Assembly (NCBI RefSeq): GCF_026130545.1
Contig: NZ_JAMOIM010000027.1
Coordinates: forward strand, 1-63,363
Source of the DNA: Lichenifustis flavocetrariae
Lineage (GTDB): Bacteria > Pseudomonadota > Alphaproteobacteria > Rhizobiales > Beijerinckiaceae
DNA: 63,363 nt
Direction of reading: 5' to 3'
In this document: one piece after another, positions 1 through 63,363 of the stretch
Layout of the letters: every line of letters begins with the position of its first letter
Numbering within the stretch: position 1 is the stretch's first letter
Position numbers and translations under genes: made by a program
The notes under the pieces: generated by a model
What the model saw: the letters and a program-made list of their open reading frames with translations, nothing else
Database searches by the model: none
What the model was told of the DNA's origin: nothing

Positions 1-81
1 TGCACATCACCACGTCTCACCATCACTGGCCTGCTTTTACTCCGCCCCGCTGGCCTGGAATTGCACCGCCGTTGACAGAAC

Positions 82-282
82 GTGATGCTGCAGCTCGCGC
101 AGGACGGAATGATCATGGTGGTGGTGACCCACGAAATGGCTTTCGCGGCCGATGTCGCCGACCACGTGGTCTACATGGACCACGGCCGCATCGTCGAGGA
201 TGGTCCGCCCGACGCCATCATGCGCCGTCCCCAGCATCCGCGCACGCAGGCTTTCCTGAAGCGCATGCTCCGGGCGGGCTGA
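82..282 (+). pseudogene. 3' fragment of a polar amino-acid ABC transporter ATPase
   Basis: The frame reads as the last 66 residues of a GlnQ/HisP-type ATPase: the H-loop stretch 'VVVTHEMAFA' is followed by 'VVYMDHGRIVEDG' and the usual C-terminal helix ending in 'FLKRML'. A stop codon (73-75) lies in frame just upstream, and no Walker A, Q-loop, signature or Walker B precedes it. The gene has therefore lost about three quarters of its length at a junction near position 75. It is not functional as an ATPase. Another amino-acid ABC remnant lies at 60004-60572. Confidence 0.75.
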
Positions 283-836
283 GGCCCGTCTCGTAGACCG
301 CAGGCGCGGCTAGCGTGCCGACGAGCAGGAAGGCCCGCGTTCCATCCGAGAAGACTGTCTTTCAGGGTGTGTAAGGTCGGCACGATCGTCAGCCACATGC
401 TGAAGGCGACGCCCGTGTAGGACATGAAGAACAGCCCGGGGGCACCCTGGAATGGCACCGCGTCGCCGCCACCGCGGCCCGCGCACAAAATGCTGGAGGG
501 CACGGGCCCCTCCTCGCGGCAAGATTGTGCAGCAAGTCACGAGATGAGTGAGCCGATATCCAATCAGAACCACTCGAATGCACGAAGCCGAACGTCCGGT
601 TTGGAGGACGCGGGCAAAGTGGCTGAAAGGCTTGCTTGGGCGCGTTCATGCCGGCCGTTCTACGGCTCAAGATGGTCGCAGGTGAAAAAGCGGCGGATTC
701 GTGCTTAGGTCATGATCTGTCTTACCGCTTTGAGCGGATAGCCAGCCGCCACCGTCCGATCAACGGTTACATTTTACCTTGAAGTCGATACGGTACGAGG
801 ATCTGGCAGCGAACAGTCCCCTGTAAGGAGCACGCC
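283..836. other. gap with no recognisable gene
   Basis: About 550 bp between the ABC fragment and the next gene. I found no convincing coding frame. On the minus strand around 330-450 there is a short hydrophobic stretch ('MSYTGVAFSMW') that weakly recalls the C-terminal membrane helix of a cytochrome bd subunit II, but it is too short to call. A strong ribosome binding site near 823-828 (aaggag) belongs to the gene at 837. Confidence 0.5.
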
Positions 837-1262
837 ATGGCTTCGGTGGAACCAGAAGAGGACATAGGCCGACTTTACGACAGTGTCGGTTTGAACAATC
901 TTGATCCGCTCTTCCTGCGATTGGGAGAATTCAATCCAGACCTTCCTCTTGGCGCAACGCCCCACGACCCGGCGACATTCATCGCGGCGGGACGTGATTG
1001 GTGGCAGCGACATGGGCCGTCGGTACGCTCCTACGTCTGTTGCAATGGCGCGCTTCGCAAGGTCACCTCAAAGGGCGGTTCGAGCTTCGCCGAGGCCGCG
1101 TTCGGCGTGCTTGCCGGACATTTCGGCGGCCCCATCGCCACCTATGCGTCGGTTATCTTCGTCAAAGAGGCTGTAGGTGATGCGCTGGACGAGGCGGTGA
1201 TACGGAAATTCAAATCGTGGTGCGGCGACGCCTGGCAGGAGCCTACAAAGGTCGAAGACTAG
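837..1262 (+). CDS. hypothetical protein, 141 aa
   Basis: I do not recognise this protein. It is a compact soluble-looking polypeptide with no signal peptide or clear transmembrane helix. It has an acidic N-terminus ('EPEEDIGRLY'), a central CC-containing segment ('SYVCCNGALRKV') and a Gly/Ala-rich helix-prone second half. The start is well supported: ATG at 837 has AAGGAG seven bases upstream. The next gene begins about 35 bases downstream on the same strand, so the two are probably co-transcribed with the metallopeptidase-like gene. Function unknown; it could be an accessory or partner of that protein. Confidence 0.6.
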   Translation: MASVEPEEDIGRLYDSVGLNNLDPLFLRLGEFNPDLPLGATPHDPATFIAAGRDWWQRHGPSVRSYVCCNGALRKVTSKGGSSFAEAAFGVLAGHFGGPIATYASVIFVKEAVGDALDEAVIRKFKSWCGDAWQEPTKVED

Positions 1263-1297
1263 TCAGTCTTCGTCGGCATCCCTATCGAGGCATCGTG

Positions 1298-2485
1298 ATG
1301 GTTTGTGCGGGACACTCCCCTTGTTGCGGTACGTCCGTCGGCCGGGACGGGACTGCGCCCGAGAACTGGCCGTTTTCCTCGTGGATGAACATGCACGAAC
1401 CCCAACAACAGGCTGCCTCGCTGGGACAGGAGGAAGTTTCGAACTGGGTCGGCCTCAGCCGATTTATGGAGCAGCACCTCCATGGCACCGATGATATGGC
1501 GCGGCTGACCCTATATGGCTGTATCTCTGCCGGATTGAAGATGAAGCTGCAGCTCGGATCACATGCCGCGATAGGGCGGGATGGAAAGGGTTATGCCATC
1601 GCCGTCGATCCCGGTACGACGATTCAGCTCAACTATGTCTTGACGCGCCTTTGCGCTCACCCGGACGCGCTTGCAAAGTTTCGCAGCAAACCGGGATCGC
1701 TTGCGAGGTTCCGCGGCAAGCTGGGCCCAAGGCTCACCGGCAGTCTGTCATTGCCGCGCCTGATGAACGGCCGGGTCGAGCTTCTCTTCGGCGGCAGTCC
1801 CGAAGCTCCGAGCCTGCCTCCAGATCCGAAGCTCAGACATCACCTGGGTGGCATCGTCCTTTTCACACTGCAATTCATGTTCCTGCACGAGCTTGCCCAC
1901 GTCACGAGCGGCCATGTCGAGCGCAGCGCGCAACTGAGGCGAGAGAGCCATGCCCTTCCGCGCGCGCAGCGCGAGGTCTTTCTGCGAGAGCATTTGGAAC
2001 CGCTCGAACATCTGGCCGACTCTATATCGATGCTGCACCTCGGCGCGCTCATCAACGTCTATGCCGCCGGCGCGAGACGCCAGCCAGACCCGACAATCCG
2101 CGGCGATGTTCTTGACTGGTTGAGGTTGGCCGGCTTCGGGCTCGGGGCTCTGTTTCTGCTGCTTGAAACCTTCGACGGCGAGGGTGGCTATCACCCTACG
2201 GCCGACACCCGCGCCATATTCCTGCGCGCCTACGCGACGACACCCAAGACCATGCCCCCGGGCTTCGAACACGTTTCATTTGATGAGGGCACTGATGCCC
2301 TTGAGCTCGGCTATCGCGATGCTATCGCTGCGTGGGATGCGCTCGGCTGGCAACGAAATAAAGCCACATGGTCGACCATGCTCGGTGAACAATTGCTGGC
2401 GAAGGTGGAAAGAGCGCAGGCACAGGTTACACCGCCACCTTGTGCCGTCTTTCCGTCTCCGCCTCTCACTAGGGCGCGACCGTAG
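1298..2485 (+). CDS. putative zinc metallopeptidase-like protein (HELAH motif), 395 aa
   Basis: The protein carries HELAH at about residues 197-201 followed by 'VTSGH', and an ExxAD-type motif ('EHLAD', about 237-241) roughly 36 residues later. Together these look like a gluzincin-type zinc site: two His from HExxH plus a distal acidic ligand. A short hydrophobic segment ('GLGALFLLLETF') follows. I chose ATG 1298 because GAGG lies about eight bases upstream; the frame stays open back to 1217, which would overlap the preceding gene, and ATG 1385 is a weaker alternative. No known family matches over the full length. It may form a two-gene unit with the 141-aa protein upstream. Substrate unknown. 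Confidence 0.6.
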   Translation: MVCAGHSPCCGTSVGRDGTAPENWPFSSWMNMHEPQQQAASLGQEEVSNWVGLSRFMEQHLHGTDDMARLTLYGCISAGLKMKLQLGSHAAIGRDGKGYAIAVDPGTTIQLNYVLTRLCAHPDALAKFRSKPGSLARFRGKLGPRLTGSLSLPRLMNGRVELLFGGSPEAPSLPPDPKLRHHLGGIVLFTLQFMFLHELAHVTSGHVERSAQLRRESHALPRAQREVFLREHLEPLEHLADSISMLHLGALINVYAAGARRQPDPTIRGDVLDWLRLAGFGLGALFLLLETFDGEGGYHPTADTRAIFLRAYATTPKTMPPGFEHVSFDEGTDALELGYRDAIAAWDALGWQRNKATWSTMLGEQLLAKVERAQAQVTPPPCAVFPSPPLTRARP

Positions 2486-2811
2486 AGTAACCGCAGAAAC
2501 GGAGCGAAAGGCGCGTGCGACGACTCCCGCCGCGAAATCGGAGGGAAAGAGTTCGGGCTTGCGGGTCGATGCGCTCTGACCGGGTAGCCCCCTCTCCTGG
2601 CAGCCCACTGGATCATCGCCGTGACCGGCGCGCAGGAGCGATCGCGGCGTTGATCCGGGTTGGACGCGACGATCGCCCGCGGGAAGCGGTGACGCAGGAC
2701 AGCTCCGGCGCGACGATTCCAGGCGCGGCTTTCTGCGGGCCGACCTGCCGTGACGCACAGCCATGCGGCGTTGTGCCCGATGGATTCGTCGCCGCGCGGG
2801 CGTAAGCGGCG
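2486..2811. other. gap between convergent genes, nothing recognised
   Basis: About 325 bp between the 3' ends of the metallopeptidase-like gene and the convergent GntR gene. Open frames here are high-GC shadows with no family resemblance. I saw no strong hairpin followed by a T-run. Confidence 0.5.
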
Positions 2812-3462
2812 CTACCTCACGGCCGCAAGGGCGAAGTCGATCAGGCTGCGGATATGGGTCGCCACGGCCGCCCGCGCCCTGGCGGGGTCGCCGGCGATGA
2901 GCGCGTCCACGATAGCCAAGTGCTCGCGCGAGTCGGGTTTCAGCCGCTCCTTGAGCCGGTCGATCTCGAACAGCCGCGTGGTCGCGCGCAACTGCTTCAG
3001 GATGCGCGCCATCACCTCGTTGCCGGAGCCGTCGATGAACATGCCGTGCAGGTTGTCGTCGGAGCGCCAATGCGCGTCGGTGTGATAGGCGGTCGCTTCC
3101 AGCATCTGCAGTGTTTCCTGGCGCACGGCGGCGAGGCGAGCGCCGGGGATGCGGTCGACCGCAAGCGCGGCCGCCTCGGGTTCCAGCACCTCACGCACCT
3201 TCAGGCTCTTGAGGTATTCGCCGAGGTCGACCCGACGCACCAGATAGGAACGGCCCCCCGTCTTCTCCACCATGCCCTCGCCCTCGAGGCGCTGCAGCGC
3301 CTCGCGCAGCGGGGTGCGCGACACCCCGATGGCCTCGGCCAGGCGTGCCTCCACGATCACCTCGCCGCCGCGCAGCCGCTTGTGGCGGATCATGTCCGAC
3401 AGGGCCTCATGGGCGAGGTTGCCCAGGTTCATCGGGCCGGATTTCGTATCCGCCGAACTCAT
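2812..3462 (-). CDS. GntR-family transcriptional regulator (FCD subfamily), 216 aa
   Basis: An N-terminal winged helix-turn-helix (about residues 38-65, containing 'LAEAIGVSRTPLREAL') is followed by an all-helical FCD ligand-binding domain (about 80-205) with the spaced His/Asp residues expected for a metal/ligand pocket ('DDNLHGMF', 'REHLAIVDALIAGD'). Length is normal for the subfamily. It is divergent from the ABC/deaminase/dehydrogenase operon starting at 3644, and candidate operator sequence with a GTATAC core lies just upstream of that operon. By position it is the likely local, substrate-responsive regulator. In Sinorhizobium hydroxyproline catabolism is also controlled by a GntR protein (HypR), which agrees with the proposed role; the assignment is by analogy. 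Confidence 0.9.
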   Translation of the reverse strand: MSSADTKSGPMNLGNLAHEALSDMIRHKRLRGGEVIVEARLAEAIGVSRTPLREALQRLEGEGMVEKTGGRSYLVRRVDLGEYLKSLKVREVLEPEAAALAVDRIPGARLAAVRQETLQMLEATAYHTDAHWRSDDNLHGMFIDGSGNEVMARILKQLRATTRLFEIDRLKERLKPDSREHLAIVDALIAGDPARARAAVATHIRSLIDFALAAVR

Positions 3463-3582
3463 TCGGCACCACTAAGAACGAAAGGGGGAGCAAACATCGG
3501 GCTTCCTTAGGGGCCAGCGGCCGGCCGGAGCAAGCGCGCATCACGCGGAGCCGCCACTGCGAACTGCCGGCGCAATCTCAAC

Positions 3583-3630
3583 TTGCCAAACCGTATTCTC
3601 ATTGTATACCGTTAGCATGCCGAATTATAC
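3583..3630 (+). promoter_or_regulatory. candidate promoter and GntR operator of the hydroxyproline-type operon
   Basis: A possible -35 (TTGCCA, 3583-3588) and -10 (TATACC, 3605-3610) are 16 bases apart. The -10 overlaps ATTGTATACC (3601-3610), whose GTATAC core resembles FCD-GntR operators. A second, weaker AATTATAC element sits at 3623-3630. The arrangement would allow repression by steric block. Inference from sequence only. Confidence 0.4.
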
Positions 3631-3643
3631 GAGGGGTTGTTCG

Positions 3644-4474
3644 ATGATCCGTTTCGCCCGCCTGCTGTTGCCCGCGCTTGCCGTCTCGTGCCTGGGGAGC
3701 GTGGCCTGGGCCGCCGACTGCACCTCACCGGTCGCGGCGACCGACCTCATCAAGCCGGGCACGCTGGTGATGTCGACCAACCCGACCCTGCCGCCGCTGC
3801 AATATGTCGACAAGTCGGGCCAGCTCGTCGGCATGCGGATCGCGCTCGGCCAGGAGATCGCCAAGCGACTCTGCCTCGCGCCCGAGTTCGTGAAGATCGA
3901 GTTCGACGCCATGATCCCCGGCCTCAAGGGCGGCCGGTGGGACATGATCGATACCGGTATCTTCTTCACGCCCGAGCGCGCCAAGCTGATGCAGATGATC
4001 CCCTACGAGATGCAGGCGATCAGCATCTCGGTGCCGCCGGACTCCAAGGCGCCGGTGACCAAGCTCGAGGATCTCGAGGGCAAGACGGTCGGGGTCGAGA
4101 TCGGCGGCTTCGAGGAGAACAAGGCCAAGTCGATCGACGCCGAGCTCAAGGCCAAGGGCGGCAAGGGCATGACCATCCGCACCTTCGACAGCTTCGCCCT
4201 GGCCTATCAGGCCTTACGCGCCGGCCAGGTGGACGCGGTGGTGTCGATCGACGGCGTCGCCAAGGAATATGCCGATCGCGGCAGCTTCAAGCGCGCCATT
4301 TCGGGCCTCTATCCGACGCCGGTCGCGCTCGCCTTCAAGAGCAAGCCGTTGGCCGACGCCGTGCTGAAGGTCCTCGATGCCATGCAGAAGGACGGCAGCT
4401 ATAAGGCGCTGTTCGATCAATACGGCGTCGTGGCTCCGGCCGGTGCCCTGACGGTGCAGGGTCCGGCCACCTGA
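3644..4474 (+). CDS. polar amino-acid ABC transporter substrate-binding protein, 276 aa
   Basis: Family 3 solute-binding protein, exported to the periplasm by a Sec signal peptide (residues 1 to about 23, hydrophobic core 'LLLPALAVSCLGSVAWA', AxA-type cleavage). The mature part has the familiar family features: 'LPPLQYVDKSGQLVGM' near the N-terminus, 'EFDAMIPGLKGGRWDMI' in the first lobe and 'LEGKTVGVEIGG' at the lobe crossover. ATG 3644 follows a GAGGGG ribosome site. It is the first gene of a five-gene operon with permease, DapA-family enzyme, fused dehydrogenase and ATPase, so the ligand is probably the substrate of those enzymes: hydroxyproline or a related imino acid. Confidence 0.88.
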   Translation: MIRFARLLLPALAVSCLGSVAWAADCTSPVAATDLIKPGTLVMSTNPTLPPLQYVDKSGQLVGMRIALGQEIAKRLCLAPEFVKIEFDAMIPGLKGGRWDMIDTGIFFTPERAKLMQMIPYEMQAISISVPPDSKAPVTKLEDLEGKTVGVEIGGFEENKAKSIDAELKAKGGKGMTIRTFDSFALAYQALRAGQVDAVVSIDGVAKEYADRGSFKRAISGLYPTPVALAFKSKPLADAVLKVLDAMQKDGSYKALFDQYGVVAPAGALTVQGPAT

Positions 4475-4508
4475 GCGACACGTCGATAACGACACGGCGC
4501 GACGGCGA

Positions 4509-5198
4509 ATGAAGATCTGGGACTGGGCGGGGTTTTTCGAGTACCTCGTGAACCCCTACATCCTTGCCGGCGCCTGGGCCACGCTGTGGCTGACGGCCGT
4601 CTCCATGGTCTGCGGCCTGGCGCTCGGCTTCGTGCTGGCCCTGATGCGCCGCGCGCCGCGGCGCCTCGTGGCCGCGCCCGCCGGGTTTTACGTCTGGCTG
4701 TTCCGCGGCACGCCGCTGCTGGTGCAACTGATCGTCATCTACACCGGACTGCCGCAGCTCGGGATCAAGTTCGGCGTCATCCAGTCGGCGCTGATCGGGC
4801 TGTCGTTGAACGAGGCGGCGTATCTCGCGGAGATCATCCGCGCCGGCATCGACGCCGTACCGCCCGGCCAAGTGCGGGCCGCACGCGCGCTCGGCATGCG
4901 GGAGCGGCAGATCATGCGCTACATCGTGCTGCCGCAGGCGCTGCGCATCGTCATCCCGCCGCTCGGCAATTCGGTGAACGGCCTGCTCAAGACCACCTCG
5001 ATTACCTCCGTGATTTCCATGGAGGAACTTCTGCGGCGCACCCAGGTGCTGATCCAGGAGCAGTTCGAGGTGCTGGAACTGTTTTCCGTGGCGGCACTCT
5101 ACTACCTCGCCATGACCACCCTCTGGCAGCTCGTCCAGCACCGGCTGGAACGCTATGCCGGCCGCAGCGATGCCCCGCCCACGGCGGCGGGCGCCTGA
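4509..5198 (+). CDS. polar amino-acid ABC transporter permease (HisM/ArtQ family), 229 aa
   Basis: Inner-membrane permease with several hydrophobic helices and the classical EAA loop ('LNEAAYLAEIIRAGI' then 'ARALGM' and 'QIMRYIVLPQALR') that docks the ATPase at 9022. 'FRGTPLLVQL' is a hallmark of this family. Only one permease gene is present, so the pore would be a homodimer. It starts 34 bp after the binding-protein gene and sits directly upstream of the deaminase gene. Confidence 0.9.
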   Translation: MKIWDWAGFFEYLVNPYILAGAWATLWLTAVSMVCGLALGFVLALMRRAPRRLVAAPAGFYVWLFRGTPLLVQLIVIYTGLPQLGIKFGVIQSALIGLSLNEAAYLAEIIRAGIDAVPPGQVRAARALGMRERQIMRYIVLPQALRIVIPPLGNSVNGLLKTTSITSVISMEELLRRTQVLIQEQFEVLELFSVAALYYLAMTTLWQLVQHRLERYAGRSDAPPTAAGA

Positions 5199-5241
5199 CC
5201 TTAGCCTCGACAAGGGCGCGCGAACGCCCGGGACCACACGC

Positions 5242-6135
5242 ATGAGCAAGACCTTCCGCGGCACCTACACGGTGATGATCACCCCCAACGACGCCGAGGG
5301 GCGCCTCGACCTCAAGGCGCTCGCGGCCTTTGTGGACTGGCAGATCCGCGAGGGCATCCACGGCCTTATCCCGCTCGGCTCGACCGGCGAGTTCCTGTCG
5401 CTCTCCGAGGACGAGCGAGTGGCGGTCACCGAGACGGTGATCCGCACGGCGGCGGGCCGCGTGCCGGTGCTGATCGGCACGGGCGCCGAGGACACCCGCG
5501 AGGCGGTGCGGCTCAGCCGTCAGGCGGAGCGCCTCGGCGCCGACGGCGTCATGGTGATCCCGCCCTTCTATTCGACGCCGACCGACGACGAGCTCGTGCA
5601 TCATTACGACGCGATCGCCCGTGCGATCGGCCTGCCCATCATGGTGTACAACAATCCGGCGACGGCCAACGTCGACCTCAGGCCCGCGCTGGTCGCCCGC
5701 CTCGCCGCGATCGACAACTGCCGCTACATCAAGGAATCGACGCTCGAGGTGACGCGCGTCCGCGACATCCTGCGCCTGTGCGGCGACCGCATGACGGTGT
5801 TCGGCGGTATCCTCGGCTTCGAGTCGTTCGTCGAGGGCGCGGAAGGCTGGGTGGCGGTGGCGTCGAACGTGGCGCCGGGGCCGCTGTCGCGGCTCTTCAC
5901 GCTCGTGGCCGACGCCGACGAGGTGCGTGAGGCGCATGCGCTCTACCTCGAATGGTTGCCCGTGATCGAGGCCGTCGGCGGCCACCGCTACGTGGCGGCG
6001 ACCAAGGCCTTGTTGACGCATATGGGCCTCCCCGTCGGCCCGCCGCGACCGCCGCGCCTGCCCTTGCCGGCCGACGAGGACGCCGCAATGGCGGCACTGG
6101 TCGAGCGGCTCCGCCTCGCCTTTCATGCCGGCTAG
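5242..6135 (+). CDS. DapA-family enzyme, probable pyrroline-4-hydroxy-2-carboxylate deaminase, 297 aa
   Basis: A TIM-barrel dihydrodipicolinate-synthase-family protein. Visible catalytic features are the 'GSTGE' loop (about residue 46-50), the Tyr of 'MVYNNP' (about Y136) and the Schiff-base Lys of 'YIKEST' (about K164). The frame extends upstream, but ATG 5242 gives the normal family N-terminus ('FRGTYTVMITP'). Because it sits between an amino-acid transporter and a fused D-hydroxyproline-dehydrogenase-like flavoprotein, the best fit is the LhpC/HypD type, which deaminates and dehydrates 1-pyrroline-4-hydroxy-2-carboxylate to 2-oxoglutarate semialdehyde. A 2-keto-sugar-acid aldolase/dehydratase of the same fold is the alternative. 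Family certain, substrate inferred. Confidence 0.72.
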   Translation: MSKTFRGTYTVMITPNDAEGRLDLKALAAFVDWQIREGIHGLIPLGSTGEFLSLSEDERVAVTETVIRTAAGRVPVLIGTGAEDTREAVRLSRQAERLGADGVMVIPPFYSTPTDDELVHHYDAIARAIGLPIMVYNNPATANVDLRPALVARLAAIDNCRYIKESTLEVTRVRDILRLCGDRMTVFGGILGFESFVEGAEGWVAVASNVAPGPLSRLFTLVADADEVREAHALYLEWLPVIEAVGGHRYVAATKALLTHMGLPVGPPRPPRLPLPADEDAAMAALVERLRLAFHAG

Positions 6136-9025
6136 ACCCGGCGCCTCCTGGCGGCTGACGCTCGATGGCGTTTCGCTTCCGGCCGTGCCGGGCGAGAGCG
6201 TCGCGGCGGCCCTCCTGGCTGCGGGGATCCTGGCGCAGGGCACCGGGAAGGACGGCAGCGCGCGCGGGTTCTTCTGCGGCATGGGTGTGTGCCACGACTG
6301 CCTCGTGATGGTCGACGGCCGCGCCGGGCAGCGCGCCTGCCTGACCAAGGCGCGGGATGGCATGCGGCTCAACCGGCAACCGTCGAGGCCCGACATCGCC
6401 GCCGACGCGCTCGCGCCCTTGGCCGAACCGCCCCAGGCCATCGCCGATACCTTTGTCGACATTCTCGTGGTGGGCGCGGGACCGGCGGGCCTTGCGGCCG
6501 CCGAGAGTGCCCGCACGGCTGGCGCGACGGTGCTGCTGTTGGACGAGCGCCCGGCGCCGGGCGGGCAATATTACAAGCAGCCTGCCACCGCGACCACCAC
6601 ACCAGACCTTCAAGCGCGCGAGGGCGCCGACCTGATCACACGCGTGCGGGCCGGCGGCATCGACATGCTGTCGGATGGCTTCGTGTGGGGGGCCGAACGC
6701 GACACGGGCGGAAACCTCGTGGTGGGCTGCCTTGTCGCCGGCGCGGCGCGGCGCATCCGTCCGCGCCGGCTGATCGTCGCCACCGGCGCCTACGAGCCCG
6801 CACCCTTGTTCCGCGGCTGGACGCTGCCCGGCGTGGTGACCACCGGCGCACTGCAGACCCTCTTGCGCAGCGACGGCCTGGTGCCGGGCACGCGCATCGC
6901 GGTCGCGGGCAACGGGCCCTTGAACCTGCAGGTGGCGGTCGAACTGCTGCGCCATGGTGTGAAACCCATCGCGGTGGTCGAGGCCGCGCCCCCGCCCTGG
7001 ACGCGGTCGAGGGAGGCGGCGGCGCTGCTGGCTTCCGGCCCCCGGCTCGCCGCGACCGGGCTGCGTCACCTCGCGGCGCTGCGCCAAGCCGGCGTTCCGG
7101 TGCTGTGGAACAGCCGCGTCGTCGCGGCTGCGGAGGAAGGCGGCGGCATCCGCATCGTCGTGACCGAGGCGGGCCATGCAACGCCGCACAACTTCCACGT
7201 CGGTCTCGTGGCCGTCGGTGAGGGGTTCCGTCCGGCACACGAATTGCCGCGCCTGCTCGGGTGTCGCTACGCTCCCGACCGGCATGGCGGGCTGGCGATC
7301 GAGCACGACCCTTACGGCGCCACCTCGCGGCCCGATATCCTAGTGGTCGGCGAGGCCGGACGCTTCGGCGGCGCCGTGATGGCGCGGACGCAAGGGCTGC
7401 TGGCGGGCCGGGCCGCGGCGCGGCAGCTCGGCCGGTCCGTGCCGGCCGACGACGGCCCCGCACTGAAGCGCCTCGTCCGCGCGGCGACGTTCCAGCGCCA
7501 CCTCTGGGCCGTGTTCGCCGCCGATGCGCCGGGATTGTCGCGTGCGACGGCCGAAACGATCCTCTGCCGATGCGAGGCCCTGACGCGGGACGCCCTTGAG
7601 CAGGCGGTGGTGACGCATGGGGTGACGGATGTCGCCACGTTGAAGCGCCTGACCCGCGCCGGCATGGGCCGCTGCCAGGCCCGCTACTGTGGCGAGGCCC
7701 TGCAGCGACTCGTCGGAACCGAGCCGGACGAGCGCGCCGGCTTCGCGCCGCAGATGCCATTGCGCCCGGTCCCGCTCGCCGCGCTGGCACTGGAGAAACC
7801 CGAATGGGGCGGCCACAAGCGCAGCCTGCTGGCAGATTGGGCACCGAGCGGGGCGCCTGCCGAGCCACACGGTGCCCTCCGGGCCGATGTGGTCGTGATC
7901 GGGGCCGGCATCGCCGGCTTGTCGACGGCCCTGTATCTTGCCCGTACCGGCATCGACGTGCTCGTGCTCGACCGCGCGGAGCCGAACAGCCTCGCGTCGG
8001 GCGGCAATGCCGGCAGTCTGCACGGGCAATTGCTGTCCTTCGATCATGGCGCGCGCGCCGAGGCCGGCGGCGGCCCGGCGGCCCGGACGCTACCGCTGCA
8101 GCGCGACTCCATCGCGCTGTGGACGGCGCTGGAGCGCGAACTCGGCGCCGACTTCGAGATCAAGCGAACCGGCGGCCTGATGGTGGCCGAAACGGAGCGC
8201 GACCTCGCGTTCCTCGACGCCAAGACCAGGGTGGAGCGTGCCCAGGGCATCGTCTGCGACGTCATCACGGCCGGGGACCTGCGCCGGCTCGAGCCCGCGC
8301 TCGCGCAGGATTTCATCGGCGCCGCTTATTGCCCGAACGAGGGCAAGATCAACCCCCTCGTTGCCACCCAGGGGATCCTCACGGCGGCCCTGCGGGCCGG
8401 CGCCCGGGTCGAGCGACGGGCGGCCGTGACTGGCATCGCCCGCGCGGCCGCGGGCTTCCACATCGCGACGTCGCGCGGCACCGTCACGGGAGGCCGCGTC
8501 GTCAACGCCGCCGGCGCCTTCGCATCTACGGTCGGCCGCATGCTCGGCCTCGCGGTGCCGGTGCATGGCGCGCCACTGCAGATGGTCGTGACGGAACCGG
8601 CCGCACCGACGCTGACCTGCCTCGTGGCCCACGCCGACCGGCACCTCACCTTGAAGCAGGCAGGCAACGGGTCGTTTCTCATCGGCGGCGGCTGGACCGC
8701 AGGGCTCGACTCCGTGCACGGGCATCCGCGTCCGCTGATGGCGAGCCTCGAAGGCAACCTCTGGGTGGCCCAGCGCGTCCTGCCGGCACTCAACAAGCTG
8801 CACGTGATCAGGTCCTGGGCCGCCATGAACATCAACATCGACGGCGCGCCGATCCTCGGCGAGGATCCGCGCCTGCCCGGCCTGTTTCATGCCGTGACGT
8901 CGAACGGCTATACGCTCGGTCCGCTCGTCGGTCGCATCACGGCCGATCTCGTGGCCCGTGGCGCGACCGACCGCGACGTGTCGGGCTTCTCCATCGCGCG
9001 CTTCGAAGGCAGGCCGGCCGCATGA
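6125..9025 (+). CDS. three-in-one iron-sulfur flavoprotein: ferredoxin + FAD/NAD-type oxidoreductase + DAO-type oxidase, 966 aa
   Basis: Three proteins normally encoded separately (gamma, alpha and beta subunits of D-hydroxyproline dehydrogenase, or HcnA/B/C and OoxA/B relatives) are joined in one frame. Residues 10-90 form a small [2Fe-2S] domain with C51, C56, C59 and C72. Residues about 112-470 are an FAD/NAD(P)-type disulfide-reductase-like domain ('[14 protein letters not shown]', second nucleotide site 'VAGNGPLN'). Residues about 480-525 are a BFD-like [2Fe-2S] site ('CRC' and 'CQARYCG'). Residues about 586-960 are a DAO-type FAD domain ('[17 protein letters not shown]'). No stop or frameshift interrupts the joins. 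The start overlaps the previous gene by 11 bp and the stop overlaps the ATPase start (ATGA), indicating translational coupling. Likely role: oxidation of a D-imino acid with electron transfer through the Fe-S/FAD chain. Confidence 0.85.
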
Positions 9026-9750
9026 TCGACATCCGCAACCTCACCAAGCGCTACGGTTCCACCGCGGTACTGAAGGATTGCTCGACCCACGTGGCCAAGG
9101 GCGAGGTCGTGGTGGTGTGCGGCCCCTCGGGCTCGGGCAAGTCGACGCTGATCAAATGCGTCAACGCGTTGGAGCCCTTCGAGGCCGGCACGATCATGGT
9201 CGACGGCATCTCGGTCGGGGATCCCGCAACCGACCTGCCATCCCTGCGCGCCCGGGTCGGCATGGTGTTCCAGAACTTCGAGCTGTTTCCGCATCTCAAA
9301 ATCATCGAGAACCTGACGCTCGCGCCAGAGAAAGTGCTGGGCCGCAGCCCGGACTTCGCCCGCCGCAAGGGCCTGGACCTGCTGGATCGCGTCGGCCTTG
9401 CGGCTCATGCCAGGAAATATCCCGGCCAGCTGTCCGGTGGCCAGCAGCAGCGCGTCGCCATCGCGCGCGCGCTCGCCATGGACCCGCTCGCCATGCTGTT
9501 CGACGAGCCGACCTCGGCGCTCGACCCCGAGATGATCTCCGAGGTGCTCGACGTCATGACGGCGCTGGCCCGCGACGGCATGACCATGATGTGCGTGACC
9601 CACGAGATGGGCTTCGCGCGCCGCGTCGCCCATAGGGTCATCTTCATCGACGGCGGCACCATCGCCGAGGACCGCCCCGCGGCCGAATTCTTCGGCGACA
9701 CGGCCTCGCCGCGCGCGAAGAGTTTTCTCAGCCGGATCCTGCAGCACTGA
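9022..9750 (+). CDS. polar amino-acid ABC transporter ATP-binding protein, 242 aa
   Basis: Complete ATPase of the GlnQ/HisP type: Walker A 'GPSGSGKST', Q-loop '[10 protein letters not shown]', signature 'LSGGQQQR', Walker B 'AMLFDEP', H-loop 'CVTHEMGFA'. Length is normal. Its start overlaps the stop of the fused dehydrogenase gene (ATGA). The transporter components are thus split, with binding protein and permease at the front of the operon and the ATPase at the end, bracketing the two enzymes. Confidence 0.93.
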
Positions 9751-9752
9751 AA

Positions 9753-9774
9753 CCTGCGCCATCACGGCCGCAGG
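9753..9774 (+). terminator. small hairpin after the operon
   Basis: CCTGCG (9753-9758) pairs with CGCAGG (9769-9774), starting two bases after the ATPase stop codon. There is no T-run after it, so it may only stabilise the 3' end or be a weak terminator. Confidence 0.3.
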
Positions 9775-9988
9775 ACAAACCTCCTTGCTGCACCCGCCGC
9801 GTCCGCATTTGCGGAGAGATAAAAGATGCTGGCCGGATGGAATGGGCGCTCTCCAGAACGTCTGGATTCGGACCGCCCTCGAATCGCGCCAGGCAAAACT
9901 GGACCCTTGATCGTATTGGCATCGGGTGCCCCAAGAAATTATTTTGGCGTTGCTTTCCCTATGCTTGACCGAGGGACACTTCAACGGT

Positions 9989-10888
9989 TCATCCGGGCCT
10001 GAAGGGTACCGGCCCAAGGCTCGTTCGGTCGAAGATCTGATGATCCAGGATGGTGGTCCGGCTCAATGCAGGCCCGCCGTCGTCCCAGGACGCAACAAGG
10101 TCGATCGCTGCTCGTCCCATAGTTTGCCGGGGATGTCGTACGGTGGTGAGCGGGGGCTCAAACATTTCGGAAAACGCGATGTCATCGAAGCCGACAACCG
10201 AGATGTCGTCCGGCACCTTGAGGCCCGCCGCTTTGAAGCCGTGGATGGCCCCCATGGCCGTCTGGTCATTCGCCGCGAACACGGCCGTGGGCCGCTCCGA
10301 CCAAGTCAGAATGGCCGACGCAGCGTCCTGGCCGGACGTGGCCGAAAATGCTCCTTCCACCACGCCGAGGATCGTCATTCCTGCCACGGCAGCACCCTTT
10401 TCGAAGCCTCGCGCTCGCTCTCCCGAGGGGATATTCCCGGACGGTCCCCCGATGTGCGCGACGCGACGATGTCCGGCCGCCGCGATAAGGGCAGCCACCT
10501 CCTCGGCCGCGCGCACATTGTCGATACCCACGACCGGAATGGCAACGTCGGCAATCCGCTCGCTGACCGCGACCACAAGGAAGCACAGCAGGTTGGCGCG
10601 CGCAGTGCTGTCGAACGCAAACGGTAACTTTCCATCGAGGAGGATCAGGGCTTCCGCGGTCCGCGGATGCAATTGGGCCGCATAGCTGTCAGCCGAACTA
10701 TCGCCTGCACCGGTGTCGCCGATCAGAATAGCGCGGCCATGGCGTCGCGCCGATTCTTCCATACCCTTGAGCAGCTCCGAGAAAAACGGGTTGCCAATAT
10801 CGGGGAGCAGCACGCGTGTCCGACGGCGACAGCATGATTCCGATCGACGTTCTCTACCCACGACGATCGCAACCGCAATGGAACTCAC
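9989..10888 (-). pseudogene. LacI-family regulator lacking its DNA-binding domain
   Basis: From 'RVLLPDIGNPFFSELLKGME' onward the frame is a normal periplasmic-binding-protein-like sensor domain of a LacI regulator ('AGHRRVAHIGG', 'PTAVFAANDQTAMGA', 'VVGFDDIAFSEM'). The first ~25 residues are an unrelated Arg-rich sequence, and no helix-turn-helix or hinge helix is present in any frame upstream. The DNA-binding head has been lost, so the protein cannot act as a normal repressor. It faces away from the operon at 3644-9750 and lies near an intact LacI gene, but the two are not identical. A functional sensor-only protein is possible but unlikely. Confidence 0.7.
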
Positions 10889-11536
10889 CGTCGCTGGTTT
10901 CTATGATCAAGTCCCGGTTCGGGGGCGACACATCATGGACGCGACCCCGGTCACTCGAAAGAACGCCAAGGAATTCTACTATCCGGATTTCCCGTTCTGA
11001 ATACGAAGCCGTGCTTCAAGGAAATGAGTTGATGCACTCTGCCTAGCATGATTGCAGAGTGCGTCAGTGCTCGTGCAGTGGTCGTGCGTCTGAATGGCCT
11101 GGAGTTGCGCGAGACAGGCCGGTACCATTTGGACGAGTTCTCCACCATCTCGGTTTCGAAGCTGGCCAGATCGGTGCCGTGCGTGGCGAAATCTTGGGAG
11201 GGCGCAGAGCGTCGCGTCACGCATCACGGCCGGCATGCCCATGACCGGTGCCATGTCCTGCCATGGTGCAAATATGCGCGAACAAAAAGGGCTCGGGCGC
11301 CGCATAGGTGTGAACCGGTACCCAGCGTCGCACACCCTGGATACGCATAGCGTAATTAAATAACCGTGATGTTTTAATCTAAGCTGGTCTCGATTGTCAC
11401 CGATATGGACTCCATTCATTGCAGCATATCCGGTCACCTATTGATACTATAGCTTTGGTTAGGCCAATGGTCCCACTTTGGCGATGATTTACACTTGTGT
11501 ACGATCGACAAATGCCAAACCCATTTTTCGTGGACA
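10889..11536. other. gap with no recognised gene, lower GC
   Basis: About 650 bp between two leftward LacI-type genes. Base composition is visibly more A+T-rich than the neighbours, especially 11340-11520. Short open frames show no family resemblance. This is probably where the 5' end of the adjacent LacI remnant was deleted and foreign or decayed sequence took its place. Confidence 0.5.
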
Positions 11537-12568
11537 CTACCGAGGCGTTATGTCGGCCAACTCGCGCAGCGGTCGGCAACTGTCGCCGAGGATCAGAGAC
11601 GGCTGGAAGACGACATGGCGGGGCCCGTCGCGGCGTGTTTGCGTAATCCGGTCGTTCAGTAGGCGAAGAGCCTCATTGACCATTTCGGTCACAGGATGCT
11701 CGGTACGGGTCAGTCGGGGCCGCAGGGCACCAATGCCGGGGATCGTGTCGGTCGAAGCGATGGAGATGTCGTCCGGGCAGCGGAGTCCAAGATCGGCCAG
11801 TGCTCGCATGACTCCGAGCGCCATGATGCCGCTCGCTGCATAAAGCGCGGTTGGTCTATCGGGGCTGTCGATCATCTCGCGGGCGACCGAATAAGCCACG
11901 TCCTCTCGGAACTCGCCTGAGCGTACGTGCTCGGTCTTCGGCACAAGCCCACGGGCTGCCATCGCGTCCCGCAATCCGTCAAGCCGGCCGCGGCCCGTTG
12001 TGAGGTGCAGCGGTCCCGTGATCGTACCGATCCGTCGATGGCCAAGGTCGAGCAGATAGTCGGTCACCTGACGGCCGGCCGCGACATTGTCGATCGTCAC
12101 ACTGTCCGATCGACCGCCATCGGCGTTGCGACCGAAGTGGACCAGCGGGATCGTGCGCCCCTCCTCGTCACGAAACTCGCCGCGCGGACGCGCATCCACC
12201 GGCACGAGCAGGATGCCGTCGCAGGACAGGGTTCGTATGCGGGTCAGGATGCGACGCTCGTTTTCGGGCTTCTCGTCGCTGTTGAAGACCACGAGCGCAT
12301 AACCCCAGGCTCCCGCCGCAGCCTCCGCGGCATAGACCACGCGCGAGAAGAACGGATTGGCGAGGTCCGACACGACGAGCGCGATGAGTTGGGTACGGCC
12401 CCTTCTCAGGTTGCGCGCCGCGGACAGCGGCGCGTAATCCAACCGGGCGATCGCGGCCGTCACCCGCGCGCGCAACTCGGGGCTGACGAACGTGGTCTCG
12501 TTGACAACCGCCGAGACGGTCGCCGTCGACACCCCGGCTGCCTTCGCGACATCTCTAATAGTGGCCAC
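11537..12568 (-). CDS. LacI-family transcriptional regulator, 343 aa
   Basis: Complete LacI/GalR repressor: N-terminal helix-turn-helix starting 'VATIRDVAKAAGVSTATVS', hinge region, then a sugar-binding sensor domain ('VVSDLANPFFSRVVYAAE', 'LDLGHRRIGTITG', 'ALYAASGIMALG'). GTG 12568 is chosen because family members start right at this point and GAGG lies just upstream; the frame is open to 12610. It is divergent from the sugar transporter operon beginning at 12724, which it very probably controls through the palindrome at 12587-12608. Confidence 0.9.
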   Translation of the reverse strand: MATIRDVAKAAGVSTATVSAVVNETTFVSPELRARVTAAIARLDYAPLSAARNLRRGRTQLIALVVSDLANPFFSRVVYAAEAAAGAWGYALVVFNSDEKPENERRILTRIRTLSCDGILLVPVDARPRGEFRDEEGRTIPLVHFGRNADGGRSDSVTIDNVAAGRQVTDYLLDLGHRRIGTITGPLHLTTGRGRLDGLRDAMAARGLVPKTEHVRSGEFREDVAYSVAREMIDSPDRPTALYAASGIMALGVMRALADLGLRCPDDISIASTDTIPGIGALRPRLTRTEHPVTEMVNEALRLLNDRITQTRRDGPRHVVFQPSLILGDSCRPLRELADITPR

Positions 12569-12586
12569 ACGACCTCTCGGCAAACC

Positions 12587-12608
12587 GTTACGACATGTAA
12601 GCTGTAAC
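12587..12608. promoter_or_regulatory. candidate LacI-family operator
   Basis: An inverted repeat with arms GTTAC (12587-12591) and GTAAC (12604-12608) around a centre with further partial symmetry lies between the divergent LacI gene and the sugar ABC operon. About 22 bp with an AT-rich periphery is typical for this regulator family. Candidate only. Confidence 0.45.
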
Positions 12609-12723
12609 AATGCTCACCGATTGTCCAGTAAGGGCCCGAACCCCCTTGCGCAGTTCGCCGGATTCCGAAAGGATGCTGGCAAAACGGTTAGATCGCGTTC
12701 GTCGCGCGGCTTGGGGGGATCAG

Positions 12724-13671
12724 ATGGTACGAACAGGTTTCATTTCGCTTGCGGTTGGCGTCGTACTGGCTGGGCCCCCGGCTCATGCAGCAGATCAGCC
12801 GCTTCTCGGCATCGTCTCGATTTCGGCCAACGAGGCCAACAATGCCCGCTACATTGCGGGCGCGACGGCGGCCGCGAAGGAAGATGGCTGGACCGTGTCA
12901 GTGATCGACGCCGCGGGCAGTGCTGATCAAGCCAATTCTGCCATTCAGAATTTTGCGGGCCGCGGTGCCGGCGCCATCGTCGACATGGTGTTCCCCTGGT
13001 CTTCAATCGGAGCGGGTTTGGCGGCCGCGAAGGATGCCGGCGTGCCGGTTGTCACCTGGGGCGGAGGCCTCGGCGGCTCGGTCGCAGCGACCAACGGCTC
13101 AGGTGCACCTGTCGCCCAGCCCGTCATCGACAGAATGGTGGCCGATCTCGGTGGCAAGGGCGATCTCCTGGCTCTCACCTATCGCACGGGCGAGGTTTGC
13201 CGTAATCGCGAAACGTTGCTCGATCAGGTGCTCGCCAAGAACACCGGCATCAAGTCGACCAAGAACGAGGTCCGCATCCCCGGCTACTTCGAGGATGGCG
13301 CGCAATATGCCAATGCCTGGCTCGCCTCCCACCCGGCGGGTGACGGCAAGCAAGCCATCTGGGGCTGTTGGGATGATCCTGCCATCGGCGCCATCGGAGC
13401 GCTGCGCCAGCAGAGCCGCGACGACATCGGGGTCTATGGCGTCAACGGCAATGCCCAGGCGATCGAGAACATCAAGAACGGCCACATGACTGCGACGGCT
13501 TGGGAGGATAGCTACAAGGAGGGATACCAGATGGTGAAGCTCCTCAAGGAGATCAAAGCCGCCGGAGCGGGCTGGACCGCCAAGGCGGTCGAAGTGCCGG
13601 CCGTCCTGGTCACCAAGGACAATGTCGACGCGTTCCTCAAGGAGCATCCCGACGCCGCTGGACAACAGTAA
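12724..13671 (+). CDS. sugar ABC transporter periplasmic substrate-binding protein (RbsB type), 315 aa
   Basis: Type I periplasmic sugar-binding protein with a signal peptide (residues 1-22, hydrophobic core and 'AHA' cleavage site). The mature chain starts 'DQPLLGIVSISANEANN' and keeps the two-lobe pattern, with 'QAIWGCWDDPAIGAI' and 'GVYGVNGNAQAIENI' in the second lobe. ATG 12724 follows a run of G (GGGGGGA), a strong ribosome site. It is first in an operon with ATPase, permease and a metallo-hydrolase. The ligand is unknown; a sugar, sugar alcohol or sugar lactone fits the neighbours. Confidence 0.88.
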   Translation: MVRTGFISLAVGVVLAGPPAHAADQPLLGIVSISANEANNARYIAGATAAAKEDGWTVSVIDAAGSADQANSAIQNFAGRGAGAIVDMVFPWSSIGAGLAAAKDAGVPVVTWGGGLGGSVAATNGSGAPVAQPVIDRMVADLGGKGDLLALTYRTGEVCRNRETLLDQVLAKNTGIKSTKNEVRIPGYFEDGAQYANAWLASHPAGDGKQAIWGCWDDPAIGAIGALRQQSRDDIGVYGVNGNAQAIENIKNGHMTATAWEDSYKEGYQMVKLLKEIKAAGAGWTAKAVEVPAVLVTKDNVDAFLKEHPDAAGQQ

Positions 13672-13678
13672 GACCAGG

Positions 13679-15241
13679 ATGCTCAGGCCGGAACGGGACA
13701 GTCTCGTCGCGGCGCCGAGCGCAAAGCCTTTCGTCACAGCGGAGGACATCGCCAAGAGTTACGGCGGCGTCCAGGCGCTGAAGGGCGTGTCGCTGTCGAT
13801 CAAGCCCGGTGAGGTGCACGGCCTTGTCGGCGCCAACGGTGCGGGCAAATCGACGCTGATCCGGGTGCTCGCCGGGCTGGCGCAGCCGGACGGCGGCCGC
13901 CTTTTCATCGACGGCCGACCAATCGCCATCGCGACACCCCACCGTGCGACTGAGCTCGGAATGAATTTCATCCACCAGGAACTCGCCTTTGTACCGGGCA
14001 TGAACGTCATCCAGAACGTCATGCTCGGACTGCCGAAGGTGAGCCGGGCCGGGCTGATCAACTGGGGCGCCATCGCGCGCGAGGTCGCCCCCGTGGCGGC
14101 GCGAGTCGGCATCACGGCGCCACTGTTCGCGAGTGTAAAGGGCCTGTCCACGGCCGAAAAATGGCTCATTAATATCTGCCGCGCTCTCGTCCGCAAGGCG
14201 CGCCTCATTGTCATGGATGAGCCCACGGCGTCGCTCTCGGCGGCCGAGGGCGAGAAACTGTTCCGCATCATCGAGGATCTCTCCGCTTCCGGTGTAGCGG
14301 TGCTCTACGTGTCGCATCGCCTCGACGAGGTGCTGCGGCTCTGCCATCGTGTGACGGCGTTTCGCGACGGCCGCTCGGTGGCCGAGATCGCCCGCGCCGA
14401 TTTGTCCCGAGCCGCGCTGGTTCAGGCGATCGTGGGTCGCGCCGTCGGGAGGATCGCCAAGCCCGCGATTGCGCCGCCTGCCGGAGACATCGTGCTCAAC
14501 GTCCGTGGACTGGCCCGGCTTCCGCGCGTCCGCGGCGTCAGCTTCGACCTGCAACGGGGCGAGGTGCTCGGCATCGGCGGGCTCGTCGGCGCCGGTCGGA
14601 CCGAGCTCGTGCGACTGATCTACGGGGCCGATCGGACGGATGCCGGGAGCATGGTGCTCGATGGCCGTCCCTTCCTGCCCCGTTCACCGGCAGCCGCCGT
14701 CAAGGCAGGCCTGGGGCTCGTGCCGGAGGAGCGTCGGACCGAGGGTCTTCTGCTGACCAAGAGCGTCGCCTTCAACCTGCAGCTTGCGAACCTGAGCCGC
14801 ATCGTCCACGGCCCCACCCTGCCGCTCATCGACAGGCGCCGCCGCCGCTCGCTCGCGCAATCCGTCATCCGCGACCTCGCGATCAAGACGCCTGGGGTCG
14901 ATACGCCGGTCGGGCGACTCAGCGGCGGCAACCAGCAAAAGGTCGTCATAGGGCGCTGGCTTCTGCGTGGCCCAAAGGTGCTCATCCTCGACGAACCGAC
15001 GCGTGGCGTCGACATCGGGGCGCGCGGCGAAATTCACCGTCTGATCCGCGATCTGGCGGCCCGGGGGATGGCCGTCATCGCGATTTCCTCGGAACCCGAC
15101 GAACTGCCCGACCTTTGCGACCGTGTCCTCGTCATGGCGGAAGGGCGCATCGTGCGTGAACTTGTCGGCCCGGACCTCACCCGCAACGCCATCATCGAGG
15201 CGAGCTACGCCGAACCGGCCCTCGAAGGAGCCTCCGCATGA
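13679..15241 (+). CDS. sugar ABC transporter ATP-binding protein (RbsA type, two ATPase domains), 520 aa
   Basis: Tandem ATPase of the ribose/xylose class. Domain 1 has a full Walker A ('GANGAGKST') and Walker B ('LIVMDEPTASL'), but its signature loop reads 'LSTAEKWLINICRAL' instead of the usual LSxGQ-type sequence. Domain 2 has the family's typical degenerate Walker A ('GLVGAGRTEL') and a canonical signature ('LSGGNQQKVVIGRWL') and Walker B. The start at 13679 has AGGA upstream and lies seven bases after the binding-protein stop. The stop overlaps the permease start (ATGA). Confidence 0.9.
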   Translation: MLRPERDSLVAAPSAKPFVTAEDIAKSYGGVQALKGVSLSIKPGEVHGLVGANGAGKSTLIRVLAGLAQPDGGRLFIDGRPIAIATPHRATELGMNFIHQELAFVPGMNVIQNVMLGLPKVSRAGLINWGAIAREVAPVAARVGITAPLFASVKGLSTAEKWLINICRALVRKARLIVMDEPTASLSAAEGEKLFRIIEDLSASGVAVLYVSHRLDEVLRLCHRVTAFRDGRSVAEIARADLSRAALVQAIVGRAVGRIAKPAIAPPAGDIVLNVRGLARLPRVRGVSFDLQRGEVLGIGGLVGAGRTELVRLIYGADRTDAGSMVLDGRPFLPRSPAAAVKAGLGLVPEERRTEGLLLTKSVAFNLQLANLSRIVHGPTLPLIDRRRRRSLAQSVIRDLAIKTPGVDTPVGRLSGGNQQKVVIGRWLLRGPKVLILDEPTRGVDIGARGEIHRLIRDLAARGMAVIAISSEPDELPDLCDRVLVMAEGRIVRELVGPDLTRNAIIEASYAEPALEGASA

Positions 15242-16233
15242 GCCCCCTCGCCGCCCCGCGCCGACGCCTGTCGCCTCGCACCAAGGCCGGGCTCGGGCTA
15301 TTCGCCCGCTACGCCACAATCTTCGGCCTGATCGCCATGATCGCCGCATTCGCGATGCTGTCACCGCGTACCTTCCCGACGGTCAATAACTTCACCAATG
15401 TGCTGAACCAGGCCTCGCTCGCCATGATCATCGCAGCCGGCCTGACGCTCGCCGTGGTGGTTGGCGAACTCGATCTGTCGGTCGGCTTTGCGGCAAGCCT
15501 CCATGGCATCCTGGTCACGGGGCTGATCGTCTCGAACAAGCTGCCGATTCCCGTGGCGATCTTGATCGTGCTCGCGGCCGGGGCGCTGATCGGGCTCGTC
15601 AACGGGCTGATCGTCACAAAAGTGCGGGTCAATTCGGTGATTGCAACGCTCGGCGTCGGCACCATACTGACTGGCCTCGCCTTCGCCTATTCGGCCGGCG
15701 TGCCGATCGTGGCGGGGGTGCCCGAGGCGTTTCTACAGCTGTCGCTCGGCCGCTGGCTCTACCACATCCCGAACAACATTGTGGTGATGGCAGGCATCGT
15801 GGGTGGGCTCTGGGTCCTGGTCGAGCGAACTGCGCTCGGGCAGGAGATCCAGGCTGTGGGCGGCAATCCCGCGGCGGCGCGGCTGGCCGGCATCGACGTC
15901 GATCGCATCAAGATCCTCGGATTCGTCATTTCCGGCACCTGCGCGGCGCTGACCGGCATCCTGCTCGCGTCGCGCCTCGGCAGCGGCACTGCGAGCGCCG
16001 CCGACAGCTATCTCCTCACCGCCTTCGCGGCCGTCTTCCTCGGTTCGGCCACGCTTCGCGACGGCGAGTTCCACGTCCTCGGCACTCTGATCGGCGCGCT
16101 CATCATCGCCTTCGGCTTCAACGGCCTGAACATTTTCGGCGCGCCGACCTTCTCGCAATATGTGTTGCAGGGCGCCATCCTCATCGTCGCGGTCGGCCTG
16201 TCGAGCCTCGGCCGCTCCATCGCGGAAAGCTGA
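15238..16233 (+). CDS. sugar ABC transporter permease (RbsC type), 331 aa
   Basis: Multi-span inner-membrane permease of the BPD_transp_2 class. Recognisable stretches are 'TNVLNQASLAMIIAAGLTL', 'GELDLSVG' and 'NGLIVTKVRVNSVIATLG', plus the conserved 'GGNPAAARLAGIDVDRIK' loop. It overlaps the ATPase gene by four bases and is followed after two bases by the metallo-hydrolase gene. Confidence 0.92.
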   Translation: MSPLAAPRRRLSPRTKAGLGLFARYATIFGLIAMIAAFAMLSPRTFPTVNNFTNVLNQASLAMIIAAGLTLAVVVGELDLSVGFAASLHGILVTGLIVSNKLPIPVAILIVLAAGALIGLVNGLIVTKVRVNSVIATLGVGTILTGLAFAYSAGVPIVAGVPEAFLQLSLGRWLYHIPNNIVVMAGIVGGLWVLVERTALGQEIQAVGGNPAAARLAGIDVDRIKILGFVISGTCAALTGILLASRLGSGTASAADSYLLTAFAAVFLGSATLRDGEFHVLGTLIGALIIAFGFNGLNIFGAPTFSQYVLQGAILIVAVGLSSLGRSIAES

Positions 16234-16235
16234 CC

Positions 16236-17078
16236 ATGACCGACACACCCCCTGCCCTCTGGGATGTCCACGTGATCGAGTTCGCCCGCTCGCGCCAGCA
16301 GCGCATGGCGGGGCTCATCCATGGGGCGCCACCCGACGAAGTGCACGACCTGCCCTTCTCCTTCGTGCTGGCCCGCAGCACCGACAAGGTCTTGCTCTGC
16401 GACACCGGCTTCATGCGCGAAGGCTCAGGCGAAGCCATGAGCATCAAATTCGACGTACCCTTCTGGATATCGCCTCTGCGCATGCTGGCCGAGATGGGGG
16501 TCACCGCCGATGACGTGACCGACATCGTGCTGAGTCACGCCCATTTCGATCACATGGGCTCGATCGGCAGATTTCCGAAGGCGCGCCTGCATATCCAGAA
16601 GCGCGAGATCCTGAGCTGGCACGAGGCCATCGCACTGCCCCGCGAGTTCGGCTTCCTGACCGAGATCATCAACCCGGATGATCTCCGCAACGCCTTCGAC
16701 GCGGCTGTCGAGCATCGGCTCAATCTGGTCGACGGCGATGTCGATGATCTGCTGCCCGGGCTTCACGTGCGGCTCGGCGAGGGCCACACCATGGGCCAAC
16801 AGTTCATCATCATCGAGACCGCACGCGGCCGCCTGGTGATCTCGGGCGACTGCGTCTACTCGCACCGCAACATCTGCGGCCACAATCATAGCGGCGTCTA
16901 TGTCCCGCTCACCAACGCGATCGGCGCCGCCTGGGACCAGCTCAAGACCATCGACCGCATCAACAAAGCCATCAAGGGAGACCTCGACCGTCTGGTCATC
17001 CTGCACGATGCCGAGCGCTGGAAAGGCTGGCCGGTCGTGAAGGAGATTGATGGATTCCGCATCGTAAAGGCTGCCTGA
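16236..17078 (+). CDS. metallo-beta-lactamase-fold hydrolase, lactonase-like, 280 aa
   Basis: The zinc-binding HxHxDH motif is complete (H101, H103, D105, H106 in 'SHAHFDHMG'), followed by the later ligands in 'GHTMGQQ', 'SGDCVYSH' and 'ILHDAERW'. This pattern is that of the N-acyl-homoserine-lactonase branch of the superfamily, which also includes sugar- and other small-lactone hydrolases. No signal peptide, so probably cytoplasmic. It starts two bases after the sugar permease stop, so it is part of the uptake operon. The more likely role is opening a lactone derived from the imported compound rather than quorum quenching. Family confident, substrate inferred. Confidence 0.8.
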   Translation: MTDTPPALWDVHVIEFARSRQQRMAGLIHGAPPDEVHDLPFSFVLARSTDKVLLCDTGFMREGSGEAMSIKFDVPFWISPLRMLAEMGVTADDVTDIVLSHAHFDHMGSIGRFPKARLHIQKREILSWHEAIALPREFGFLTEIINPDDLRNAFDAAVEHRLNLVDGDVDDLLPGLHVRLGEGHTMGQQFIIIETARGRLVISGDCVYSHRNICGHNHSGVYVPLTNAIGAAWDQLKTIDRINKAIKGDLDRLVILHDAERWKGWPVVKEIDGFRIVKAA

Positions 17079-17124
17079 CAAACCGCTCATCCGGATTGCG
17101 AGAGCTCACGACACTCTTGCGCGA

Positions 17125-17523
17125 TCAACCGACACTCGTCGTGGAAGGCGACCAACGGCGGCTCGTTTCCTTCGAGCTTTCATATTGCGCTTCGAAGATC
17201 GAGGCCGCCAAAGTGGCTCGAACGTGCAGCGTGTCGGTTCCCGTGTTGCGGAAGCCGTGTGTCGCCCCAGCCGGGATCAGGACGGACTGGTTTGCGGTGA
17301 CGGCCGAGTGCTCGCCGTTCAGCCACACCTCTGCGCTGCCTGAGATGACTTCGAGGACCTCCTCGGCGGCATGGATGTGGGTCGGCGCTCCGAGGCCAGG
17401 GTCGCAGAACTGATCGAAGATACAGAGTTGGCGTCCGCCGAGCAGATAGGACATCCGCATCTGCGTCATGACGCCCTCGCGCCATTGTTCGAGCGGCCGC
17501 TCGGCGTGGTTCAGGACCTCCAT
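17125..17523 (-). CDS. cupin-domain protein, 132 aa
   Basis: Small single-domain cupin. The two conserved motifs are visible: 'PTHIHAAEEVLEVISG' (metal-binding His/His/Glu) and 'IPAGATHGFRNTG' (last His). Start taken at ATG 17523 with AAAGG upstream; a TTG six bases earlier is possible. It lies downstream of the leftward branched-chain-type transporter genes and is probably the last gene of that operon. Such proteins act as isomerases, epimerases or sensors in small-molecule catabolism; the specific reaction cannot be told here. Confidence 0.75.
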   Translation of the reverse strand: MEVLNHAERPLEQWREGVMTQMRMSYLLGGRQLCIFDQFCDPGLGAPTHIHAAEEVLEVISGSAEVWLNGEHSAVTANQSVLIPAGATHGFRNTGTDTLHVRATLAASIFEAQYESSKETSRRWSPSTTSVG

Positions 17524-17598
17524 ACACAATCGCCTTTCTTTGGTTCGCGGCGGAAGCAGCCGTCGATGGTCAGCGTCCGGCTGGGCCGGGAAGCTTTG

Positions 17599-18342
17599 TC
17601 AGGCCACACGTGGCAAGTACATGTCGCGCACTCGCTCATCGCCCCGCAGCATCTCGGCCGGACCCGAGCAATGAACGCGGCCATGATCGAAAGCATAGAT
17701 GAAATCCGCGATCTCGAACGAGAGGTCGACGTTCTGTTCGACCAGGATGATCGAGACTCCGCGTTCCGCGAGTTGGATCACGATTTCGAAGATCTGGTGG
17801 ATGATCAGTGGAGCGAGCCCAAGGGAGGGCTCGTCGAGAAGCAGGAGCTCGGGGTTGCCCATGAGCGCCCGCCCGATGGCGAGCATCTGCTGCTGTCCGC
17901 CCGAGAGCCGGCTCGCTGACTGGGTGCGGCGCTCGCCGAGAACCGGAAAGAGTGTGTAGACCTCGCTGAACAGTTCGGCCCGGCTCTTGCCGCGCCCCGG
18001 AAGAAAGCCGGCGATCAGGTTTTCCTCAATCGACAGGTGCTGGAACACCCGCCGACCTTCCGGACAGTGGCCAAGCCCCCGGCGCGCCATCTGGAAGGGT
18101 TTCGTGCCCTCGACCTGCTCGCCCTTGAAGGCGATGCGGCCGTCGGTCGGCCGACACAAACCACTGAGCGTGCGCAACAAGGTCGTCTTGCCAGCGCCGT
18201 TCGGGCCGATGATGCAGACGACCTCACCCGCGAACAGCTCAAGGCTGACCCCATGCAAGACCTTCACCCGCCCGTACCCTGATGCGATTGCGTCGACCGC
18301 GAGCAGCGGCTTCGATGGTCCCCATCGCCCCGGGTTGTCCAA
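17599..18342 (-). CDS. livF: branched-chain-type amino-acid ABC transporter ATPase LivF, 247 aa
   Basis: Complete ATPase: Walker A 'GPNGAGKTT', the LivF hallmark 'CPEGRRVF', signature 'LSGGQQQMLAIGRAL', Walker B 'LLLLDEPSLGL'. The start is deduced as TTG 18342 because a perfect AGGAGG lies six bases upstream and the family N-terminus ('LLAVDAIASGYG') follows shortly after; the open frame itself extends to 18432. This start lies inside the upstream livG gene, giving a 104-bp overlap. The second of two ATPases for the LivHM permease pair. Confidence 0.88.
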   Translation of the reverse strand: MDNPGRWGPSKPLLAVDAIASGYGRVKVLHGVSLELFAGEVVCIIGPNGAGKTTLLRTLSGLCRPTDGRIAFKGEQVEGTKPFQMARRGLGHCPEGRRVFQHLSIEENLIAGFLPGRGKSRAELFSEVYTLFPVLGERRTQSASRLSGGQQQMLAIGRALMGNPELLLLDEPSLGLAPLIIHQIFEIVIQLAERGVSIILVEQNVDLSFEIADFIYAFDHGRVHCSGPAEMLRGDERVRDMYLPRVA

Positions 18343-19078
18343 GATAGGCCTCCTGCACCTGTCGATTGCCCCGGATTGCCTCGGGCGTCCCGTGGGCCAG
18401 GACGGCCCCTCGGGCCATGACATAGATTTCATCCGAAACCGACATGATCAGCTTCATGTCGTGCTCGATCAGCACGATCGCGAGATCGGGCGACCGGAGC
18501 GCCTGGATGTGGGCTTTCAGTTCGTCGGTTTCGCCGTGATTGAGGCCGGCCGCGGGCTCGTCGAGCAGGATCGCACGCGGACGGGCCACGATGGCGCGCG
18601 CCAATTCGACGAGCTTCTGCTGGCCATAGGCCAGGCTGCCGGCGTGCCGTTCGCCCAGATGGGCAATCCCGAGCCTTTGCAGCACCGTCTCGCAGTCCGA
18701 TCGTGCTTCCGCTTCGCTGCTGCCCGGTGACAAGCCAAAGGCCTGCATGATCAGGCGCGGCAGCGAGCGGGGCACCAACGCGACCTCGAGGTTTTGCAGC
18801 ACGGTCAGGCCGTCGAAAAGACGGATGTTCTGGTAGGTGCGGCTTAGCCCCGCGCGCGCGATCTTGTATTTCGGCAGATCCTGGAGTGCGACATCGTCGA
18901 GCAGAATGCGCCCGCTCGTGGTTCGGAACGAACCCGCCGCCATGTTGACGAGCGTCGACTTGCCGGCGCCGTTCGGGCCAATCACCGCGGTGATCACGCC
19001 GGGCCTGATCGTCAGCGAGACGTCGTCGATGGCCGTGTTGGCGCCGAAGCGTTTGGTGACATGGTCGAAGACCAGCAT
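18239..19078 (-). CDS. livG: branched-chain-type amino-acid ABC transporter ATPase LivG, 279 aa
   Basis: Walker A 'GPNGAGKST', 'GLSRTYQNIRLF' Q-loop region typical of LivG, signature-like 'LAYGQQKLVELARAI', Walker B 'AILLDEPAAGL'. Normal LivG proteins end near 'VQEAYLG'. Here the frame runs about 32 residues further as an Arg/Gly-rich tail overlapping the start of livF. The extension probably reflects loss of the original stop and may be tolerated. Start at ATG 19078, two bases from the livM stop. Confidence 0.88.
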   Translation of the reverse strand: MLVFDHVTKRFGANTAIDDVSLTIRPGVITAVIGPNGAGKSTLVNMAAGSFRTTSGRILLDDVALQDLPKYKIARAGLSRTYQNIRLFDGLTVLQNLEVALVPRSLPRLIMQAFGLSPGSSEAEARSDCETVLQRLGIAHLGERHAGSLAYGQQKLVELARAIVARPRAILLDEPAAGLNHGETDELKAHIQALRSPDLAIVLIEHDMKLIMSVSDEIYVMARGAVLAHGTPEAIRGNRQVQEAYLGQPGAMGTIEAAARGRRNRIRVRAGEGLAWGQP

Positions 19079-19080
19079 GA

Positions 19081-20049
19081 TCAGGCCCTCGTCATTCGGC
19101 GAACAAGCCAACTCGGCCCGTATTCGCGACGGATGAGGCCCATGGGCCGGGCCAAGATGATCAGCACCAACGCGATCCCGTAGAGCAATTGGCGGTAGTC
19201 CGCATAGGCGCGCAGCAGTTCGGGCATCACCACGAGCAATGCCGCGCCGAGGATGACGCCGAACGGGTTGCCGAGCCCGCCCACGACGACGACCAGGACA
19301 ATCGAGAGCGACTCCCAGAAGGTGAAGCTCTCCGGGCTGACGAACTGCTGCATGGAAGCGAACACCACGCCGCCGATGCCGCCGATCGTGGCGCTGGTCG
19401 CGAAGGCGACGAGCTTCACCCCTGTCGTGTCGATGCCGCAGCCCCGCGCCGCGTCCTGGTCCTCGCGCACGGCCGCAAGCGCGATACCGAGGGAGCTTTC
19501 CTGAAGACGCCACACGAAAAGAAAGGTGAGCACCACGAGGACGACCAGGAGGTAGAGATAGTCGAGCGGGGTCGACAGGTGCCAGCCGAAAATGACGGCC
19601 TCGTCGATGCGTGCGATCCCCTGCGGCCCGTTGGTCAGCCCGTCGAGGTTGTTCATCAGCACCCGGATGATCTCGCCGAAGCCGAGCGTGACGATGGCCA
19701 GGTAATCGCCGCGGAGCCGCAGCACCGGGATGCCGAGCAGCACCCCCGCCAGCGCCGCGAGGCCCGCCCCGATCAGCAGGACGAGAAGGAACGGGAGGTG
19801 CAGATCGAACTGCGGCGAGGCCAGCAGCGCATAGGTGTAGGCACCAATGGCGTAGAACGCGACATAGCCGAGATCGAGCAGGCCCGCATAGCCAACCACG
19901 ATGTTGAGCCCCAGGCCGAGCATCGCGTAGAGCAACACGAGATCGAGAATCCGCAGCGGATAGGCGGGTAGGAATTGACCGAATACGATCACCGCGATCG
20001 GCATCAAGGCCATCGGGATCACGGCGCGGAGCTCCGGACGGCGCGTCAT
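19081..20049 (-). CDS. livM: branched-chain-type amino-acid ABC transporter permease LivM, 322 aa
   Basis: Membrane permease with the family blocks 'MLGLGLNIVVGYAGLLDLGYVAFYAIGAY', given here only in outline, then 'GDYLAIVTLGFGEIIRV' and 'GGLGNPFGVILGA'. ATG 20049 is used; GTG 20073 and ATG 20106 in the same frame would overlap livH by a few to about 40 bases, and none has a strong ribosome site. Together with LivH it forms the pore for the substrate bound by the protein at 21021-22130. Confidence 0.88.
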   Translation of the reverse strand: MTRRPELRAVIPMALMPIAVIVFGQFLPAYPLRILDLVLLYAMLGLGLNIVVGYAGLLDLGYVAFYAIGAYTYALLASPQFDLHLPFLLVLLIGAGLAALAGVLLGIPVLRLRGDYLAIVTLGFGEIIRVLMNNLDGLTNGPQGIARIDEAVIFGWHLSTPLDYLYLLVVLVVLTFLFVWRLQESSLGIALAAVREDQDAARGCGIDTTGVKLVAFATSATIGGIGGVVFASMQQFVSPESFTFWESLSIVLVVVVGGLGNPFGVILGAALLVVMPELLRAYADYRQLLYGIALVLIILARPMGLIRREYGPSWLVRRMTRA

Positions 20050-20065
20050 CGGGGTGATGGCGGCG

Positions 20066-21010
20066 TCAGAAGTCACGCTTGTAGACCATGGTTTCCTCGC
20101 TGACATGCTCGCCGAGCAGGCCGGCGGGGCGGAACAGCAGGATGATCACCAGAACCGAGAAGGCGAAGATGTCGCGATATTCCGTGCCGATCAGCCCATG
20201 CGTGAGGGCCGGCATCCAGGCGGTCGCGAAGGTCTCGATGAAGCCGAGCAGCAGGCCGCCCAGCACGGCGCCCGGGATCGAGCCGATGCCGCCCAGGATC
20301 GCGGCCGTGAAGGCCTTCATGCCGATGATGAAGCCCATCGAGAAGGTCGCGACCCCGTAGTAGGAGGCGTAGAGGATACCGGCCACGGCACCGAGCCCCG
20401 GACCGACGAAGAAGATGAGGGCGATCGGCAGGTTCGGGTTGATGCCGACGAGCGACGCCGTCTCGGCGCTCTCGGCCACGGCGCGGATCTTCACACCCAG
20501 GCTTGTGCGGCTGACCAGCAACTCCAGCCCGACCATCAACACCAGGGCGACCGCCAGGATTGTGATCTGCTTGTAGGTCACGACCGCGCCTGCGATCTGG
20601 AAAACGCCGCGCGGCAGGAAGGACGGATAGATGAGTGGGCGGCGACCGCCCACCAGCATCACGACGTTCTGGATCACCACCGCCATGCCCAGGGCCGACA
20701 GCATCGGTGCGAGCCGGGACGTTCCCCGCAACGGCCGGTAGGCCACGGTTTCGACCGCGACCCCGAGAAAGCCGATCGCCAGAAAGGTCGCGAACCCGGC
20801 CGCGAGAGCGACCCCAGGATGGCCCGCCACGCCTCCCAGCAAGCTCGCGGCGAAGACCGCCACGAACGCGCCTGCGGTGAACATCTCGCTGTGGGCGAAA
20901 TTGATCAGTCGGAGGACTCCGTAGACCATCGTGTAGCCGAGAGCGATCAGCGCGTAGATGGCGCCGACCGTCAGGGCATTGATGGCCTGCTGAAGGAGAA
21001 GCGTGGCCAT
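20066..21010 (-). CDS. livH: branched-chain-type amino-acid ABC transporter permease LivH, 314 aa
   Basis: Complete permease with 'LLLQQAINALTVGAIYALI' at the N-terminus, 'GYTMVYGVLRLINFAHSE' (the LivH hallmark) and 'GMKAFTAAILGGIGSIPGA' in the C-terminal half. Starts ten bases after the binding-protein gene stops. Confidence 0.92.
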   Translation of the reverse strand: MATLLLQQAINALTVGAIYALIALGYTMVYGVLRLINFAHSEMFTAGAFVAVFAASLLGGVAGHPGVALAAGFATFLAIGFLGVAVETVAYRPLRGTSRLAPMLSALGMAVVIQNVVMLVGGRRPLIYPSFLPRGVFQIAGAVVTYKQITILAVALVLMVGLELLVSRTSLGVKIRAVAESAETASLVGINPNLPIALIFFVGPGLGAVAGILYASYYGVATFSMGFIIGMKAFTAAILGGIGSIPGAVLGGLLLGFIETFATAWMPALTHGLIGTEYRDIFAFSVLVIILLFRPAGLLGEHVSEETMVYKRDF

Positions 21011-21020
21011 GGACTGCGGA

Positions 21021-22130
21021 CTACTTCAGCAGCTCGAATTTGCCGTTCTTCACCGTGTAAAGGAAGATGAACGGCTTTGTCAGTTCACCGTTGGGCTGGA
21101 ATGAGACGTGGCCCACGATGCTGTCGAAGTCGCTCTTGGCGATGGCCGGCACGATGGTGGCGCGTGTGATCGACGCGCCTGCGGCCTTCATCCCGTTGAT
21201 GACGACCTGGGCTTCCATGTAGCCATAGGCCGAATAAGGACCCGGGTCCTCCTTGAAGGCGGCCTTGTAGGTCTTGGCGAACTCCTGCAGTTGCGGAGAG
21301 GAATCGTAGGGCGGTGCCTGGAACGAGACGATGGCGCCCTCGGCGTTCTCGGGTCCGGCGCCCTGGATGAAGTCGGGTGTGAAGGCGGAGTCGGCCCCGA
21401 ACACCTTTGCGGTGATGCCGAATTCCCGCGCCTGTTTCACGAACAGTCCGATCGCCGGCATGATGCCACCGAAGTAGATGACGTCCGGGTTCTCATTCTT
21501 GATGGTGGTGAGCAGCGCGCTGAAGTCGACGTCGGTCTGTGCGACGCCGCTGAAGGACGTGACCGTGCCGCCGCCCTTCTTGAAGACATCCTGGAACACT
21601 TCCGCAACGCCTTGTCCGAACGCCTGCTTGTCATGCACGATGGCGGCCTTCTTGGCGCCGAGCGTCTTCAAAGCATATTCGGCCGGTGCCGCGCCCTGAG
21701 AAAGATCGTTCGCGATCGGCCGAAACAGGTTGGGATAACCGGCTTTCGTGACCTTCGGGTTCGACGAATTCGTCACCTGGGGCATGCCGCAGCGATGATA
21801 GACATCGGACGATGGAATGGTCACGCCGCTGTTGAAATTGGCAATCACGGCCAACATCGAGGTGTTGTCGCATTGCTTCTGTGCCACGAGCGTCCCCTGT
21901 TTGGGATCGCCGCCGTCGTCTTCGCGCTGGAAGACGAGTTTCTGTCCTCCGACCCCACCTGCGTCATTGGCCTGGCGGATCGCCAGTTCCATCCCGTTCA
22001 TCCAGGTCGTGCCGAACAGCGACTCCGAGTTTGTGAGCGGCCCGGCGCTGCCGATGACGATGTCGGCGCGGGCCGCGCTCGACAACCCCACGAGAAGCGC
22101 CGCCGTAGAAATCAAAGTCACTGTACGCAT
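21021..22130 (-). CDS. branched-chain-type ABC transporter substrate-binding protein (LivK/LivJ family), 369 aa
   Basis: Type I periplasmic binding protein with a Sec signal peptide ('LISTAALLVGLSSAARA', cleavage near residue 23) and family features such as 'IGSAGPLTNSESLFGTTW', 'FQREDDGGDPKQGTLVAQK' and 'YGYMEAQVVINGMKAAG'. ATG 22130 has GGAGAGG nine bases upstream; an in-frame TTG at 22148 is less likely. First gene of the leftward transporter operon. The divergent enzyme operon implies the ligand is an amino acid or betaine-like compound rather than leucine itself; this is inference. Confidence 0.9.
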   Translation of the reverse strand: MRTVTLISTAALLVGLSSAARADIVIGSAGPLTNSESLFGTTWMNGMELAIRQANDAGGVGGQKLVFQREDDGGDPKQGTLVAQKQCDNTSMLAVIANFNSGVTIPSSDVYHRCGMPQVTNSSNPKVTKAGYPNLFRPIANDLSQGAAPAEYALKTLGAKKAAIVHDKQAFGQGVAEVFQDVFKKGGGTVTSFSGVAQTDVDFSALLTTIKNENPDVIYFGGIMPAIGLFVKQAREFGITAKVFGADSAFTPDFIQGAGPENAEGAIVSFQAPPYDSSPQLQEFAKTYKAAFKEDPGPYSAYGYMEAQVVINGMKAAGASITRATIVPAIAKSDFDSIVGHVSFQPNGELTKPFIFLYTVKNGKFELLK

Positions 22131-22185
22131 CTTGATTGTCCTCTCCAACGAAACAGGGTGAGCGCCTCGGCCGAGCTTGGCGGGT

Positions 22186-22872
22186 TCAGGCGATATCCTT
22201 CAGGGGTTTTTCGGCAGCAGCGGCCAACGACGCCGAGAGGTTGCGCGACACGCGTGCGATGTGGCGGCGTAGCACGTCGACGCCACGCTCGACGTCGCGC
22301 AGCCGAGCATAGGCAAGCATCGCGTGGTGATCTGAAAGTTCGCTCTCGACGTCCCGCATGACGAAGAGCTGCAGGTTGACGTAACGAGCCGCGTTGTCAT
22401 GGACGGAACGCAGCAGCTTCAGCGCGACGCGATTGCCGCTTGGGAGGTAGAGCGCCTCGTGGAACCGCCAGTTCAGGTCGCCCCAATTGTCGACGGCGCC
22501 GGTCCGGGACGCCTCGTCGATCAGTGCTTCGGCCCTGTCGAGATCGGCATCTGTGGCGCGTGGGATCGCGGCCTCGAACAGCCAGGTCTCGAGTTGCATC
22601 CGGATCCCGAACAGATCTTCGAGCTCGCGCGGCGAGAGCGACGAGACCACCGTCCCTTTGTGCAGCTCAGAGGTAACCAGCCCCTCGGCTTCGAGATGCC
22701 GGATCGCCTCTCGCAGCGGAATGCGCGACACACCCAACTCTGAGGCCAACCGCTCCTGGCGAAGCATCGTCCCCTCGGCGAGTTGGCCATTGAGGATGCG
22801 ACGCCGCAATTCAGTGGTGATCTGCTCGGTCAATGATGTTCGCCCGGGCTTCAGGGGGACGTCCTTCTTCAT
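22186..22872 (-). CDS. GntR-family transcriptional regulator (FCD subfamily), 228 aa
   Basis: Winged helix ('RLASELGVSRIPLREAIRHL', about residues 42-61) plus an FCD domain (about 85-215) with the ligand/metal residues in 'RFHEALYLPSGN' and 'DHHAMLAYAR'. It is the leftmost product of the intergenic region that also drives the rightward ten-gene enzyme operon. Two inverted copies of a 9-bp word flank this region, one overlapping the regulator's own start. It is the obvious local regulator of both the transporter and the enzyme operon. Confidence 0.9.
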   Translation of the reverse strand: MKKDVPLKPGRTSLTEQITTELRRRILNGQLAEGTMLRQERLASELGVSRIPLREAIRHLEAEGLVTSELHKGTVVSSLSPRELEDLFGIRMQLETWLFEAAIPRATDADLDRAEALIDEASRTGAVDNWGDLNWRFHEALYLPSGNRVALKLLRSVHDNAARYVNLQLFVMRDVESELSDHHAMLAYARLRDVERGVDVLRRHIARVSRNLSASLAAAAEKPLKDIA

Positions 22873-22999
22873 ATTGGATACGATATCGAAGCAAACACGG
22901 CGATCAACTCCTTAATTTGCGCTGATCCCCAAAATATCGCCTAAAAAATAGGCTTTTAATTGAGATCGTACGGTTCTAGCCTGAAACTGTATCCAATTT
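22871..22999. promoter_or_regulatory. divergent control region with paired GntR half-sites
   Basis: ATTGGATAC (22873-22881), followed by the palindrome CGATATCG (22881-22888), lies at the regulator's start. The exact inverted copy GTATCCAAT (22989-22997) lies just upstream of the cupin gene at 23012. The two are 107 bp apart, enough for looping or for separate control of each promoter. The region between is A+T-rich, as expected for promoters. Confidence 0.55.
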
Positions 23000-23011
23000 A
23001 CGGAGCGAGTC

Positions 23012-23566
23012 TTGAGCCAGTCGTCAGGTGTGCTGCCGGTCGATGCAACTACAGGAGCACCTGCCGACGGCCGGGGCGACGTTCTGGTGGTGCAGCCCGG
23101 GACCGCTGAAAGCTATTGGCAGCCAGTGCCGGCGAACGGCCACATCGAGGTGATCTTCGCTCCGCATCGCGTGGCCATGGATCATCCGATCGGGCTCGGC
23201 ACCCAGACGGTGGCGGTGGGCGGCCATGTTCGGGAACATGCGCACGACCGGAACGAAGAAGTGGTGTTGATGATCAGCGGCAAGGGCCGCGCCGTAATTG
23301 ACGGCGAGAGCCATCCCATGGTGCCGGGCTCCGCCTTCTTCATCGGCAAGAATCGCCGACACACTTTCATCAATGAGGGCGACACGGAGATCACCTGGAT
23401 GTGGTTGATCGTTCCGAACGGCCTCGAAGACTTCTTCCGCCTGATCGGCCGCCCGCGTCAGGACGGCGAGCCCGATCCGGAGCCATTCGCCCGTCCGGCC
23501 AACGTTCTCGAAATCGAGCGGCAGACCGTTTTCGCAGTCGTGCCACCCGATCAGCGCCAACCCTGA
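23012..23566 (+). CDS. cupin-domain protein, 184 aa
   Basis: Single cupin domain in the second half: 'HAHDRNEEVVLMISGKG' (two His and a Glu for metal) and 'FFIGKNRRHTFINEGD' (last His). The start is TTG 23012 with GGAGCGAG upstream; the first ~35 residues are not conserved-looking. First gene of the rightward operon, and distinct from the cupin at 17125. Possible roles are an isomerase/dioxygenase step on the imported compound or ligand sensing. Confidence 0.75.
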   Translation: MSQSSGVLPVDATTGAPADGRGDVLVVQPGTAESYWQPVPANGHIEVIFAPHRVAMDHPIGLGTQTVAVGGHVREHAHDRNEEVVLMISGKGRAVIDGESHPMVPGSAFFIGKNRRHTFINEGDTEITWMWLIVPNGLEDFFRLIGRPRQDGEPDPEPFARPANVLEIERQTVFAVVPPDQRQP

Positions 23567-23575
23567 GTGCCCGAC

Positions 23576-24328
23576 ATGCGTCTCAAGAACAAGACCGCCG
23601 TGATCACGGGCGCGGCAGCCGGCATTGGCAAGGCCACGGCCGAACTTTTCGTCCGCGAAGGCGCCAAAGTTGTGATCGCGGATCGCGACGCCGATGCGGC
23701 CGCTGCCGTGGCGCGGCAACTCGGCGACGCCGCCTCCGCGTTCGTGGTGGACGTCAGCAACGGACCGCAGGTCAGACGCCTGATGGATGACACAGTGGCG
23801 CGGCTCGGCCGTCTCGACGTGCTCGTGAACAACGCCGGCTACGGGATCCGCGGCAATGTCGTGACCACCGCGGAGGAGGACTGGGACGCCCTGATGGACG
23901 TGAACCTCAAGGGCGTCTTCCTGTGCTCGAAATACGCGGTTCCGCACATGATTGCGCAGGGCGGCGGGGCGATCGTCAACACCTCGTCCACGATCGCCAG
24001 TGTCGGCATCCCCGACCGTGTCGCCTATGTCGCGTCGAAGGGCGGTGTCGCGGCGCTCACGCGAGCCATGGCGCTCGATCACGCGGGAGACAACATCCGG
24101 GTCAACAGCGTGGCGCCCGGCGTGATCTGGTCCAGCTACTACGAGAAGATGGTGGAGACCCACGAGGATCCCGAGACCTTCCTGGCCAAGCTCAAGGCCA
24201 GGGCGCCGACCAATCGGTGGGGCGAACCTCACGAGATCGCAACGGCGATTCTGTTCCTCGCCTCTGACGAGGCCTCCTTCGCAACCGGCAGTTCGATGAC
24301 GATCGACGGCGGCTACACGGCCTGGTGA
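23576..24328 (+). CDS. short-chain dehydrogenase/reductase (FabG-like), 250 aa
   Basis: Classical SDR: cofactor loop 'TGAAAGIGKATAELF', 'NNAGYG', catalytic Tyr/Lys in 'YVASK' (Y151, K155) with the upstream Ser of 'VNTSSTIAS', and C-terminal 'GSSMTIDGGYTAW'. An aspartate in 'VIADRDAD' after beta-2 favours NAD over NADP. ATG 23576 is used; a GTG at 23567 directly abuts the cupin stop. It probably oxidises a hydroxyl in the pathway. Confidence 0.88.
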   Translation: MRLKNKTAVITGAAAGIGKATAELFVREGAKVVIADRDADAAAAVARQLGDAASAFVVDVSNGPQVRRLMDDTVARLGRLDVLVNNAGYGIRGNVVTTAEEDWDALMDVNLKGVFLCSKYAVPHMIAQGGGAIVNTSSTIASVGIPDRVAYVASKGGVAALTRAMALDHAGDNIRVNSVAPGVIWSSYYEKMVETHEDPETFLAKLKARAPTNRWGEPHEIATAILFLASDEASFATGSSMTIDGGYTAW

Positions 24329-24331
24329 CGG

Positions 24332-25126
24332 ATGACCGCAGGAACGCCCATCGGCATCATCGGCCACGGTGCGATCGGACGCGATCTCGCAGAGCGTCTG
24401 TTGGGAAGCGGGTACCACGTGACGGTTTTGCTGCGCGCGGGGTCGACGTCGCTTGAGGCTGTACCGGCTTCGGTCGGGACCGTGCACACCATTGATGCGT
24501 TGATCGGCACGCGCCCCGCTCTCGTGGTCGAGGCGGCCGGCCAGTCCGCGCTTCAAACCCTCGCCCCCGCTCTGCTGTCGGCCGGCATCGACGTTGTGGC
24601 GGCGTCCACGGGCGCGCTCGGCGATCCCGTCGTGTTCGACCGGCTGGCGACAGCGGCCCGGGAGGGCGGCAGTCGCCTCGTTATCCCGGCCGGCGCCCTC
24701 GGCGGGCTCGATTATCTCGCGGCGCTTCGCGGCACTGCCGAGGCCAGCGTGCGCTACACCTCGCGCAAGCCGCCTGCAGCCTGGCGGGCCGAACTCGTAG
24801 CGGCCGGTCATGACCCGGCGGCTCTCAGCGGGGAGATCGTGCTCTTCGAGGGCACAGCCGCGGATGCGGCGCGGCTCTACCCGCGCAATCTCAACGCCGG
24901 CCTCACCGTGGCGCTGGCCGCAGCCCCCACCCCCGTCACGGTTCGGGTCATCGCCGATCCCGCGGTCGCGCTCAACACCCACGAGATCGAGGCCGAGAGC
25001 GATCTCGGGACGGCTTCGATGCGCTTCGCCAACCGCCCGTCACCGGCCAATCCAAAGACCTCGGCCCTGACCGCCGCGAGCCTTGCGGCGGCGGTGCGTC
25101 GCCTCCTCGAGCCGGTCGTCCTGTGA
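24332..25126 (+). CDS. L-aspartate-dehydrogenase-like NAD(P)-dependent amino-acid dehydrogenase, 264 aa
   Basis: Strong family pattern of aspartate dehydrogenase (NadX/DUF108): N-terminal Rossmann loop 'IGIIGHGAIGRDLAE', 'VVEAAGQSAL', 'IPAGALGGLDYLAAL', 'YTSRKPPAAW', 'ARLYPRNLNAGLTVALA' and the catalytic His of 'NTHEIEAES' (about H217), ending in 'NPKTSALTAASLAA'. In NAD biosynthesis this enzyme makes iminoaspartate for NadA, but nadA/nadC are absent here. It sits in a catabolic operon with a B12 mutase-like protein, so a 3-substituted aspartate (for example methylaspartate) is an attractive alternative substrate. Family sure, substrate speculative. Confidence 0.85.
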   Translation: MTAGTPIGIIGHGAIGRDLAERLLGSGYHVTVLLRAGSTSLEAVPASVGTVHTIDALIGTRPALVVEAAGQSALQTLAPALLSAGIDVVAASTGALGDPVVFDRLATAAREGGSRLVIPAGALGGLDYLAALRGTAEASVRYTSRKPPAAWRAELVAAGHDPAALSGEIVLFEGTAADAARLYPRNLNAGLTVALAAAPTPVTVRVIADPAVALNTHEIEAESDLGTASMRFANRPSPANPKTSALTAASLAAAVRRLLEPVVL

Positions 25127-26358
25127 GCGCCACGCCGCACAGCGTGGTGATCGGGGCCGGCATCATCGGCCTGAGTTGCGCCCGCGCCCTGCTGCGCGAA
25201 GGCCATGCGGTCACGGTGATTGACAGGGATCCGGCGGGCGACAAGGCCTCGTTCGGCAATGCCGGGGGGCTCGGCATCACCGAGATCCTGCCGGCGTCCT
25301 CGCCGGGCCTGATCTGGCAAATCCCGAAATGGCTTGCCGACCCGCTCGGCCCGCTGTCGCTCCGCCCGGCCCATCTGCCGAGCCTCATGCCATGGCTCGT
25401 CCGCTTTCTACGCACCGGTACGAAAGCCGAGGTCGCGAGAATTGCCTCGGTCATGGCCGGTCTGCTCGCTCCCGTCTACGACGACATGCTGCCATTGCTC
25501 GCCGAACTCGGGCTGTCCCGGGATCTGCACCGCGTCGGTGCGCTCTGGATTTACGACACCGAGGCGGGCTTCGAGCGCGATGCCCCGGCCCATGCCCTGC
25601 GACGTCGGCACGGCATCGAGGTGGAAACGATCAGCGCCGCGGAGGCCCGCCGGCTGGAGCCGGCACTCGCGCCCACGAGCGCCCGAGCCGTCGTCACGCC
25701 GCAATGGTCCCACCTGTCCGATCCCAAGCGCATTGTCGACCGGCTGCGCGAAGCCCTCATGGCCGGAGGCGTCGTGATGCGTATGCTCGACGCGACGGCG
25801 ATCGACGGCCAGGCGGTCGTCACAGCCCAGGGCGAGCGCATCGCCTTCGACCATTTGATCGTGGCGACGGGCGCCTGGTCGGGCCGGATCGCGCGCCTGA
25901 TCGGCGATCCCGTTCTGATCGAGAGCGAGCGGGGCTACAATGCCACGCTCCCTTCACCGGGCGTCACCTTGTCGCGCGAGGTCATCTTCGCGCAGCGCCA
26001 ATTCGTGGCGACCCCGCTTGAGATCGGCCTTCGTATCGGCGGTGCGGCGGAGTTCGCGGGGCTCGATGCCAAGCCCGACTACCGGCGAAGCGATGCCCTG
26101 GTGACACTCGCCCGCCGTTATCTGCCCGGTCTCGACACCCGTGGCGCAGTCCGCTGGATGGGAAACCGCCCGACGACACCCGACAGCCTGCCCGTCATCG
26201 GTCGCTCGCCGCGCCGTCGTGACGTCGTCTACGCATTCGGGCACGGCCATGTGGGACTGACCCTCGGCCCGACCACAGGTCGCCTTGTGGCTGACATCGT
26301 CACCGGACGGACCGCGCCCGTCGACCTTTCTCCGTTTTCCATCGCACGGTTCGCCTGA
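25123..26358 (+). CDS. FAD-dependent D-amino-acid dehydrogenase (DadA-like), 411 aa
   Basis: DAO-fold flavoprotein: dinucleotide site 'VVIGAGIIGLSCARALLRE', 'KASFGNAGGLGI' just after it (FAD-binding, typical DadA), and C-terminal 'RWMGNRPTTPDSLPVIGRS' followed by 'GHGHVGLTLGPTTGRLVAD'. The GTG start overlaps the aspartate-dehydrogenase-like stop by four bases (GTGA), indicating coupling. With epimerases on its downstream side it would oxidise the D-isomer of the substrate and pass electrons to quinone. Confidence 0.88.
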   Translation: MSATPHSVVIGAGIIGLSCARALLREGHAVTVIDRDPAGDKASFGNAGGLGITEILPASSPGLIWQIPKWLADPLGPLSLRPAHLPSLMPWLVRFLRTGTKAEVARIASVMAGLLAPVYDDMLPLLAELGLSRDLHRVGALWIYDTEAGFERDAPAHALRRRHGIEVETISAAEARRLEPALAPTSARAVVTPQWSHLSDPKRIVDRLREALMAGGVVMRMLDATAIDGQAVVTAQGERIAFDHLIVATGAWSGRIARLIGDPVLIESERGYNATLPSPGVTLSREVIFAQRQFVATPLEIGLRIGGAAEFAGLDAKPDYRRSDALVTLARRYLPGLDTRGAVRWMGNRPTTPDSLPVIGRSPRRRDVVYAFGHGHVGLTLGPTTGRLVADIVTGRTAPVDLSPFSIARFA

Positions 26359-26360
26359 TC

Positions 26361-27374
26361 ATGCCGCTTCCCACCTCTCCCCACACCTTCCTTTGCGTCG
26401 ATGCCCACACCTGCGGCAACCCGGTCCGCGTGGTGGCCGGTGGCGCGCCGCTGATCGCCGCACGCGACATGGCGGAACGACGGCAGATCTTCCTGGCCCA
26501 GCACGACTGGGTCCGCCATGCCCTGATGTTCGAGCCGCGCGGCCACGACGTGATGTCCGGTTCGATCCTGTATCCGCCGTCGCGCCCCGACTGCGACCTT
26601 GGCGTGCTTTTCATCGAGGTCAGCGGCTGCCTCCCCATGTGCGGCCACGGCACCATCGGGACCGTGACGGTCGCGCTCGAAGAGGGTTTCGTGACCCCGA
26701 AGATCGAGGGGCGTCTCGCGCTGGAGGTGCCGGCCGGTCGTGTCGAGGTGACGTATGAACGCAACGGCCGTTTCGTCGACGAGGTACGGCTCTACAACAT
26801 TCCGAGCTACCTTCACGCGACCGAGGTCCCGGTCACGGTTCCTGGATTCGGCGAACTTGTGGTCGATGTCTCCTATGGCGGGAATTTCTACGCCATCGTC
26901 GAGCCGCAGAAGAATTGGGCCGGGCTCGACAGCATGAGCCCCGACGAAATCCTGAAGTGGAGCCCGCTGGTGCGCACCGCTGTCCAGGAGGCGGTCGCCC
27001 CGGTTCATCCGGAGGACAGCCGCATCGCCGGCGTCAGCCACGTCATGTGGGCCGACAAGCCCAAGCATCGCGAGGCCCACGCCCGCAATGCCGTGTTCTA
27101 TGGCGCCAAGGGGATCGACCGTTCGCCCTGCGGCACGGGATCGTCGTCTCGGATGGCGCAGCGCGTCGCCAAGGGCCAGCTCGCGGTCGGCGAGGACTTC
27201 GTGCACGAGAGCATCATCGGCACGCTGTTCCATTGCCGGGTGGAGGGTGCGGCGACGGTCGCGGGCCGTCCCGCCATTCTGCCGAGCATCGGCGGCTGGG
27301 CCCGGGTCATTGGGCACAATAGTATCCTGGTCGATCCACGCGATCCGCTCGCCTTTGGCTTCCAGCTTGCCTGA
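26361..27374 (+). CDS. proline racemase family, C/C type: probable 4-hydroxyproline 2-epimerase or related racemase, 337 aa
   Basis: Both catalytic cysteines are present: C94 in 'MCGHGTIG' and C257 in 'SPCGTGSSSRMA'. The two-Cys pair is the signature of true racemases/epimerases; trans-3-hydroxyproline dehydratases carry Thr at the second site. Length is normal. Next to a DadA-like oxidase it would convert an L- to a D-imino or amino acid. It could also supply the epimerase missing from the hydroxyproline-type cassette at 3.6-9.8 kb. Starts two bases after the flavoprotein stop. Confidence 0.85.
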   Translation: MPLPTSPHTFLCVDAHTCGNPVRVVAGGAPLIAARDMAERRQIFLAQHDWVRHALMFEPRGHDVMSGSILYPPSRPDCDLGVLFIEVSGCLPMCGHGTIGTVTVALEEGFVTPKIEGRLALEVPAGRVEVTYERNGRFVDEVRLYNIPSYLHATEVPVTVPGFGELVVDVSYGGNFYAIVEPQKNWAGLDSMSPDEILKWSPLVRTAVQEAVAPVHPEDSRIAGVSHVMWADKPKHREAHARNAVFYGAKGIDRSPCGTGSSSRMAQRVAKGQLAVGEDFVHESIIGTLFHCRVEGAATVAGRPAILPSIGGWARVIGHNSILVDPRDPLAFGFQLA

Positions 27375-27384
27375 GCCGGCCGCC

Positions 27385-29184
27385 ATGCCGGACCGTGCGG
27401 CGCTCGTTCCGCCGAACCTACGCCCAGGTGCGGAGCTGGTGGCGGAGGGTCGGGCCATGGCGCGCGATTGGCAGGTGGGCCGGACGCCTTTTATCGACCG
27501 GGCCGGGGTCGGCTGCGAGGCGGACTACAAGCGGGAAGCAGCGCTCGCAGGCCGCATCATGCAGCACGCCCATATCGGGTTCCGCAGCGTCGATCGCACG
27601 ATCGGCGCTATCGCCGAGGTGTTCGACACCTGCGAGGCGCGGGGCGTCACCGTCGACCGCTTCGGCATCACGCTCGATTGGTCGATGGGCTACCCCGCCG
27701 CTGACCGCAAACAGCGCTCCCGGGGCACCGGCATCGTGCTCGGCGGACCGGAAGATTTCGCGCGGATCACGGGCGCAGCACCTTCGGCCGCCCATTTCGG
27801 CGACTTCATGCTGGGTCTTCCCGGCGCCCTCGACAACACGAAACATGCGATCGCGGCCGGCGCCACCGCGATCGGCAATCTCGGGCAGTATTTCACCTTC
27901 CGGCTGCCGGACTGGGACGACGATGTGGCCACCACCGAAGCGACCGTGCGGGCGCTCGGCCTCATCGCGGCGCAGCCCGTCGAGATCCTGGTCCATTCCA
28001 ATCTCGACGACGGCTTCGCGGGGCTGTTCGCCGACATGAGTGCCACGCTCGGCATGGTGCTGATCGAGAAGCACATCGTCGAGACGCTCGTCGGCGCCCG
28101 AACAAGTCACTGCTTCGGCCATCACTTCACGGCGCCCGCCCTGCGGCTCGCCTTCCATCGGGCCCTCGCCAAGATCACGGACGGGCCGGGCACCATGATC
28201 TTCGGCAACACGGTGAGCTACCGCTCGACGGCGGGCGGCAATTTCGCAAGCCTCGCAAGCTACCTCCAGGCCGATATCTGGGCCTTGCGGCGTCACAACA
28301 CGGGTCACGCCATCAACCCGGTTCCGGTCTCGGAAAACGAGCGCATTCCCGACATCGACGAGATCATCGAGGCGCAGACCTTCGCGGCCCGCCTGGTCGA
28401 ACATGCGTCGGACTCGTTCGGCCTGATCGGGTTCGACAACGTCGATCGGACCGCCGATATCCTGATCGAGGGCGGTCGCGGCTTCGCCGCACGGGTGTTG
28501 GATGGTCTCCGCGAAGCCGGGGTCGACACGGCCGATCCGGCCGCTCTCTTGATCGCGCTGCGCCGGACCGGTCCCAGGCGCCTCGAAGCGCTCTACGGTC
28601 CCGGCGTTCAGGATCCCGAAGCCTGGGGAGGCCGTCGCGCCACCATACCGGCCGAATGGGTCGAAGATCTGCGCCGCTCGGCCGCGTCCTGGGTGAGCCG
28701 GACGCCTCTGCCGGTCCGTGAACGGCTGCGCACCAGCGGCCTGCGGGTCTGCGTCGGCGCGAGCGACGTTCATGAGCACGGCAAGATGTTGATCGATCAA
28801 GTCGTGGCCGATCTTGGCCTTCAAGCGATCGATGGCGGAACCTCGGTCGATCCCGCCGAACTCGCCGGCCGCGCCATTCGGGGAGGTGCCGATGTCGTGG
28901 CGGTCAGCACCTATAACGGCATCGCCCTGCGCTACGCCCGCGAGGTGCGGGACGCGCTCGCCGCAACCGGCACGGCCCTGCCGCTCTGCATCGGCGGCCG
29001 CCTGAATCAGGTGCCGGACGACAGCAATACAGGGCTCCCGGTCGATGTCACGAGCGACATTGCGGGGCTCGGCGTCACGCCCTGCGTGACACCCGAAGCG
29101 CTGATTGCCCTTCTCGACGGGCTCGCCGAGCGGCGGGACCCCGCTCGCCCGGTCCATTCCCCCGATTCTCGAACGCACTCCTGA
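27385..29184 (+). CDS. single-chain cobalamin-dependent mutase-like protein, 599 aa
   Basis: The C-terminal ~140 residues form a Rossmann-like B12-binding domain: the base-off/His-on motif DxHxxG is exact (D461, H463, G466 in 'SDVHEHGKMLID'), followed by 'VSTYNG' and 'CIGGRLNQ'. The N-terminal ~440 residues look like the barrel subunit of glutamate mutase (GlmE): 'GLPGALDNTKHAIAAG' followed by 'GNLGQYFTF', then 'DIDEIIEAQTFAARLV' and 'ARVLDGLREAG'. The similarity is moderate by eye. In glutamate mutase barrel and B12 parts are separate proteins; here they are joined. ATG 27385 lies ten bases after the preceding stop. Expected chemistry: adenosylcobalamin-dependent carbon-skeleton rearrangement of an amino acid. 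Substrate unknown; methionine-synthase-like chemistry is less likely. Confidence 0.7.
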   Translation: MPDRAALVPPNLRPGAELVAEGRAMARDWQVGRTPFIDRAGVGCEADYKREAALAGRIMQHAHIGFRSVDRTIGAIAEVFDTCEARGVTVDRFGITLDWSMGYPAADRKQRSRGTGIVLGGPEDFARITGAAPSAAHFGDFMLGLPGALDNTKHAIAAGATAIGNLGQYFTFRLPDWDDDVATTEATVRALGLIAAQPVEILVHSNLDDGFAGLFADMSATLGMVLIEKHIVETLVGARTSHCFGHHFTAPALRLAFHRALAKITDGPGTMIFGNTVSYRSTAGGNFASLASYLQADIWALRRHNTGHAINPVPVSENERIPDIDEIIEAQTFAARLVEHASDSFGLIGFDNVDRTADILIEGGRGFAARVLDGLREAGVDTADPAALLIALRRTGPRRLEALYGPGVQDPEAWGGRRATIPAEWVEDLRRSAASWVSRTPLPVRERLRTSGLRVCVGASDVHEHGKMLIDQVVADLGLQAIDGGTSVDPAELAGRAIRGGADVVAVSTYNGIALRYAREVRDALAATGTALPLCIGGRLNQVPDDSNTGLPVDVTSDIAGLGVTPCVTPEALIALLDGLAERRDPARPVHSPDSRTHS

Positions 29185-29193
29185 GAGGCTTCC

Positions 29194-30228
29194 ATGCGCT
29201 TTTCCCGAATGATCACCGTTGTGGGCGCCCATGCCTGCGGCGAGTTGAACGAGGTGATTACCGGTGGCGTCCGAGACGTGCCGGGCAAGACCATGTTCGA
29301 GAAGATGCAATATGTGGAGAAGCACGCAGACTATCTGCGCCAGTTCCTCCTCAACGAGCCGCGCGGCAAGGTCAACCAGTGCGTCAACCTGGTGCTGCCG
29401 CCGACCGACCCCAGAGCCGACGCAGGCTTCGTGATCATCGAGGCCGACTATTACGTGCCGATGTCGGGCACCAACACCATCTGCACCGTCACGGCGCTGC
29501 TGGAGACCGGCATGATCCCCATGCAGGAGCCCATCACCAAGCTAACCCTTGAAGCGCCCGCCGGCCTCGTGCCCGTCACGGCCGAATGCCGGGACGGCAA
29601 ATGCGTCAGCGTGACCTTCGACAACGTGCCGGCCTTTGTCTTCACGCTCGACCACGAGGTCGACGTACCGGGTCTGGGACGCATCAAGGTCGATGTCGCC
29701 TACGGTGGCATGATCTACTGCCTGGTTGATGCGGAAAGCCTCGGCTTCGCCATCGACAATTCCGAGGCCGCCAAGCTCGTGGAGGTGGGAGAGCGCATCA
29801 AACGCGCGGCGGCGGTGCAGATCCCTTGCGTGCATCCGGACAACCCGGAGATCCACACGATCAACCAGACACTCTTCGCAAGCCCCTTACAGACCACGCC
29901 GGACGGCAAGCGGTCGCGCAATACCGTGATCGTCTCGCCCGGCCGTCACGATCGATCGCCCTGCGGCACCGGTACGTCCGCCCGTTTGGCCGTGCTCCAT
30001 GCACGGGGGCAGCTGGCCGAGGGCGAGACCTTCGTGCACGAGAGCCTGATCGGCACGGAATTCATCGGCCGGATCCGCGGTACGACGGAAGTCGGCGGCA
30101 AGCCCGCGATCCTGCCCACCATCACGGGCAAAGGCTGGATCACCGCCTTCCACCAATATGTCCTCGACCCGAGCGACCCGTTCCCGCTCGGCTTCCGGGT
30201 CGGCGATACTTGGCCGGCCTCGGCCTGA
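29194..30228 (+). CDS. proline racemase family, S/C type, 344 aa
   Basis: Same fold as the gene at 26361 but with Ser at the first catalytic site (S91 in 'VPMSGTNTICTVTAL'); the second Cys is kept (C257 in 'SPCGTGTSARLA'). The Cys/Cys pair is needed for classical racemisation, so this protein may do a one-base reaction such as dehydration or elimination, or epimerise one direction only. GAGAGG precedes the ATG. A second family member in the same operon suggests two different stereochemical or elimination steps. It is not a recent duplicate, as the sequences differ widely. Confidence 0.82.
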   Translation: MRFSRMITVVGAHACGELNEVITGGVRDVPGKTMFEKMQYVEKHADYLRQFLLNEPRGKVNQCVNLVLPPTDPRADAGFVIIEADYYVPMSGTNTICTVTALLETGMIPMQEPITKLTLEAPAGLVPVTAECRDGKCVSVTFDNVPAFVFTLDHEVDVPGLGRIKVDVAYGGMIYCLVDAESLGFAIDNSEAAKLVEVGERIKRAAAVQIPCVHPDNPEIHTINQTLFASPLQTTPDGKRSRNTVIVSPGRHDRSPCGTGTSARLAVLHARGQLAEGETFVHESLIGTEFIGRIRGTTEVGGKPAILPTITGKGWITAFHQYVLDPSDPFPLGFRVGDTWPASA

Positions 30229-30244
30229 CGCGAGGACCCTCGCG

Positions 30245-31042
30245 ATGACCATCGTCAAGGCGGCAGACGGCTGCGAACTCTTCTACGAGCGGACGGGCTC
30301 CGGCCCGCCAGTCGTGCTGATCCCAGGGCTCGGCGGCGACGGCCGCTTCTGGGCCGGGGTCGTGGCCCGTCTCGCCGGCCGGTTCGACTTGATCGTCGTC
30401 GATCATCGTGGCGCCGGGCGAAGCGCGCGGCCGCCGGGGCCCTACAGCATCGGCGGCATCGCGCGGGACGTTCTGGCGGTGCTCGACGCCGAGGGCATCC
30501 ATTCGGCGCATCTGGTCGGGCACTCGACGGGCGGCGCCATCGTGCAGACCCTGGCCCTCGACGCGCCCGCGCGCAGCCGCTCGCTCGTGATCAGCGGCAG
30601 TTGGGATCGCTCCGACGCGCGCTTCAGGGCTGCCTTCGAAGCCCGGGCCGCGCTGCTCGACGCAGGCCTGATCGCTCCCTATCAGCAGCTCACCCATGTG
30701 TTCGGTTACGATCCCGCGTGGCTCGACGCCCATGAGGTCGAACTCCAGAAGGCCGTCGACAATGCCGGGGTAGCGCTCGCGCCTCTCGCGGTGACGGCGG
30801 CACGCGTCCGCATGCTGCTCGATTTCGACCGTTCGCAGGAACTCCACCGCATCACGCAACCGACGTTGATCATCGGCGCTCGCGACGATGCCCTCGTACC
30901 CATTCACCACGCGCACAGGCTGACGGCCTTGATCTCTCATGCTGCGTTCAGCGAGTTTCAGGGCGCTCACTTCCATCCGCGCACCGACCCCGTACCCTTT
31001 GCCGATCGCGTCGCGGCTTTCCTTGATGAGACGGGACGCTAG
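30245..31042 (+). CDS. alpha/beta-hydrolase, 265 aa
   Basis: Full alpha/beta-hydrolase: oxyanion 'LIPGLGGDGRFW', nucleophile elbow 'GHSTGG' (S94), acid in 'GARDDALVP' and the final His in 'GAHFHP'. Without signal peptide, cytoplasmic. The frame is open upstream, but ATG 30245 gives the family N-terminus. RutD- or 3-oxoadipate-enol-lactonase-like by pattern, so hydrolysis of an ester, lactone or amide in the pathway is expected. Confidence 0.85.
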   Translation: MTIVKAADGCELFYERTGSGPPVVLIPGLGGDGRFWAGVVARLAGRFDLIVVDHRGAGRSARPPGPYSIGGIARDVLAVLDAEGIHSAHLVGHSTGGAIVQTLALDAPARSRSLVISGSWDRSDARFRAAFEARAALLDAGLIAPYQQLTHVFGYDPAWLDAHEVELQKAVDNAGVALAPLAVTAARVRMLLDFDRSQELHRITQPTLIIGARDDALVPIHHAHRLTALISHAAFSEFQGAHFHPRTDPVPFADRVAAFLDETGR

Positions 31043-31103
31043 CGGTGGTCAGGAATCGCCGCCCGCCCGAGGCGCATCCCGAAGAGAGTGAAAGGACACG
31101 ATC

Positions 31104-31418
31104 ATGATCGTTGAGGAACGCGATTATGCGGTCAAACCCGGCAAGCTCGCGACCTTCGTGGAGACCTACCGGGACCACGGCCTGCAGCTGCAGCTCGAGT
31201 ACCTCGGCACCTTTCACGGCTATTTCACTAGCGAGATCGGCGAGCTCAATCACGTCGTCGCCTGGTGGTCGTTCGACAGCCTCGACGATCGACAGGCCAG
31301 GCGTGCCCGGATGCTGGCCGATCCGCGCTGGCAGGCCTACCTCGCCATGGTGGGCGATCTGCTGCAAGTGCAGTCGACCCGCATTCTGTCGCCTGTTTCT
31401 TTTTCTCCCTTGCGGTGA
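31104..31418 (+). CDS. NIPSNAP-family protein, 104 aa
   Basis: Small ferredoxin-like-fold protein with the NIPSNAP pattern: 'EERDYAVKPGKLATFVETY', 'LGTFHGYFTSEIGELNHVV', 'WWSFDSLDDR' and 'ARRARMLADPRW'. The family is frequent in catabolic operons, but its biochemical role is poorly known; dimeric alpha-beta-barrel proteins of this kind may bind or isomerise small metabolites. AAAGGA precedes the start. Confidence 0.85.
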   Translation: MIVEERDYAVKPGKLATFVETYRDHGLQLQLEYLGTFHGYFTSEIGELNHVVAWWSFDSLDDRQARRARMLADPRWQAYLAMVGDLLQVQSTRILSPVSFSPLR

Positions 31419-31427
31419 GGCCATCCG

Positions 31428-32366
31428 ATGCTGATCGAACGAACCGCCATTGTCGGAGGTGGTATCATCGGCCGTTCCTGGGCCATCGTTTTCGCCCGTG
31501 CCGGCCTACCCGTCGTGATCTACGACCAACTGCCTGAAACAAGGGCGTCGATGCGCGAGCGGCTGGCCGAGGCACTCGCGCAATCGGCCGCGCTCGTCGG
31601 CGACGCAGCGGCGCAAACTGCCGTTCTGGATCGCATCAGCGTGGCCGACAACCTCGCCCAGGCCGTGGCGGATGCCGATTTCGTCCACGAATGCATCGAT
31701 GAAAAACTGGACAGCAAGGTTGCCATCTTTCGCGAGCTCGATCGACTGGCGAAACCTTCCTCCATCCTGGCCACCACCACGTCGAGTTTCCCGGTCTCGA
31801 CCTTCGCGGCAGAGCTTCCGAGCCGCAACCGCTGCATCGTGGTCCACCCTGCCACGCCGCCGCACCTTCTGCCGGTGACCGAGATCTGCCCCGCACCCTT
31901 CACCGATCAAGCGGTGACCGACGCCGCGTTTGTGTTCATGGAGCGGTGCGGCCAAGTGCCCGTTCTGATCCGCTTCGAGCAATCGAGTTTCGTGCTCAAC
32001 CGGCTACAGGCCGCTCTCGTTGTCGAAATGCTGCGCTGCCTGAACAGCGGCATCATTTCCCCCGGCGACATCGACAAGATCATCAGCCAGGGGTTCGGCC
32101 TGCGCTGGGCCTTCCTCGGGCCGTTCGAGGGCGTCGACCTGAATGCCGCCGGCGGGATCCGGGAATATCTCGAGCGCTTCGGCTTCATCTTCGACGACAT
32201 GGCCCGGCAGAACGGGCATCTGGGTGCGGTGGTGACCCCGGAGGCGATCGCTATGCTTGACGCCTATGCGCGCGCGCAGCTTCCTCTCGACTCGATCGGC
32301 GACCGCACAGCTTGGCGGGACCGCGCAATCACATCCCTTCGCGCGCTCAAGAACGCCAACGCCTGA
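31428..32366 (+). CDS. 3-hydroxyacyl-CoA-dehydrogenase-like NAD-dependent dehydrogenase, 312 aa
   Basis: N-terminal NAD-binding Rossmann fold with G10-x-G12-x-x-G15 ('VGGGIIGRSWAIVFARAG'), catalytic His in 'VVHPATPPHLLPV', and a helical C-terminal domain ('VLNRLQAALVVEMLRCL', 'GFGLRWAFLGPFEGVDLNA'). The family includes L-carnitine dehydrogenase, lambda-crystallin/gulonate dehydrogenase and 3-hydroxybutyryl-CoA dehydrogenase. At this length and with these motifs a free-acid beta-hydroxy acid is as likely as a CoA ester. Last gene of the rightward operon. Confidence 0.85.
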   Translation: MLIERTAIVGGGIIGRSWAIVFARAGLPVVIYDQLPETRASMRERLAEALAQSAALVGDAAAQTAVLDRISVADNLAQAVADADFVHECIDEKLDSKVAIFRELDRLAKPSSILATTTSSFPVSTFAAELPSRNRCIVVHPATPPHLLPVTEICPAPFTDQAVTDAAFVFMERCGQVPVLIRFEQSSFVLNRLQAALVVEMLRCLNSGIISPGDIDKIISQGFGLRWAFLGPFEGVDLNAAGGIREYLERFGFIFDDMARQNGHLGAVVTPEAIAMLDAYARAQLPLDSIGDRTAWRDRAITSLRALKNANA

Positions 32367-32747
32367 CGTCACCCCACTTCCGGATCGGAACAGCGCGAGG
32401 TCGGCGTCCCGTTGCCGACAATGAACGGCATCGTGTCGGCGCCGCGCTTCTACTTCACACATACGGTCGACCTGCCGAACCTGGCGAACAAGCTGGTCAA
32501 GGTGGCCTACCCGCGCAAGCTGACGGTCGTGTTGAGCCACGACGAGGCGGCCCGGCAATCCCAGGCCACGACGACCTGCCTCAAGCATCAGGCTGCGCTG
32601 TCGGTCGCCTACGGAGCCGGCCTGCGTGTCTGGCCCTCGGCGACCGGCGCGGGACAGCACAGTAAGGTTCGACCGCACGCCGAACGCTGTCGGGGCAGCG
32701 CGACAATCATGAATCCCAACCTCAGGCTGCGACTGCAGGACCAGCAA
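32367..32747. other. gap with an orphan open frame, not recognised
   Basis: About 380 bp between the end of the enzyme operon and the MalG-like permease. On the plus strand 32412-32660 encodes a plausible-looking stretch ('RFYFTHTVDLPNLANKL', 'AYGAGLRVWPSATG') that I cannot assign; the frame then runs on antisense through the permease gene. It may be the decayed fragment of another gene at the junction between the two cassettes. Confidence 0.35.
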
Positions 32748-33584
32748 TCAACCCTTGACTGCCCCTGCGGTCAAGGCTCGCCCAATAAAGCGGTAAGCGA
32801 AGAGGCTGAGCACCAGCGGGGGAAGTACGCTCACCACCATCACGGCCGCTGCGACGCCCCAGCGAATGCCGCCGCCGCTTGCCGAGAAGAAAAACGAGGC
32901 GCCAACCGTAATCGGCACGGCCCGTTCGGTGGTGAGCATCAGCCCGAACAGGTACTCGTTCCAGCCATAGATGAACGACAGGACCAGCGTCGAGGCGATC
33001 GCGGGCGCGGTGAGGGGTAGCACGACGTTCAGCATCATCGCCGCCGTGCTGGCGCCATCCATGCGGGCCGCCTCCTCGACCGCGAGCGGCAGGTCGGCGA
33101 GCGCATCGACGAGGAGCACCAGCACGAGGGGGAGGTTCACGAGGCACAGGATGAGAGCAAGTCCGATCCGCGTATCGAGCAGGTGCACGCCCTGGTAGAC
33201 GAGGTAGATCGGGATCGCGAAGATGATAAGCGGGATCGCGCGCAAGTTCGTGACGATGGGCGGCAGCCACCGTGCTCCAATGCCTGACCGCGCCACCGCG
33301 CAGGCGGCCGGGAAGGCGAGCATGAGCGCCAAGGCGGCGCCGAGCCCGGCCGCCACGATGCTGTTGAACAAGTAGTGCAGGATGTCGAAGCGGTCTGACG
33401 CCGCCTGAACCTGGACGTAGTTGTCGAGGGTGGGTGCCGCGATCGTGAGCGTCGGGTTCTCGTTGATCTCGGCCTCCCCCTTCAGCGATGTCACCACCGT
33501 CGCGAGAAGGGGGAAGTTGAACGTGAAAGCGGCGAGTGCGAACACCGCGACCCGTAGCGACATCCAGCCGTGGCGCGGCTTCAC
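32748..33584 (-). CDS. carbohydrate ABC transporter permease, MalG-like, 278 aa
   Basis: Six-helix inner-membrane permease with the EAA loop 'EEAARMDGASTAAMMLNVV' and 'LPLTAPAIASTLVLSF'. The start is GTG 33584, overlapping the stop of the broken MalF-like gene (GTGA). The gene itself shows no lesion, but its partner permease is a pseudogene and the binding protein is a fragment, so the transporter cannot be assembled from this locus. Confidence 0.85.
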   Translation of the reverse strand: MKPRHGWMSLRVAVFALAAFTFNFPLLATVVTSLKGEAEINENPTLTIAAPTLDNYVQVQAASDRFDILHYLFNSIVAAGLGAALALMLAFPAACAVARSGIGARWLPPIVTNLRAIPLIIFAIPIYLVYQGVHLLDTRIGLALILCLVNLPLVLVLLVDALADLPLAVEEAARMDGASTAAMMLNVVLPLTAPAIASTLVLSFIYGWNEYLFGLMLTTERAVPITVGASFFFSASGGGIRWGVAAAVMVVSVLPPLVLSLFAYRFIGRALTAGAVKG

Positions 33585-34488
33585 CGTCGCGCTCCTGCTA
33601 GGCGAAGCAGGCCGGTGAGGGCAGCAAACGACAGCGCGAGCAGGATCAATGACGCCGCGACCGCGACGCCGATGTCGTTGTGGCGGAAGAAGGCCTCGTA
33701 GATGAAGATGCTGATCGTCGTGGTACTACCGCCGGCGCCCGTACCGGTCAGCACTTAGATGTTGTCGAAGGCCCGGAAGCCGTCGATGAAGCGGAAGAAG
33801 AACGTGATCGCGAGGGTCGGCGCCATCCAGGGGAGGTCGATCAGGAGGAGGCGCCTCACCGGCCCAGCGCCGTCGAGCGCCGCGGCCTCGCGGATCTCTC
33901 CCGGGATCGCCGCATAGGCGGAGTAGAGGATCAGCAGCGCGAATGGCGTCCACTGGAGCACCTCGATCGTCGACAGCGTCCATAAAGCCGTGCTCGGGCT
34001 GAGGAAAGCGGGGCTGTCGCCGAACCAGGCGGCCCAGATGTTCGGCACGACGCCGACGAACTCCTGGAGGAGCAGCCGGTACATCAGGCCTACCAGGGCC
34101 GGCGCCATCATCATGGGCAGCATGAGGATGGCCATGAGCGATGGGATCACGGCGAAGAGAGGCGCCAGAAAGATCGCTAGGACCAATCCGATGATCAACT
34201 GCGCCGCCGCTGTGAGCAGCGCGAAGCGGAGCGAAGCGGAGCGAAGCGGAGCGAAAGCCCCATGGCCTGCCAGAAGTTGGGATCCCTGAGCACGACCGCG
34301 AAGTTGCCGAACCCCTGGATCTGCGGGTGCCGGATGTTCTCGAAGGTCACGCGCGACAGGGCGTAGACCACGTCGATCGCGAACGGCAGCCCCAACATGG
34401 CGAGCAGAAACAGCGTCAGAGGCGAGATCAGCACAAGACCGTTGCGGCGCGACAGGACGCCGTGCGGGGGGTGGTCGGTGCCATGCAC
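33581..34488 (-). pseudogene. carbohydrate ABC transporter permease, MalF-like, broken twice
   Basis: The reading frame can be followed from ATG 34488 ('PLTLFLLAMLGLPFAIDVVY') to a natural stop at 33581-33583. There are two lesions. First, the 10-bp unit gcgaagcgga (plus strand) is present three times at 34221-34250; removing two copies (20 bp) restores 'LSLRFALLTAAAQ' exactly, so expansion caused the frameshift. Second, 'FRAFDNI' is followed by TAA (33755-33757) where 'YVLTGTG' is expected, then the frame continues as 'VLTGTGAGGSTTTI'. The EAA loop ('REAAALDGAGPVRRLLL') is intact. Recent decay is likely because the rest is undamaged. Confidence 0.88.
34221..34250 (+). repeat. 10-bp tandem repeat, three copies
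   Basis: gcgaagcgga occurs three times head to tail (34221-34230, 34231-34240, 34241-34250), then a partial gcgaa. It lies inside the MalF-like coding sequence. One copy is the ancestral state by protein alignment; the two additional copies add 20 bp and shift the frame. Slipped-strand change of one or more units could in principle alter the frame again. Confidence 0.9.
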
Positions 34489-34585
34489 GTCGACGATCAG
34501 ATCCGCGCGACGGCGTCAGCCGGGGCACCGCGGGAGCGACCAACCCCGAGTCGGCCTTCCCTGGTTTCCGCGTGATGAATCCTGC

Positions 34586-35347
34586 TCACGGCTTAAGCAG
34601 CTTCGTCATCGCATCGTCGGCCTGCTTCAATGCGCCATCGAGCGTTTCTGTGCCGCCCCGGTAGCCCGTGAAGGCCTTGGCCTGCACCTCGTAGACCTGC
34701 AGCGCATTGGCCGATGTGCCGCCGTTCATCACAAACCCGTACTGGCCCGCGAAGCGGCCGAGCTTGGCAAGGTCGGGGCGGCTCGGGATCTTGGCCAGGA
34801 CCGCGCCCGACAAAGCGGGCGAGCCGCCGGCCTGGGCGTAGTCCGTCATCGCTTGAATGAGGACTTGGCGCTCCGAAGCGTCACGACGGAATGCCACTTC
34901 CGCATCAGCTTCGTTCTCACGCCTGATCCGCGCATGGCGTCCGGTCAGGCGATCCCATATTCCGAGAAAGCCTTTCCGAAACCGTGTTACCGTCTGCTGC
35001 GCCTCGGCAGTGGCGGGAGCCGTTTGCATCTGCCGCAAGTTGCTGCGTTGCCGACGCTGATCGTCGCGCAGTCTAGCCCGCTTCTGCTGCAAGGGCTGCA
35101 TCCGCACCTGATGCTCGTCTTCCGCTTCGACAAACTGCCGGCCGAGCATGCCTTTGAGCAACGCCGCGCTCTTAGCATTGGTCTCGGTGACGCTGGGGAG
35201 ATCGTCAGGATCCCCGAGGCGGGCCTCGACGACCTTGGTCTTCAGCCCTGTCCATTTTGCGACGGCAAAGACCTCCCCCTTGATGTCGACGGCCACGAAG
35301 CCACGCCGATCGCCTTTGGCTAAGCAGACATCGGGGGGTTGACCCAC
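34586..35347 (-). pseudogene. in-frame chimera: relaxase C-terminal region fused to sugar-binding-protein tail
   Basis: The first ~165 residues resemble the C-terminal part of a TraA/MobA-type relaxase ('RGFVAVDIKGEVFAVAKWTG', 'KTKVVEARLGDP', 'RFRKGFLGIWDRLTGRHA', 'RRENEADAEVAFRRDASER'). The last ~87 residues, from about 34849 leftward, are the C-terminal end of a family 1 sugar-binding protein ('YAQAGGSPALSGAVLAK', 'LDGALKQADDAMTKLL'). The junction is at about 34849. The binding-protein remnant belongs upstream of the MalF/MalG genes. The fusion has no signal peptide or catalytic relaxase domain and should be non-functional. Confidence 0.72.
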
Positions 35348-35392
35348 GGATGGCGGGCTGGTTTTTTCCGTCTCGATTCGCGGCGGTCAAGC

Positions 35393-36449
35393 ATGGCGGG
35401 CAAATCTCCTCTTTCGACAATGCCGGAAGAGCAAATGGAGTTGGCGGCCCTGGCCGGTTCGCGTGATCGTGGCGAGGCGGACCGAGCCCGCGCCGTTATG
35501 CTGACTGTCTCGGGCTGGACAAGCGGACGGATTGCCGAACCCTATGGCGTGCGGGAAGACACGGCTCGGCTCTGGCGCAGCGATTTCATGGAAGGCAGGG
35601 TCGACGCCCTGAAGGCCACCGTCGCCCCCGGCCTCGCGCCGGTGAAAAGCGAAGCGGCGTTACGCGTGGCCATGCCGCTGCTGGCCGCGCCCTTCGCCGG
35701 CCGGCCCAACTGGACCATTCCTCGCCTGCGCGCTGAGATCGAGGCCCGTGAGGGGGTGAGCATCAGCCGTTCACAACTGTCCAAGGCGCTGCGAAAAAAA
35801 ACTTCCGCTGGCGGCGCCCCCGGCACACGCTGAAGGGGCGCCAAGTCGCCGCCGAGGTCGAGCGGATCGGTCTGCGCCTGCATCTTCTCAAACAGCGGGC
35901 CGCGGCCGGCGACATCGTTGTGCTCTTCGGCGACGAGAGCGAGGCACTGACGCATCCCTATCCACTCGCGCCTGGGCCCAGTCGGGAGCGGACCTGCGCG
36001 TTCCCGCGCCTGGGCAAGCCAGGAAGGTCGCCATACTCGGCTCGTTCGATCACAAGACCCGCCAGCTCATCGCCCACACCAAGAAGACCAAGCGCAGCAG
36101 CGACGTCGTAGCTCATCTCGAACAGTCGGGCCGGCCCTATGGCCCATGGCCCGGGCAGGCCGCCAAGAAGGTGGCGCTGGTCGAGGACAACGACCCCATC
36201 CACACCAGCAAACTCTCGCAGGCAGCACTCGCTGCCCGCGCTCACTGACTCACCGTCGAGTGGCTGCCAAAATACGCGCCCGAGTTGAACGACATCGAAG
36301 CCGTCTGGCGCGATCTCAAAGCCCATCACCTCGCCCACCAGACCTTCGCCGACAACGACGCCCTCGACAAAGCAATCCATAAAGCCGTCGAAGCCCTCAA
36401 TGAAGAGCGAAAACCCGTTTCGTCGGGCAAACTACAAATCTCTGCTTAG
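35393..36449 (+). mobile_element. IS630-family transposase, degenerate
   Basis: Two-part IS630 transposase. The first part (35393-35833) is the helix-turn-helix half ('ALAGSRDRGEADRARAVML', 'NWTIPRLRAEIEAREGVS'). An A-run (35794-35801) in its last codons would shift into the second part ('NFRWRRPRHTLKGRQVAAE', 'VVLFGDESEALTHPY'), which is a plausible programmed -1 slip. Further on there is another frameshift near 35957-35975 and a TGA at 36246-36248 where Trp is expected before 'LTVEWLPKYAPELNDIE', the DDE-terminal motif. The last two lesions make it dead. Terminal inverted repeats were not found. It lies next to the relaxase fragment, between a broken sugar transporter and an intact LysR gene. 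Confidence 0.85.
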
Positions 36450-37378
36450 AAGGATCGCATCGAGGTCCGCTCGACGTGGCCGCTGTCGGAGAGGCGCTTC
36501 GGTATGGCTTCGGTGAAGAACTCCGTCGTGCGGCGAACACGTGCCGGGACGAAGCGGCGGTTCGGCCAGACGAGGTTCACGTCCCTGGCGCCGCGCACGA
36601 ACCCGTCGAGGACAGTGACGACGTCCGGACCCGAGAGTCCCCCGACAAGCGACCCCTTGGTGAAGAAGCCGATGCCGACGCCGGCCAGGACCGCCGCCCG
36701 GATCGTTTCGATGCTGTTGGACGAAAGGTTGCCCCGAACGGACACGCTGAAGGGACCATCGGGCCCGACGAAGGGCCAGTTTGCCGCTTCGCGCAGTCCG
36801 CCGTAGATCAGGCAGTTGTGTTTAACGAGGTCGGCGGGCGTTTGCGGCACACCGCGGTCCCGGAAATAGCTGAGGGAGCCGACGCACACCAAGGGCGTGG
36901 CCGCCACGCGTCGGACCACGGCATCGGGTTCGTCGATGGCACCGACCCGGATTGCTAAGTCCACGCGATCGTCAACCATATCACGGACGATGTCCGACAG
37001 CACCAGATCCACGGCGAGTTCGGGATAAAGTGTCAAAAGCTCCGGGATGAGCGGCAGCACGTGCAGGCGACCGAACGTCGACGGCACGCTGATCCTGACC
37101 GGCCCGGACACCCGGAGCGCGCTGTTCGTCATCTCATTGTCCGCGTCGTCCAACTCTTCGATCATTAGCTTGGTTCGCTCGAAGTAGCGTTGGCCGTGGT
37201 CGGTGAGCGTCACGTTGCGCGTGCTCCGGTTGAACAACGCCACGCCGAGGCGCTTTTCGAGCGCCGCGATGGCTTTGCTGACGGCCGGCTGCGCCAACCC
37301 GGTGCGACGAGCCGCCGCCGAAAATCCCCCGGCTTCCGCAACGGCGATGAAGGCGTTCAGTTCGTGGAAGCGGTCCAT
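36446..37378 (-). CDS. LysR-family transcriptional regulator, 310 aa
   Basis: Winged helix at residues 1-60 ('FIAVAEAGGFSAAARRTG', 'AQPAVSKAIAALEKRLG') and a LysR co-inducer domain ('GPVRISVPSTFGRLHVLPLI', 'VLAGVGIGFFTKGSLVGG'). It is divergent from the SDR/reductase operon at 37474. A palindrome with perfect T-N11-A symmetry sits 4 bp upstream of its start, overlapping its own ribosome site. It probably regulates itself and the divergent genes. Its 3' end meets the IS630 remnant. Confidence 0.92.
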   Translation of the reverse strand: MDRFHELNAFIAVAEAGGFSAAARRTGLAQPAVSKAIAALEKRLGVALFNRSTRNVTLTDHGQRYFERTKLMIEELDDADNEMTNSALRVSGPVRISVPSTFGRLHVLPLIPELLTLYPELAVDLVLSDIVRDMVDDRVDLAIRVGAIDEPDAVVRRVAATPLVCVGSLSYFRDRGVPQTPADLVKHNCLIYGGLREAANWPFVGPDGPFSVSVRGNLSSNSIETIRAAVLAGVGIGFFTKGSLVGGLSGPDVVTVLDGFVRGARDVNLVWPNRRFVPARVRRTTEFFTEAIPKRLSDSGHVERTSMRSF

Positions 37379-37381
37379 AGC

Positions 37382-37398
37382 TATTCTCCCGGAGAATA
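37382..37398. promoter_or_regulatory. LysR-box palindrome
   Basis: TATTCTCC-C-GGAGAATA is a perfect 8+1+8 palindrome with T-N11-A character, located just upstream of the LysR start and 76 bp from the divergent SDR. The GGGAG ribosome site of the LysR gene is part of it, so bound regulator could block its own expression. Confidence 0.75.
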
Positions 37399-37473
37399 AA
37401 TCCTATGGCATTCTCGCCCATTATCCAGGTCCCGAAGGTCCCCACCTCTGTATGAGGCACACAGAGACGCACC

Positions 37474-38268
37474 ATGAAGATCGATTTGAAGGGCAAGAGG
37501 GCCGTCGTCACGGGCTCCACGGCCGGCATCGGCCGGGCGATCGCCGAGGGGCTTGCGCGCGCGGGTGCGGCGGTCGTCATCAACGGCCGCGGCGAGGAGC
37601 GGGTCAGCGCCACGCTGCGGAACATTCGTGCGCTTTTCCCCGCTGCCGACATCACCGGCTTTTCCGCCGATCTGGCGACCGCGGAGGGTGCCGACGACTT
37701 CGCTGCTCGTGCGGGGGATGCCGACATCCTGATCAACAACGTGGGCACGGCCAAGCCGAAGGCCTTCCTCGAATTGGCCGACAGCGACTGGCAGGACCTG
37801 TTCGAGCTGAATGTGATGAGCGGCGTGAGGATGACCCGCCATCACCTGCCGTCGATGACGAAGCGTGGTTGGGGATGCGTGGTGTTCATCAGCAGCGAGT
37901 CGGCGCCGGCGGTCCCCCAGGAGATGATCGACTACGGCATGACGAAGACCGCGCAGCTCGCGATTTCGAGGGGCGTCGCGGAGTCGGTCGCCGGCACGGG
38001 CGTGACCGTGAGTGCCGTCCTGCCCGGCCCGACGAACTCCAAGATCCTGTCGAACTGGATGAAGGCCACGGCCGCTGCCGAGGGCATCACGCAGGACGAG
38101 GCCGAGCAGAACTTCCTGAACACGATGCGGCCGACCTCGCTCCTCAAGCGGTTCACGACGACGGACGAGATCGCGAACATGGTCGTCTACCTCTGCTCGG
38201 AGCAAGCCTCCGGCACGACCGGGGCCGCCCTGCGCGTCGACGGCGGCGTGCTCAGGCAGATCGCGTAA
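37474..38268 (+). CDS. short-chain dehydrogenase/reductase, 264 aa
   Basis: SDR with cofactor loop 'TGSTAGIGRAIAEGLARAG', 'INNVGTAKPKA', catalytic 'YGMTK' (with the Ser of 'FISSESAPA') and C-terminal 'TTGAALRVDGGVLRQ'. 'INGRGEE' after beta-2 suggests NADP. First gene of the LysR-controlled group; product probably a ketone/alcohol oxidoreductase of unknown substrate. Confidence 0.9.
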   Translation: MKIDLKGKRAVVTGSTAGIGRAIAEGLARAGAAVVINGRGEERVSATLRNIRALFPAADITGFSADLATAEGADDFAARAGDADILINNVGTAKPKAFLELADSDWQDLFELNVMSGVRMTRHHLPSMTKRGWGCVVFISSESAPAVPQEMIDYGMTKTAQLAISRGVAESVAGTGVTVSAVLPGPTNSKILSNWMKATAAAEGITQDEAEQNFLNTMRPTSLLKRFTTTDEIANMVVYLCSEQASGTTGAALRVDGGVLRQIA

Positions 38269-38304
38269 CCCGTTCAAATTGAACGTCAAAAATGGAGAGT
38301 TGAC

Positions 38305-39078
38305 ATGACCACAATACAGAGCGAGCAGACGCGTCCGGCGTTGCCGTCCCACGATCTCACCGGGAAACGGGTGGTCGTGGTGGGCGGCAAGACGGGGATC
38401 GGCCTTGGCATCGCTCAGGCCGCCCATGCGGCGGGAGCCAGCGTAACGGTTGCCAGCCGGCGTTCGGCCTCGGTAGCGGACCACCCGGAATTGGCACCCT
38501 TCGAGCAGATCAGCCTCGACATCGACGACGAGGAGGCCGTTCGAGCCGCCTTCGACGCCATGGGCGCTCTGGATCACCTCGTCGTCGCCGCGGGGTCGAC
38601 CGACGGCTCCTGGGGTGCCTTCATGGACGACGACATGCGCGGCGTGCGCAGCTACACCACCAACAAGTACCTCGGCTCCTGGGCGTGCGCGCGCTATGCC
38701 GGCCCGCGACTTCCCCCACACGGGTCGATCACCCTCCTCACGGGCGGCATCGCGGCGCGTCCGAAGCTCGGCATGACCTCCGTGACTTCGGCCTTCGCCG
38801 CGGTGGAGGCGCTGGGGCGCTCGCTCGCGCTGGAACTCGGCCCAATCCGGGTGAACACCATCCGGCCCGGCTTCATCGATACCGATTTCTGGACCTTCCT
38901 CTCCGAGGCGGACGCCGCCGCCGTCCGCGAGAAGGTGCGAGCGAAGTTCCCGGCGCGCCGCCTCGGCCAGGCCGCCGATGTCGGGCACGCCGCCGTGTTC
39001 CTGATGACCAATCCCTATGTCACCGGCACCGTGCTCGACGTCACCGGCGGCGAGCAGCTCGTCGACTGGGCGTTCTGA
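38305..39078 (+). CDS. short-chain dehydrogenase/reductase-like protein, 257 aa
   Basis: SDR fold with 'VVVGGKTGIGLGIAQAAHAAG' and 'DHLVVAAGSTDGSWG', and 'TGTVLDVTGGEQLVDW' at the C-terminus. The usual YxxxK is not present: the region reads 'GMTSVTSAFAAVEALGR', so the catalytic Tyr seems to be missing. The protein may be a divergent SDR or a non-catalytic NADP-binding relative. It lies 36 bp after the first SDR. Confidence 0.8.
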   Translation: MTTIQSEQTRPALPSHDLTGKRVVVVGGKTGIGLGIAQAAHAAGASVTVASRRSASVADHPELAPFEQISLDIDDEEAVRAAFDAMGALDHLVVAAGSTDGSWGAFMDDDMRGVRSYTTNKYLGSWACARYAGPRLPPHGSITLLTGGIAARPKLGMTSVTSAFAAVEALGRSLALELGPIRVNTIRPGFIDTDFWTFLSEADAAAVREKVRAKFPARRLGQAADVGHAAVFLMTNPYVTGTVLDVTGGEQLVDWAF

Positions 39079-39130
39079 GCGGCGCCCGCCGCCTCGCGTT
39101 TCGTTTCCTCTGAAGATTTGGACGGTCCTC

Positions 39131-40096
39131 ATGGCACATCGCATTCGCATCCATCGAACCGGCGGTCCCGAGGTCCTGCAATATGAAGACTACGACGTGG
39201 GCGAGCCGGGTCACGGTCAGGTCCGGCTTGCCCAGGAGGCGGCGGGCGTCAACTTCGTCGACACCCAATTCCGCGACGGCATCTATGAAGCGACGCTTCC
39301 GCTGACGCTGGGCGTCGAAGGCGCCGGGATCATAGACGCAGTGGGACCAGGCGTCGCCGACCTTAAAGTCGGCGATCGCGTCGGCTGTTGGCTCGCGTTC
39401 GGCAGTTACGCTGACATGCGCCTCGTCGACGCCGACAAGCTGGTGGCACTGCCGGCCGGCCTATCCAGCGAGCGGGCGGCTTCGATCTTCACGAAGGGCC
39501 TCTCGGCCTGGGCCATGGTCAAGCGCGCCCATGTGGTACGGCCCGGTGAGACGATGCTCGTCCAGGGCGCCTCAGGCGGCGTCGGCTCGCTCGCCCCGTC
39601 ATGGGCGCAGGCCCTGGGAGCCAAGGTGATCGCCATCGTTGGCAGTCCGGCCAAGGCGACGGGGCTGCGCGACCGCGGCATCGATATGGTGCTTGATTCC
39701 GGCGATCCCGATCTCGCCGCAAAAGTTGCAGCCATGACCGGCGGCAGGAGCGTCGACGTCGTCTACGAATTGATCGGCGCCGCGTCTTTCGACAAATCGG
39801 TGGCGGCGCTCCGGCCAGGCGGAGACCTCGTTCATTTCGGCAATGCCTCCGGCCCGCCACGCATCGACATGGCGGCCCTGGCGGAACGTGCCATCAGCTA
39901 CACCAAACCGAATACGGGCGAATTCGTGAACAGCCCCGTCGTCCTGAAAGAGGCCAGCAACGACCTTTGGTCCGCCTTCGAAACCCACATTCTCAAGCCT
40001 CTCCCTGTGACCAGCTACCCGTTGCGCGAGGCCCGGCGCGCGCATGAAGACATCAGGGCGCGGCGTGTCGTCGGGTCCATGGTGTTGACCATGTAA
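39131..40096 (+). CDS. quinone-oxidoreductase-like MDR protein (QOR family), 321 aa
   Basis: Zinc-free medium-chain dehydrogenase: N-terminal 'IRIHRTGGPEVLQYEDYDVG', 'VNFVDTQFRDGIY', 'LGVEGAGIIDAVGPGVADLK', and NADPH site 'LVQGASGGVGSLAPSWAQAL'. ATG 39131 is used; the frame is open upstream into the preceding gene. Reduces quinones or enones using NADPH. Confidence 0.9.
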   Translation: MAHRIRIHRTGGPEVLQYEDYDVGEPGHGQVRLAQEAAGVNFVDTQFRDGIYEATLPLTLGVEGAGIIDAVGPGVADLKVGDRVGCWLAFGSYADMRLVDADKLVALPAGLSSERAASIFTKGLSAWAMVKRAHVVRPGETMLVQGASGGVGSLAPSWAQALGAKVIAIVGSPAKATGLRDRGIDMVLDSGDPDLAAKVAAMTGGRSVDVVYELIGAASFDKSVAALRPGGDLVHFGNASGPPRIDMAALAERAISYTKPNTGEFVNSPVVLKEASNDLWSAFETHILKPLPVTSYPLREARRAHEDIRARRVVGSMVLTM

Positions 40097-40244
40097 GGGC
40101 CGGCGCAGTCGGGCCGATTCCAAGGTCGGGGTGTTACACGACACAGTCGACGAAGCCTTCCCAAACCGCCAGCCTGCTCCACATGCTGCCCAACTGCATC
40201 GCGTGGCGCCGTTGCGTCGCGGGATCGATATTCAAGGAACCGTT

Positions 40245-40940
40245 ATGAAAATTGGCATCGTAGGCGCCGGTAACATCGGCGCCGCCCTGACGCGTCGTCT
40301 TCGCGCGCTGGGCCACCCGGTGAAGGTCGCGAACTCCCGGGGGCCGGAGACCCTGGCCGGTCTGGCGTCCGAGACAGGGGCTACGGCCACGACGGCGACG
40401 GACGCCGCCCGGGATGTCGACCTCGTTGTCGTCACGATCCCGGAAAAAGAAATCCCCCGCCTGCCTCGTGATCTGCTGGCTGGTTTGGACGACGGCGCGG
40501 TCGTGATCGATACAGGGAACTACTATCCTCGCCATCGAGACGGCCGTATCGAGGCTATCGAGAAAGGCCTGCCTGAAAGCCGATGGGTTGAAGGGTATCT
40601 TGGGCGCCCGGTCATCAAGGCGTTCAACAACATCTATGCCCAACACCTCTTCGAGATGGGCAAGCCCGCCGGCACTCCTGGGAGGATCGCCCTGCCAGTT
40701 GCCGGTGACGATAGCCGGGCCAAGGCGATCGTGCTGGCCCTGATCGATCAACTTGGCTTCGATGCCGTGGATGCGGGCGGCCTCGACGAGTCGTGGCGCC
40801 AGCAACCCGGCTCGCCTGTCTACACCCACGATTTCGATGCCGCTGGCGTCCGCAAGGCCCTGTCCGAGGCCGTCCAGAAGCGCAGTCCGGAGTGGTATGC
40901 GACGGACTTAAGTCCTGGCGATTTTCAAAATCCGGCCTGA
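40245..40940 (+). CDS. NADP-binding reductase of the F420-dependent-oxidoreductase/ProC-like family, 231 aa
   Basis: N-terminal Rossmann fold 'IGIVGAGNIGAALTRRLRAL' with 'ANSRGPETLAGLASE' (NADP preference from 'NSR'), then 'TIPEKEIPRLPRDLL', 'VIDTGNYYPRHRDGRI' and 'KAFNNIYAQHLFEMG'. This is the family called NADPH:F420 reductase-like; most bacterial members have unknown partners. Start fixed at ATG 40245, where the fold begins. Probably co-expressed with the upstream QOR. Confidence 0.85.
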   Translation: MKIGIVGAGNIGAALTRRLRALGHPVKVANSRGPETLAGLASETGATATTATDAARDVDLVVVTIPEKEIPRLPRDLLAGLDDGAVVIDTGNYYPRHRDGRIEAIEKGLPESRWVEGYLGRPVIKAFNNIYAQHLFEMGKPAGTPGRIALPVAGDDSRAKAIVLALIDQLGFDAVDAGGLDESWRQQPGSPVYTHDFDAAGVRKALSEAVQKRSPEWYATDLSPGDFQNPA

Positions 40941-41055
40941 GCATCACGCATGAGGCCCGGGTTTATGCATGCCGGCAGCGACGCGTTCCAGTGCGAGATT
41001 CGCACTCGCAAGCGGGTTCGTGGACTTGGGTTGTGAGGGTGCAATAACCTAGACC

Positions 41056-41336
41056 GTGACGACTTGCCATGTTGGTCGCCGCCCAGGGTCTCGTCGATGA
41101 ACACCGGCCGCCCGGGATCGATGTCGAGGTGGCCGTCGAACCACTCCTCGGGGCGCTTCAGGAGGTCGGGCGATCCTGCTCGGTGGCATGCACCCTCTTT
41201 TTGCACGTGATCCGGTGCCGGTCGAAGAACCGCCACAACGTGCCGATCCCAACGGCGTAGCCCGCTCGGCCAGCATCGCGATCTGCTTGGGGTTCCGCTT
41301 CGCTTCTAGGGTGCTTAGCGCCAGCCTGCTACTGTG
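41056..41336 (-). pseudogene. IS630-family transposase fragment
   Basis: Pieces of an IS630 transposase of a different subgroup from the one at 35393: 'LALSTLEAKRNPKQIAMLAE' in one frame and 'EEWFDGHLDIDPGRPVFIDE' in another (the first catalytic Asp). The pieces are separated by a frameshift, and neither the helix-turn-helix start nor the DDE C-terminus is present. Decayed insertion-sequence remnant. Confidence 0.75.
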
Positions 41337-41358
41337 CACCGCATATAGGAAAGCGGAT

Positions 41359-41547
41359 CTACATCGGCGGTGTTATGCCCTTGCCAACGGTGACGAGGGC
41401 CGCCCGGTCGCCGGGATCGGTCTTGATGAACACGGCGGATCCTATGGCCACCGCCGATCGGTCGGCCACCTCAAAGCGCGTGATCAGGGCGGTTGGCGGC
41501 ACGGTGATCCGGAATATCTTGCCGCCATCGTACGTGAGAGTGAGCAT
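41359..41547 (-). pseudogene. C-terminal fragment of a small exported protein (low certainty)
   Basis: 62-residue frame: 'TLTYDGGKIFRITVPPTA', 'FEVADRSAVAIGSAVFIK', ending 'VTVGKGITPPM'. This looks like the C-terminal part of a beta-rich periplasmic protein with repeated pairs of short strands, but no signal peptide or N-terminal half is present and it abuts the exporter gene. Function unknown. Confidence 0.4.
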
Positions 41548-41571
41548 CCGGCCAGCGACGCGTGCGCGCCT

Positions 41572-42801
41572 TCACCTCCGGTGGCGGCCCGCCTTCAGGG
41601 CGTCGAAGGCCATCTTGGGCAGGATCAGCCCCGCCGTCATCGCCAACACCACGAGGATGGCGGCCGCTGCATTGCCGACGATGGGAAGCAGCGACGCGGG
41701 ATCCGCCTTGGCTCCCAAATCCACCGCGGCCAGCGCGGCGGACGCGGCCTCGAACATGAGCACGCCGGGGATCAGCGAGACCACCGCCGCGAACGCGGAA
41801 GCGCCGAACGGGAGGCGGAAGCGGTCGGCGAGTGGCGCGATGACCGAGCCTACGAGGAGCGTCGCCCCGAACGCGCCCGCCTGTAAGCTGGTGCCGTGCT
41901 CCAGCAGCTGCCAGTGTACGGCGTGAGCCGCCATGCCGACCAGGATGGGAACCGCCATGAGCCGCCAGGGCATGTTGAAGAACGAGCCGTACGCGGCGAC
42001 CGCGAACCCGGCCGCGAGTATGTCCCTGCCGAGCGGCACCTCGCCAGGGGGTCCCGCCTGCGGGAACGCGGTCCCGGTCAGGGCCAGTCCGGAAAGCAGG
42101 CCTCCGCAGATAGCCAGCACGATCAGGAGCGCCAAGCCGACGCGACCGGCGCCGATCGGGATACGGGCACGCATCAGGTCGATGCCGCCGTTGAGGAGGT
42201 GCGGCCCCGGCACCAGCACCATGCACGGGCATACGACGACGAGCCGGTCCGCTACGGGAAGGTGGAATCGCATGACCAGTCCCCCAAGCGACCCGGCCAG
42301 GAGCGAGGCGACGAAGGGCTGCAGGAAGGGATTGTCGCTGGCGTGCGATGCAGCGCGGCGCAGCAGCGCCCCACAGGCCGCACTGGCGGCAATCAGCCCG
42401 ACCGTCGGCCAGTCCGCTGCGCCGAAGACGATGCTGAGCGCCGCGGCGCCAACCGCGGCCATCGGTGCGAACCGGCCGATCGCCACCGGGTCGCTGCGCC
42501 CGACCTCCTCCAGCCGGGCCAAGCCCTCGCCGGCGTCGAGCCGGCCGGCGCAGATGCCGTCGACGACTGCCTCCGTCGCCTCCACCCGGGCGATGTCGAC
42601 GCCAGTCGGCGCCACCTCGCCGAACGTCGTTTCGTCGGGCGACTGCAGCACGTATTCGCCCCAGCGGGCTGTGAACCGCACCGGGCGGCCTTGCGCCCGG
42701 CCCAGCCGCTCGACGGCGAGCCGGGTTCCCTCCGTGGTCTGCCCGTTTGCGAGAAGCAGGTCCGCCGTCCGGGTCAGCAGGGCGGTCGTTTCGCCGCTCA
42801 C
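41572..42801 (-). CDS. threonine/serine exporter family membrane protein (ThrE/YjjP type), 409 aa
   Basis: Single-chain exporter: an N-terminal soluble region typical of the family ('LLTRTADLLLANGQTTEGT', the core of the ThrE N-domain) followed by about ten membrane helices ('VGAAALSIVFG', 'IVLAICGGLLSGLAL', 'VVSLIPGVLMFEAA'). Start GTG 42801 with only a moderate ribosome site. Probably exports small amino acids or related metabolites. The same two-part structure is split in two genes (YjjP/YjjB) in other bacteria. Confidence 0.82.
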   Translation of the reverse strand: MSGETTALLTRTADLLLANGQTTEGTRLAVERLGRAQGRPVRFTARWGEYVLQSPDETTFGEVAPTGVDIARVEATEAVVDGICAGRLDAGEGLARLEEVGRSDPVAIGRFAPMAAVGAAALSIVFGAADWPTVGLIAASAACGALLRRAASHASDNPFLQPFVASLLAGSLGGLVMRFHLPVADRLVVVCPCMVLVPGPHLLNGGIDLMRARIPIGAGRVGLALLIVLAICGGLLSGLALTGTAFPQAGPPGEVPLGRDILAAGFAVAAYGSFFNMPWRLMAVPILVGMAAHAVHWQLLEHGTSLQAGAFGATLLVGSVIAPLADRFRLPFGASAFAAVVSLIPGVLMFEAASAALAAVDLGAKADPASLLPIVGNAAAAILVVLAMTAGLILPKMAFDALKAGRHRR

Positions 42802-42961
42802 GCGTACCGCACGCCTTCGCCGGCCTCTACCGTGGGGTCCGTGGTCCCCTTGGGCATCGTTCCCTCACCGCCGCCTGGCTCAGGGACCAAGTGCCCCGCA
42901 GTGCCGTCGGGAAGGCCCGTGGCCTGCGGCACATGGGTCGGCCCATGATGGCTGGGCGGGG

Positions 42962-43426
42962 TCACGAGGGCATCCCTGCCGCCGCGAAGCTCTTGCGCAG
43001 CGGTGCGGTATCTTCGAACTCCAGCTCGTAGGTGTGGGGGAGCGGCATCAGAGCCCAGGGCAGCGCGCTGCGCGTGAAGATCTGGGCGATGGGACGGAAC
43101 CAGGAGTGATCGTCCAGGGTAGTGGGCCGTACGATCACGATGCCAGAGGCGTTCTGCGTGCAGGTGTGGGTCCAGCCCGTGCAGGTGCGGCAGGTGAACT
43201 GCCGGCTCCATCCGCCGCTGTCAGCAATCTTCTCCCACTGATGGGGCGCCCCCTCCAGGACGAACACGGAGGCCGGCACAGCGAGCCCAAGGGAGAACGC
43301 CCCCGAGGTCAGCTGCTGGCAGTCCGTGCAGTGGCACGCGAAGGAGAAGAGGGGTGCCTCGGTGATTCGGTAGCTCATCGCGCGGCACCGGCAGCCGCCC
43401 TTGAGCGGTAGCGGTAGATTAATCAT
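42962..43426 (-). CDS. GFA-family (glutathione-dependent formaldehyde-activating-like) protein, 154 aa
   Basis: Cysteine-rich zinc-binding protein: C12 and C14 in 'GGCRCRAMSY', then 'FACHCTDCQQLTSGAF' and 'FTCRTCTGWTH'. This is the Mss4-like/GFA pattern (structural and catalytic Zn sites). Many members are annotated as S-(hydroxymethyl)glutathione-forming enzymes, though this function is disputed. ATG 43426 has GAGG-type ribosome sequence upstream. Confidence 0.8.
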   Translation of the reverse strand: MINLPLPLKGGCRCRAMSYRITEAPLFSFACHCTDCQQLTSGAFSLGLAVPASVFVLEGAPHQWEKIADSGGWSRQFTCRTCTGWTHTCTQNASGIVIVRPTTLDDHSWFRPIAQIFTRSALPWALMPLPHTYELEFEDTAPLRKSFAAAGMPS

Positions 43427-43587
43427 GTCCTCGTCCTCTTCGGCTGGCCGGCCAGGTGGCTCGGCGCTTGAGTGCGGGTCGGGTCGGTGACGGCCGCTGG
43501 ACCTCCGTGTAGGAAAAGAAGGTGCGCGACGGCCCCCGGGGCGCCTGACCTCGGCTTCCGTGAACTCCTAAAGGTGCGATCCGTCGC

Positions 43588-45051
43588 CTATGCACCGCCG
43601 ACGCCCTCGCCGACCATGGACTTCGGGTCCATGACCCTGTCGAACGTCGCTTCGTCAACATACCCCGACTTGAGGGCCGCCTCCCGCAAAGTGGCGCCTT
43701 CGGCATCCGCGGCCTCCGAGATGTGCGCCGCCTTCTGGTAGCCGATCACGGGCGAGAGCGCCGTGACCAGCATCAGGCTGTTCTCGACGTAGCCCGCGAT
43801 CCTCTTCTCGTCCAGCTGAGTCCCCTCGACCGAGAAGGTGCGGAACTTCTCGCAGCCGTCGCCCAGGATGCGGGCCGAGTGCAGGAAGTTGTTGATGATG
43901 ATCGGGCGCATGGCATTGAGCTCGAAGTTGCCCTGGCTGCCGGCGAACTGCACGCCCGAGTTGTCGCCGAGGACCTGGATCGCGATCATCACGATCGCCT
44001 CGCATTGGGTCGGGTTGACCTTGCCGGGCATGATCGAGGAGCCCGGCTCGTTCTGCGGCAGCTTCAGCTCGCCCAGGCCGCAGCGCGGGCCGGAGGCGAG
44101 CCAGCGCATATCATTCGCGATCTTCATCAGCGCCACCGCGAGCCCGGCCAGGGCCGCATGCGCCCGCACCATGGCGTCGAGCGAGCCCTGGGCCATGAAC
44201 TTGTTCGGCGCAGTGACGAAGGGTTTGCCCGTGAGCTCGGCGATCTTGGCCGCGACCTTGACCGAAAACCCTTTGGGCGCGTTCAGCCCCGTGCCGACCG
44301 CGGTGCCGCCGATCGCAAGCTCGTAGAGGCCGCGGCGACTGTCGGCGATCGCCTCCATGCAGGCGCGGACCTGGGCGGCGTAACCGGACCATTCCTGCCC
44401 AACCGTCAGGGGCGTGGCGTCCTCGAGATGGGTGCGGCCGATCTTCACCACGTGCATCCAGTCCGCGGCCTTCACCTCGATCGCCTTGGCCAGCGCATCG
44501 AGCTGCGGCAGCAGGCGGGCGTCGACCTCCTCGACGGCCGCGATGTGCATGGCCGTCGGGAAGGTGTCGTTGCTGGATTGCCCCAGATTGACGTCGTCGT
44601 TGGGACCGACGGGCTCCTGCGTGCCGAGCTCACCGCCGAGTAGCTGGATCGCGCGGTTCGAGAGCACCTCGTTGACGTTCATGTTGGACTGCGTGCCCGA
44701 GCCCGTCTGCCAGACATAGAGCGGGAAGTGGTCGTCGAGCTTGCCGGCGACCGCCTCGTCGGCCGCCCTGACGATGGGATCGGCCTTCCAGGCCGGCAGC
44801 CGGCCCTCGGCTTGGTTGACCAGCGCGCAGGCCTTCTTGACGATGCCGTAGGCGTGGTAGACGGCCTTCGGCATCCTGTCGTCGCCGATCGAGAAATGGA
44901 CCAGCGAGCGGGCGGTCTGGGCGCCGTAGTACGTGTCGGCCGGCACCTCGACGGTGCCCATCGAGTCGAACTCCTTGCGCGTGCCTTTGGCCGCGAGGCC
45001 GATCGGCACGTCCTTCATCGTGGGGTGGTCCTTCGCGCCGTGTCCCAGCAT
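43588..45051 (-). CDS. fumC: class II fumarate hydratase FumC, 487 aa
   Basis: Fumarate/aspartase superfamily: 'GSGTQSNMNVNEV', 'NDTFPTAMHIAAV', 'GRTHLEDATPLTVGQE', signature 'GSSIMPGKVNPTQ', and 'GNFELNAMRPIIINN'. It interconverts fumarate and malate (iron-independent, oxygen-stable). ATG 45051 has AAAAGGAG seven bases upstream; the frame is open beyond. It is downstream of the mqo/cyd genes on the same strand, and could supply malate to Mqo. Slightly longer than usual at the N-terminus. Confidence 0.93.
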   Translation of the reverse strand: MLGHGAKDHPTMKDVPIGLAAKGTRKEFDSMGTVEVPADTYYGAQTARSLVHFSIGDDRMPKAVYHAYGIVKKACALVNQAEGRLPAWKADPIVRAADEAVAGKLDDHFPLYVWQTGSGTQSNMNVNEVLSNRAIQLLGGELGTQEPVGPNDDVNLGQSSNDTFPTAMHIAAVEEVDARLLPQLDALAKAIEVKAADWMHVVKIGRTHLEDATPLTVGQEWSGYAAQVRACMEAIADSRRGLYELAIGGTAVGTGLNAPKGFSVKVAAKIAELTGKPFVTAPNKFMAQGSLDAMVRAHAALAGLAVALMKIANDMRWLASGPRCGLGELKLPQNEPGSSIMPGKVNPTQCEAIVMIAIQVLGDNSGVQFAGSQGNFELNAMRPIIINNFLHSARILGDGCEKFRTFSVEGTQLDEKRIAGYVENSLMLVTALSPVIGYQKAAHISEAADAEGATLREAALKSGYVDEATFDRVMDPKSMVGEGVGGA

Positions 45052-45195
45052 GTCGTGGCTCCTTTTTGAGGTCGGGCGCCCTGACGGGCGGTTAGAACGA
45101 TGTGGATCCTGCATCGAGGCGTGCGTAGTGCCGCTTGGTCGCCCTCGGAGAACCCCGAAGCGCGGGCCGCTGCCCGGCCTGAATGGCGCGCCCCG

Positions 45196-46329
45196 TCATC
45201 GGGTCAGCCGTCGGAGCAGCGACCGGATTCCGAGCATGACGAGGAAGCCGGCGACCGCGGTGAGCACGGGCGTCCCGGAGCGCTCCGCCGCGATGGCCGG
45301 TGCGGCCGAGGCCACGGCAGGCTCCGGTGCCTGTCCGCCGCCCGCGTATCCGTCGCCGTCCCCGACCCGCCCGCGGAAGATGAAGTAGACCGCGGCGGTG
45401 TAGGCGAGGGTGAGGGGCAGCACGATCACGCCCGCACCCCAGAACATGAAGGTCAGGCTCGAAAGGGGTGCGGCGCCCTGCTCGACCGTGATCGTGAAAG
45501 GCACCATGTAGGGCAGGAACGACGCCGCCAGCGTTCCGAAGGCCGAGGCGAAGATCACCGCCCCGCAGGGGAACAGGAGGCGGTCGCGTCGTGCCTTCCA
45601 GCCCCAGGCGATGCCGGCGCCGGCGAGCAGCCCCGCGAACGGGAAGGCGATCAGCGCCGGCCGCTCGATCCAGCGGTCCATGACTTGGAGGTGGCGATGC
45701 AACGAGATCACGAAGGAGGTCGCGAGGAACGCCAGGAGCGCCGTGGCGAGCCAGGGCAGCACGCGGTAGGCGAAGTCGCGCGTCCGCCCCTCCGTTTTGC
45801 CGATCACCCAGCAGCTGCCCATCATCGCGTAGCCGAGGCACAGGCCCACCCCGCAGGCGAGCGCGAGCGGCTGCAGCCAGAAGAACGGCCCGCCGACGAA
45901 GCGCCCGCCCTCGATGGGCAGTTCGGCCACGAAGGCGCCCACGGTGACGCCCTGGATGAAGGTCGCGAGGTACGAGCCTCCGACGAAGCCCGCATCCCAG
46001 ACGCGCGCCATCGTGGGGCCGGCCTTGTAGCGGAACTCGAAGGCAACGCCGCGCAGGATCAGCGAAACGAGCATGAGCTGGATCGGCAGGTAGAAGGCCG
46101 AAATGGCGATCGAGTAGACGAGCGGGAAAGCTCCGAACAGGGTTGCGGCGGCCAGCACCAGCCAAGTCTCGTTGCCGTCCCAGACCGGCGAGATCGAGGA
46201 TAGCAGCTGCGCCCGCGCCCGCTCGCCGGGCGCGAAGGGGTAAAGCATGCCCACCCCGAGGTCGAAGCCGTCGAGCAGCACGTAGAGCAGGAGCGAGAGG
46301 GCGAGGGCCGCGGCCCAGAATTCGACCAT
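45196..46329 (-). CDS. cydB: cytochrome bd (cyanide-insensitive-type) oxidase subunit II, 377 aa
   Basis: Eight- to nine-helix membrane protein with 'LYVLLDGFDLGVGMLYPF' and 'DGNETWLVLAAATLFGAF' at the N-terminus, both hallmarks of subunit II. AGGAGG lies upstream of ATG 46329, ten bases after the cydA stop. Partner of the heme-bearing subunit I. Confidence 0.93.
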   Translation of the reverse strand: MVEFWAAALALSLLLYVLLDGFDLGVGMLYPFAPGERARAQLLSSISPVWDGNETWLVLAAATLFGAFPLVYSIAISAFYLPIQLMLVSLILRGVAFEFRYKAGPTMARVWDAGFVGGSYLATFIQGVTVGAFVAELPIEGGRFVGGPFFWLQPLALACGVGLCLGYAMMGSCWVIGKTEGRTRDFAYRVLPWLATALLAFLATSFVISLHRHLQVMDRWIERPALIAFPFAGLLAGAGIAWGWKARRDRLLFPCGAVIFASAFGTLAASFLPYMVPFTITVEQGAAPLSSLTFMFWGAGVIVLPLTLAYTAAVYFIFRGRVGDGDGYAGGGQAPEPAVASAAPAIAAERSGTPVLTAVAGFLVMLGIRSLLRRLTR

Positions 46330-46338
46330 TCGTCCCTC

Positions 46339-47769
46339 CTATTCGGCCAGCGTCGGCGACGGGCTGCCGCCGCGGGGCCCAGGGCCGCCGCCGGGCACGG
46401 CGAGCGGCCGCTTCGCGTTGCTCGCCCCCATCGGCGTCGCTGTGACCGGGCCGGGACCCGCCCGCAGCAGCCGATAGATGTAGATCGTGCCGAAGACGAA
46501 GATGAGGGCGTAGACCGAGCCGAACACGGCGAGGCTGGTCGCGACCTCGCGGGCCCGCAGCGTCGGCGTCACCGCCTCCGCCGTGCGCAGGTGGCCGAAA
46601 ACCGTCCAGGGCTGCCGCCCGACCTCCGCCGTGATCCAGCCCGTGAGCGTCGCGACGAAGCCCAGCGGAAAGGAGCAGAACGTGGCCCAGAGCAGCCAGC
46701 GCCGGCCTTCCAGCCGGCCCAGCCAGGCGAGGAGCGAGCCGCCCCAGGCGAGGGCCAGCATCAGCATGCCGATCCCCACCATGACCCGGAAGGCGAAGAA
46801 CGGGATGACGATCGGCGGCCGGTCGGCCTTCGGGATCGACTTGATGCCGATCTCCTTGGAGGTGAGGCTGGACGAATCGATGAGGCTGCCGAACGGCGCG
46901 GGCAGTCGCAGCTCGAATCCGTTGCTCTCCGTTGCCTCGTCGGGAAGGGCGAACATCACCTCGCCGGCCGGCTGCTCGTCCTCCCAGCGCCCCTCGATGG
47001 CGGCGATCTTGGAGGGCTGCTTGCGGACCACGTAGTCGCCGTTGAGGTGCCCGAAGAAGAGCTGCACGGGGACAAGGACCGCGGCGAGGCCGAGGCCCAT
47101 GCGCAGCATGACCCGGGCCTCCGCCTTGTGCCTGGCCCGCAGGAGGTGCCAGGCGCCCGTAGCCGCCACGCAGAAGGCCGTCGTGACGTAAGCCGCCATC
47201 ATCATGTGGGGGAATCGGACCCAGACCACGCCGTTGAAGATGATGCCGAACCAGTCGGTCGGCACGAACACCCCCTCGGGCGACGTCTCGAAACCGGTCG
47301 GCACCTGCATCCAGCTGTTGTTTACGAGGATCCAGAAGGACGAGAGGCTGGTGCCGACCGCGACCAGGATCGCGCTCGCGAGGTAGAGCGCGGGCCGGAC
47401 CCGGTTGCGCCCGAAGATCAGGACCCCGAAGAACGACGCCTCGAGCGCGAAGGCCGTGAAGCTCTCGTAGGCGAGCAGCGGCCCCTGGATCGGCCCCGAA
47501 CGGCGCGACAGCTCGCTCCAGTTCGAGCCGAACTGGAACGCCATGACGATGCCCGACACCACGCCGAGCCCGAAGGCGACGCCGAAGATCTTGAGCCAGA
47601 AGTCGAACAGACGGCGGTAGACCGGCAGGCCGGTCGTCAGGCTCATCGCCTCCAGCACCGCGAGCCATGCCGCGAGCCCGATAGTGAAGGCCGGGAAGAT
47701 GATGTGGAACGAGATCGTGAAGGCGAATTGGATACGGGACAGCAGGATGGCGGTGACGTCGGGGTTCAT
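46339..47769 (-). CDS. cydA: cytochrome bd (cyanide-insensitive-type) oxidase subunit I, 476 aa
   Basis: Quinol oxidase subunit with axial-ligand region 'RIQFAFTISFHIIFPAFTIG', 'GFETSPEGVFVPTDW' and the signature 'EVGRQPWTVFGHLRTAEAV'. The Q-loop is short, as in the CioA branch. Together with cydB it oxidises quinol and reduces oxygen without pumping protons, at low oxygen or in the presence of cyanide/NO. It is between mqo (upstream) and cydB/fumC. Confidence 0.94.
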   Translation of the reverse strand: MNPDVTAILLSRIQFAFTISFHIIFPAFTIGLAAWLAVLEAMSLTTGLPVYRRLFDFWLKIFGVAFGLGVVSGIVMAFQFGSNWSELSRRSGPIQGPLLAYESFTAFALEASFFGVLIFGRNRVRPALYLASAILVAVGTSLSSFWILVNNSWMQVPTGFETSPEGVFVPTDWFGIIFNGVVWVRFPHMMMAAYVTTAFCVAATGAWHLLRARHKAEARVMLRMGLGLAAVLVPVQLFFGHLNGDYVVRKQPSKIAAIEGRWEDEQPAGEVMFALPDEATESNGFELRLPAPFGSLIDSSSLTSKEIGIKSIPKADRPPIVIPFFAFRVMVGIGMLMLALAWGGSLLAWLGRLEGRRWLLWATFCSFPLGFVATLTGWITAEVGRQPWTVFGHLRTAEAVTPTLRAREVATSLAVFGSVYALIFVFGTIYIYRLLRAGPGPVTATPMGASNAKRPLAVPGGGPGPRGGSPSPTLAE

Positions 47770-47850
47770 TTCGCGGCCCCCATGCGTGTCTCAAGGTCGG
47801 GTCGGTCCCCACGTGCCCGCTCGGCATGCGTTCGGGCGGGCGGCGCCAAC

Positions 47851-49356
47851 TCAGACGTTCTCGATCTTGAGGACCGGAGCGGTCTCGGCGCGGGTCCGCC
47901 TGCAGGCCTCGGCGTCCGCCTTGAGGTCGATCCCGTAGGTCGGGATGATCTCCTTGAGCTTGGGCAGCCAGGCGCCCTCGGTGAGCTCGTCCCCGAAGCA
48001 CCTCTGCAGCACTTCGAGGCCGATGAAGGCGGCGGTCGAGGCGCCGGGCGACGCGCCGAGCAGCGCCACGATCGACTTGTCCTCCGACACCACCAGCTCG
48101 GTCCCGAATTCGAGCGAGCCCTCCTTCTTGAAGATGCTGTGCTGCCCGGTCGGCTTGATGGTCTGCACGCGCTGTCCGGCCACCGCCTCGCGCCAGTCCT
48201 TCTTCACCGCGCGTGGGAAGAACTGCTTGAGCATGTCGAACTGGTGGGTTGAGCTCTGCATCACCTGCCCGACGAGGTACTCCGAGAGGGCGATGTTGTC
48301 CTTGGCGACGTCGAGGAGCGGCACGATGTTCGCGTGGGTCAGGGAGGTGAACAGGTCCTCCAGCGAGCCGTGCTTGAGGAACCGCGTGGAGAAGCCCGCA
48401 TAGGGCCCGAACAGCAGCGACTGCTTGCCGTCGATGATGCGCGTGTCGAGGTGGGGGACGGACATCGGCGGCGAGCCGGAGGACGCCTTGCCGTAGACCT
48501 TGGCGTGGTGACGGTGGCTGACCGCGTCGACGTCGCAGCGCAGCCAGATGCCGCTGACCGGGAACCCGCCGTAGCCCACCCCCTCGGGGATCTTCGAATT
48601 CTGCAGCAGCGGCAGCGAGCCGCCCCCCGCGCCGATGAAGACGAACTTAGCCGACACGGTCTGGACGCCGCCGTCGTAGGCGTCCTCCACCGATACCCTC
48701 CAGCGCCCGTCATCCTCCCGGTCGAGCCCCACGACCTTGCGGTCGTAGTGGACGTCGAAGCCGGGCTGGTCCGAGAGGTGCTTCACCAGCAGGTGCGTCA
48801 GCGCGCCATAGTCGACGTCCGTCCCGCTGACGATGCGGGTGGCGGCGAAGGGCTCGCTGTCGTCGCGGCCATCCATGATCAGCGGCGCCCATTCGGCGAT
48901 CTTGGCACGGTCCTCGCTGTATTCCATGCCGTGATAGCAATGGTTGGCCGACATCTCCCTGAAGCGCTCGCGCAGGAAGGCGACGTTCTCCTTGCCCCAG
49001 ACGAAGCTCATGTGCGGGCAGGGATGGATGAAGGCGCGGGGATCGGGGATCGCGCCCTTCCTGACCAGGAAGGCCCAGAGCTGGCGCGACAGGTCGAACT
49101 CGGTGTTGACCTCCAGGGCCTTAGAGATGTCGACGCCGCCGTCGCTGCGCTGCGGCGTGTAGTTCAGCTCGCAATTGGCGGCATGGCCGGTACCGGCATT
49201 GTTCCAGCCGTTTGAGCTCTCCTCGGCGCAATCGTGCAGCGCCTCGAACATCGCGATGGTGAGCGAGGGTTCGAGCTCCTTGAGGAACGTGCCGAACGTG
49301 GCGCTCATGATGCCGGCGCCGATCAGCACGACGTCGGGACGATCTGGGTTGCTCAC
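47851..49356 (-). CDS. mqo: malate:quinone oxidoreductase, 501 aa
   Basis: FAD enzyme of the Mqo family: 'DVVLIGAGIMSATFGTFLKE', 'NGWNNAGTGHAANCELNYTP', 'PLLQNSKIPEGVGYGGFPV', and 'LLGASPGASTAAFIGLEVL'. GTG 49356 is chosen for the AGGAG seven bases upstream and the position of the flavin site. Peripheral membrane enzyme that oxidises malate to oxaloacetate and reduces quinone directly. Feeds the bd oxidase encoded next to it. Confidence 0.95.
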   Translation of the reverse strand: MSNPDRPDVVLIGAGIMSATFGTFLKELEPSLTIAMFEALHDCAEESSNGWNNAGTGHAANCELNYTPQRSDGGVDISKALEVNTEFDLSRQLWAFLVRKGAIPDPRAFIHPCPHMSFVWGKENVAFLRERFREMSANHCYHGMEYSEDRAKIAEWAPLIMDGRDDSEPFAATRIVSGTDVDYGALTHLLVKHLSDQPGFDVHYDRKVVGLDREDDGRWRVSVEDAYDGGVQTVSAKFVFIGAGGGSLPLLQNSKIPEGVGYGGFPVSGIWLRCDVDAVSHRHHAKVYGKASSGSPPMSVPHLDTRIIDGKQSLLFGPYAGFSTRFLKHGSLEDLFTSLTHANIVPLLDVAKDNIALSEYLVGQVMQSSTHQFDMLKQFFPRAVKKDWREAVAGQRVQTIKPTGQHSIFKKEGSLEFGTELVVSEDKSIVALLGASPGASTAAFIGLEVLQRCFGDELTEGAWLPKLKEIIPTYGIDLKADAEACRRTRAETAPVLKIENV

Positions 49357-49403
49357 CGGGGGGCTCCTGGCTGTTTGTCGGAGGTGGCGCTGGCGGGCGA
49401 CGT

Positions 49404-49790
49404 TCACCCGCCCTTGACGAAGGGCACGTCGACGTCCGCGCCGATGATGACGTAGGCCCGGCGCCAGGGCTGGTCGTCCATCAGGCGCCAGCTGTGGCCG
49501 CTGCCCGTGGTGTCCTCGGCCAGCAGGATGTCGCCGGGGTGGATCACGAAGGTCGCCCCGCTCGCCGTCTTGAACTCGAGCGTGCCGGCGAGCGTGATCA
49601 CGAACTGCCGGGTCGGCGCGTCATGAGGCGCGAAGGTGCCGCCCGCCTCGGTCTCGCGGTAGGAGATGCTGGAGGCTGCGACCTTGCCGCTCAGCACGTC
49701 GCTGCGCTCCCCCTTCGGCAGGTCGACGGTTCCCTCCTCGAACACCGAATTGCCGTCCGGACCGGTCCAGATTCTCACGCAGCGGATCAT
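49404..49790 (-). CDS. cupin-domain protein, 128 aa
   Basis: Small cupin: 'FAPHDAPTRQFVITLAGTLE' for the first motif and 'IHPGDILLAEDTTGSGHSW' for the second. AGGAG precedes ATG 49790. It is encoded between the tautomerase and mqo genes, about 50 bp from mqo, and may sense or modify a small organic acid. Not closely similar to the cupins at 17125 and 23012. Confidence 0.8.
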   Translation of the reverse strand: MIRCVRIWTGPDGNSVFEEGTVDLPKGERSDVLSGKVAASSISYRETEAGGTFAPHDAPTRQFVITLAGTLEFKTASGATFVIHPGDILLAEDTTGSGHSWRLMDDQPWRRAYVIIGADVDVPFVKGG

Positions 49791-49827
49791 CGTTCGTTCT
49801 CCTGGGTCAGCTCTCACGTCGGGGCGG

Positions 49828-50229
49828 TCACGCCGCCGGGTCGTCCGGTTTGACGAGCTGCGCCTCGCCTTCGCCGAAGGACCAGTCCTGCCTCTCGACC
49901 TCGACGAAGTTGATGACGACGTCCTGCCGCCGGAGGCCGATCCGCTCGTGCAGGCTGTCCGCGAGCGTCCGGTAGAGCCGCCGCTTGGTCGCGGTGTCGC
50001 GGCCGGAGTTCAGCGTGACCTGGACGATGATCGCCTCGGACGACCGCTCGATGCCGAGGTATCCGGGGTCGATTGAGAGGGTGCCCGGCCCGTGCTCGGA
50101 CACGACCTGGAAGCGCTCCTCCAAAGGCACGCCGAACGCCGCGTGCATGGCTGACTGGACCGTCTCCATGAGCGCCGCGCGGTAGGGGGCCGGTTTGCCG
50201 GCGGGGAGGTCGATGCGGACGAGTGGCAC
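49828..50229 (-). CDS. tautomerase-family protein, 133 aa
   Basis: 4-oxalocrotonate-tautomerase-superfamily protein (tautomerase_2 type): catalytic Pro after Met ('MPLVRIDLPAGKPA'), 'ERFQVVSEHGPGTLSIDP' and C-terminal 'VEVERQDWSFGEGEAQL'. GTG start with GGAG seven bases upstream. A second member of the same family is at 60666. May catalyse keto-enol tautomerisation of oxo acids such as phenylpyruvate or oxaloacetate; here it sits beside enzymes of pyruvate and malate. Confidence 0.85.
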   Translation of the reverse strand: MPLVRIDLPAGKPAPYRAALMETVQSAMHAAFGVPLEERFQVVSEHGPGTLSIDPGYLGIERSSEAIIVQVTLNSGRDTATKRRLYRTLADSLHERIGLRRQDVVINFVEVERQDWSFGEGEAQLVKPDDPAA

Positions 50230-50281
50230 TGGAGGGCTCCGTCGAGCGATGGTGGAGAGGGTTGGCTCTGGACGGCGCCTG

Positions 50282-52021
50282 CTACCGGAAGAAGCCGGAG
50301 AGAGTGTTGGTGCGGGCGAGCTCGATGAGCTCGTCGCCGCGGCCGTTCATCACCGCCTTGGCGGCCCAGAGCCCGAAACCCTTCGCCTCGGTCAGCGTCA
50401 CCTTGGGGGGCATGGCGAGCTCCTGGCGGTTGGTCACGACATCGAGCAGGGCGGGGCCGGGATGGGCGAGGGCGTCGCGGAGCGCCGGCGCCAGCGCGGC
50501 CGGATCCTCGACCCGGGTGCCGTGGATGCCCATGGCGCGGGCCATCGCGGCAAAATCCGGGTTCTGCAGGTCGACGCCGAACTCCAGGAACCCGGTCCCC
50601 TTCATCTCGAGCTCCACGAAGCCGAGCGCGCCGTTGTTGAACACGACGACCTTGACCGGCAGATTGAGCTGCGCCAGCGAGATGAAATCGCCCATCAGCA
50701 TGGTGAAGCCGCCGTCGCCGCAGAGCGCAATGACCTGCCGCCCGGCGTCGATGGCCTGGGCGCCGATCGCCATCGGCATCGCATTCGCCATCGACCCGTG
50801 CGCCAGCGATCCCAGCATGCGCCGGCGCCCGTTCATTTTGAGGTAGCGCGCCGCCCAGACCGTGGGCGTCCCGACGTCGAAGGTGAACACCGCATCGTCG
50901 GAGGCGAGGTCGCTCACCGTCTTGGCCACGAACTGCGGATGGATCGGCTGGTGCCCGGCCTTGCCGGTCGCCAGCTCGTCAAGCCCCTCGCGCGCCTTGG
51001 CGTAGTTGGCGAGGCTGTCGTCGAGGTGGCTGCGGTCGTGCTTGTCGTCGAGCCTTGGCAGCAGGGCCTCGATCGTGGCGCCGACGTCGCCGACGAGGCC
51101 GAGGTCGAGCTTGCAGCGGCGCCCAAGGTTCTCCGGCCTCAGGTCGACCTGGGCGATCCTGGCGTTGGTCGGGAAGAACTGCCGGTAGGGGAAATCGGTC
51201 CCCAGCATCAGCAAGGTGTCGCAATCCATCATCGCCTGATAGCCCGAGGAGAAGCCGATCAGGCCGGTCATGCCGACGTCGTACGGGTTGTCCCACTCCA
51301 CGTGCTCCTTGCCGCCGAGCGCATGGACGATCGGCGCCTTCAGCGCCTCGGCCAGCCGCATCAGCTGCGCATGGGAGCCGGCGCAGCCGCGCCCGCAGAA
51401 CAGGGTGATCCGCGATCCTGCGTTCAGCATGGCCGCGAGCGCGTCGAGTTCGCGGTCGCGCGGCCGCACCACTGGCGGCTCCGGCAGCAGGCCGGCCGCA
51501 GGGGTGGGCGCCGCCTTGGTCGCCTGCAGCGCGACGTCGCCGGGGATGACCAGCACCGACACCCCGCGCTGCCCCACCGCCGCGCGGATGGCGCTCTCCA
51601 GCATGCGCGGCATCTGGTCGGCGCTGGAGACGAGCTCGCAGAAGTGGCTGCACTCCTTGAAGAGCGATTCCGGATGCGTCTCCTGGAAGTAGCCCGAACC
51701 GATCTCGGCGGTCGGGATGTGCGCCGCGATCGCCAGGACGGGCACACGACTGCGGTGGGCGTCGAACAGGCCGTTGATCAGGTGCAGGTTTCCCGGCCCG
51801 CACGACCCGGCGCAGACCGCCAAGGTCCCAGTCACGGCCGCCTCGCCGCTCGCCGCGAAGGCCGCCGCCTCCTCGTGCCGCGTGTGCAGCCAGCGGATGC
51901 TGCCGTCCCGGCGGATTGCGTCGGTGATGCCGTTCAGGCTGTCGCCGACCAAGCCGTAGATGCGCTCCACGCCGGCCTGCTTCAGGCATGCGACGATCAG
52001 ATCTGCGAGATTCGTTGACAT
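50282..52021 (-). CDS. poxB: pyruvate:quinone oxidoreductase (PoxB-type, ThDP- and FAD-dependent), 579 aa
   Basis: Near-complete match to the E. coli PoxB pattern: 'ERIYGLVGDSLNGITDAI', catalytic Glu in 'TRHEEAAAFAASGEAAV', 'CAGSCGPGNLHLINGLFD', 'ETHPESLFKECSHFCELV', and the thiamine-binding block 'GDGGFTMLMGDF' followed by 'VVFNNGALGFVE'. Decarboxylates pyruvate to acetate and CO2 and passes electrons to quinone at the membrane. ATG 52021 is preceded by GGGGA; ATG 52027 is possible. Upstream gene of the leftward respiratory group. Confidence 0.93.
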   Translation of the reverse strand: MSTNLADLIVACLKQAGVERIYGLVGDSLNGITDAIRRDGSIRWLHTRHEEAAAFAASGEAAVTGTLAVCAGSCGPGNLHLINGLFDAHRSRVPVLAIAAHIPTAEIGSGYFQETHPESLFKECSHFCELVSSADQMPRMLESAIRAAVGQRGVSVLVIPGDVALQATKAAPTPAAGLLPEPPVVRPRDRELDALAAMLNAGSRITLFCGRGCAGSHAQLMRLAEALKAPIVHALGGKEHVEWDNPYDVGMTGLIGFSSGYQAMMDCDTLLMLGTDFPYRQFFPTNARIAQVDLRPENLGRRCKLDLGLVGDVGATIEALLPRLDDKHDRSHLDDSLANYAKAREGLDELATGKAGHQPIHPQFVAKTVSDLASDDAVFTFDVGTPTVWAARYLKMNGRRRMLGSLAHGSMANAMPMAIGAQAIDAGRQVIALCGDGGFTMLMGDFISLAQLNLPVKVVVFNNGALGFVELEMKGTGFLEFGVDLQNPDFAAMARAMGIHGTRVEDPAALAPALRDALAHPGPALLDVVTNRQELAMPPKVTLTEAKGFGLWAAKAVMNGRGDELIELARTNTLSGFFR

Positions 52022-52203
52022 CGTCATCCCCAGTTCGTTACGGAACCCGTTTGAACGAGCCTGCCGGGTGCGCCGTTCGCGGCAGCTCGCCCGCCCGACG
52101 CATTACGGCGACAAACCCCATTCGCTGCGGGCGCCATCCACGCCGCATGCCCCCCGCAAGCGGGCCGCCGGCGTCCCGAGCCGAACCTGCGGCGGCCGCA
52201 TCG

Positions 52204-54429
52204 TCACGCGAGAAGCTTGTCCATGACGATGGGCAGGTCGCGGATGCGCTTGCCGGTCGCATGGTGGACGGCGTTTGCGACGGCCGCGGCGGTGCCGACG
52301 ATGCCAAGCTCGCCGATGCCCTTCACCCCCAGGGGATTGACCTCGGGATCCTCCTCGGGAACCATGATTACGTCCACCCGGGGGACATCCGCATTGACGG
52401 CCATCAGATACTCCCCGAGGCTGTCGTTGACGTAACGACCCCGCTTCTCGTCGATCTCTGTCGCCTCGAGCAGCGCGGACGACATGCCCCAGATCATCCC
52501 GCCCATAAGCTGGCTCCGGGCCGTCCGCGGGTTGACGATGCGGCCCGCCGCGAAGGCACCGGTCATGCGCGGGACCCGGATCTCGCGCGTCAGCCGGTGG
52601 ATGCGCACCTCGACGAACTCGGCGCCGAAGGCGAACATCAGGGGCTTGCCGTTTTTGGACTCGTCGCCGCGCGCCTGGTTCGCGAACGGCACCTGGCCCT
52701 TGCGGAGCATGCCGAGGACTTCGGGATTCGTGCCGGGAGGCAGGAACTCTCCAAGATCGCCGATTTCGCTCACGCCCAACCGAGCGAAGGCTGCCGAGCG
52801 ATCCCGGTCGTCGGGAAGGGCATTGCCGAAGCGGGACCGAAGCTTGTCGATCGCAAGCTTCACGGCCGACCCGATCGACGCGGTTGCGAGGGAGTTGCTC
52901 GAGGCGGGGGCGGCCGGCAGCCTGGAGTCACCCATGGCCACATGCACCCGCTCCGGGTCGATCCCCAGCTCCCGCGCTGCGACCTGGCCCAGCGCCGTGT
53001 AGGTCCCCTGGCCGGAATCGTGGCCTGCGACCTCGACGCGGGCGCTTCCGTCAGCGCTCAGGGTGACCCGCGCCGTGGCGGGCGCCATGTGGGTGGGGTA
53101 GCCGGCGGTCGCGCAGCCGTAGCCGATGAGCCAATCGCCTTCGCGCATCGATCCTGGTGTGGGATCGCGCTTGCTCCACCCGAAGCTCGCGGCCGCTTCG
53201 TCGTAGCATCGCATCAGCGAGCGGCTGGTGAACCGCGCGCCGTCGATAGGGCTCTCGCGGATGTCGTTGACGCGGCGCAGCTCAATGGGATCCATGTCGA
53301 GCGCGAACGCGAGTTCGTCCATGGCGCTTTCCAAGGGGTACATGTAGGGCATCTCGACCGGGGCCCGCATGAAGCCCGACGTCTGCCGATCCGCCTTGAC
53401 GAGGTTGACGCGCGTCAGGATCGCGGGCTTGCCGTACATCGCGGTGGTGACGCCGAAGCCCGCCAGCGGGTAGTCGTCGTGACGCGACTGCATCTCCCAG
53501 CTCTCGTGCCCGTATGCGAGCAGGCGGCCGTCGTGATCGGCCGCGAGCCGCACGTGGTGCTTCGTCTCGGACCGGTAGGTCGCCAGCGTGAAGCCCTGGT
53601 CCCGCGTCACGACGTTGCGGACGGGTCGTGCCAGCTCCCGCGCGGCCCCGGCGACCAGCGCGGTGCGCTGCGTCATGAATCCCTTGCCGCCGAACGCCCC
53701 TCCCATATACGGGTTGACGACATGAACCTTGGATGGGTCGATCCCCATCATCGCCGCGGCGCCGTTGGCGAGTTCGACGACGAATTGGCTCGGCTCGTGG
53801 ATCGTCAGCTCGCCGGCGGACCAGGACGCGGTCGTCGAGTAGAGCTCGATCGCGTTCTGGTGCTGGGCCGGCGTGCTGTAGACGCCCTCCACCTTCACGG
53901 GCGCGGCGGCCAGGGCCGCGGCGAAGTCGCCGGCCTTCTTCTCTTTCTCCGCCAGCGCGTCTGGGTGCAGGATGTCCACACCGGGGCTGTCGATGGTCGC
54001 GGCAGGCGTCGTAGCGTCGTACCGCGTCACGATGCGATGCGATGCGTCGCGCGCGATCTCGTACGTCTCGGCGATCACCATCGCGATGATCTGGCCGTCG
54101 TGATGGATCTCGGGCCCGGTGAGCGGCATGTTCGTGTCGGAGGCGTAGCCGCCCTTCTGCGTGTAGGGCGTCGCGATCCTGCGGGGCGCATTCAGGTGCG
54201 TGTACACCTTGACGACGCCGTCCAGCGCTTCGGCAGGAGCGGCATCGATCGACAGGACCCGGCCCCGTGCGATGGCGCTGGTCAGGAAGTAGGCCTGCAG
54301 CGGCGACTGCCCGGGCGCGTCGGCGGCATAGACCAGCCGGCCGGTGACCTTCGCCACCGATTCCGAGCGGCGGATCGGCTCGCCCATGTTGGCGAGCGGC
54401 GCCGGAGCCGCGGTGTTGCCCACGCTCAT
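52204..54429 (-). CDS. paoC: aldehyde oxidoreductase molybdenum-binding subunit (PaoC type), 741 aa
   Basis: Xanthine-oxidase-family large subunit: 'VTGRLVYAADAPGQSPLQAY' at the start, 'GGAFGGKGFMTQRTALVAG', 'FMRAPVEMPYMYPLESAMDE' and the C-terminal 'KGIGELGIVG' with the catalytic Glu (about E707). Binds molybdenum cofactor and oxidises aldehydes to acids. The gene starts four bases into the end of paoB. Exported with the Tat-bearing PaoA as a folded complex, as known for E. coli PaoABC. Confidence 0.93.
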   Translation of the reverse strand: MSVGNTAAPAPLANMGEPIRRSESVAKVTGRLVYAADAPGQSPLQAYFLTSAIARGRVLSIDAAPAEALDGVVKVYTHLNAPRRIATPYTQKGGYASDTNMPLTGPEIHHDGQIIAMVIAETYEIARDASHRIVTRYDATTPAATIDSPGVDILHPDALAEKEKKAGDFAAALAAAPVKVEGVYSTPAQHQNAIELYSTTASWSAGELTIHEPSQFVVELANGAAAMMGIDPSKVHVVNPYMGGAFGGKGFMTQRTALVAGAARELARPVRNVVTRDQGFTLATYRSETKHHVRLAADHDGRLLAYGHESWEMQSRHDDYPLAGFGVTTAMYGKPAILTRVNLVKADRQTSGFMRAPVEMPYMYPLESAMDELAFALDMDPIELRRVNDIRESPIDGARFTSRSLMRCYDEAAASFGWSKRDPTPGSMREGDWLIGYGCATAGYPTHMAPATARVTLSADGSARVEVAGHDSGQGTYTALGQVAARELGIDPERVHVAMGDSRLPAAPASSNSLATASIGSAVKLAIDKLRSRFGNALPDDRDRSAAFARLGVSEIGDLGEFLPPGTNPEVLGMLRKGQVPFANQARGDESKNGKPLMFAFGAEFVEVRIHRLTREIRVPRMTGAFAAGRIVNPRTARSQLMGGMIWGMSSALLEATEIDEKRGRYVNDSLGEYLMAVNADVPRVDVIMVPEEDPEVNPLGVKGIGELGIVGTAAAVANAVHHATGKRIRDLPIVMDKLLA

Positions 54430-55445
54430 CGGGGAACCTCCATGGCCTGGGCATCCAGGAGCGCGCGCACCATCGTGGCCTTGCCGAGCACGACCTTGTA
54501 GCCGTTGTGCTCGCGCGTCCTGGCGTCCCCGAATTCGGCTTCGGCCGCGGCGCGCGCGTTCGCCTCGGTCAACTCCTGGCCGCGGAGCATCCCTTCGGCC
54601 CGATGCGCCCGCCAGGGGATCGTCGCGACGCCGCCCAAGCCGATCCTGACGTCGCGCAACGTCCGTCCGTCGAGTTCTATCGCGACGGCTGCGCTGGCGT
54701 TGGCGAAGGCGTAGCTCTCGCGGTCCCGGATCTTGCGGTACAGGGACCGCCGCCTGGGACCTCCCGGAACGATGAAGGCGGTGATGAGCTCGCCCGGTGA
54801 AAGGCTGGTCTCGATGTGGGGCGTCGTGCCCGGGAGGCGGTGCAGGTCCGCGAAGGCGATCAAGCGCTTGCCGGTCCTGCCCAGCACCTCGACCCGGGCA
54901 TCGAGCGCGACCAGGGCGGGCGCCCAGTCGCCGGGATAGAGCGCGATGCACTGATCGCTCGTGCCGAGAACCGCATGGCCCCTGTTGGAGCCGTCCAGCG
55001 CCGCGCAGCCCGAGCCCGGCACGCGCTTGTTGCACTGGTCGTAGCTCGTGTCGCGGAAGTACAGGCAGCGCGTGCGCTGGAGCACGTTGCCGCCCAGGCG
55101 GGCCATGTTGCGCAGCTGCTGCGACGCCGCCTGCCACAGGCTCTCGGTCAGCAGCGGGTAGTCGCGAACCACCGATGGATCGGCGTGCAACTTCGCCATC
55201 GTCACCAGCGAGCCGATCCGCAGGCCCTCGTCGGAGGGCACGATGCGGTGCATCGCCTCGTCGTCGATCGCGGTGATGTCCACGACCGTCGTCGGCTGCA
55301 TGACGTCTAGCTTCATGAGGTCGATCAGCGTCGTGCCGCCACCCTTGTACTGCACGGGGGCGGTGACGTGCGCGCTTGCAGGAACGGAAGCGAGTGCGAC
55401 CGCGGTCGCGGCGTCGGTCGGCCTCTCGTAAGCGAAAGGGCGCAT
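54426..55445 (-). CDS. paoB: aldehyde oxidoreductase FAD-binding subunit (PaoB type), 339 aa
   Basis: FAD-binding domain of the molybdenum hydroxylase family: 'QYKGGGTTLIDLMKLDVM', 'NMARLGGNVLQRTRC', then the PaoB-specific cysteine cluster ('RDTSYDQCNKRVPGSGC') which in E. coli holds a [4Fe-4S] centre, and the C-terminal CO-dehydrogenase flavoprotein domain. Start and stop overlap with paoA and paoC. Confidence 0.93.
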   Translation of the reverse strand: MRPFAYERPTDAATAVALASVPASAHVTAPVQYKGGGTTLIDLMKLDVMQPTTVVDITAIDDEAMHRIVPSDEGLRIGSLVTMAKLHADPSVVRDYPLLTESLWQAASQQLRNMARLGGNVLQRTRCLYFRDTSYDQCNKRVPGSGCAALDGSNRGHAVLGTSDQCIALYPGDWAPALVALDARVEVLGRTGKRLIAFADLHRLPGTTPHIETSLSPGELITAFIVPGGPRRRSLYRKIRDRESYAFANASAAVAIELDGRTLRDVRIGLGGVATIPWRAHRAEGMLRGQELTEANARAAAEAEFGDARTREHNGYKVVLGKATMVRALLDAQAMEVPR

Positions 55446-56041
55446 CAGCCTCTCTCCATCTCGTTCTTGGCCTGGTTCACAGCCGCGACGATGTTGGGAT
55501 AGGCCGCGCACCGGCACAGGTTGCCGCTCATGTATTCGCGGATATCCTCGTCCGAACCGGCATGGCCCTCCCGCACGCATGCGATCGCCGACATGATCTG
55601 GCCCGACGTGCAATAGCCGCACTGGAACGCATCATGGTCGATGAAAGCCTGCTGCATCGGATGCAGGCTTTCGCCCTCGGCCAAGCCTTCCACCGTCGTG
55701 ATGTGCAGGCCTTCCACCGCGACGGTGAGGGTCAGGCAGGCCAGGTGCCGCTCGCCCTCGACATGGATGGTGCAAGCGCCGCATTGGCCCTGATCGCAGC
55801 CCTTCTTGGACCCGGTGAGGCCGAGCTTGTCGCGTAGGGCATCGAGCAGCGTCATCCGGGTATCGACCCGGATCGCATGATCGGTTCCGTTCACGGAAAG
55901 CGTGATATCTCGCGTCAGAGGTGTCGTCCGGGTGTCCATGGAAGCTCGCGCGCCGGCCGGGGCCGAACCAAGGGAAAGTGACGCCGCCAGGACCGCCCCG
56001 GTGGCGATAACGGTACGGCGGTCGACAGCACATTCGTTCAT
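55445..56041 (-). CDS. paoA: aldehyde oxidoreductase iron-sulfur subunit with Tat signal (PaoA type), 198 aa
   Basis: Two [2Fe-2S] sites are visible: C82, C87, C90 and C102 ('KGCDQGQCGACTIHVEGE'), and C141, C144, C176 and C178 ('FQCGYCTSG', 'GNLCRCAAYPNIV'). The N-terminus has a twin-arginine start ('DRRTVIATGAVLAASLSLG'), so the complex is exported folded to the periplasm. ATG 56041 is used; the frame is open upstream. First gene of the operon; its stop overlaps the paoB start by one base. Confidence 0.93.
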   Translation of the reverse strand: MNECAVDRRTVIATGAVLAASLSLGSAPAGARASMDTRTTPLTRDITLSVNGTDHAIRVDTRMTLLDALRDKLGLTGSKKGCDQGQCGACTIHVEGERHLACLTLTVAVEGLHITTVEGLAEGESLHPMQQAFIDHDAFQCGYCTSGQIMSAIACVREGHAGSDEDIREYMSGNLCRCAAYPNIVAAVNQAKNEMERG

Positions 56042-56998
56042 CGTGTCCGCATCCCCTTTATTGGAGGCGCCCCAGGCTGCGAGGCCTGGTGCGGAAATCT
56101 GCGAGTTAGGCAGGCAGAAGCGCCATCGATGCGCTGCGATCAGCCGGACCAACGACATCGCGGAACGGAGCACTCGGCCTGCCGCGCCTCAAGCCGAAGA
56201 TGCCGGTCAGCAGGAGCGCCGATGCCAAAGCCTTGTTCCAGGCACCGACGCCCACAATCGAAATTAAAAGGCACGCATCGTGGCTTGCGTGCGTGCCCTA
56301 AGGTCGCATCTCATCCGCTGGACCTCAACAAACGTAGCACGCCGCGCCGCAAGCTGAAGTAAATTCCTGTAAAAACCACATTGGACCCAGTGTTCCGTGC
56401 GCCCCTAACCTCGAAGCTATGCGGTTCTTCCGGTCATCATCTCTTCAGGCCCGTTCAACGCTTCACGATACTCCGCTCGTCCCGCCCAGGCCCCTCGGCA
56501 CGTCCCGCTGGGACGGGGAGCTCGCCCCTGGCGTCGGGAACGGGCCTTCGGCGCAGATGCGAAGCCGCGTCGGACATTGCGTTGTGGCGGTGCGTGTCCT
56601 TCGGCGCAGGCCACGCATGCCGGCTCCGACAATGCGCGGCGGCTGGCCGATGGTAGGTTGAGTTTGTTGCTGGACACCGGGCCTTCTCGAGCGAAGGGAG
56701 ACCCCTCGAGCTGGCCTGAACCGCACTGGCCTGCAGGCATCCCGCAGCAGGGAAGGATCGTCTTGCATTCGTCCTGGCGCTCCATCCCCCCCGGCGGCAG
56801 AACCGCGACGCGCGAGGTCGGGGAGCGGTAACCCGGGCATCGACGCGATGACCCATGCGACATTCGCGTGCTCGACAAGGCACTTTTGTGGGACCCATAA
56901 CGGCCGTGGCACGTTCGTCTCAGCGAGCGCCGCGCGCCTGTGACACGGAGTGCGAGTTATTGGAACGTCATGCGATCGGGTCCTTCGACGAGAGGACG
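56042..56998. other. long divergent intergenic region, no gene recognised
   Basis: About 950 bp between paoA and the STAND-type regulator. Several open frames exist on both strands, but none resembles a family. Presumably holds both promoters. The one clear structure is the hairpin at 56270-56297. Confidence 0.5.
56270..56297. repeat. inverted repeat in the paoA upstream region
   Basis: GGCACGCA (56270-56277) pairs with TGCGTGCC (56290-56297) across a 12-base loop. Preceded by an A-rich stretch. Could be a regulator operator or an RNA hairpin; no T-run, so not a typical terminator. Confidence 0.45.
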
Positions 56999-59902
56999 AT
57001 GGACGGACGTGCAGGACCGAGCGTCGATGTCGCCTTCGTGTTCGGCCCATATAAGCTCATCCCGAGCCAGAAGCTCCTCCTGCGTGAGGACATGCCCGTC
57101 AAGGTCGGCGGCAGGGCGCTGGATGTCCTTTACCTGCTGGTGATGCGGGCGGGGGAGGAGGTCAGTAAGGAGGCCCTGATTGCCTTCGCTTGGCCCGACA
57201 TGTTCGTTGACGAACGAAACCTGAAGGTTCACGTCAGCAGCTTGCGGCGCGCCCTCGAGGACACCCTTCCGCAAGCCACCTACATCGCGACGGTGGTGAG
57301 GCGGGGATACCAATTCGTCGCCCGGGTCCGGACGGAGCACGTCGATATCGCGGCATTCGCAGGCGCGGATCAGGCGGCCCCGTCAAGCCTTCCCGCGCTG
57401 CCGACCCTCACCGGTCGGCGGCATCAGGTCGAGGAGGTCGCCCAGGCGCTCGACACGACGAGGCTCGTGACCCTCGTCGGACCCGGGGGCGTTGGGAAGA
57501 CCAGCCTGGCGGTCGCGGTCGCGCACGCGAGGAGCGACGACTTCGCCGACGGCGTTCACTTCGTGGACCTGTCCACGACACACGACCCAGCCATGGTCGT
57601 CCACCTGATCGCCAAGAGCCTGGGCATGCGTGGCGATCCGAAGGATTTGGTCTCGGCCGTGGTGGATCACCTGCGCGACAGGCAAGCCCTGATCGTTCTC
57701 GACAATTGCGAGCACCTCCTGCACGCCGCGGCGGCCATCGCGGCGCGGCTCGTGGACGCGAGGATCAAAGGCTGCCTCCTCGCGACAAGTCGCGCTCCGC
57801 TCGGCATCGCCGCCGAGAGGCTGCAACGCGTCGAGCCGCTCGCATTCCCGCAGAGGACGCAATCGCTGACCGCGGGCGAGGTACTCGCCTACCCCGCGGT
57901 GGCGCTCTTCGCGTTGCGCGCTCTCGAGACGGCCGACTACCTCCTGGCCGACGGCGACGTCCAGGTCGTCGCGCGGCTCTGCGAGGCGTTGGACGGCCTC
58001 CCCCTCGCGATCGAGATCGCCGCCGCCAAGCTCGACCAGTTCTCACCGGCGGAGGTCCTCGAGTCAGTGGGTCCGCGTCTCACCGCACTCCGGAACGATG
58101 ACGAAGGGACGCATCCGCGGCATCGGACGCTCTGGGCGATGTTGGACTGGAGCTACCGGCTCTTGTCCCCGGAGGAGTCGACGGTGTTCCGGCTACTATC
58201 CGTCTTCGCAGGCTCCTTTGAGTGGGCCGAGGTCGCCGGCATGGCTCGACTGGTGGCATACGATCCATACCAGATCACCATGGCCCTCGGCGGACTCGTC
58301 TCCAAGTCGCTGGTCACGGTTGGGATCGACGGCGAGCATCTGCGCTATCGACTCCTGGAGAGCGCCAGGCGGTACGCGGCGGAGAGCCTGCTTCAGGACC
58401 CTCTCGCCCGAGAGGCGCAGCGTCACCACGCCCAGGGTGTGCTTGCGACGTTCGAGAGGTCCGAGGCCGAGTGGGGCAGCGTCGAGAACCGTGTCTGGCG
58501 CACGCGCTACGAGATGCGGCTCGGAGACCTGCGCAAGGCCTTGGACTGGTGCTTCGGCGAGGGGGGAGAGGCGGCGCTCGGCGTCGACTTGGCGATCTCC
58601 GCAATCCGCTTCTGGAACGAGCATTCTTTCATGTCGGAGCAGCGGTTCCAGGTCGACAGGGCGTTGAGCCATTGCGCGTCCCTGGTGATCGCGCCGCGGC
58701 GGAAGGCGATCCTCGCGACGTCCCGGGCGTGGAGCATGACCCTCGCCCGGCAGCCTCAGGCCGAGACGGACGACGCTTGGAGATCGGCGCTCGCATGCGC
58801 CGATCTCGGCGGCGACTTCGGCCAGCGGTTTTCTGTCATATCCGACTGGGCCCATTTCCTCATCTATACGGGAAGGAATGAGCAGGCGGTCGGCTTGCTG
58901 GGCGAGTTCATCCGGATCGCGGCGCAGGCCGGCGACCGGGCTACGGTGTTCGACGGGGAGAGACTCAGCGCCTGGGCGGAGATGCATCTCGGCAGGTTGA
59001 CTGAGGTGTTGGCCAAGCTCGAGCGGCTTACCGAGGACCTGGCCCGGGGCGTGCCGCCATCGAGGATCACGCGTTACGAGGAGCAGAGGTCCGTCAGCAT
59101 CAGTGGCACACTTGCCTTTTCGACTTGGCTCACCGGTGAATCCGAGCGTGCCCTGGCGATGGCCGACGGGCTGGTGCTGCAGACGGGACGGGCCGGCCTC
59201 CTGATGGGCCAGTCGCATACCCTTGCGTTCGTCGCCATGCCGATCGCGCTCTGGAGCGGCCGGATTGACGACCTGGAGCGGTATGCGGCCATTCTGAGGG
59301 GCAACCTCGACCGTGAGTATATCGCGTTGTACGAACTGGTGCAGCGGTTCTACGCGGCCGCAGTCCGGCGCGCGCGCAGGCAGCAAGGCGCGTCGGACGA
59401 CATGCGGTCGGCGGTTTACGAGCTCGTCCGCGATGGCTTCCTGGTGCGCACCCCGATGTACCTTGGCGTCTTGGCCGAAGCCCTGCTGGAGGAGGGAAGA
59501 TCCGCTGAGGCCGACGAAGCGATCGAGTTCGCGTTGGCGCTGCAACGCGAGTCGACGGAGAACTGGTGCCTTCCGGAACTGCTTCGCGTGCAGGCCCGGG
59601 TGATGGCAGCAGGCGGCCAGCGGGATCTTTCCCTGATGGTGCTCGGCAGAGCGCGCGAGAGCGCCCTCACGATCGGCGCCCGGACCCTGGAGGCGCGGAT
59701 CGTCGGCGAGATGGCACGGATAGCGGTCGCCGAGAGCGATCCCGAAGGGGCGGCCACGCTCCTCGCGCCTCCGCGCGAGGTCTTCGGGCAAGGGTGGGGC
59801 GCCGTGCGCCCGGAGGAGTCCCTGCACCTGCTCGAAGCGAGAGGCGCGAACCCGCGGGTTCCGTCGCAGAGCGATCCCTACCCTGTAAACCAGTCGGCAT
59901 GA
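56999..59902 (+). CDS. winged-helix / STAND ATPase transcriptional regulator, 967 aa
   Basis: N-terminal OmpR/PhoB-type winged helix (about residues 15-105; 'KVGGRALDVLYLLVMRAGEE', 'HVSSLRRALEDTLP' and 'VVRRGYQFVA'). Then an NB-ARC/AAA-like STAND ATPase (about 140-420) with Walker A 'GPGGVGKTS' and Walker B 'ALIVLDNCEHLL', 'LATSRAPLGIAAERL' and 'GLPLAIEIAAAKLDQF'. Then a long helical TPR-like region (about 450-960). This resembles the COG3903 group of predicted ATPase regulators. ATG 56999 has GAGAGG a few bases upstream; the frame is open 48 codons earlier. It is divergent from paoABC and is the obvious candidate regulator. It is not a LuxR-type regulator, having no C-terminal HTH. Confidence 0.88.
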   Translation: MDGRAGPSVDVAFVFGPYKLIPSQKLLLREDMPVKVGGRALDVLYLLVMRAGEEVSKEALIAFAWPDMFVDERNLKVHVSSLRRALEDTLPQATYIATVVRRGYQFVARVRTEHVDIAAFAGADQAAPSSLPALPTLTGRRHQVEEVAQALDTTRLVTLVGPGGVGKTSLAVAVAHARSDDFADGVHFVDLSTTHDPAMVVHLIAKSLGMRGDPKDLVSAVVDHLRDRQALIVLDNCEHLLHAAAAIAARLVDARIKGCLLATSRAPLGIAAERLQRVEPLAFPQRTQSLTAGEVLAYPAVALFALRALETADYLLADGDVQVVARLCEALDGLPLAIEIAAAKLDQFSPAEVLESVGPRLTALRNDDEGTHPRHRTLWAMLDWSYRLLSPEESTVFRLLSVFAGSFEWAEVAGMARLVAYDPYQITMALGGLVSKSLVTVGIDGEHLRYRLLESARRYAAESLLQDPLAREAQRHHAQGVLATFERSEAEWGSVENRVWRTRYEMRLGDLRKALDWCFGEGGEAALGVDLAISAIRFWNEHSFMSEQRFQVDRALSHCASLVIAPRRKAILATSRAWSMTLARQPQAETDDAWRSALACADLGGDFGQRFSVISDWAHFLIYTGRNEQAVGLLGEFIRIAAQAGDRATVFDGERLSAWAEMHLGRLTEVLAKLERLTEDLARGVPPSRITRYEEQRSVSISGTLAFSTWLTGESERALAMADGLVLQTGRAGLLMGQSHTLAFVAMPIALWSGRIDDLERYAAILRGNLDREYIALYELVQRFYAAAVRRARRQQGASDDMRSAVYELVRDGFLVRTPMYLGVLAEALLEEGRSAEADEAIEFALALQRESTENWCLPELLRVQARVMAAGGQRDLSLMVLGRARESALTIGARTLEARIVGEMARIAVAESDPEGAATLLAPPREVFGQGWGAVRPEESLHLLEARGANPRVPSQSDPYPVNQSA

Positions 59903-60003
59903 GGCCGCGAGATCGGCACGCGGCCTGATTGTCGAAGGCCCGTTCTCCGCCCGATGCCGCTGGAAGGTCCGGGGCACGGGGACACCCGCAACGCGGGCGG
60001 GGC

Positions 60004-60572
60004 TCACGCCAGCAACCGGCTCGCATCCCGGTCGATGTAGGTCTCGAGGAACTGCTGGAGGCGTGGAGGACGCGGTTGCCGGAAGATGTCGGCCGGGTGC
60101 CGTCGAGGACGATTCTGCCACGGTCGAGGAAGGCGACGCGCTGCGCGGCGGACACAACCAAGCCGATCTCGTGCGAGACGACGACCATTGTCATCCCCTC
60201 GGGCGCGAGGTCCTTTATGGCGGCCAGAACCACCTTGCCCGCGACGTCCTGGGGCCAATTGGTGCTGGCGTCGCCCTTCCTCTTGACGAGGTCGGTATTC
60301 GCCACGCTGATCGGCGAGCTGAAGGCATACTGCTCCATGCGCATCTTGGTGATGGTGGCCGGGTCGGCCACCATGTCGAACCTCTTCACCGTCAGACCCG
60401 GGAGTACCCCTTCCCAGGGTAGCGCCACCCAGGTGACCTTGACGCCGAGCTCCTTGCCGCCCCCGCCGAACAGATCCACCTTGAGGCCGACATGCTCGCC
60501 CTCATTGACGTAGGCGAGGGGCGGGAAGTCTCCGTCCCGCCCCTCGGCACTCCGCGGGTTCGCACTCCCCAC
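60004..60572 (-). pseudogene. fusion remnant of amino-acid ABC genes (binding protein joined to ATPase tail)
   Basis: The first ~110 residues are part of a family 3 binding protein ('YVNEGEHVGLKVDLFGGG', 'VALPWEGVLPGLTVKRFDM', 'MRMEQYAFSSPISV'). Near 60240 the frame changes into the end of an amino-acid ABC ATPase ('EGMTMVVVSHEIGLVVSAAQ', 'VAFLDRGRIVLDGT'), then a frameshift moves the C-terminus ('PADIFRQPRPPRLQQFLETY') to another frame, stopping at 60004. The permease between them has been deleted. The N-terminal end is also lost. Confidence 0.8.
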
Positions 60573-60665
60573 GGGTCGGGGCGCATTTTACAACAATTTA
60601 CTCGTGCAATGCCGGCGCGAAGAGTTAGCGTCGAGCTAATTGCAGTCCCCGAATGGAGATGACCC

Positions 60666-61043
60666 ATGCCGTTCGCACGTATCGATCTACTTCATGGGAA
60701 ACCGGCCGACTACCGCGCCACCTTGGCCGACATCGTCTATCGCGGCATCGTCGATGTCCTGAAGGCGCCCGACGGCGACCGATTTGTCGTCGTCGGCGAG
60801 CATTCTTCCGAGAATTTGATCTACGACGCGAAGTTTCTCGGGTTCGAACGATCACCCGATTTCATCCTGGTTCAGGTCACCAGCACAGTCGGCAACGAAC
60901 CGACGACGAAATTTGCCTTCTATCGGTTTATCGCCGACGAGCTCAAGGCCAAGCTCAATGTCCGCCCGGATGACATTATGATCAATCTCGTCTTCGTGAA
61001 GCGGGAGGACTGGTCGTTCGGTGCGGGCGAGCCGTGGACTTGA
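60666..61043 (+). CDS. tautomerase-family protein, 125 aa
   Basis: Same family as the protein at 49828: catalytic Pro after Met ('MPFARIDLLHGKPADYRAT'), 'DGDRFVVVGEHSSENLIYD', 'NLVFVKREDWSFGAGEPW'. GGAG is seven bases upstream. It is isolated from other metabolic genes, between an ABC pseudogene and the IS graveyard. Complete and apparently intact. Confidence 0.85.
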   Translation: MPFARIDLLHGKPADYRATLADIVYRGIVDVLKAPDGDRFVVVGEHSSENLIYDAKFLGFERSPDFILVQVTSTVGNEPTTKFAFYRFIADELKAKLNVRPDDIMINLVFVKREDWSFGAGEPWT

Positions 61044-61590
61044 GGGTTTAATACAGGGCGTAGCGCCGCCATATTGCGGCCGAGGCGCTTCAAGGAACGG
61101 AAGGCGATGCTAGCGGATCCGGCTCACTTCTAAGTCTCGATGTGATGTTCGGCAAGTTCACCACCAAAATCGGCAAGACAATCACGTCGGCCTGAATAAG
61201 GATGCGTGCCGACCTTGATCCAAGGCGGGGCTTATTTGGGCTATGGCTGACGGAAACTTGACCGTTCTTCGTGGCGGCAGCCGCGGCAGTCATCATCCGA
61301 GCCTTTAGCGCCGGGGTGATGCTTTCGAGATGAACAGGCAGTCGCACACCTCCGCGACAGTTGTGCCGACTACTTCCCGCGCGACGATGCGTCACCGGTT
61401 TGCCCGTTGTCGCGATGCGGTTCGGCATCAGCAAAGAGGGACTGCCGGTATTCCGTGTGCTGTTAAAAGTTTTTCTGTGTTGACGCGCCAGCGCTGCGTC
61501 GAGAACAGGTGTCCACATCTTATGGAAAACAACGGCAAATTCGCTGTTCCGCGTGAATGAGCCGGGAAACAGCTGTTTGGAGCCGCGGGA
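61044..61590. other. gap with no gene recognised
   Basis: About 550 bp of mixed, lower-GC sequence with small unassignable frames between the tautomerase and the integrase fragment. No conserved element seen. Confidence 0.45.
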
Positions 61591-61785
61591 CTAAGCAGAA
61601 GCGACAAACTGGCGAAAGACGAATCTGTCCAACTCGGGATGGATGAGAAGAACGCGAATCGAGGAATGTGTCTTTGTTCGCTTGAGAGCATTCGGCCTGA
61701 TGTGAATCAAGCCGGTTGTCAGATCGATGTCGTCGGACGCAAGACCAGCACCTTCGCTTAGTCTCAGCATCTGGTACCATGCCAA
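61591..61785 (-). pseudogene. tyrosine recombinase (integrase) fragment
   Basis: A 65-residue frame reading 'LRLSEGAGLASDDIDLTTGL' then 'IHIRPNALKRTKTHSSIRVL' and 'LIHPELDRFV', the N-terminal part of the catalytic domain of a phage-type integrase. The catalytic Arg region is present, but the HxxR and Tyr-containing C-terminal part is missing. Mobile-element debris. Confidence 0.65.
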
Positions 61786-61800
61786 TTGTGGTACCCAGAT
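61769..61800. repeat. imperfect inverted repeat next to the integrase fragment
   Basis: ATCTGG-TACCA (61769-61779) and TGGTACCCAGAT (61789-61800) form an inverted repeat with one unpaired base around a 9-base loop. Possibly part of a recombination site or of an insertion-sequence end. Confidence 0.45.
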
Positions 61801-62434
61801 AAGTGAGTATGCGTGGATGTGCGCGATGTATCGTCATCGCCTCAAGCCTCACGCTTTGCTGGAGCCGTGCCACCATGCCGGTGATCTGCGAGCCGAACGT
61901 AAGGGCGATCTCTGGAGCACGCGTGCGCAGGCTCCTCGCAACCCGCGACCGCTGCCGCCCAGGACCGATCGGCCCGCCACCAATATACGCTGTCGCGTCG
62001 CGCCATGTTGGCTGCAATGCCCATCCGACACCCCATGGGTACAGGCGGGTGTACAGGTCCGTGCACAACTGCGACTCTCCGGCTGTCGAGAGCCGAATTT
62101 CGCAAATCTTATCCAGAAATTGGCTGAGTACTGGCTGGGGCGGGAGGAGCCCCAGCCAGTACTAAGATCCCTTGCAGGTGCCCGGGCGCGTACAACGCCA
62201 CGTTACAATGCAGTGTACAATGGCCACTTAAAACCGCAACAGATTCTCCCGCTCTTGCAGGGCACCTAACTCGGGTAACGGCGGTTCAGATTGTGTTTGG
62301 GCTAGCTCACTAGACCCGATGATTGCTGGGCCTGAGGGTGGTCCGTCATCCGATATGCGACGGTACGAAAGTTGAGCAGGATCGCCGGCACAGAGCCTCA
62401 CGGATAGGAGACGGGCCACATAGACCGTACCGGT
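61801..62434. other. gap with inverted repeat but no gene recognised
   Basis: About 630 bp with no recognisable coding sequence. The main feature is the perfect 15-bp hairpin at 62127-62163. Short open frames are not similar to any family I know. Confidence 0.45.
62127..62163. repeat. perfect 15-bp inverted repeat with 7-base loop
   Basis: AGTACTGGCTGGGGC (62127-62141) and GCCCCAGCCAGTACT (62149-62163) are exact reverse complements around gggagga. No T-run follows on either strand, so it is not a typical terminator. Located among insertion-sequence and integrase remnants, it could be a transposon end, a REP-like element or a recombination site. Confidence 0.85.
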
Positions 62435-62619
62435 TTATTGGCTTGAATGTTCACAAGGAGCGGATTTTGATCTCGGTCGCTGAGAGCGGGAGGTCTGGCG
62501 CTGTCGAATACCTCGGTGAGATCGACAACGACCCTGATGCGATCCGGAAGTTATGCGAGCAGCTCGGGCGTCAGGGCAAGCCGTTAGCGTTTTGCTACGA
62601 GGCGCGATCGTGCGGTTAA
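62435..62619 (+). pseudogene. IS110-family transposase N-terminal fragment
   Basis: The frame reads 'FIGLNVHKERILISVAESGR', 'VEYLGEIDNDPDAIRKL' and 'LAFCYEARSCG', the start of the DEDD domain of IS110 transposases, then stops. The first catalytic Asp is replaced by Asn ('GLNVHK' for 'GLDVHK'). Only about a sixth of the protein is left. Confidence 0.82.
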
Positions 62620-62697
62620 GCTTACATCACGACCTCGACCATCTGCGCGGCCACTCGTCAATCATCTTCGCCTGCGGACATTTACCGGACACGGATC

Positions 62698-62936
62698 ACG
62701 ACCCCGCGTCGCAACCGATGCCGTCGCGGCTCGAGAACGCGCCCGGTCTGCGACGTGATCTGCCTGAGATACGCGCTGGTGGACGATTGGATGGACGGCT
62801 ACGCACTCGAACCGGGAAGCGTCACGATCGGCATCGATGATACCTGCGACGTAGTGCACGGCCGCAGCAACTGGTGCTTTTTAACGCGCACCATGATGCG
62901 CGCTGCCTCCTGCCGATTTACGTTTAAATCGGCGTA
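62698..62936 (+). pseudogene. IS1380-family transposase fragment
   Basis: Three frame pieces in order match the IS1380 N-terminal half: 'SRLENAPGLR' (from about 62713), 'DVICLRYALVDDWMDGYA' with 'IGIDDTCDVVHG' (from about 62750), and 'QLVLFNAHHDARCLLPIYV' (about 62873-62930). At least two frameshifts separate them (near 62748 and 62870) and a stop ends the fragment. Contains the first catalytic Asp region but no further DDE residues. Confidence 0.8.
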
Positions 62937-63024
62937 GGGTTCCGACGCCGATCGGCATGGTGCGTACCTGAATTATCAGTGCTGGCAGGGTCACCTGCCG
63001 AAGCCGTTGCACAGCGATGCTGTG

Positions 63025-63213
63025 CACAGCGAAATGTCCACCTTCGCCGAAAGCATCGCGGCTGGCAAAACTGCCGTGACCGCGGCTGTCATCGAGACGT
63101 GCTCCAATGGGCAGACCGAAGGCCAAGTCACCAAATTGAAGCTCTTGAAACGGCAGATGCCTGGGTGCTCAGCGGTCAATTTGCAGCGCGCGAACTCGGT
63201 GCGCAAAGGCTGA
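63025..63213 (+). pseudogene. ISL3-family transposase C-terminal fragment
   Basis: The frame 'EMSTFAESIAAGKTAVTAAV' followed by 'SNGQTEGQVTKLKLLKRQM' matches the last part of ISL3-type transposases, including the region of the final catalytic Glu. The N-terminal part is missing. The remaining ~150 bases to the window end hold nothing I recognise. Confidence 0.72.
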
Positions 63214-63363
63214 GGCGACTGACAATTTGCACACAAATTTTGTCAGAGCTAACTTCAGCCTCGAATGTGGCTTCAGCAGGCCTTGAGAGTATCCGGCATG
63301 AGCACCCCACGTTTCGGAGCCGCGCGTGAGGCGCGATGATGGCCACTCCGATGAGGTAGAGGG

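Follow-up and report, generated by a model that had tools for sequence, protein, structure and literature searches.

Few adenosylcobalamin (AdoCbl)-dependent mutases act on free amino acids; this analysis encountered glutamate mutase and the two aminomutases for ornithine and lysine. 2-Methyleneglutarate mutase is a single-chain AdoCbl mutase that works on a free acid. The bacterial trans-4-hydroxyproline pathway consists of 4HypE, DAAO, DHDPS, and ALDH (PMC4113996).

These systems are compared here with a locus of Lichenifustis flavocetrariae (GTDB lineage Bacteria; Pseudomonadota; Alphaproteobacteria; Rhizobiales; Beijerinckiaceae). ‘The window’ refers to the whole stretch of 63,363 nucleotides that was analysed (GCF_026130545.1, contig NZ_JAMOIM010000027.1, positions 1-63,363, forward strand), in which the locus under study spans 22186-32366 and encodes a single-chain, AdoCbl-mutase-like B12 protein.

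Like glutamate (methylaspartate) mutase, composed of GlmE and GlmS, the B12 protein has a predicted barrel fold, a DxHxxG cobalamin domain, and, by eye, an E-x3-[IV]-P motif. Unlike that two-subunit enzyme, it is one chain with a barrel of no sequence similarity, and no GlmL-type protein is among the operon's family matches. As in methylmalonyl-CoA mutase (MCM), a single chain carries the barrel and, C-terminal to it, the cobalamin domain, but the barrel lacks a sequence match to MCM, its TM score by query is somewhat lower, and the operon has no CoA-ligase match. The likeness to 2-methyleneglutarate mutase, also single-chain, is one of chain architecture and putative substrate type, as no sequence of that enzyme came up in the searches. 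In the pathways of D-ornithine 4,5-aminomutase (OAM) and lysine 5,6-aminomutase (LAM), an AdoCbl mutase fold similarly adjoins a nicotinamide dehydrogenase for amines, whereas the B12 protein lacks the invariant cobalamin-domain lysine and a PF09043 match. The trans-4-hydroxyproline pathway is echoed by epimerase-type proteins and a DadA-like oxidase, joined in 13/15 relatives by a DapA-like gene; the operon differs in adding B12, aspartate-dehydrogenase-like (AspDH-like), cupin, SDR, hydrolase, and NIPSNAP proteins and in lacking DHDPS and ALDH.

Layout of the locus

Leftward genes for a GntR regulator and a LIV transporter diverge from a closely packed rightward enzyme operon. An earlier, sequence-only reading had described this arrangement and named the families; all genes open where it placed them, and the family matches agree. 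The transporter, which it had counted in the 22186-32366 unit, is present and leftward but lies outside that interval, at 17599-22148 on the minus strand. It comprises a LivF-like ABC ATPase (17599-18432, PF00005; ORF extent, the real start being probably later), a LivG-like ABC ATPase (18239-19513, PF00005 and PF12399; ORF extent, with an internal start at about 19085 by eye), LivM-like and LivH-like permeases (19081-20106 and 20066-21010, both PF02653), and a LivJ/K-like binding protein (21021-22148, PF13458), whose nearest solved chains are the 3ip5 series, named amino-acid binding proteins. The GntR-family regulator with an FCD domain is at 22186-22872, also on the minus strand (PF00392 and PF07729).

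On the plus strand, the operon encodes a cupin (23012-23566, PF07883), an SDR oxidoreductase (23567-24328, PF13561; NF004791 at 361.3 against a cut-off of 312), the AspDH-like protein (24332-25126, PF01958; NF009828 at 186.4 against 177), a DadA-like FAD D-amino-acid dehydrogenase (25123-26358, PF01266), a 4-hydroxyproline-epimerase-like Cys/Cys member of the proline racemase superfamily (P0006; 26361-27374), the B12 protein (27385-29184), a Ser/Cys member of the same superfamily, epimerase or dehydratase (P0008; 29194-30228), an alpha/beta-hydrolase (30245-31042, PF00561), a NIPSNAP protein (31104-31418, PF07978), and a 3HCDH/lambda-crystallin-type dehydrogenase (31428-32366, PF02737). The B12 protein ORF opens at 27088, with the ATG at 27385 taken as its start, and the hydrolase ORF opens at 30158, with the ATG at 30245 assumed. 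With starts so assumed, the gaps from cupin to 3HCDH are 0, 3, -4, 2, 10, 9, 16, 61, and 9 bp, and a GTGA overlap joins the AspDH-like gene (ending at 25126) to the DadA-like gene (from 25123).

Predicted fold of the B12 protein

Sequence models recognise only the cobalamin domain of the B12 protein (residues ~450-585), PF02310 being the sole match at E up to 1. Profile matches to MCM begin at position 396 or beyond, and matches of the cobalamin domain extend to methionine synthase and corrinoid proteins. Neither profile searches nor hhalign found a sequence relation of the barrel (residues ~1-390) to known mutases, and no characterised close relative of the enzyme was found. Its four full-length plasmid matches with an annotated gene are named ‘cobalamin-dependent protein’ (3) or ‘hypothetical protein’ (1).

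The predicted fold is a barrel plus a cobalamin-binding Rossmann domain, as in the AdoCbl-dependent mutase superfamily. In Foldseek, the full-length model (pLDDT 91) matches MCM, glutamate mutase, OAM, and LAM, with methionine synthase ranked lower. The predicted barrel alone (pLDDT 93.9) has glutamate mutase E as its top match (E 2e-7); AdoCbl mutases fill ranks 1-15, and the first other barrel appears at rank 16 (E 4.8e-4). For the eight glutamate, lysine, and ornithine mutase rows listed, TM by query is 0.56-0.61, and for the CoA mutase rows 0.48-0.56; the matches are distant across ranks 1-15 (rmsd 4.3-8.1, identity 9-14%).

Among 20 B12-protein sequences, D461 and H463 of the base-off/His-on motif DxHxxG are invariant and G466 is nearly so, and E317 and P322 of E-x3-[IV]-P are invariant in all. 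The latter motif was likened to that in two GlmE proteins by eye only, and its glutamate is presumably Glu330 of glutamate mutase. Glu330 of that enzyme and Glu370 of MCM contact the adenosyl group, according to PMC4413051. Because of the predicted fold and the motifs, and not through sequence kinship of the barrel, the B12 protein is probably an AdoCbl mutase, and its use of AdoCbl is predicted. The mutase-like character that the sequence-only reading gave to this single chain is supported.

Conservation among relatives

Eighty relatives' loci with the B12 gene were fetched. Fifteen of them, picked for carrying both racemase-family genes, are called type-I, and 23 loci make up type-II, the second large cluster type. 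GntR, cupin, SDR, AspDH-like, DadA-like, hydrolase, NIPSNAP, LivJ, and LivH genes are retained in 15/15 type-I relatives at 49-94% identity. A DapA-like gene is present in 13/15, while the window's operon has none, and the window's last gene (3HCDH) is found in just 1/15. Across the 80 loci, the commonest partners of the B12 gene are P5C-reductase-like (53) and AspDH-like (46) genes, both occurring at 27 loci and neither at 8; the cupin is found at 46, the hydrolase at 40, and NIPSNAP at 39.

A neighbourhood survey had been suggested by the sequence-only reading, and B12, AspDH-like, and racemase-family genes do co-occur. The survey refines its grouping of the ten genes. Type-I and type-II clusters have a wider core in common, made up of B12, AspDH-like, cupin, SDR, hydrolase, and NIPSNAP genes, but DadA, ProR, and DapA occur in 0/23 type-II loci, and both racemase-family genes form with DadA a module belonging to the window's cluster type. 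Because this module is absent from the 23 loci, the B12 protein may serve several pathways; alternatively, the module may have been added locally.

Two similar operator-like sites lie on either side of the divergent promoter in 16/16 type-I loci, the window included. In the window, putative site 1 (22873-22891) imperfectly matches the relatives' palindrome ATTGRATACRATATTCAAT (consensus by eye), and putative site 2 (22981-22998), on the enzyme-operon side, is imperfect and in reversed orientation. TTGRATA and its complement flank the promoter in all 16 loci and longer 8-mers in 15, while single-base shuffles hold both 8-mers in 0/500 per locus. GntR would bind at these sites.

Because gene content is kept in 15/15 type-I relatives and the operator-like pair in 16/16 loci, the gene set and site pair are more than chance; for neighbourhood chance, the baseline is a set of eight comparison loci. 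The genes look co-regulated, in line with the initial view that they act together, and very probably form one catabolic regulon.

Racemase-family proteins and dehydrogenases

Both racemase-family proteins carry PF05544 and a catalytic pair, the Ser/Cys protein with an SGTN motif. The model NF010578 for the predicted 4-hydroxyproline epimerase activity puts the Cys/Cys protein over its cut-off (563.8 vs 376) and the Ser/Cys protein under. The Ser/Cys protein scores closest to trans-3-hydroxyproline dehydratase models, under cut-off (436 vs 550 for the T3LHyp dehydratase model), and in 4k8l, the solved chain nearest to it, Thr replaces the Cys. For the DadA-like protein, all 25 NCBIfam scores among the matches listed are under cut-off.

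The racemase/DadA/DapA-like genes of type-I loci have paralogues in hydroxyproline-type clusters. Of the 15 type-I genomes, 11 were searched, and 10 of these have a second Cys/Cys gene, 58-60% identical, which adjoins DadA-like genes in 6/6 loci read and DapA-like genes in 4/6. Compared with the paralogous clusters, DadA, DapA, and Ser/Cys genes show 38-48% identity. Because no aldehyde dehydrogenase match was found in the eight paralogue loci read, their label ‘hydroxyproline catabolic’ is by analogy. At two other loci, the B12 gene adjoins fuller hydroxyproline-type clusters.

The AspDH-like protein scores 91 bits with PF01958 and passes the subfamily model NF009828, equivalog models among the matches listed being under cut-off, and aligns over most of its length with the solved relatives 2dc1 and 1j5p. 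By the Asp_DH_C domain and the subfamily model, it would be classed as an L-aspartate dehydrogenase. The last gene product is over the cut-off of NF004783/PRK06129, named 3-hydroxyacyl-CoA dehydrogenase (359.2 vs 347), but solved lambda-crystallins (3ado, E 5e-53) are closer to it than acyl-CoA dehydrogenases (3hdh, E 2.5e-23), leaving the sequence ambiguous between a CoA-dependent and a lambda-crystallin-type enzyme. Family-model searches gave no CoA-ligase or methyltransferase match among the operon proteins. With this ambiguity and no CoA-ligase match, the beta-oxidation-like steps once proposed are at most tentative.

Alternative explanations

With glutamate mutase E as the top barrel match, the B12 protein could be a second glutamate mutase, converting glutamate or a 4-substituted glutamate to 3-methylaspartate, which the AspDH-like protein, in keeping with its subfamily score and its alignment with 2dc1 and 1j5p, would deaminate to methyl-oxaloacetate. 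This is quite unlikely, as there is no Met_asp_mut_E (PF06368) match at E 1, the hhalign probability is 0.4%, and the S-domain model TIGR01501 gives 20.8 against a cut-off of 135.8. Moreover, one relative's locus (L096) has GlmS, a GlmL-family protein, and GlmE ~6 kb from its own B12 gene, which suggests a different job for the B12 protein. OAM and LAM barrels are also among the top fold matches (TM by query 0.56-0.61), and the P5CR-like/AspDH-like partner mirrors the dehydrogenase that follows OAM in the known pathway, according to PMC4413051; an ornithine/lysine-type aminomutase dependent on both PLP and B12 is nevertheless very unlikely. PF09043 is not matched, and the hhalign probability is 0.1%. 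Lys629 of OAM is located in its cobalamin-binding domain. OAM binds PLP via this residue, according to PMC4256349, whereas K49, which lies outside the cobalamin domain, is the one lysine invariant across the 20 B12-protein sequences. A corrinoid methyl carrier or B12-based sensor, not a radical mutase, would account for the matches of the cobalamin domain to methionine synthase and corrinoid proteins and for methionine synthase in the full-length fold list, but is highly improbable when the barrel without that domain still has AdoCbl mutases at ranks 1-15 and methyltransferase matches are absent from the operon.

The operon could also be an ordinary, partly redundant hydroxyproline operon, breaking down trans-4- or trans-3-hydroxyproline with its racemase-family enzymes and DadA, to which the B12 and AspDH-like proteins would be accessory. 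Hydroxyproline epimerases are reported with Cys/Cys and Ser/Cys pairs (PMC4113996), which the two proteins fit, besides the epimerase model score of one and the closeness of the other to dehydratase models, though under cut-off. This too is unlikely, since a second Cys/Cys gene is present in 10/11 type-I genomes, lying with DadA-like genes in the six such loci read, and the B12 core occurs without the racemase/DadA module in 23 type-II loci. In addition, DHDPS (DapA-like) and ALDH families have no match among the proteins of the window's operon, and the complete 4HypE, DAAO, DHDPS, and ALDH set is not found together there.

Proposed regulon

We favor, at a probability of about 0.45, a catabolic regulon under GntR control that imports an amino or imino acid resembling hydroxyproline and has an AdoCbl mutase as its central enzyme. 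That the substrate is hydroxyproline-like is a tentative assignment, drawn from the paralogues in hydroxyproline-type clusters and the two loci with fuller clusters of this type. Against it stand the absence of the racemase/DadA module from type-II loci, the lack of DapA-like and aldehyde dehydrogenase genes in the window's operon, and the Ser/Cys protein being nearest to dehydratases, though under cut-off.

In the proposed regulon, the LIV proteins would bring the substrate into the cell, the Cys/Cys enzyme would invert it at C2, and the Ser/Cys protein would act as a second epimerase or a dehydratase. The DadA-like flavoprotein would oxidise the D-form to an imine, on which a DapA-like enzyme may act next in 13/15 relatives, a step without a counterpart in the window's operon. 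On substrate binding to the single-chain mutase, adenosylcobalamin would be cleaved at its Co-C bond, and the deoxyadenosyl radical would shift a carbon fragment within a free amino acid in a glutamate-mutase-like manner. The mutase substrate or product would be oxidised at the amine carbon by a nicotinamide dehydrogenase, the AspDH-like enzyme here and the P5C-reductase-like enzyme at many other loci, mirroring D-ornithine aminomutase and the 2,4-diaminopentanoate dehydrogenase that acts after it. Breakdown of the carbon skeleton would be left to the hydrolase, the SDR, and the last dehydrogenase to complete. This order of steps is doubtful, and little would be left for AspDH if the DapA-like enzyme has already freed the nitrogen.

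A broader and rather unlikely conjecture is that the B12 protein founds a new AdoCbl mutase family whose members rearrange the carbon skeleton of an imino acid, either cyclic or ring-opened, with a P5C-reductase-like enzyme as the ancestral partner and different catabolic regulons built on the pair in several alphaproteobacterial lineages.

No description of such a system was found in the open-access literature searched by keyword, so the route is apparently undescribed, as the sequence-only reading had suspected of its composition. With transporter, regulator, and promoter sites all conserved, the substrate is open to direct testing. If the proposal is true, soil and marine Alphaproteobacteria would have a further single-chain mutase family with a recurrent dehydrogenase partner, adding one more reaction and one more nutrient, and a use of B12 overlooked by present annotation.

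Layout of the probable regulon and its surroundings

The genes named in the sequence-only reading are all present, in the order and with the tight spacing it claimed, and their Pfam and NCBIfam assignments agree. The LIV transporter lies at 17599-22148, just beyond the interval claimed. The open reading frame of the B12 protein, the single-chain AdoCbl-mutase-like protein at 27385-29184 (+), opens within the preceding racemase-family gene; its start was assumed to be the ATG at 27385, ten bases past the stop codon of that gene. No known RNA was matched in the window by Rfam at gathering thresholds, and no tRNA was found there. The LivJ-like binding protein has amino-acid binding proteins, mostly of leucine type, as its closest solved relatives, a result that does not point to one particular substrate.

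The last gene of the operon scored above the cut-off of the NCBIfam model for a CoA-dependent beta-oxidation enzyme, while the ranking of solved structures speaks against that activity; we doubt the assignment on these comparisons and do not reject it. Among the 15 relatives of the window's cluster type, a homologue of this last dehydrogenase was detected by tblastn only in Methylocapsa, the nearest relative.

A second amino-acid-type operon occupies window positions 3602-9025 (+), with a family-3 binding protein, a permease, a DHDPS-family gene and a 966-aa fusion protein (2Fe-2S, Pyr_redox, BFD and DAO) that resembles a one-chain amino-acid/sarcosine-type dehydrogenase. Its DHDPS-family gene (5155-6135) was ruled out as the orthologue of the DapA-like gene of type-I relatives (see below), being 35% identical to it, although its function could overlap. 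A class II fumarase gene lies at 43588-45114 (-) (TIGR00979, 684.9 against a cut-off of 664.75).

Co-inheritance of the probable regulon and its promoter

Relatives were sought in a collection of 84,980 species, each represented by a single genome, scanned with alignment A1 of the B12 protein and two short peptide patterns. A1 aligns the window with 19 loci out of 29 others from the order sample; of the ten set aside, seven are interrupted by a stop codon within the match (L007, L008, L009, L012, L020, L021 and L032) and three are incomplete (L028, L029 and L033). The patterns matched 275 times, 210 of the matches encode a relative, and the best 80 of these 210 loci were retained, so that locus counts are biased to near relatives; some are short contigs, with at least 20 kb available in 63 of the 80. 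Several of the order-search and further loci share contigs with species-collection loci (L039 and L127, for example), and the two sets are thus not independent. Genes in relatives were called initially with a home-made ORF caller, and the counts were repeated by tblastn, with presence taken as at least 35-45% identity across 60% of the query, thresholds of our own choosing.

In the co-occurrence survey proposed with the sequence-only reading, both proline-racemase-superfamily genes (Cys/Cys and Ser/Cys, named by catalytic pair) accompany the B12 gene at 15 of the best 80 loci. At these type-I loci, GntR, cupin, SDR, AspDH-like, DadA-like, hydrolase, NIPSNAP, LivJ and LivH were each found by tblastn in 15/15 at 49-94% identity to the window proteins. 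A DapA-like gene, absent from the window operon, is present in 13 of the 15. The hosts are Methylocapsa, Ancylobacter, Bosea sp. 117, two Xanthobacteraceae and Brucella/Ochrobactrum species, with the single genus Ancylobacter supplying many of the loci.

At all 16 type-I loci, counting the window, the divergent promoter contains two operator-like sites in opposite orientation. Most relatives have near-perfect palindromes here, ATTGRATACRATATTCAAT (consensus by eye), to which the window's two sites fit only partially. Both 8-mers, TTGRATAC and GTATYCAA, occur in 15 of the 16 loci, the exception being Methylocapsa, one base off in site 1, and they never occurred together in 500 single-base shuffles per locus; across the whole window one occurs twice and the other once. 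The GntR regulator would bind at these sites.

Predicted fold and spread of the B12 protein

Pfam recognizes only C-terminal B12-binding in this protein. A PDB profile search likewise matches its C-terminal part to cobalamin proteins, and the other matches, with E of at least 0.029 (adrenodoxins, for example), look like chance. The full-length model (pLDDT 91) has AdoCbl mutases as its first structural matches, with methionine synthases lower. Because the cobalamin domain could drive this result, the barrel was modelled alone (pLDDT 93.9); glutamate mutase then comes out on top, AdoCbl mutases fill ranks 1-15, and barrels of other kinds appear from rank 16. The matches in ranks 1-15 are distant (rmsd 4.3-8.1, identity 9-14%). 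HHalign detected no relation to one GlmE or one lysine aminomutase sequence; together with the Pfam search, this rules out membership of either sequence family. Residue numbers for glutamate mutase were not found in the accessible text of PMC10947579. The protein would represent a family of AdoCbl mutase fold for which no relatives with that fold were recognised by sequence, in comparisons that covered Pfam, PDB profiles, one GlmE and one lysine aminomutase but not 2-methyleneglutarate mutase.

The family occurs in 28 of 397 order-sample genomes (E 1e-10) and in 4 of 398 phylum-sample genomes (E 1e-30, all from the window's class), the window's own genome included in both counts. Among the best 80 of 210 loci, the named relatives are Alphaproteobacteria by name, one of them bearing just the label Proteobacteria. 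None of the 19 same-family genomes listed for the order sample has the B12 gene, which fits horizontal spread. Nine plasmid matches were found; four that span the full length have an annotated gene there, 'cobalamin-dependent protein' in three and 'hypothetical protein' in one.

Other partners of the B12 gene

A second large cluster type (type II, 23 loci selected by tblastn for E1-beta and AspDH) contains an acetoin-dehydrogenase-like set (E1-alpha 23/23, E2 22/23), the hydrolase in 23/23, a KstD-like flavoprotein and the cupin in 22/23 each, and NIPSNAP, a 3HCDH-type dehydrogenase, a second SDR and a 285-aa protein without family in 21/23 each. A P5CR-like gene, another GntR and LivJ are present in 20/23 each, and the window-type SDR in 16/23. 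DadA, racemase and DapA genes were found by tblastn in none of the 23, which rules out the two racemase-family genes as part of a shared core. The 285-aa protein (L137 18276-19133 and homologues) occurs at 30 of the 80 loci and has no Pfam or NCBIfam match.

Across the 80 loci, a P5CR-like gene is present in 53 and AspDH in 46; the two occur together in 27, and 8 have none of them. In 11 of the 15 order-search loci (L039-L053) the P5CR-like gene shares its strand with the B12 gene and lies no more than 0.7 kb away. Among the relatives read, the three least similar (L188-L190, 32-33% identity) include one in which it adjoins the B12 gene and two in which it does not, one of these two being on a 7.6-kb contig. 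AspDH, B12 and KstD-like genes stand together at three loci (L053, L191 and L192). AspDH was found in none of eight control loci, a small control of 13.5-kb loci elsewhere in window-type genomes.

In a tree of B12 proteins longer than 520 aa, with types labeled by hand, the type-I sequences group with type III (Bosea) and a single Acetobacter sequence in a clade of support 1.0, within which type I is not monophyletic by itself; the 26 type-II sequences fall inside a clade of 39.

Further neighborhoods were observed. In Acetobacter garciniae (L072 9842-12660) the B12 gene and a DapA-like gene overlap by 4 bases, and no further cluster gene was recognised nearby. In a deep-sea alphaproteobacterium (L113 5627-17902) an AspDH-like gene lies upstream of the B12 gene and an Fe-S protein, EtfA, EtfB and OYE-family set downstream, which we take to be reminiscent of N-methyl-amino-acid demethylases. 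A phytanoyl-CoA-dioxygenase-family gene (L109 8115-9032) adjoins the P5CR-like/B12 pair at three loci (L109, L120 and L128); the cluster to which it belongs is seen also in L081 and L130. A Mesorhizobium MAG (L096 17828-21147, into L200/L201) encodes GlmS, a GlmL-family protein and GlmE, followed by methylaspartate ammonia-lyase and a fumarase-type hydratase; with these two downstream genes named by eye, the set would make up a rhizobial glutamate pathway of the methylaspartate type.

A possible link to hydroxyproline

The accessible text of PMC4113996 gives Cys/Cys and Ser/Cys pairs for hydroxyproline epimerases and Ser/Thr for a dehydratase, and a 4-hydroxyproline pathway of epimerase, DAAO, DHDPS and aldehyde dehydrogenase. 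The window proteins carry the same two pairs as these epimerases. The Ser/Cys protein is closest to dehydratase-type relatives, scoring 436 with the NCBIfam T3LHyp dehydratase model (below the cut-off of 550), and its nearest solved chain, 4k8l, has Thr at the second catalytic position.

The Cys/Cys gene was sought in 11 of the 15 type-I genomes; the cluster copy was found in all 11 (81-88% to the window's) and a second copy (58-60%) in 10. Six second-copy loci were read: DadA-like genes are present in 6/6, DapA-like in 4/6 and Ser/Cys-type in 3/6, an aldehyde dehydrogenase match in none, and a mandelate-racemase-family gene (named by eye) in one. Identity between the type-I module and this hydroxyproline-type cluster is 38-42% for DadA, 43-45% for DapA and 46-48% for the Ser/Cys gene. 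Judged by the gene content of these loci, the window module is therefore paralogous to a hydroxyproline-type cluster, yet diverged. In the window's own genome, the Cys/Cys gene otherwise matches the operon's Ser/Cys gene (37%) and a single gene elsewhere (36%). Independently of paralogy, at two loci, one in Phyllobacterium zundukense (L136) and one in the Mesorhizobium MAG (L096), the B12 gene adjoins clusters with genes of the racemase family, of DAAO and DapA type and for aldehyde dehydrogenase.

Proposed function

A keyword search of titles and abstract starts in the open-access literature found no description of the regulon, which is weak evidence of absence as subscription literature was mostly outside its scope; the regulon around the B12 protein is apparently undescribed. 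We do not claim new chemistry for the protein. The substrate would be imported, inverted and oxidized by the hydroxyproline-like module, a free amino acid would undergo AdoCbl radical rearrangement, nicotinamide-dependent oxidation would follow at the amine carbon, and the hydrolase and dehydrogenase steps would come last. These steps and their order are conjectural, with the mutase-dehydrogenase pairing modelled on the OAM precedent in the accessible text of PMC4413051.

The operon might instead be an ordinary, partly redundant hydroxyproline operon. Because the Ser/Cys protein has dehydratase-like scores and aldehyde dehydrogenase is missing from the paralogue loci, we raised our estimate for this explanation, which we still consider unlikely, and lowered our confidence both in the overall reading and in a hydroxyproline-like substrate, which is proposed tentatively. 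With a probability of roughly 0.45, the window would encode a GntR-controlled catabolic regulon in which a hydroxyproline-like amino or imino acid is degraded with the participation of an AdoCbl mutase.
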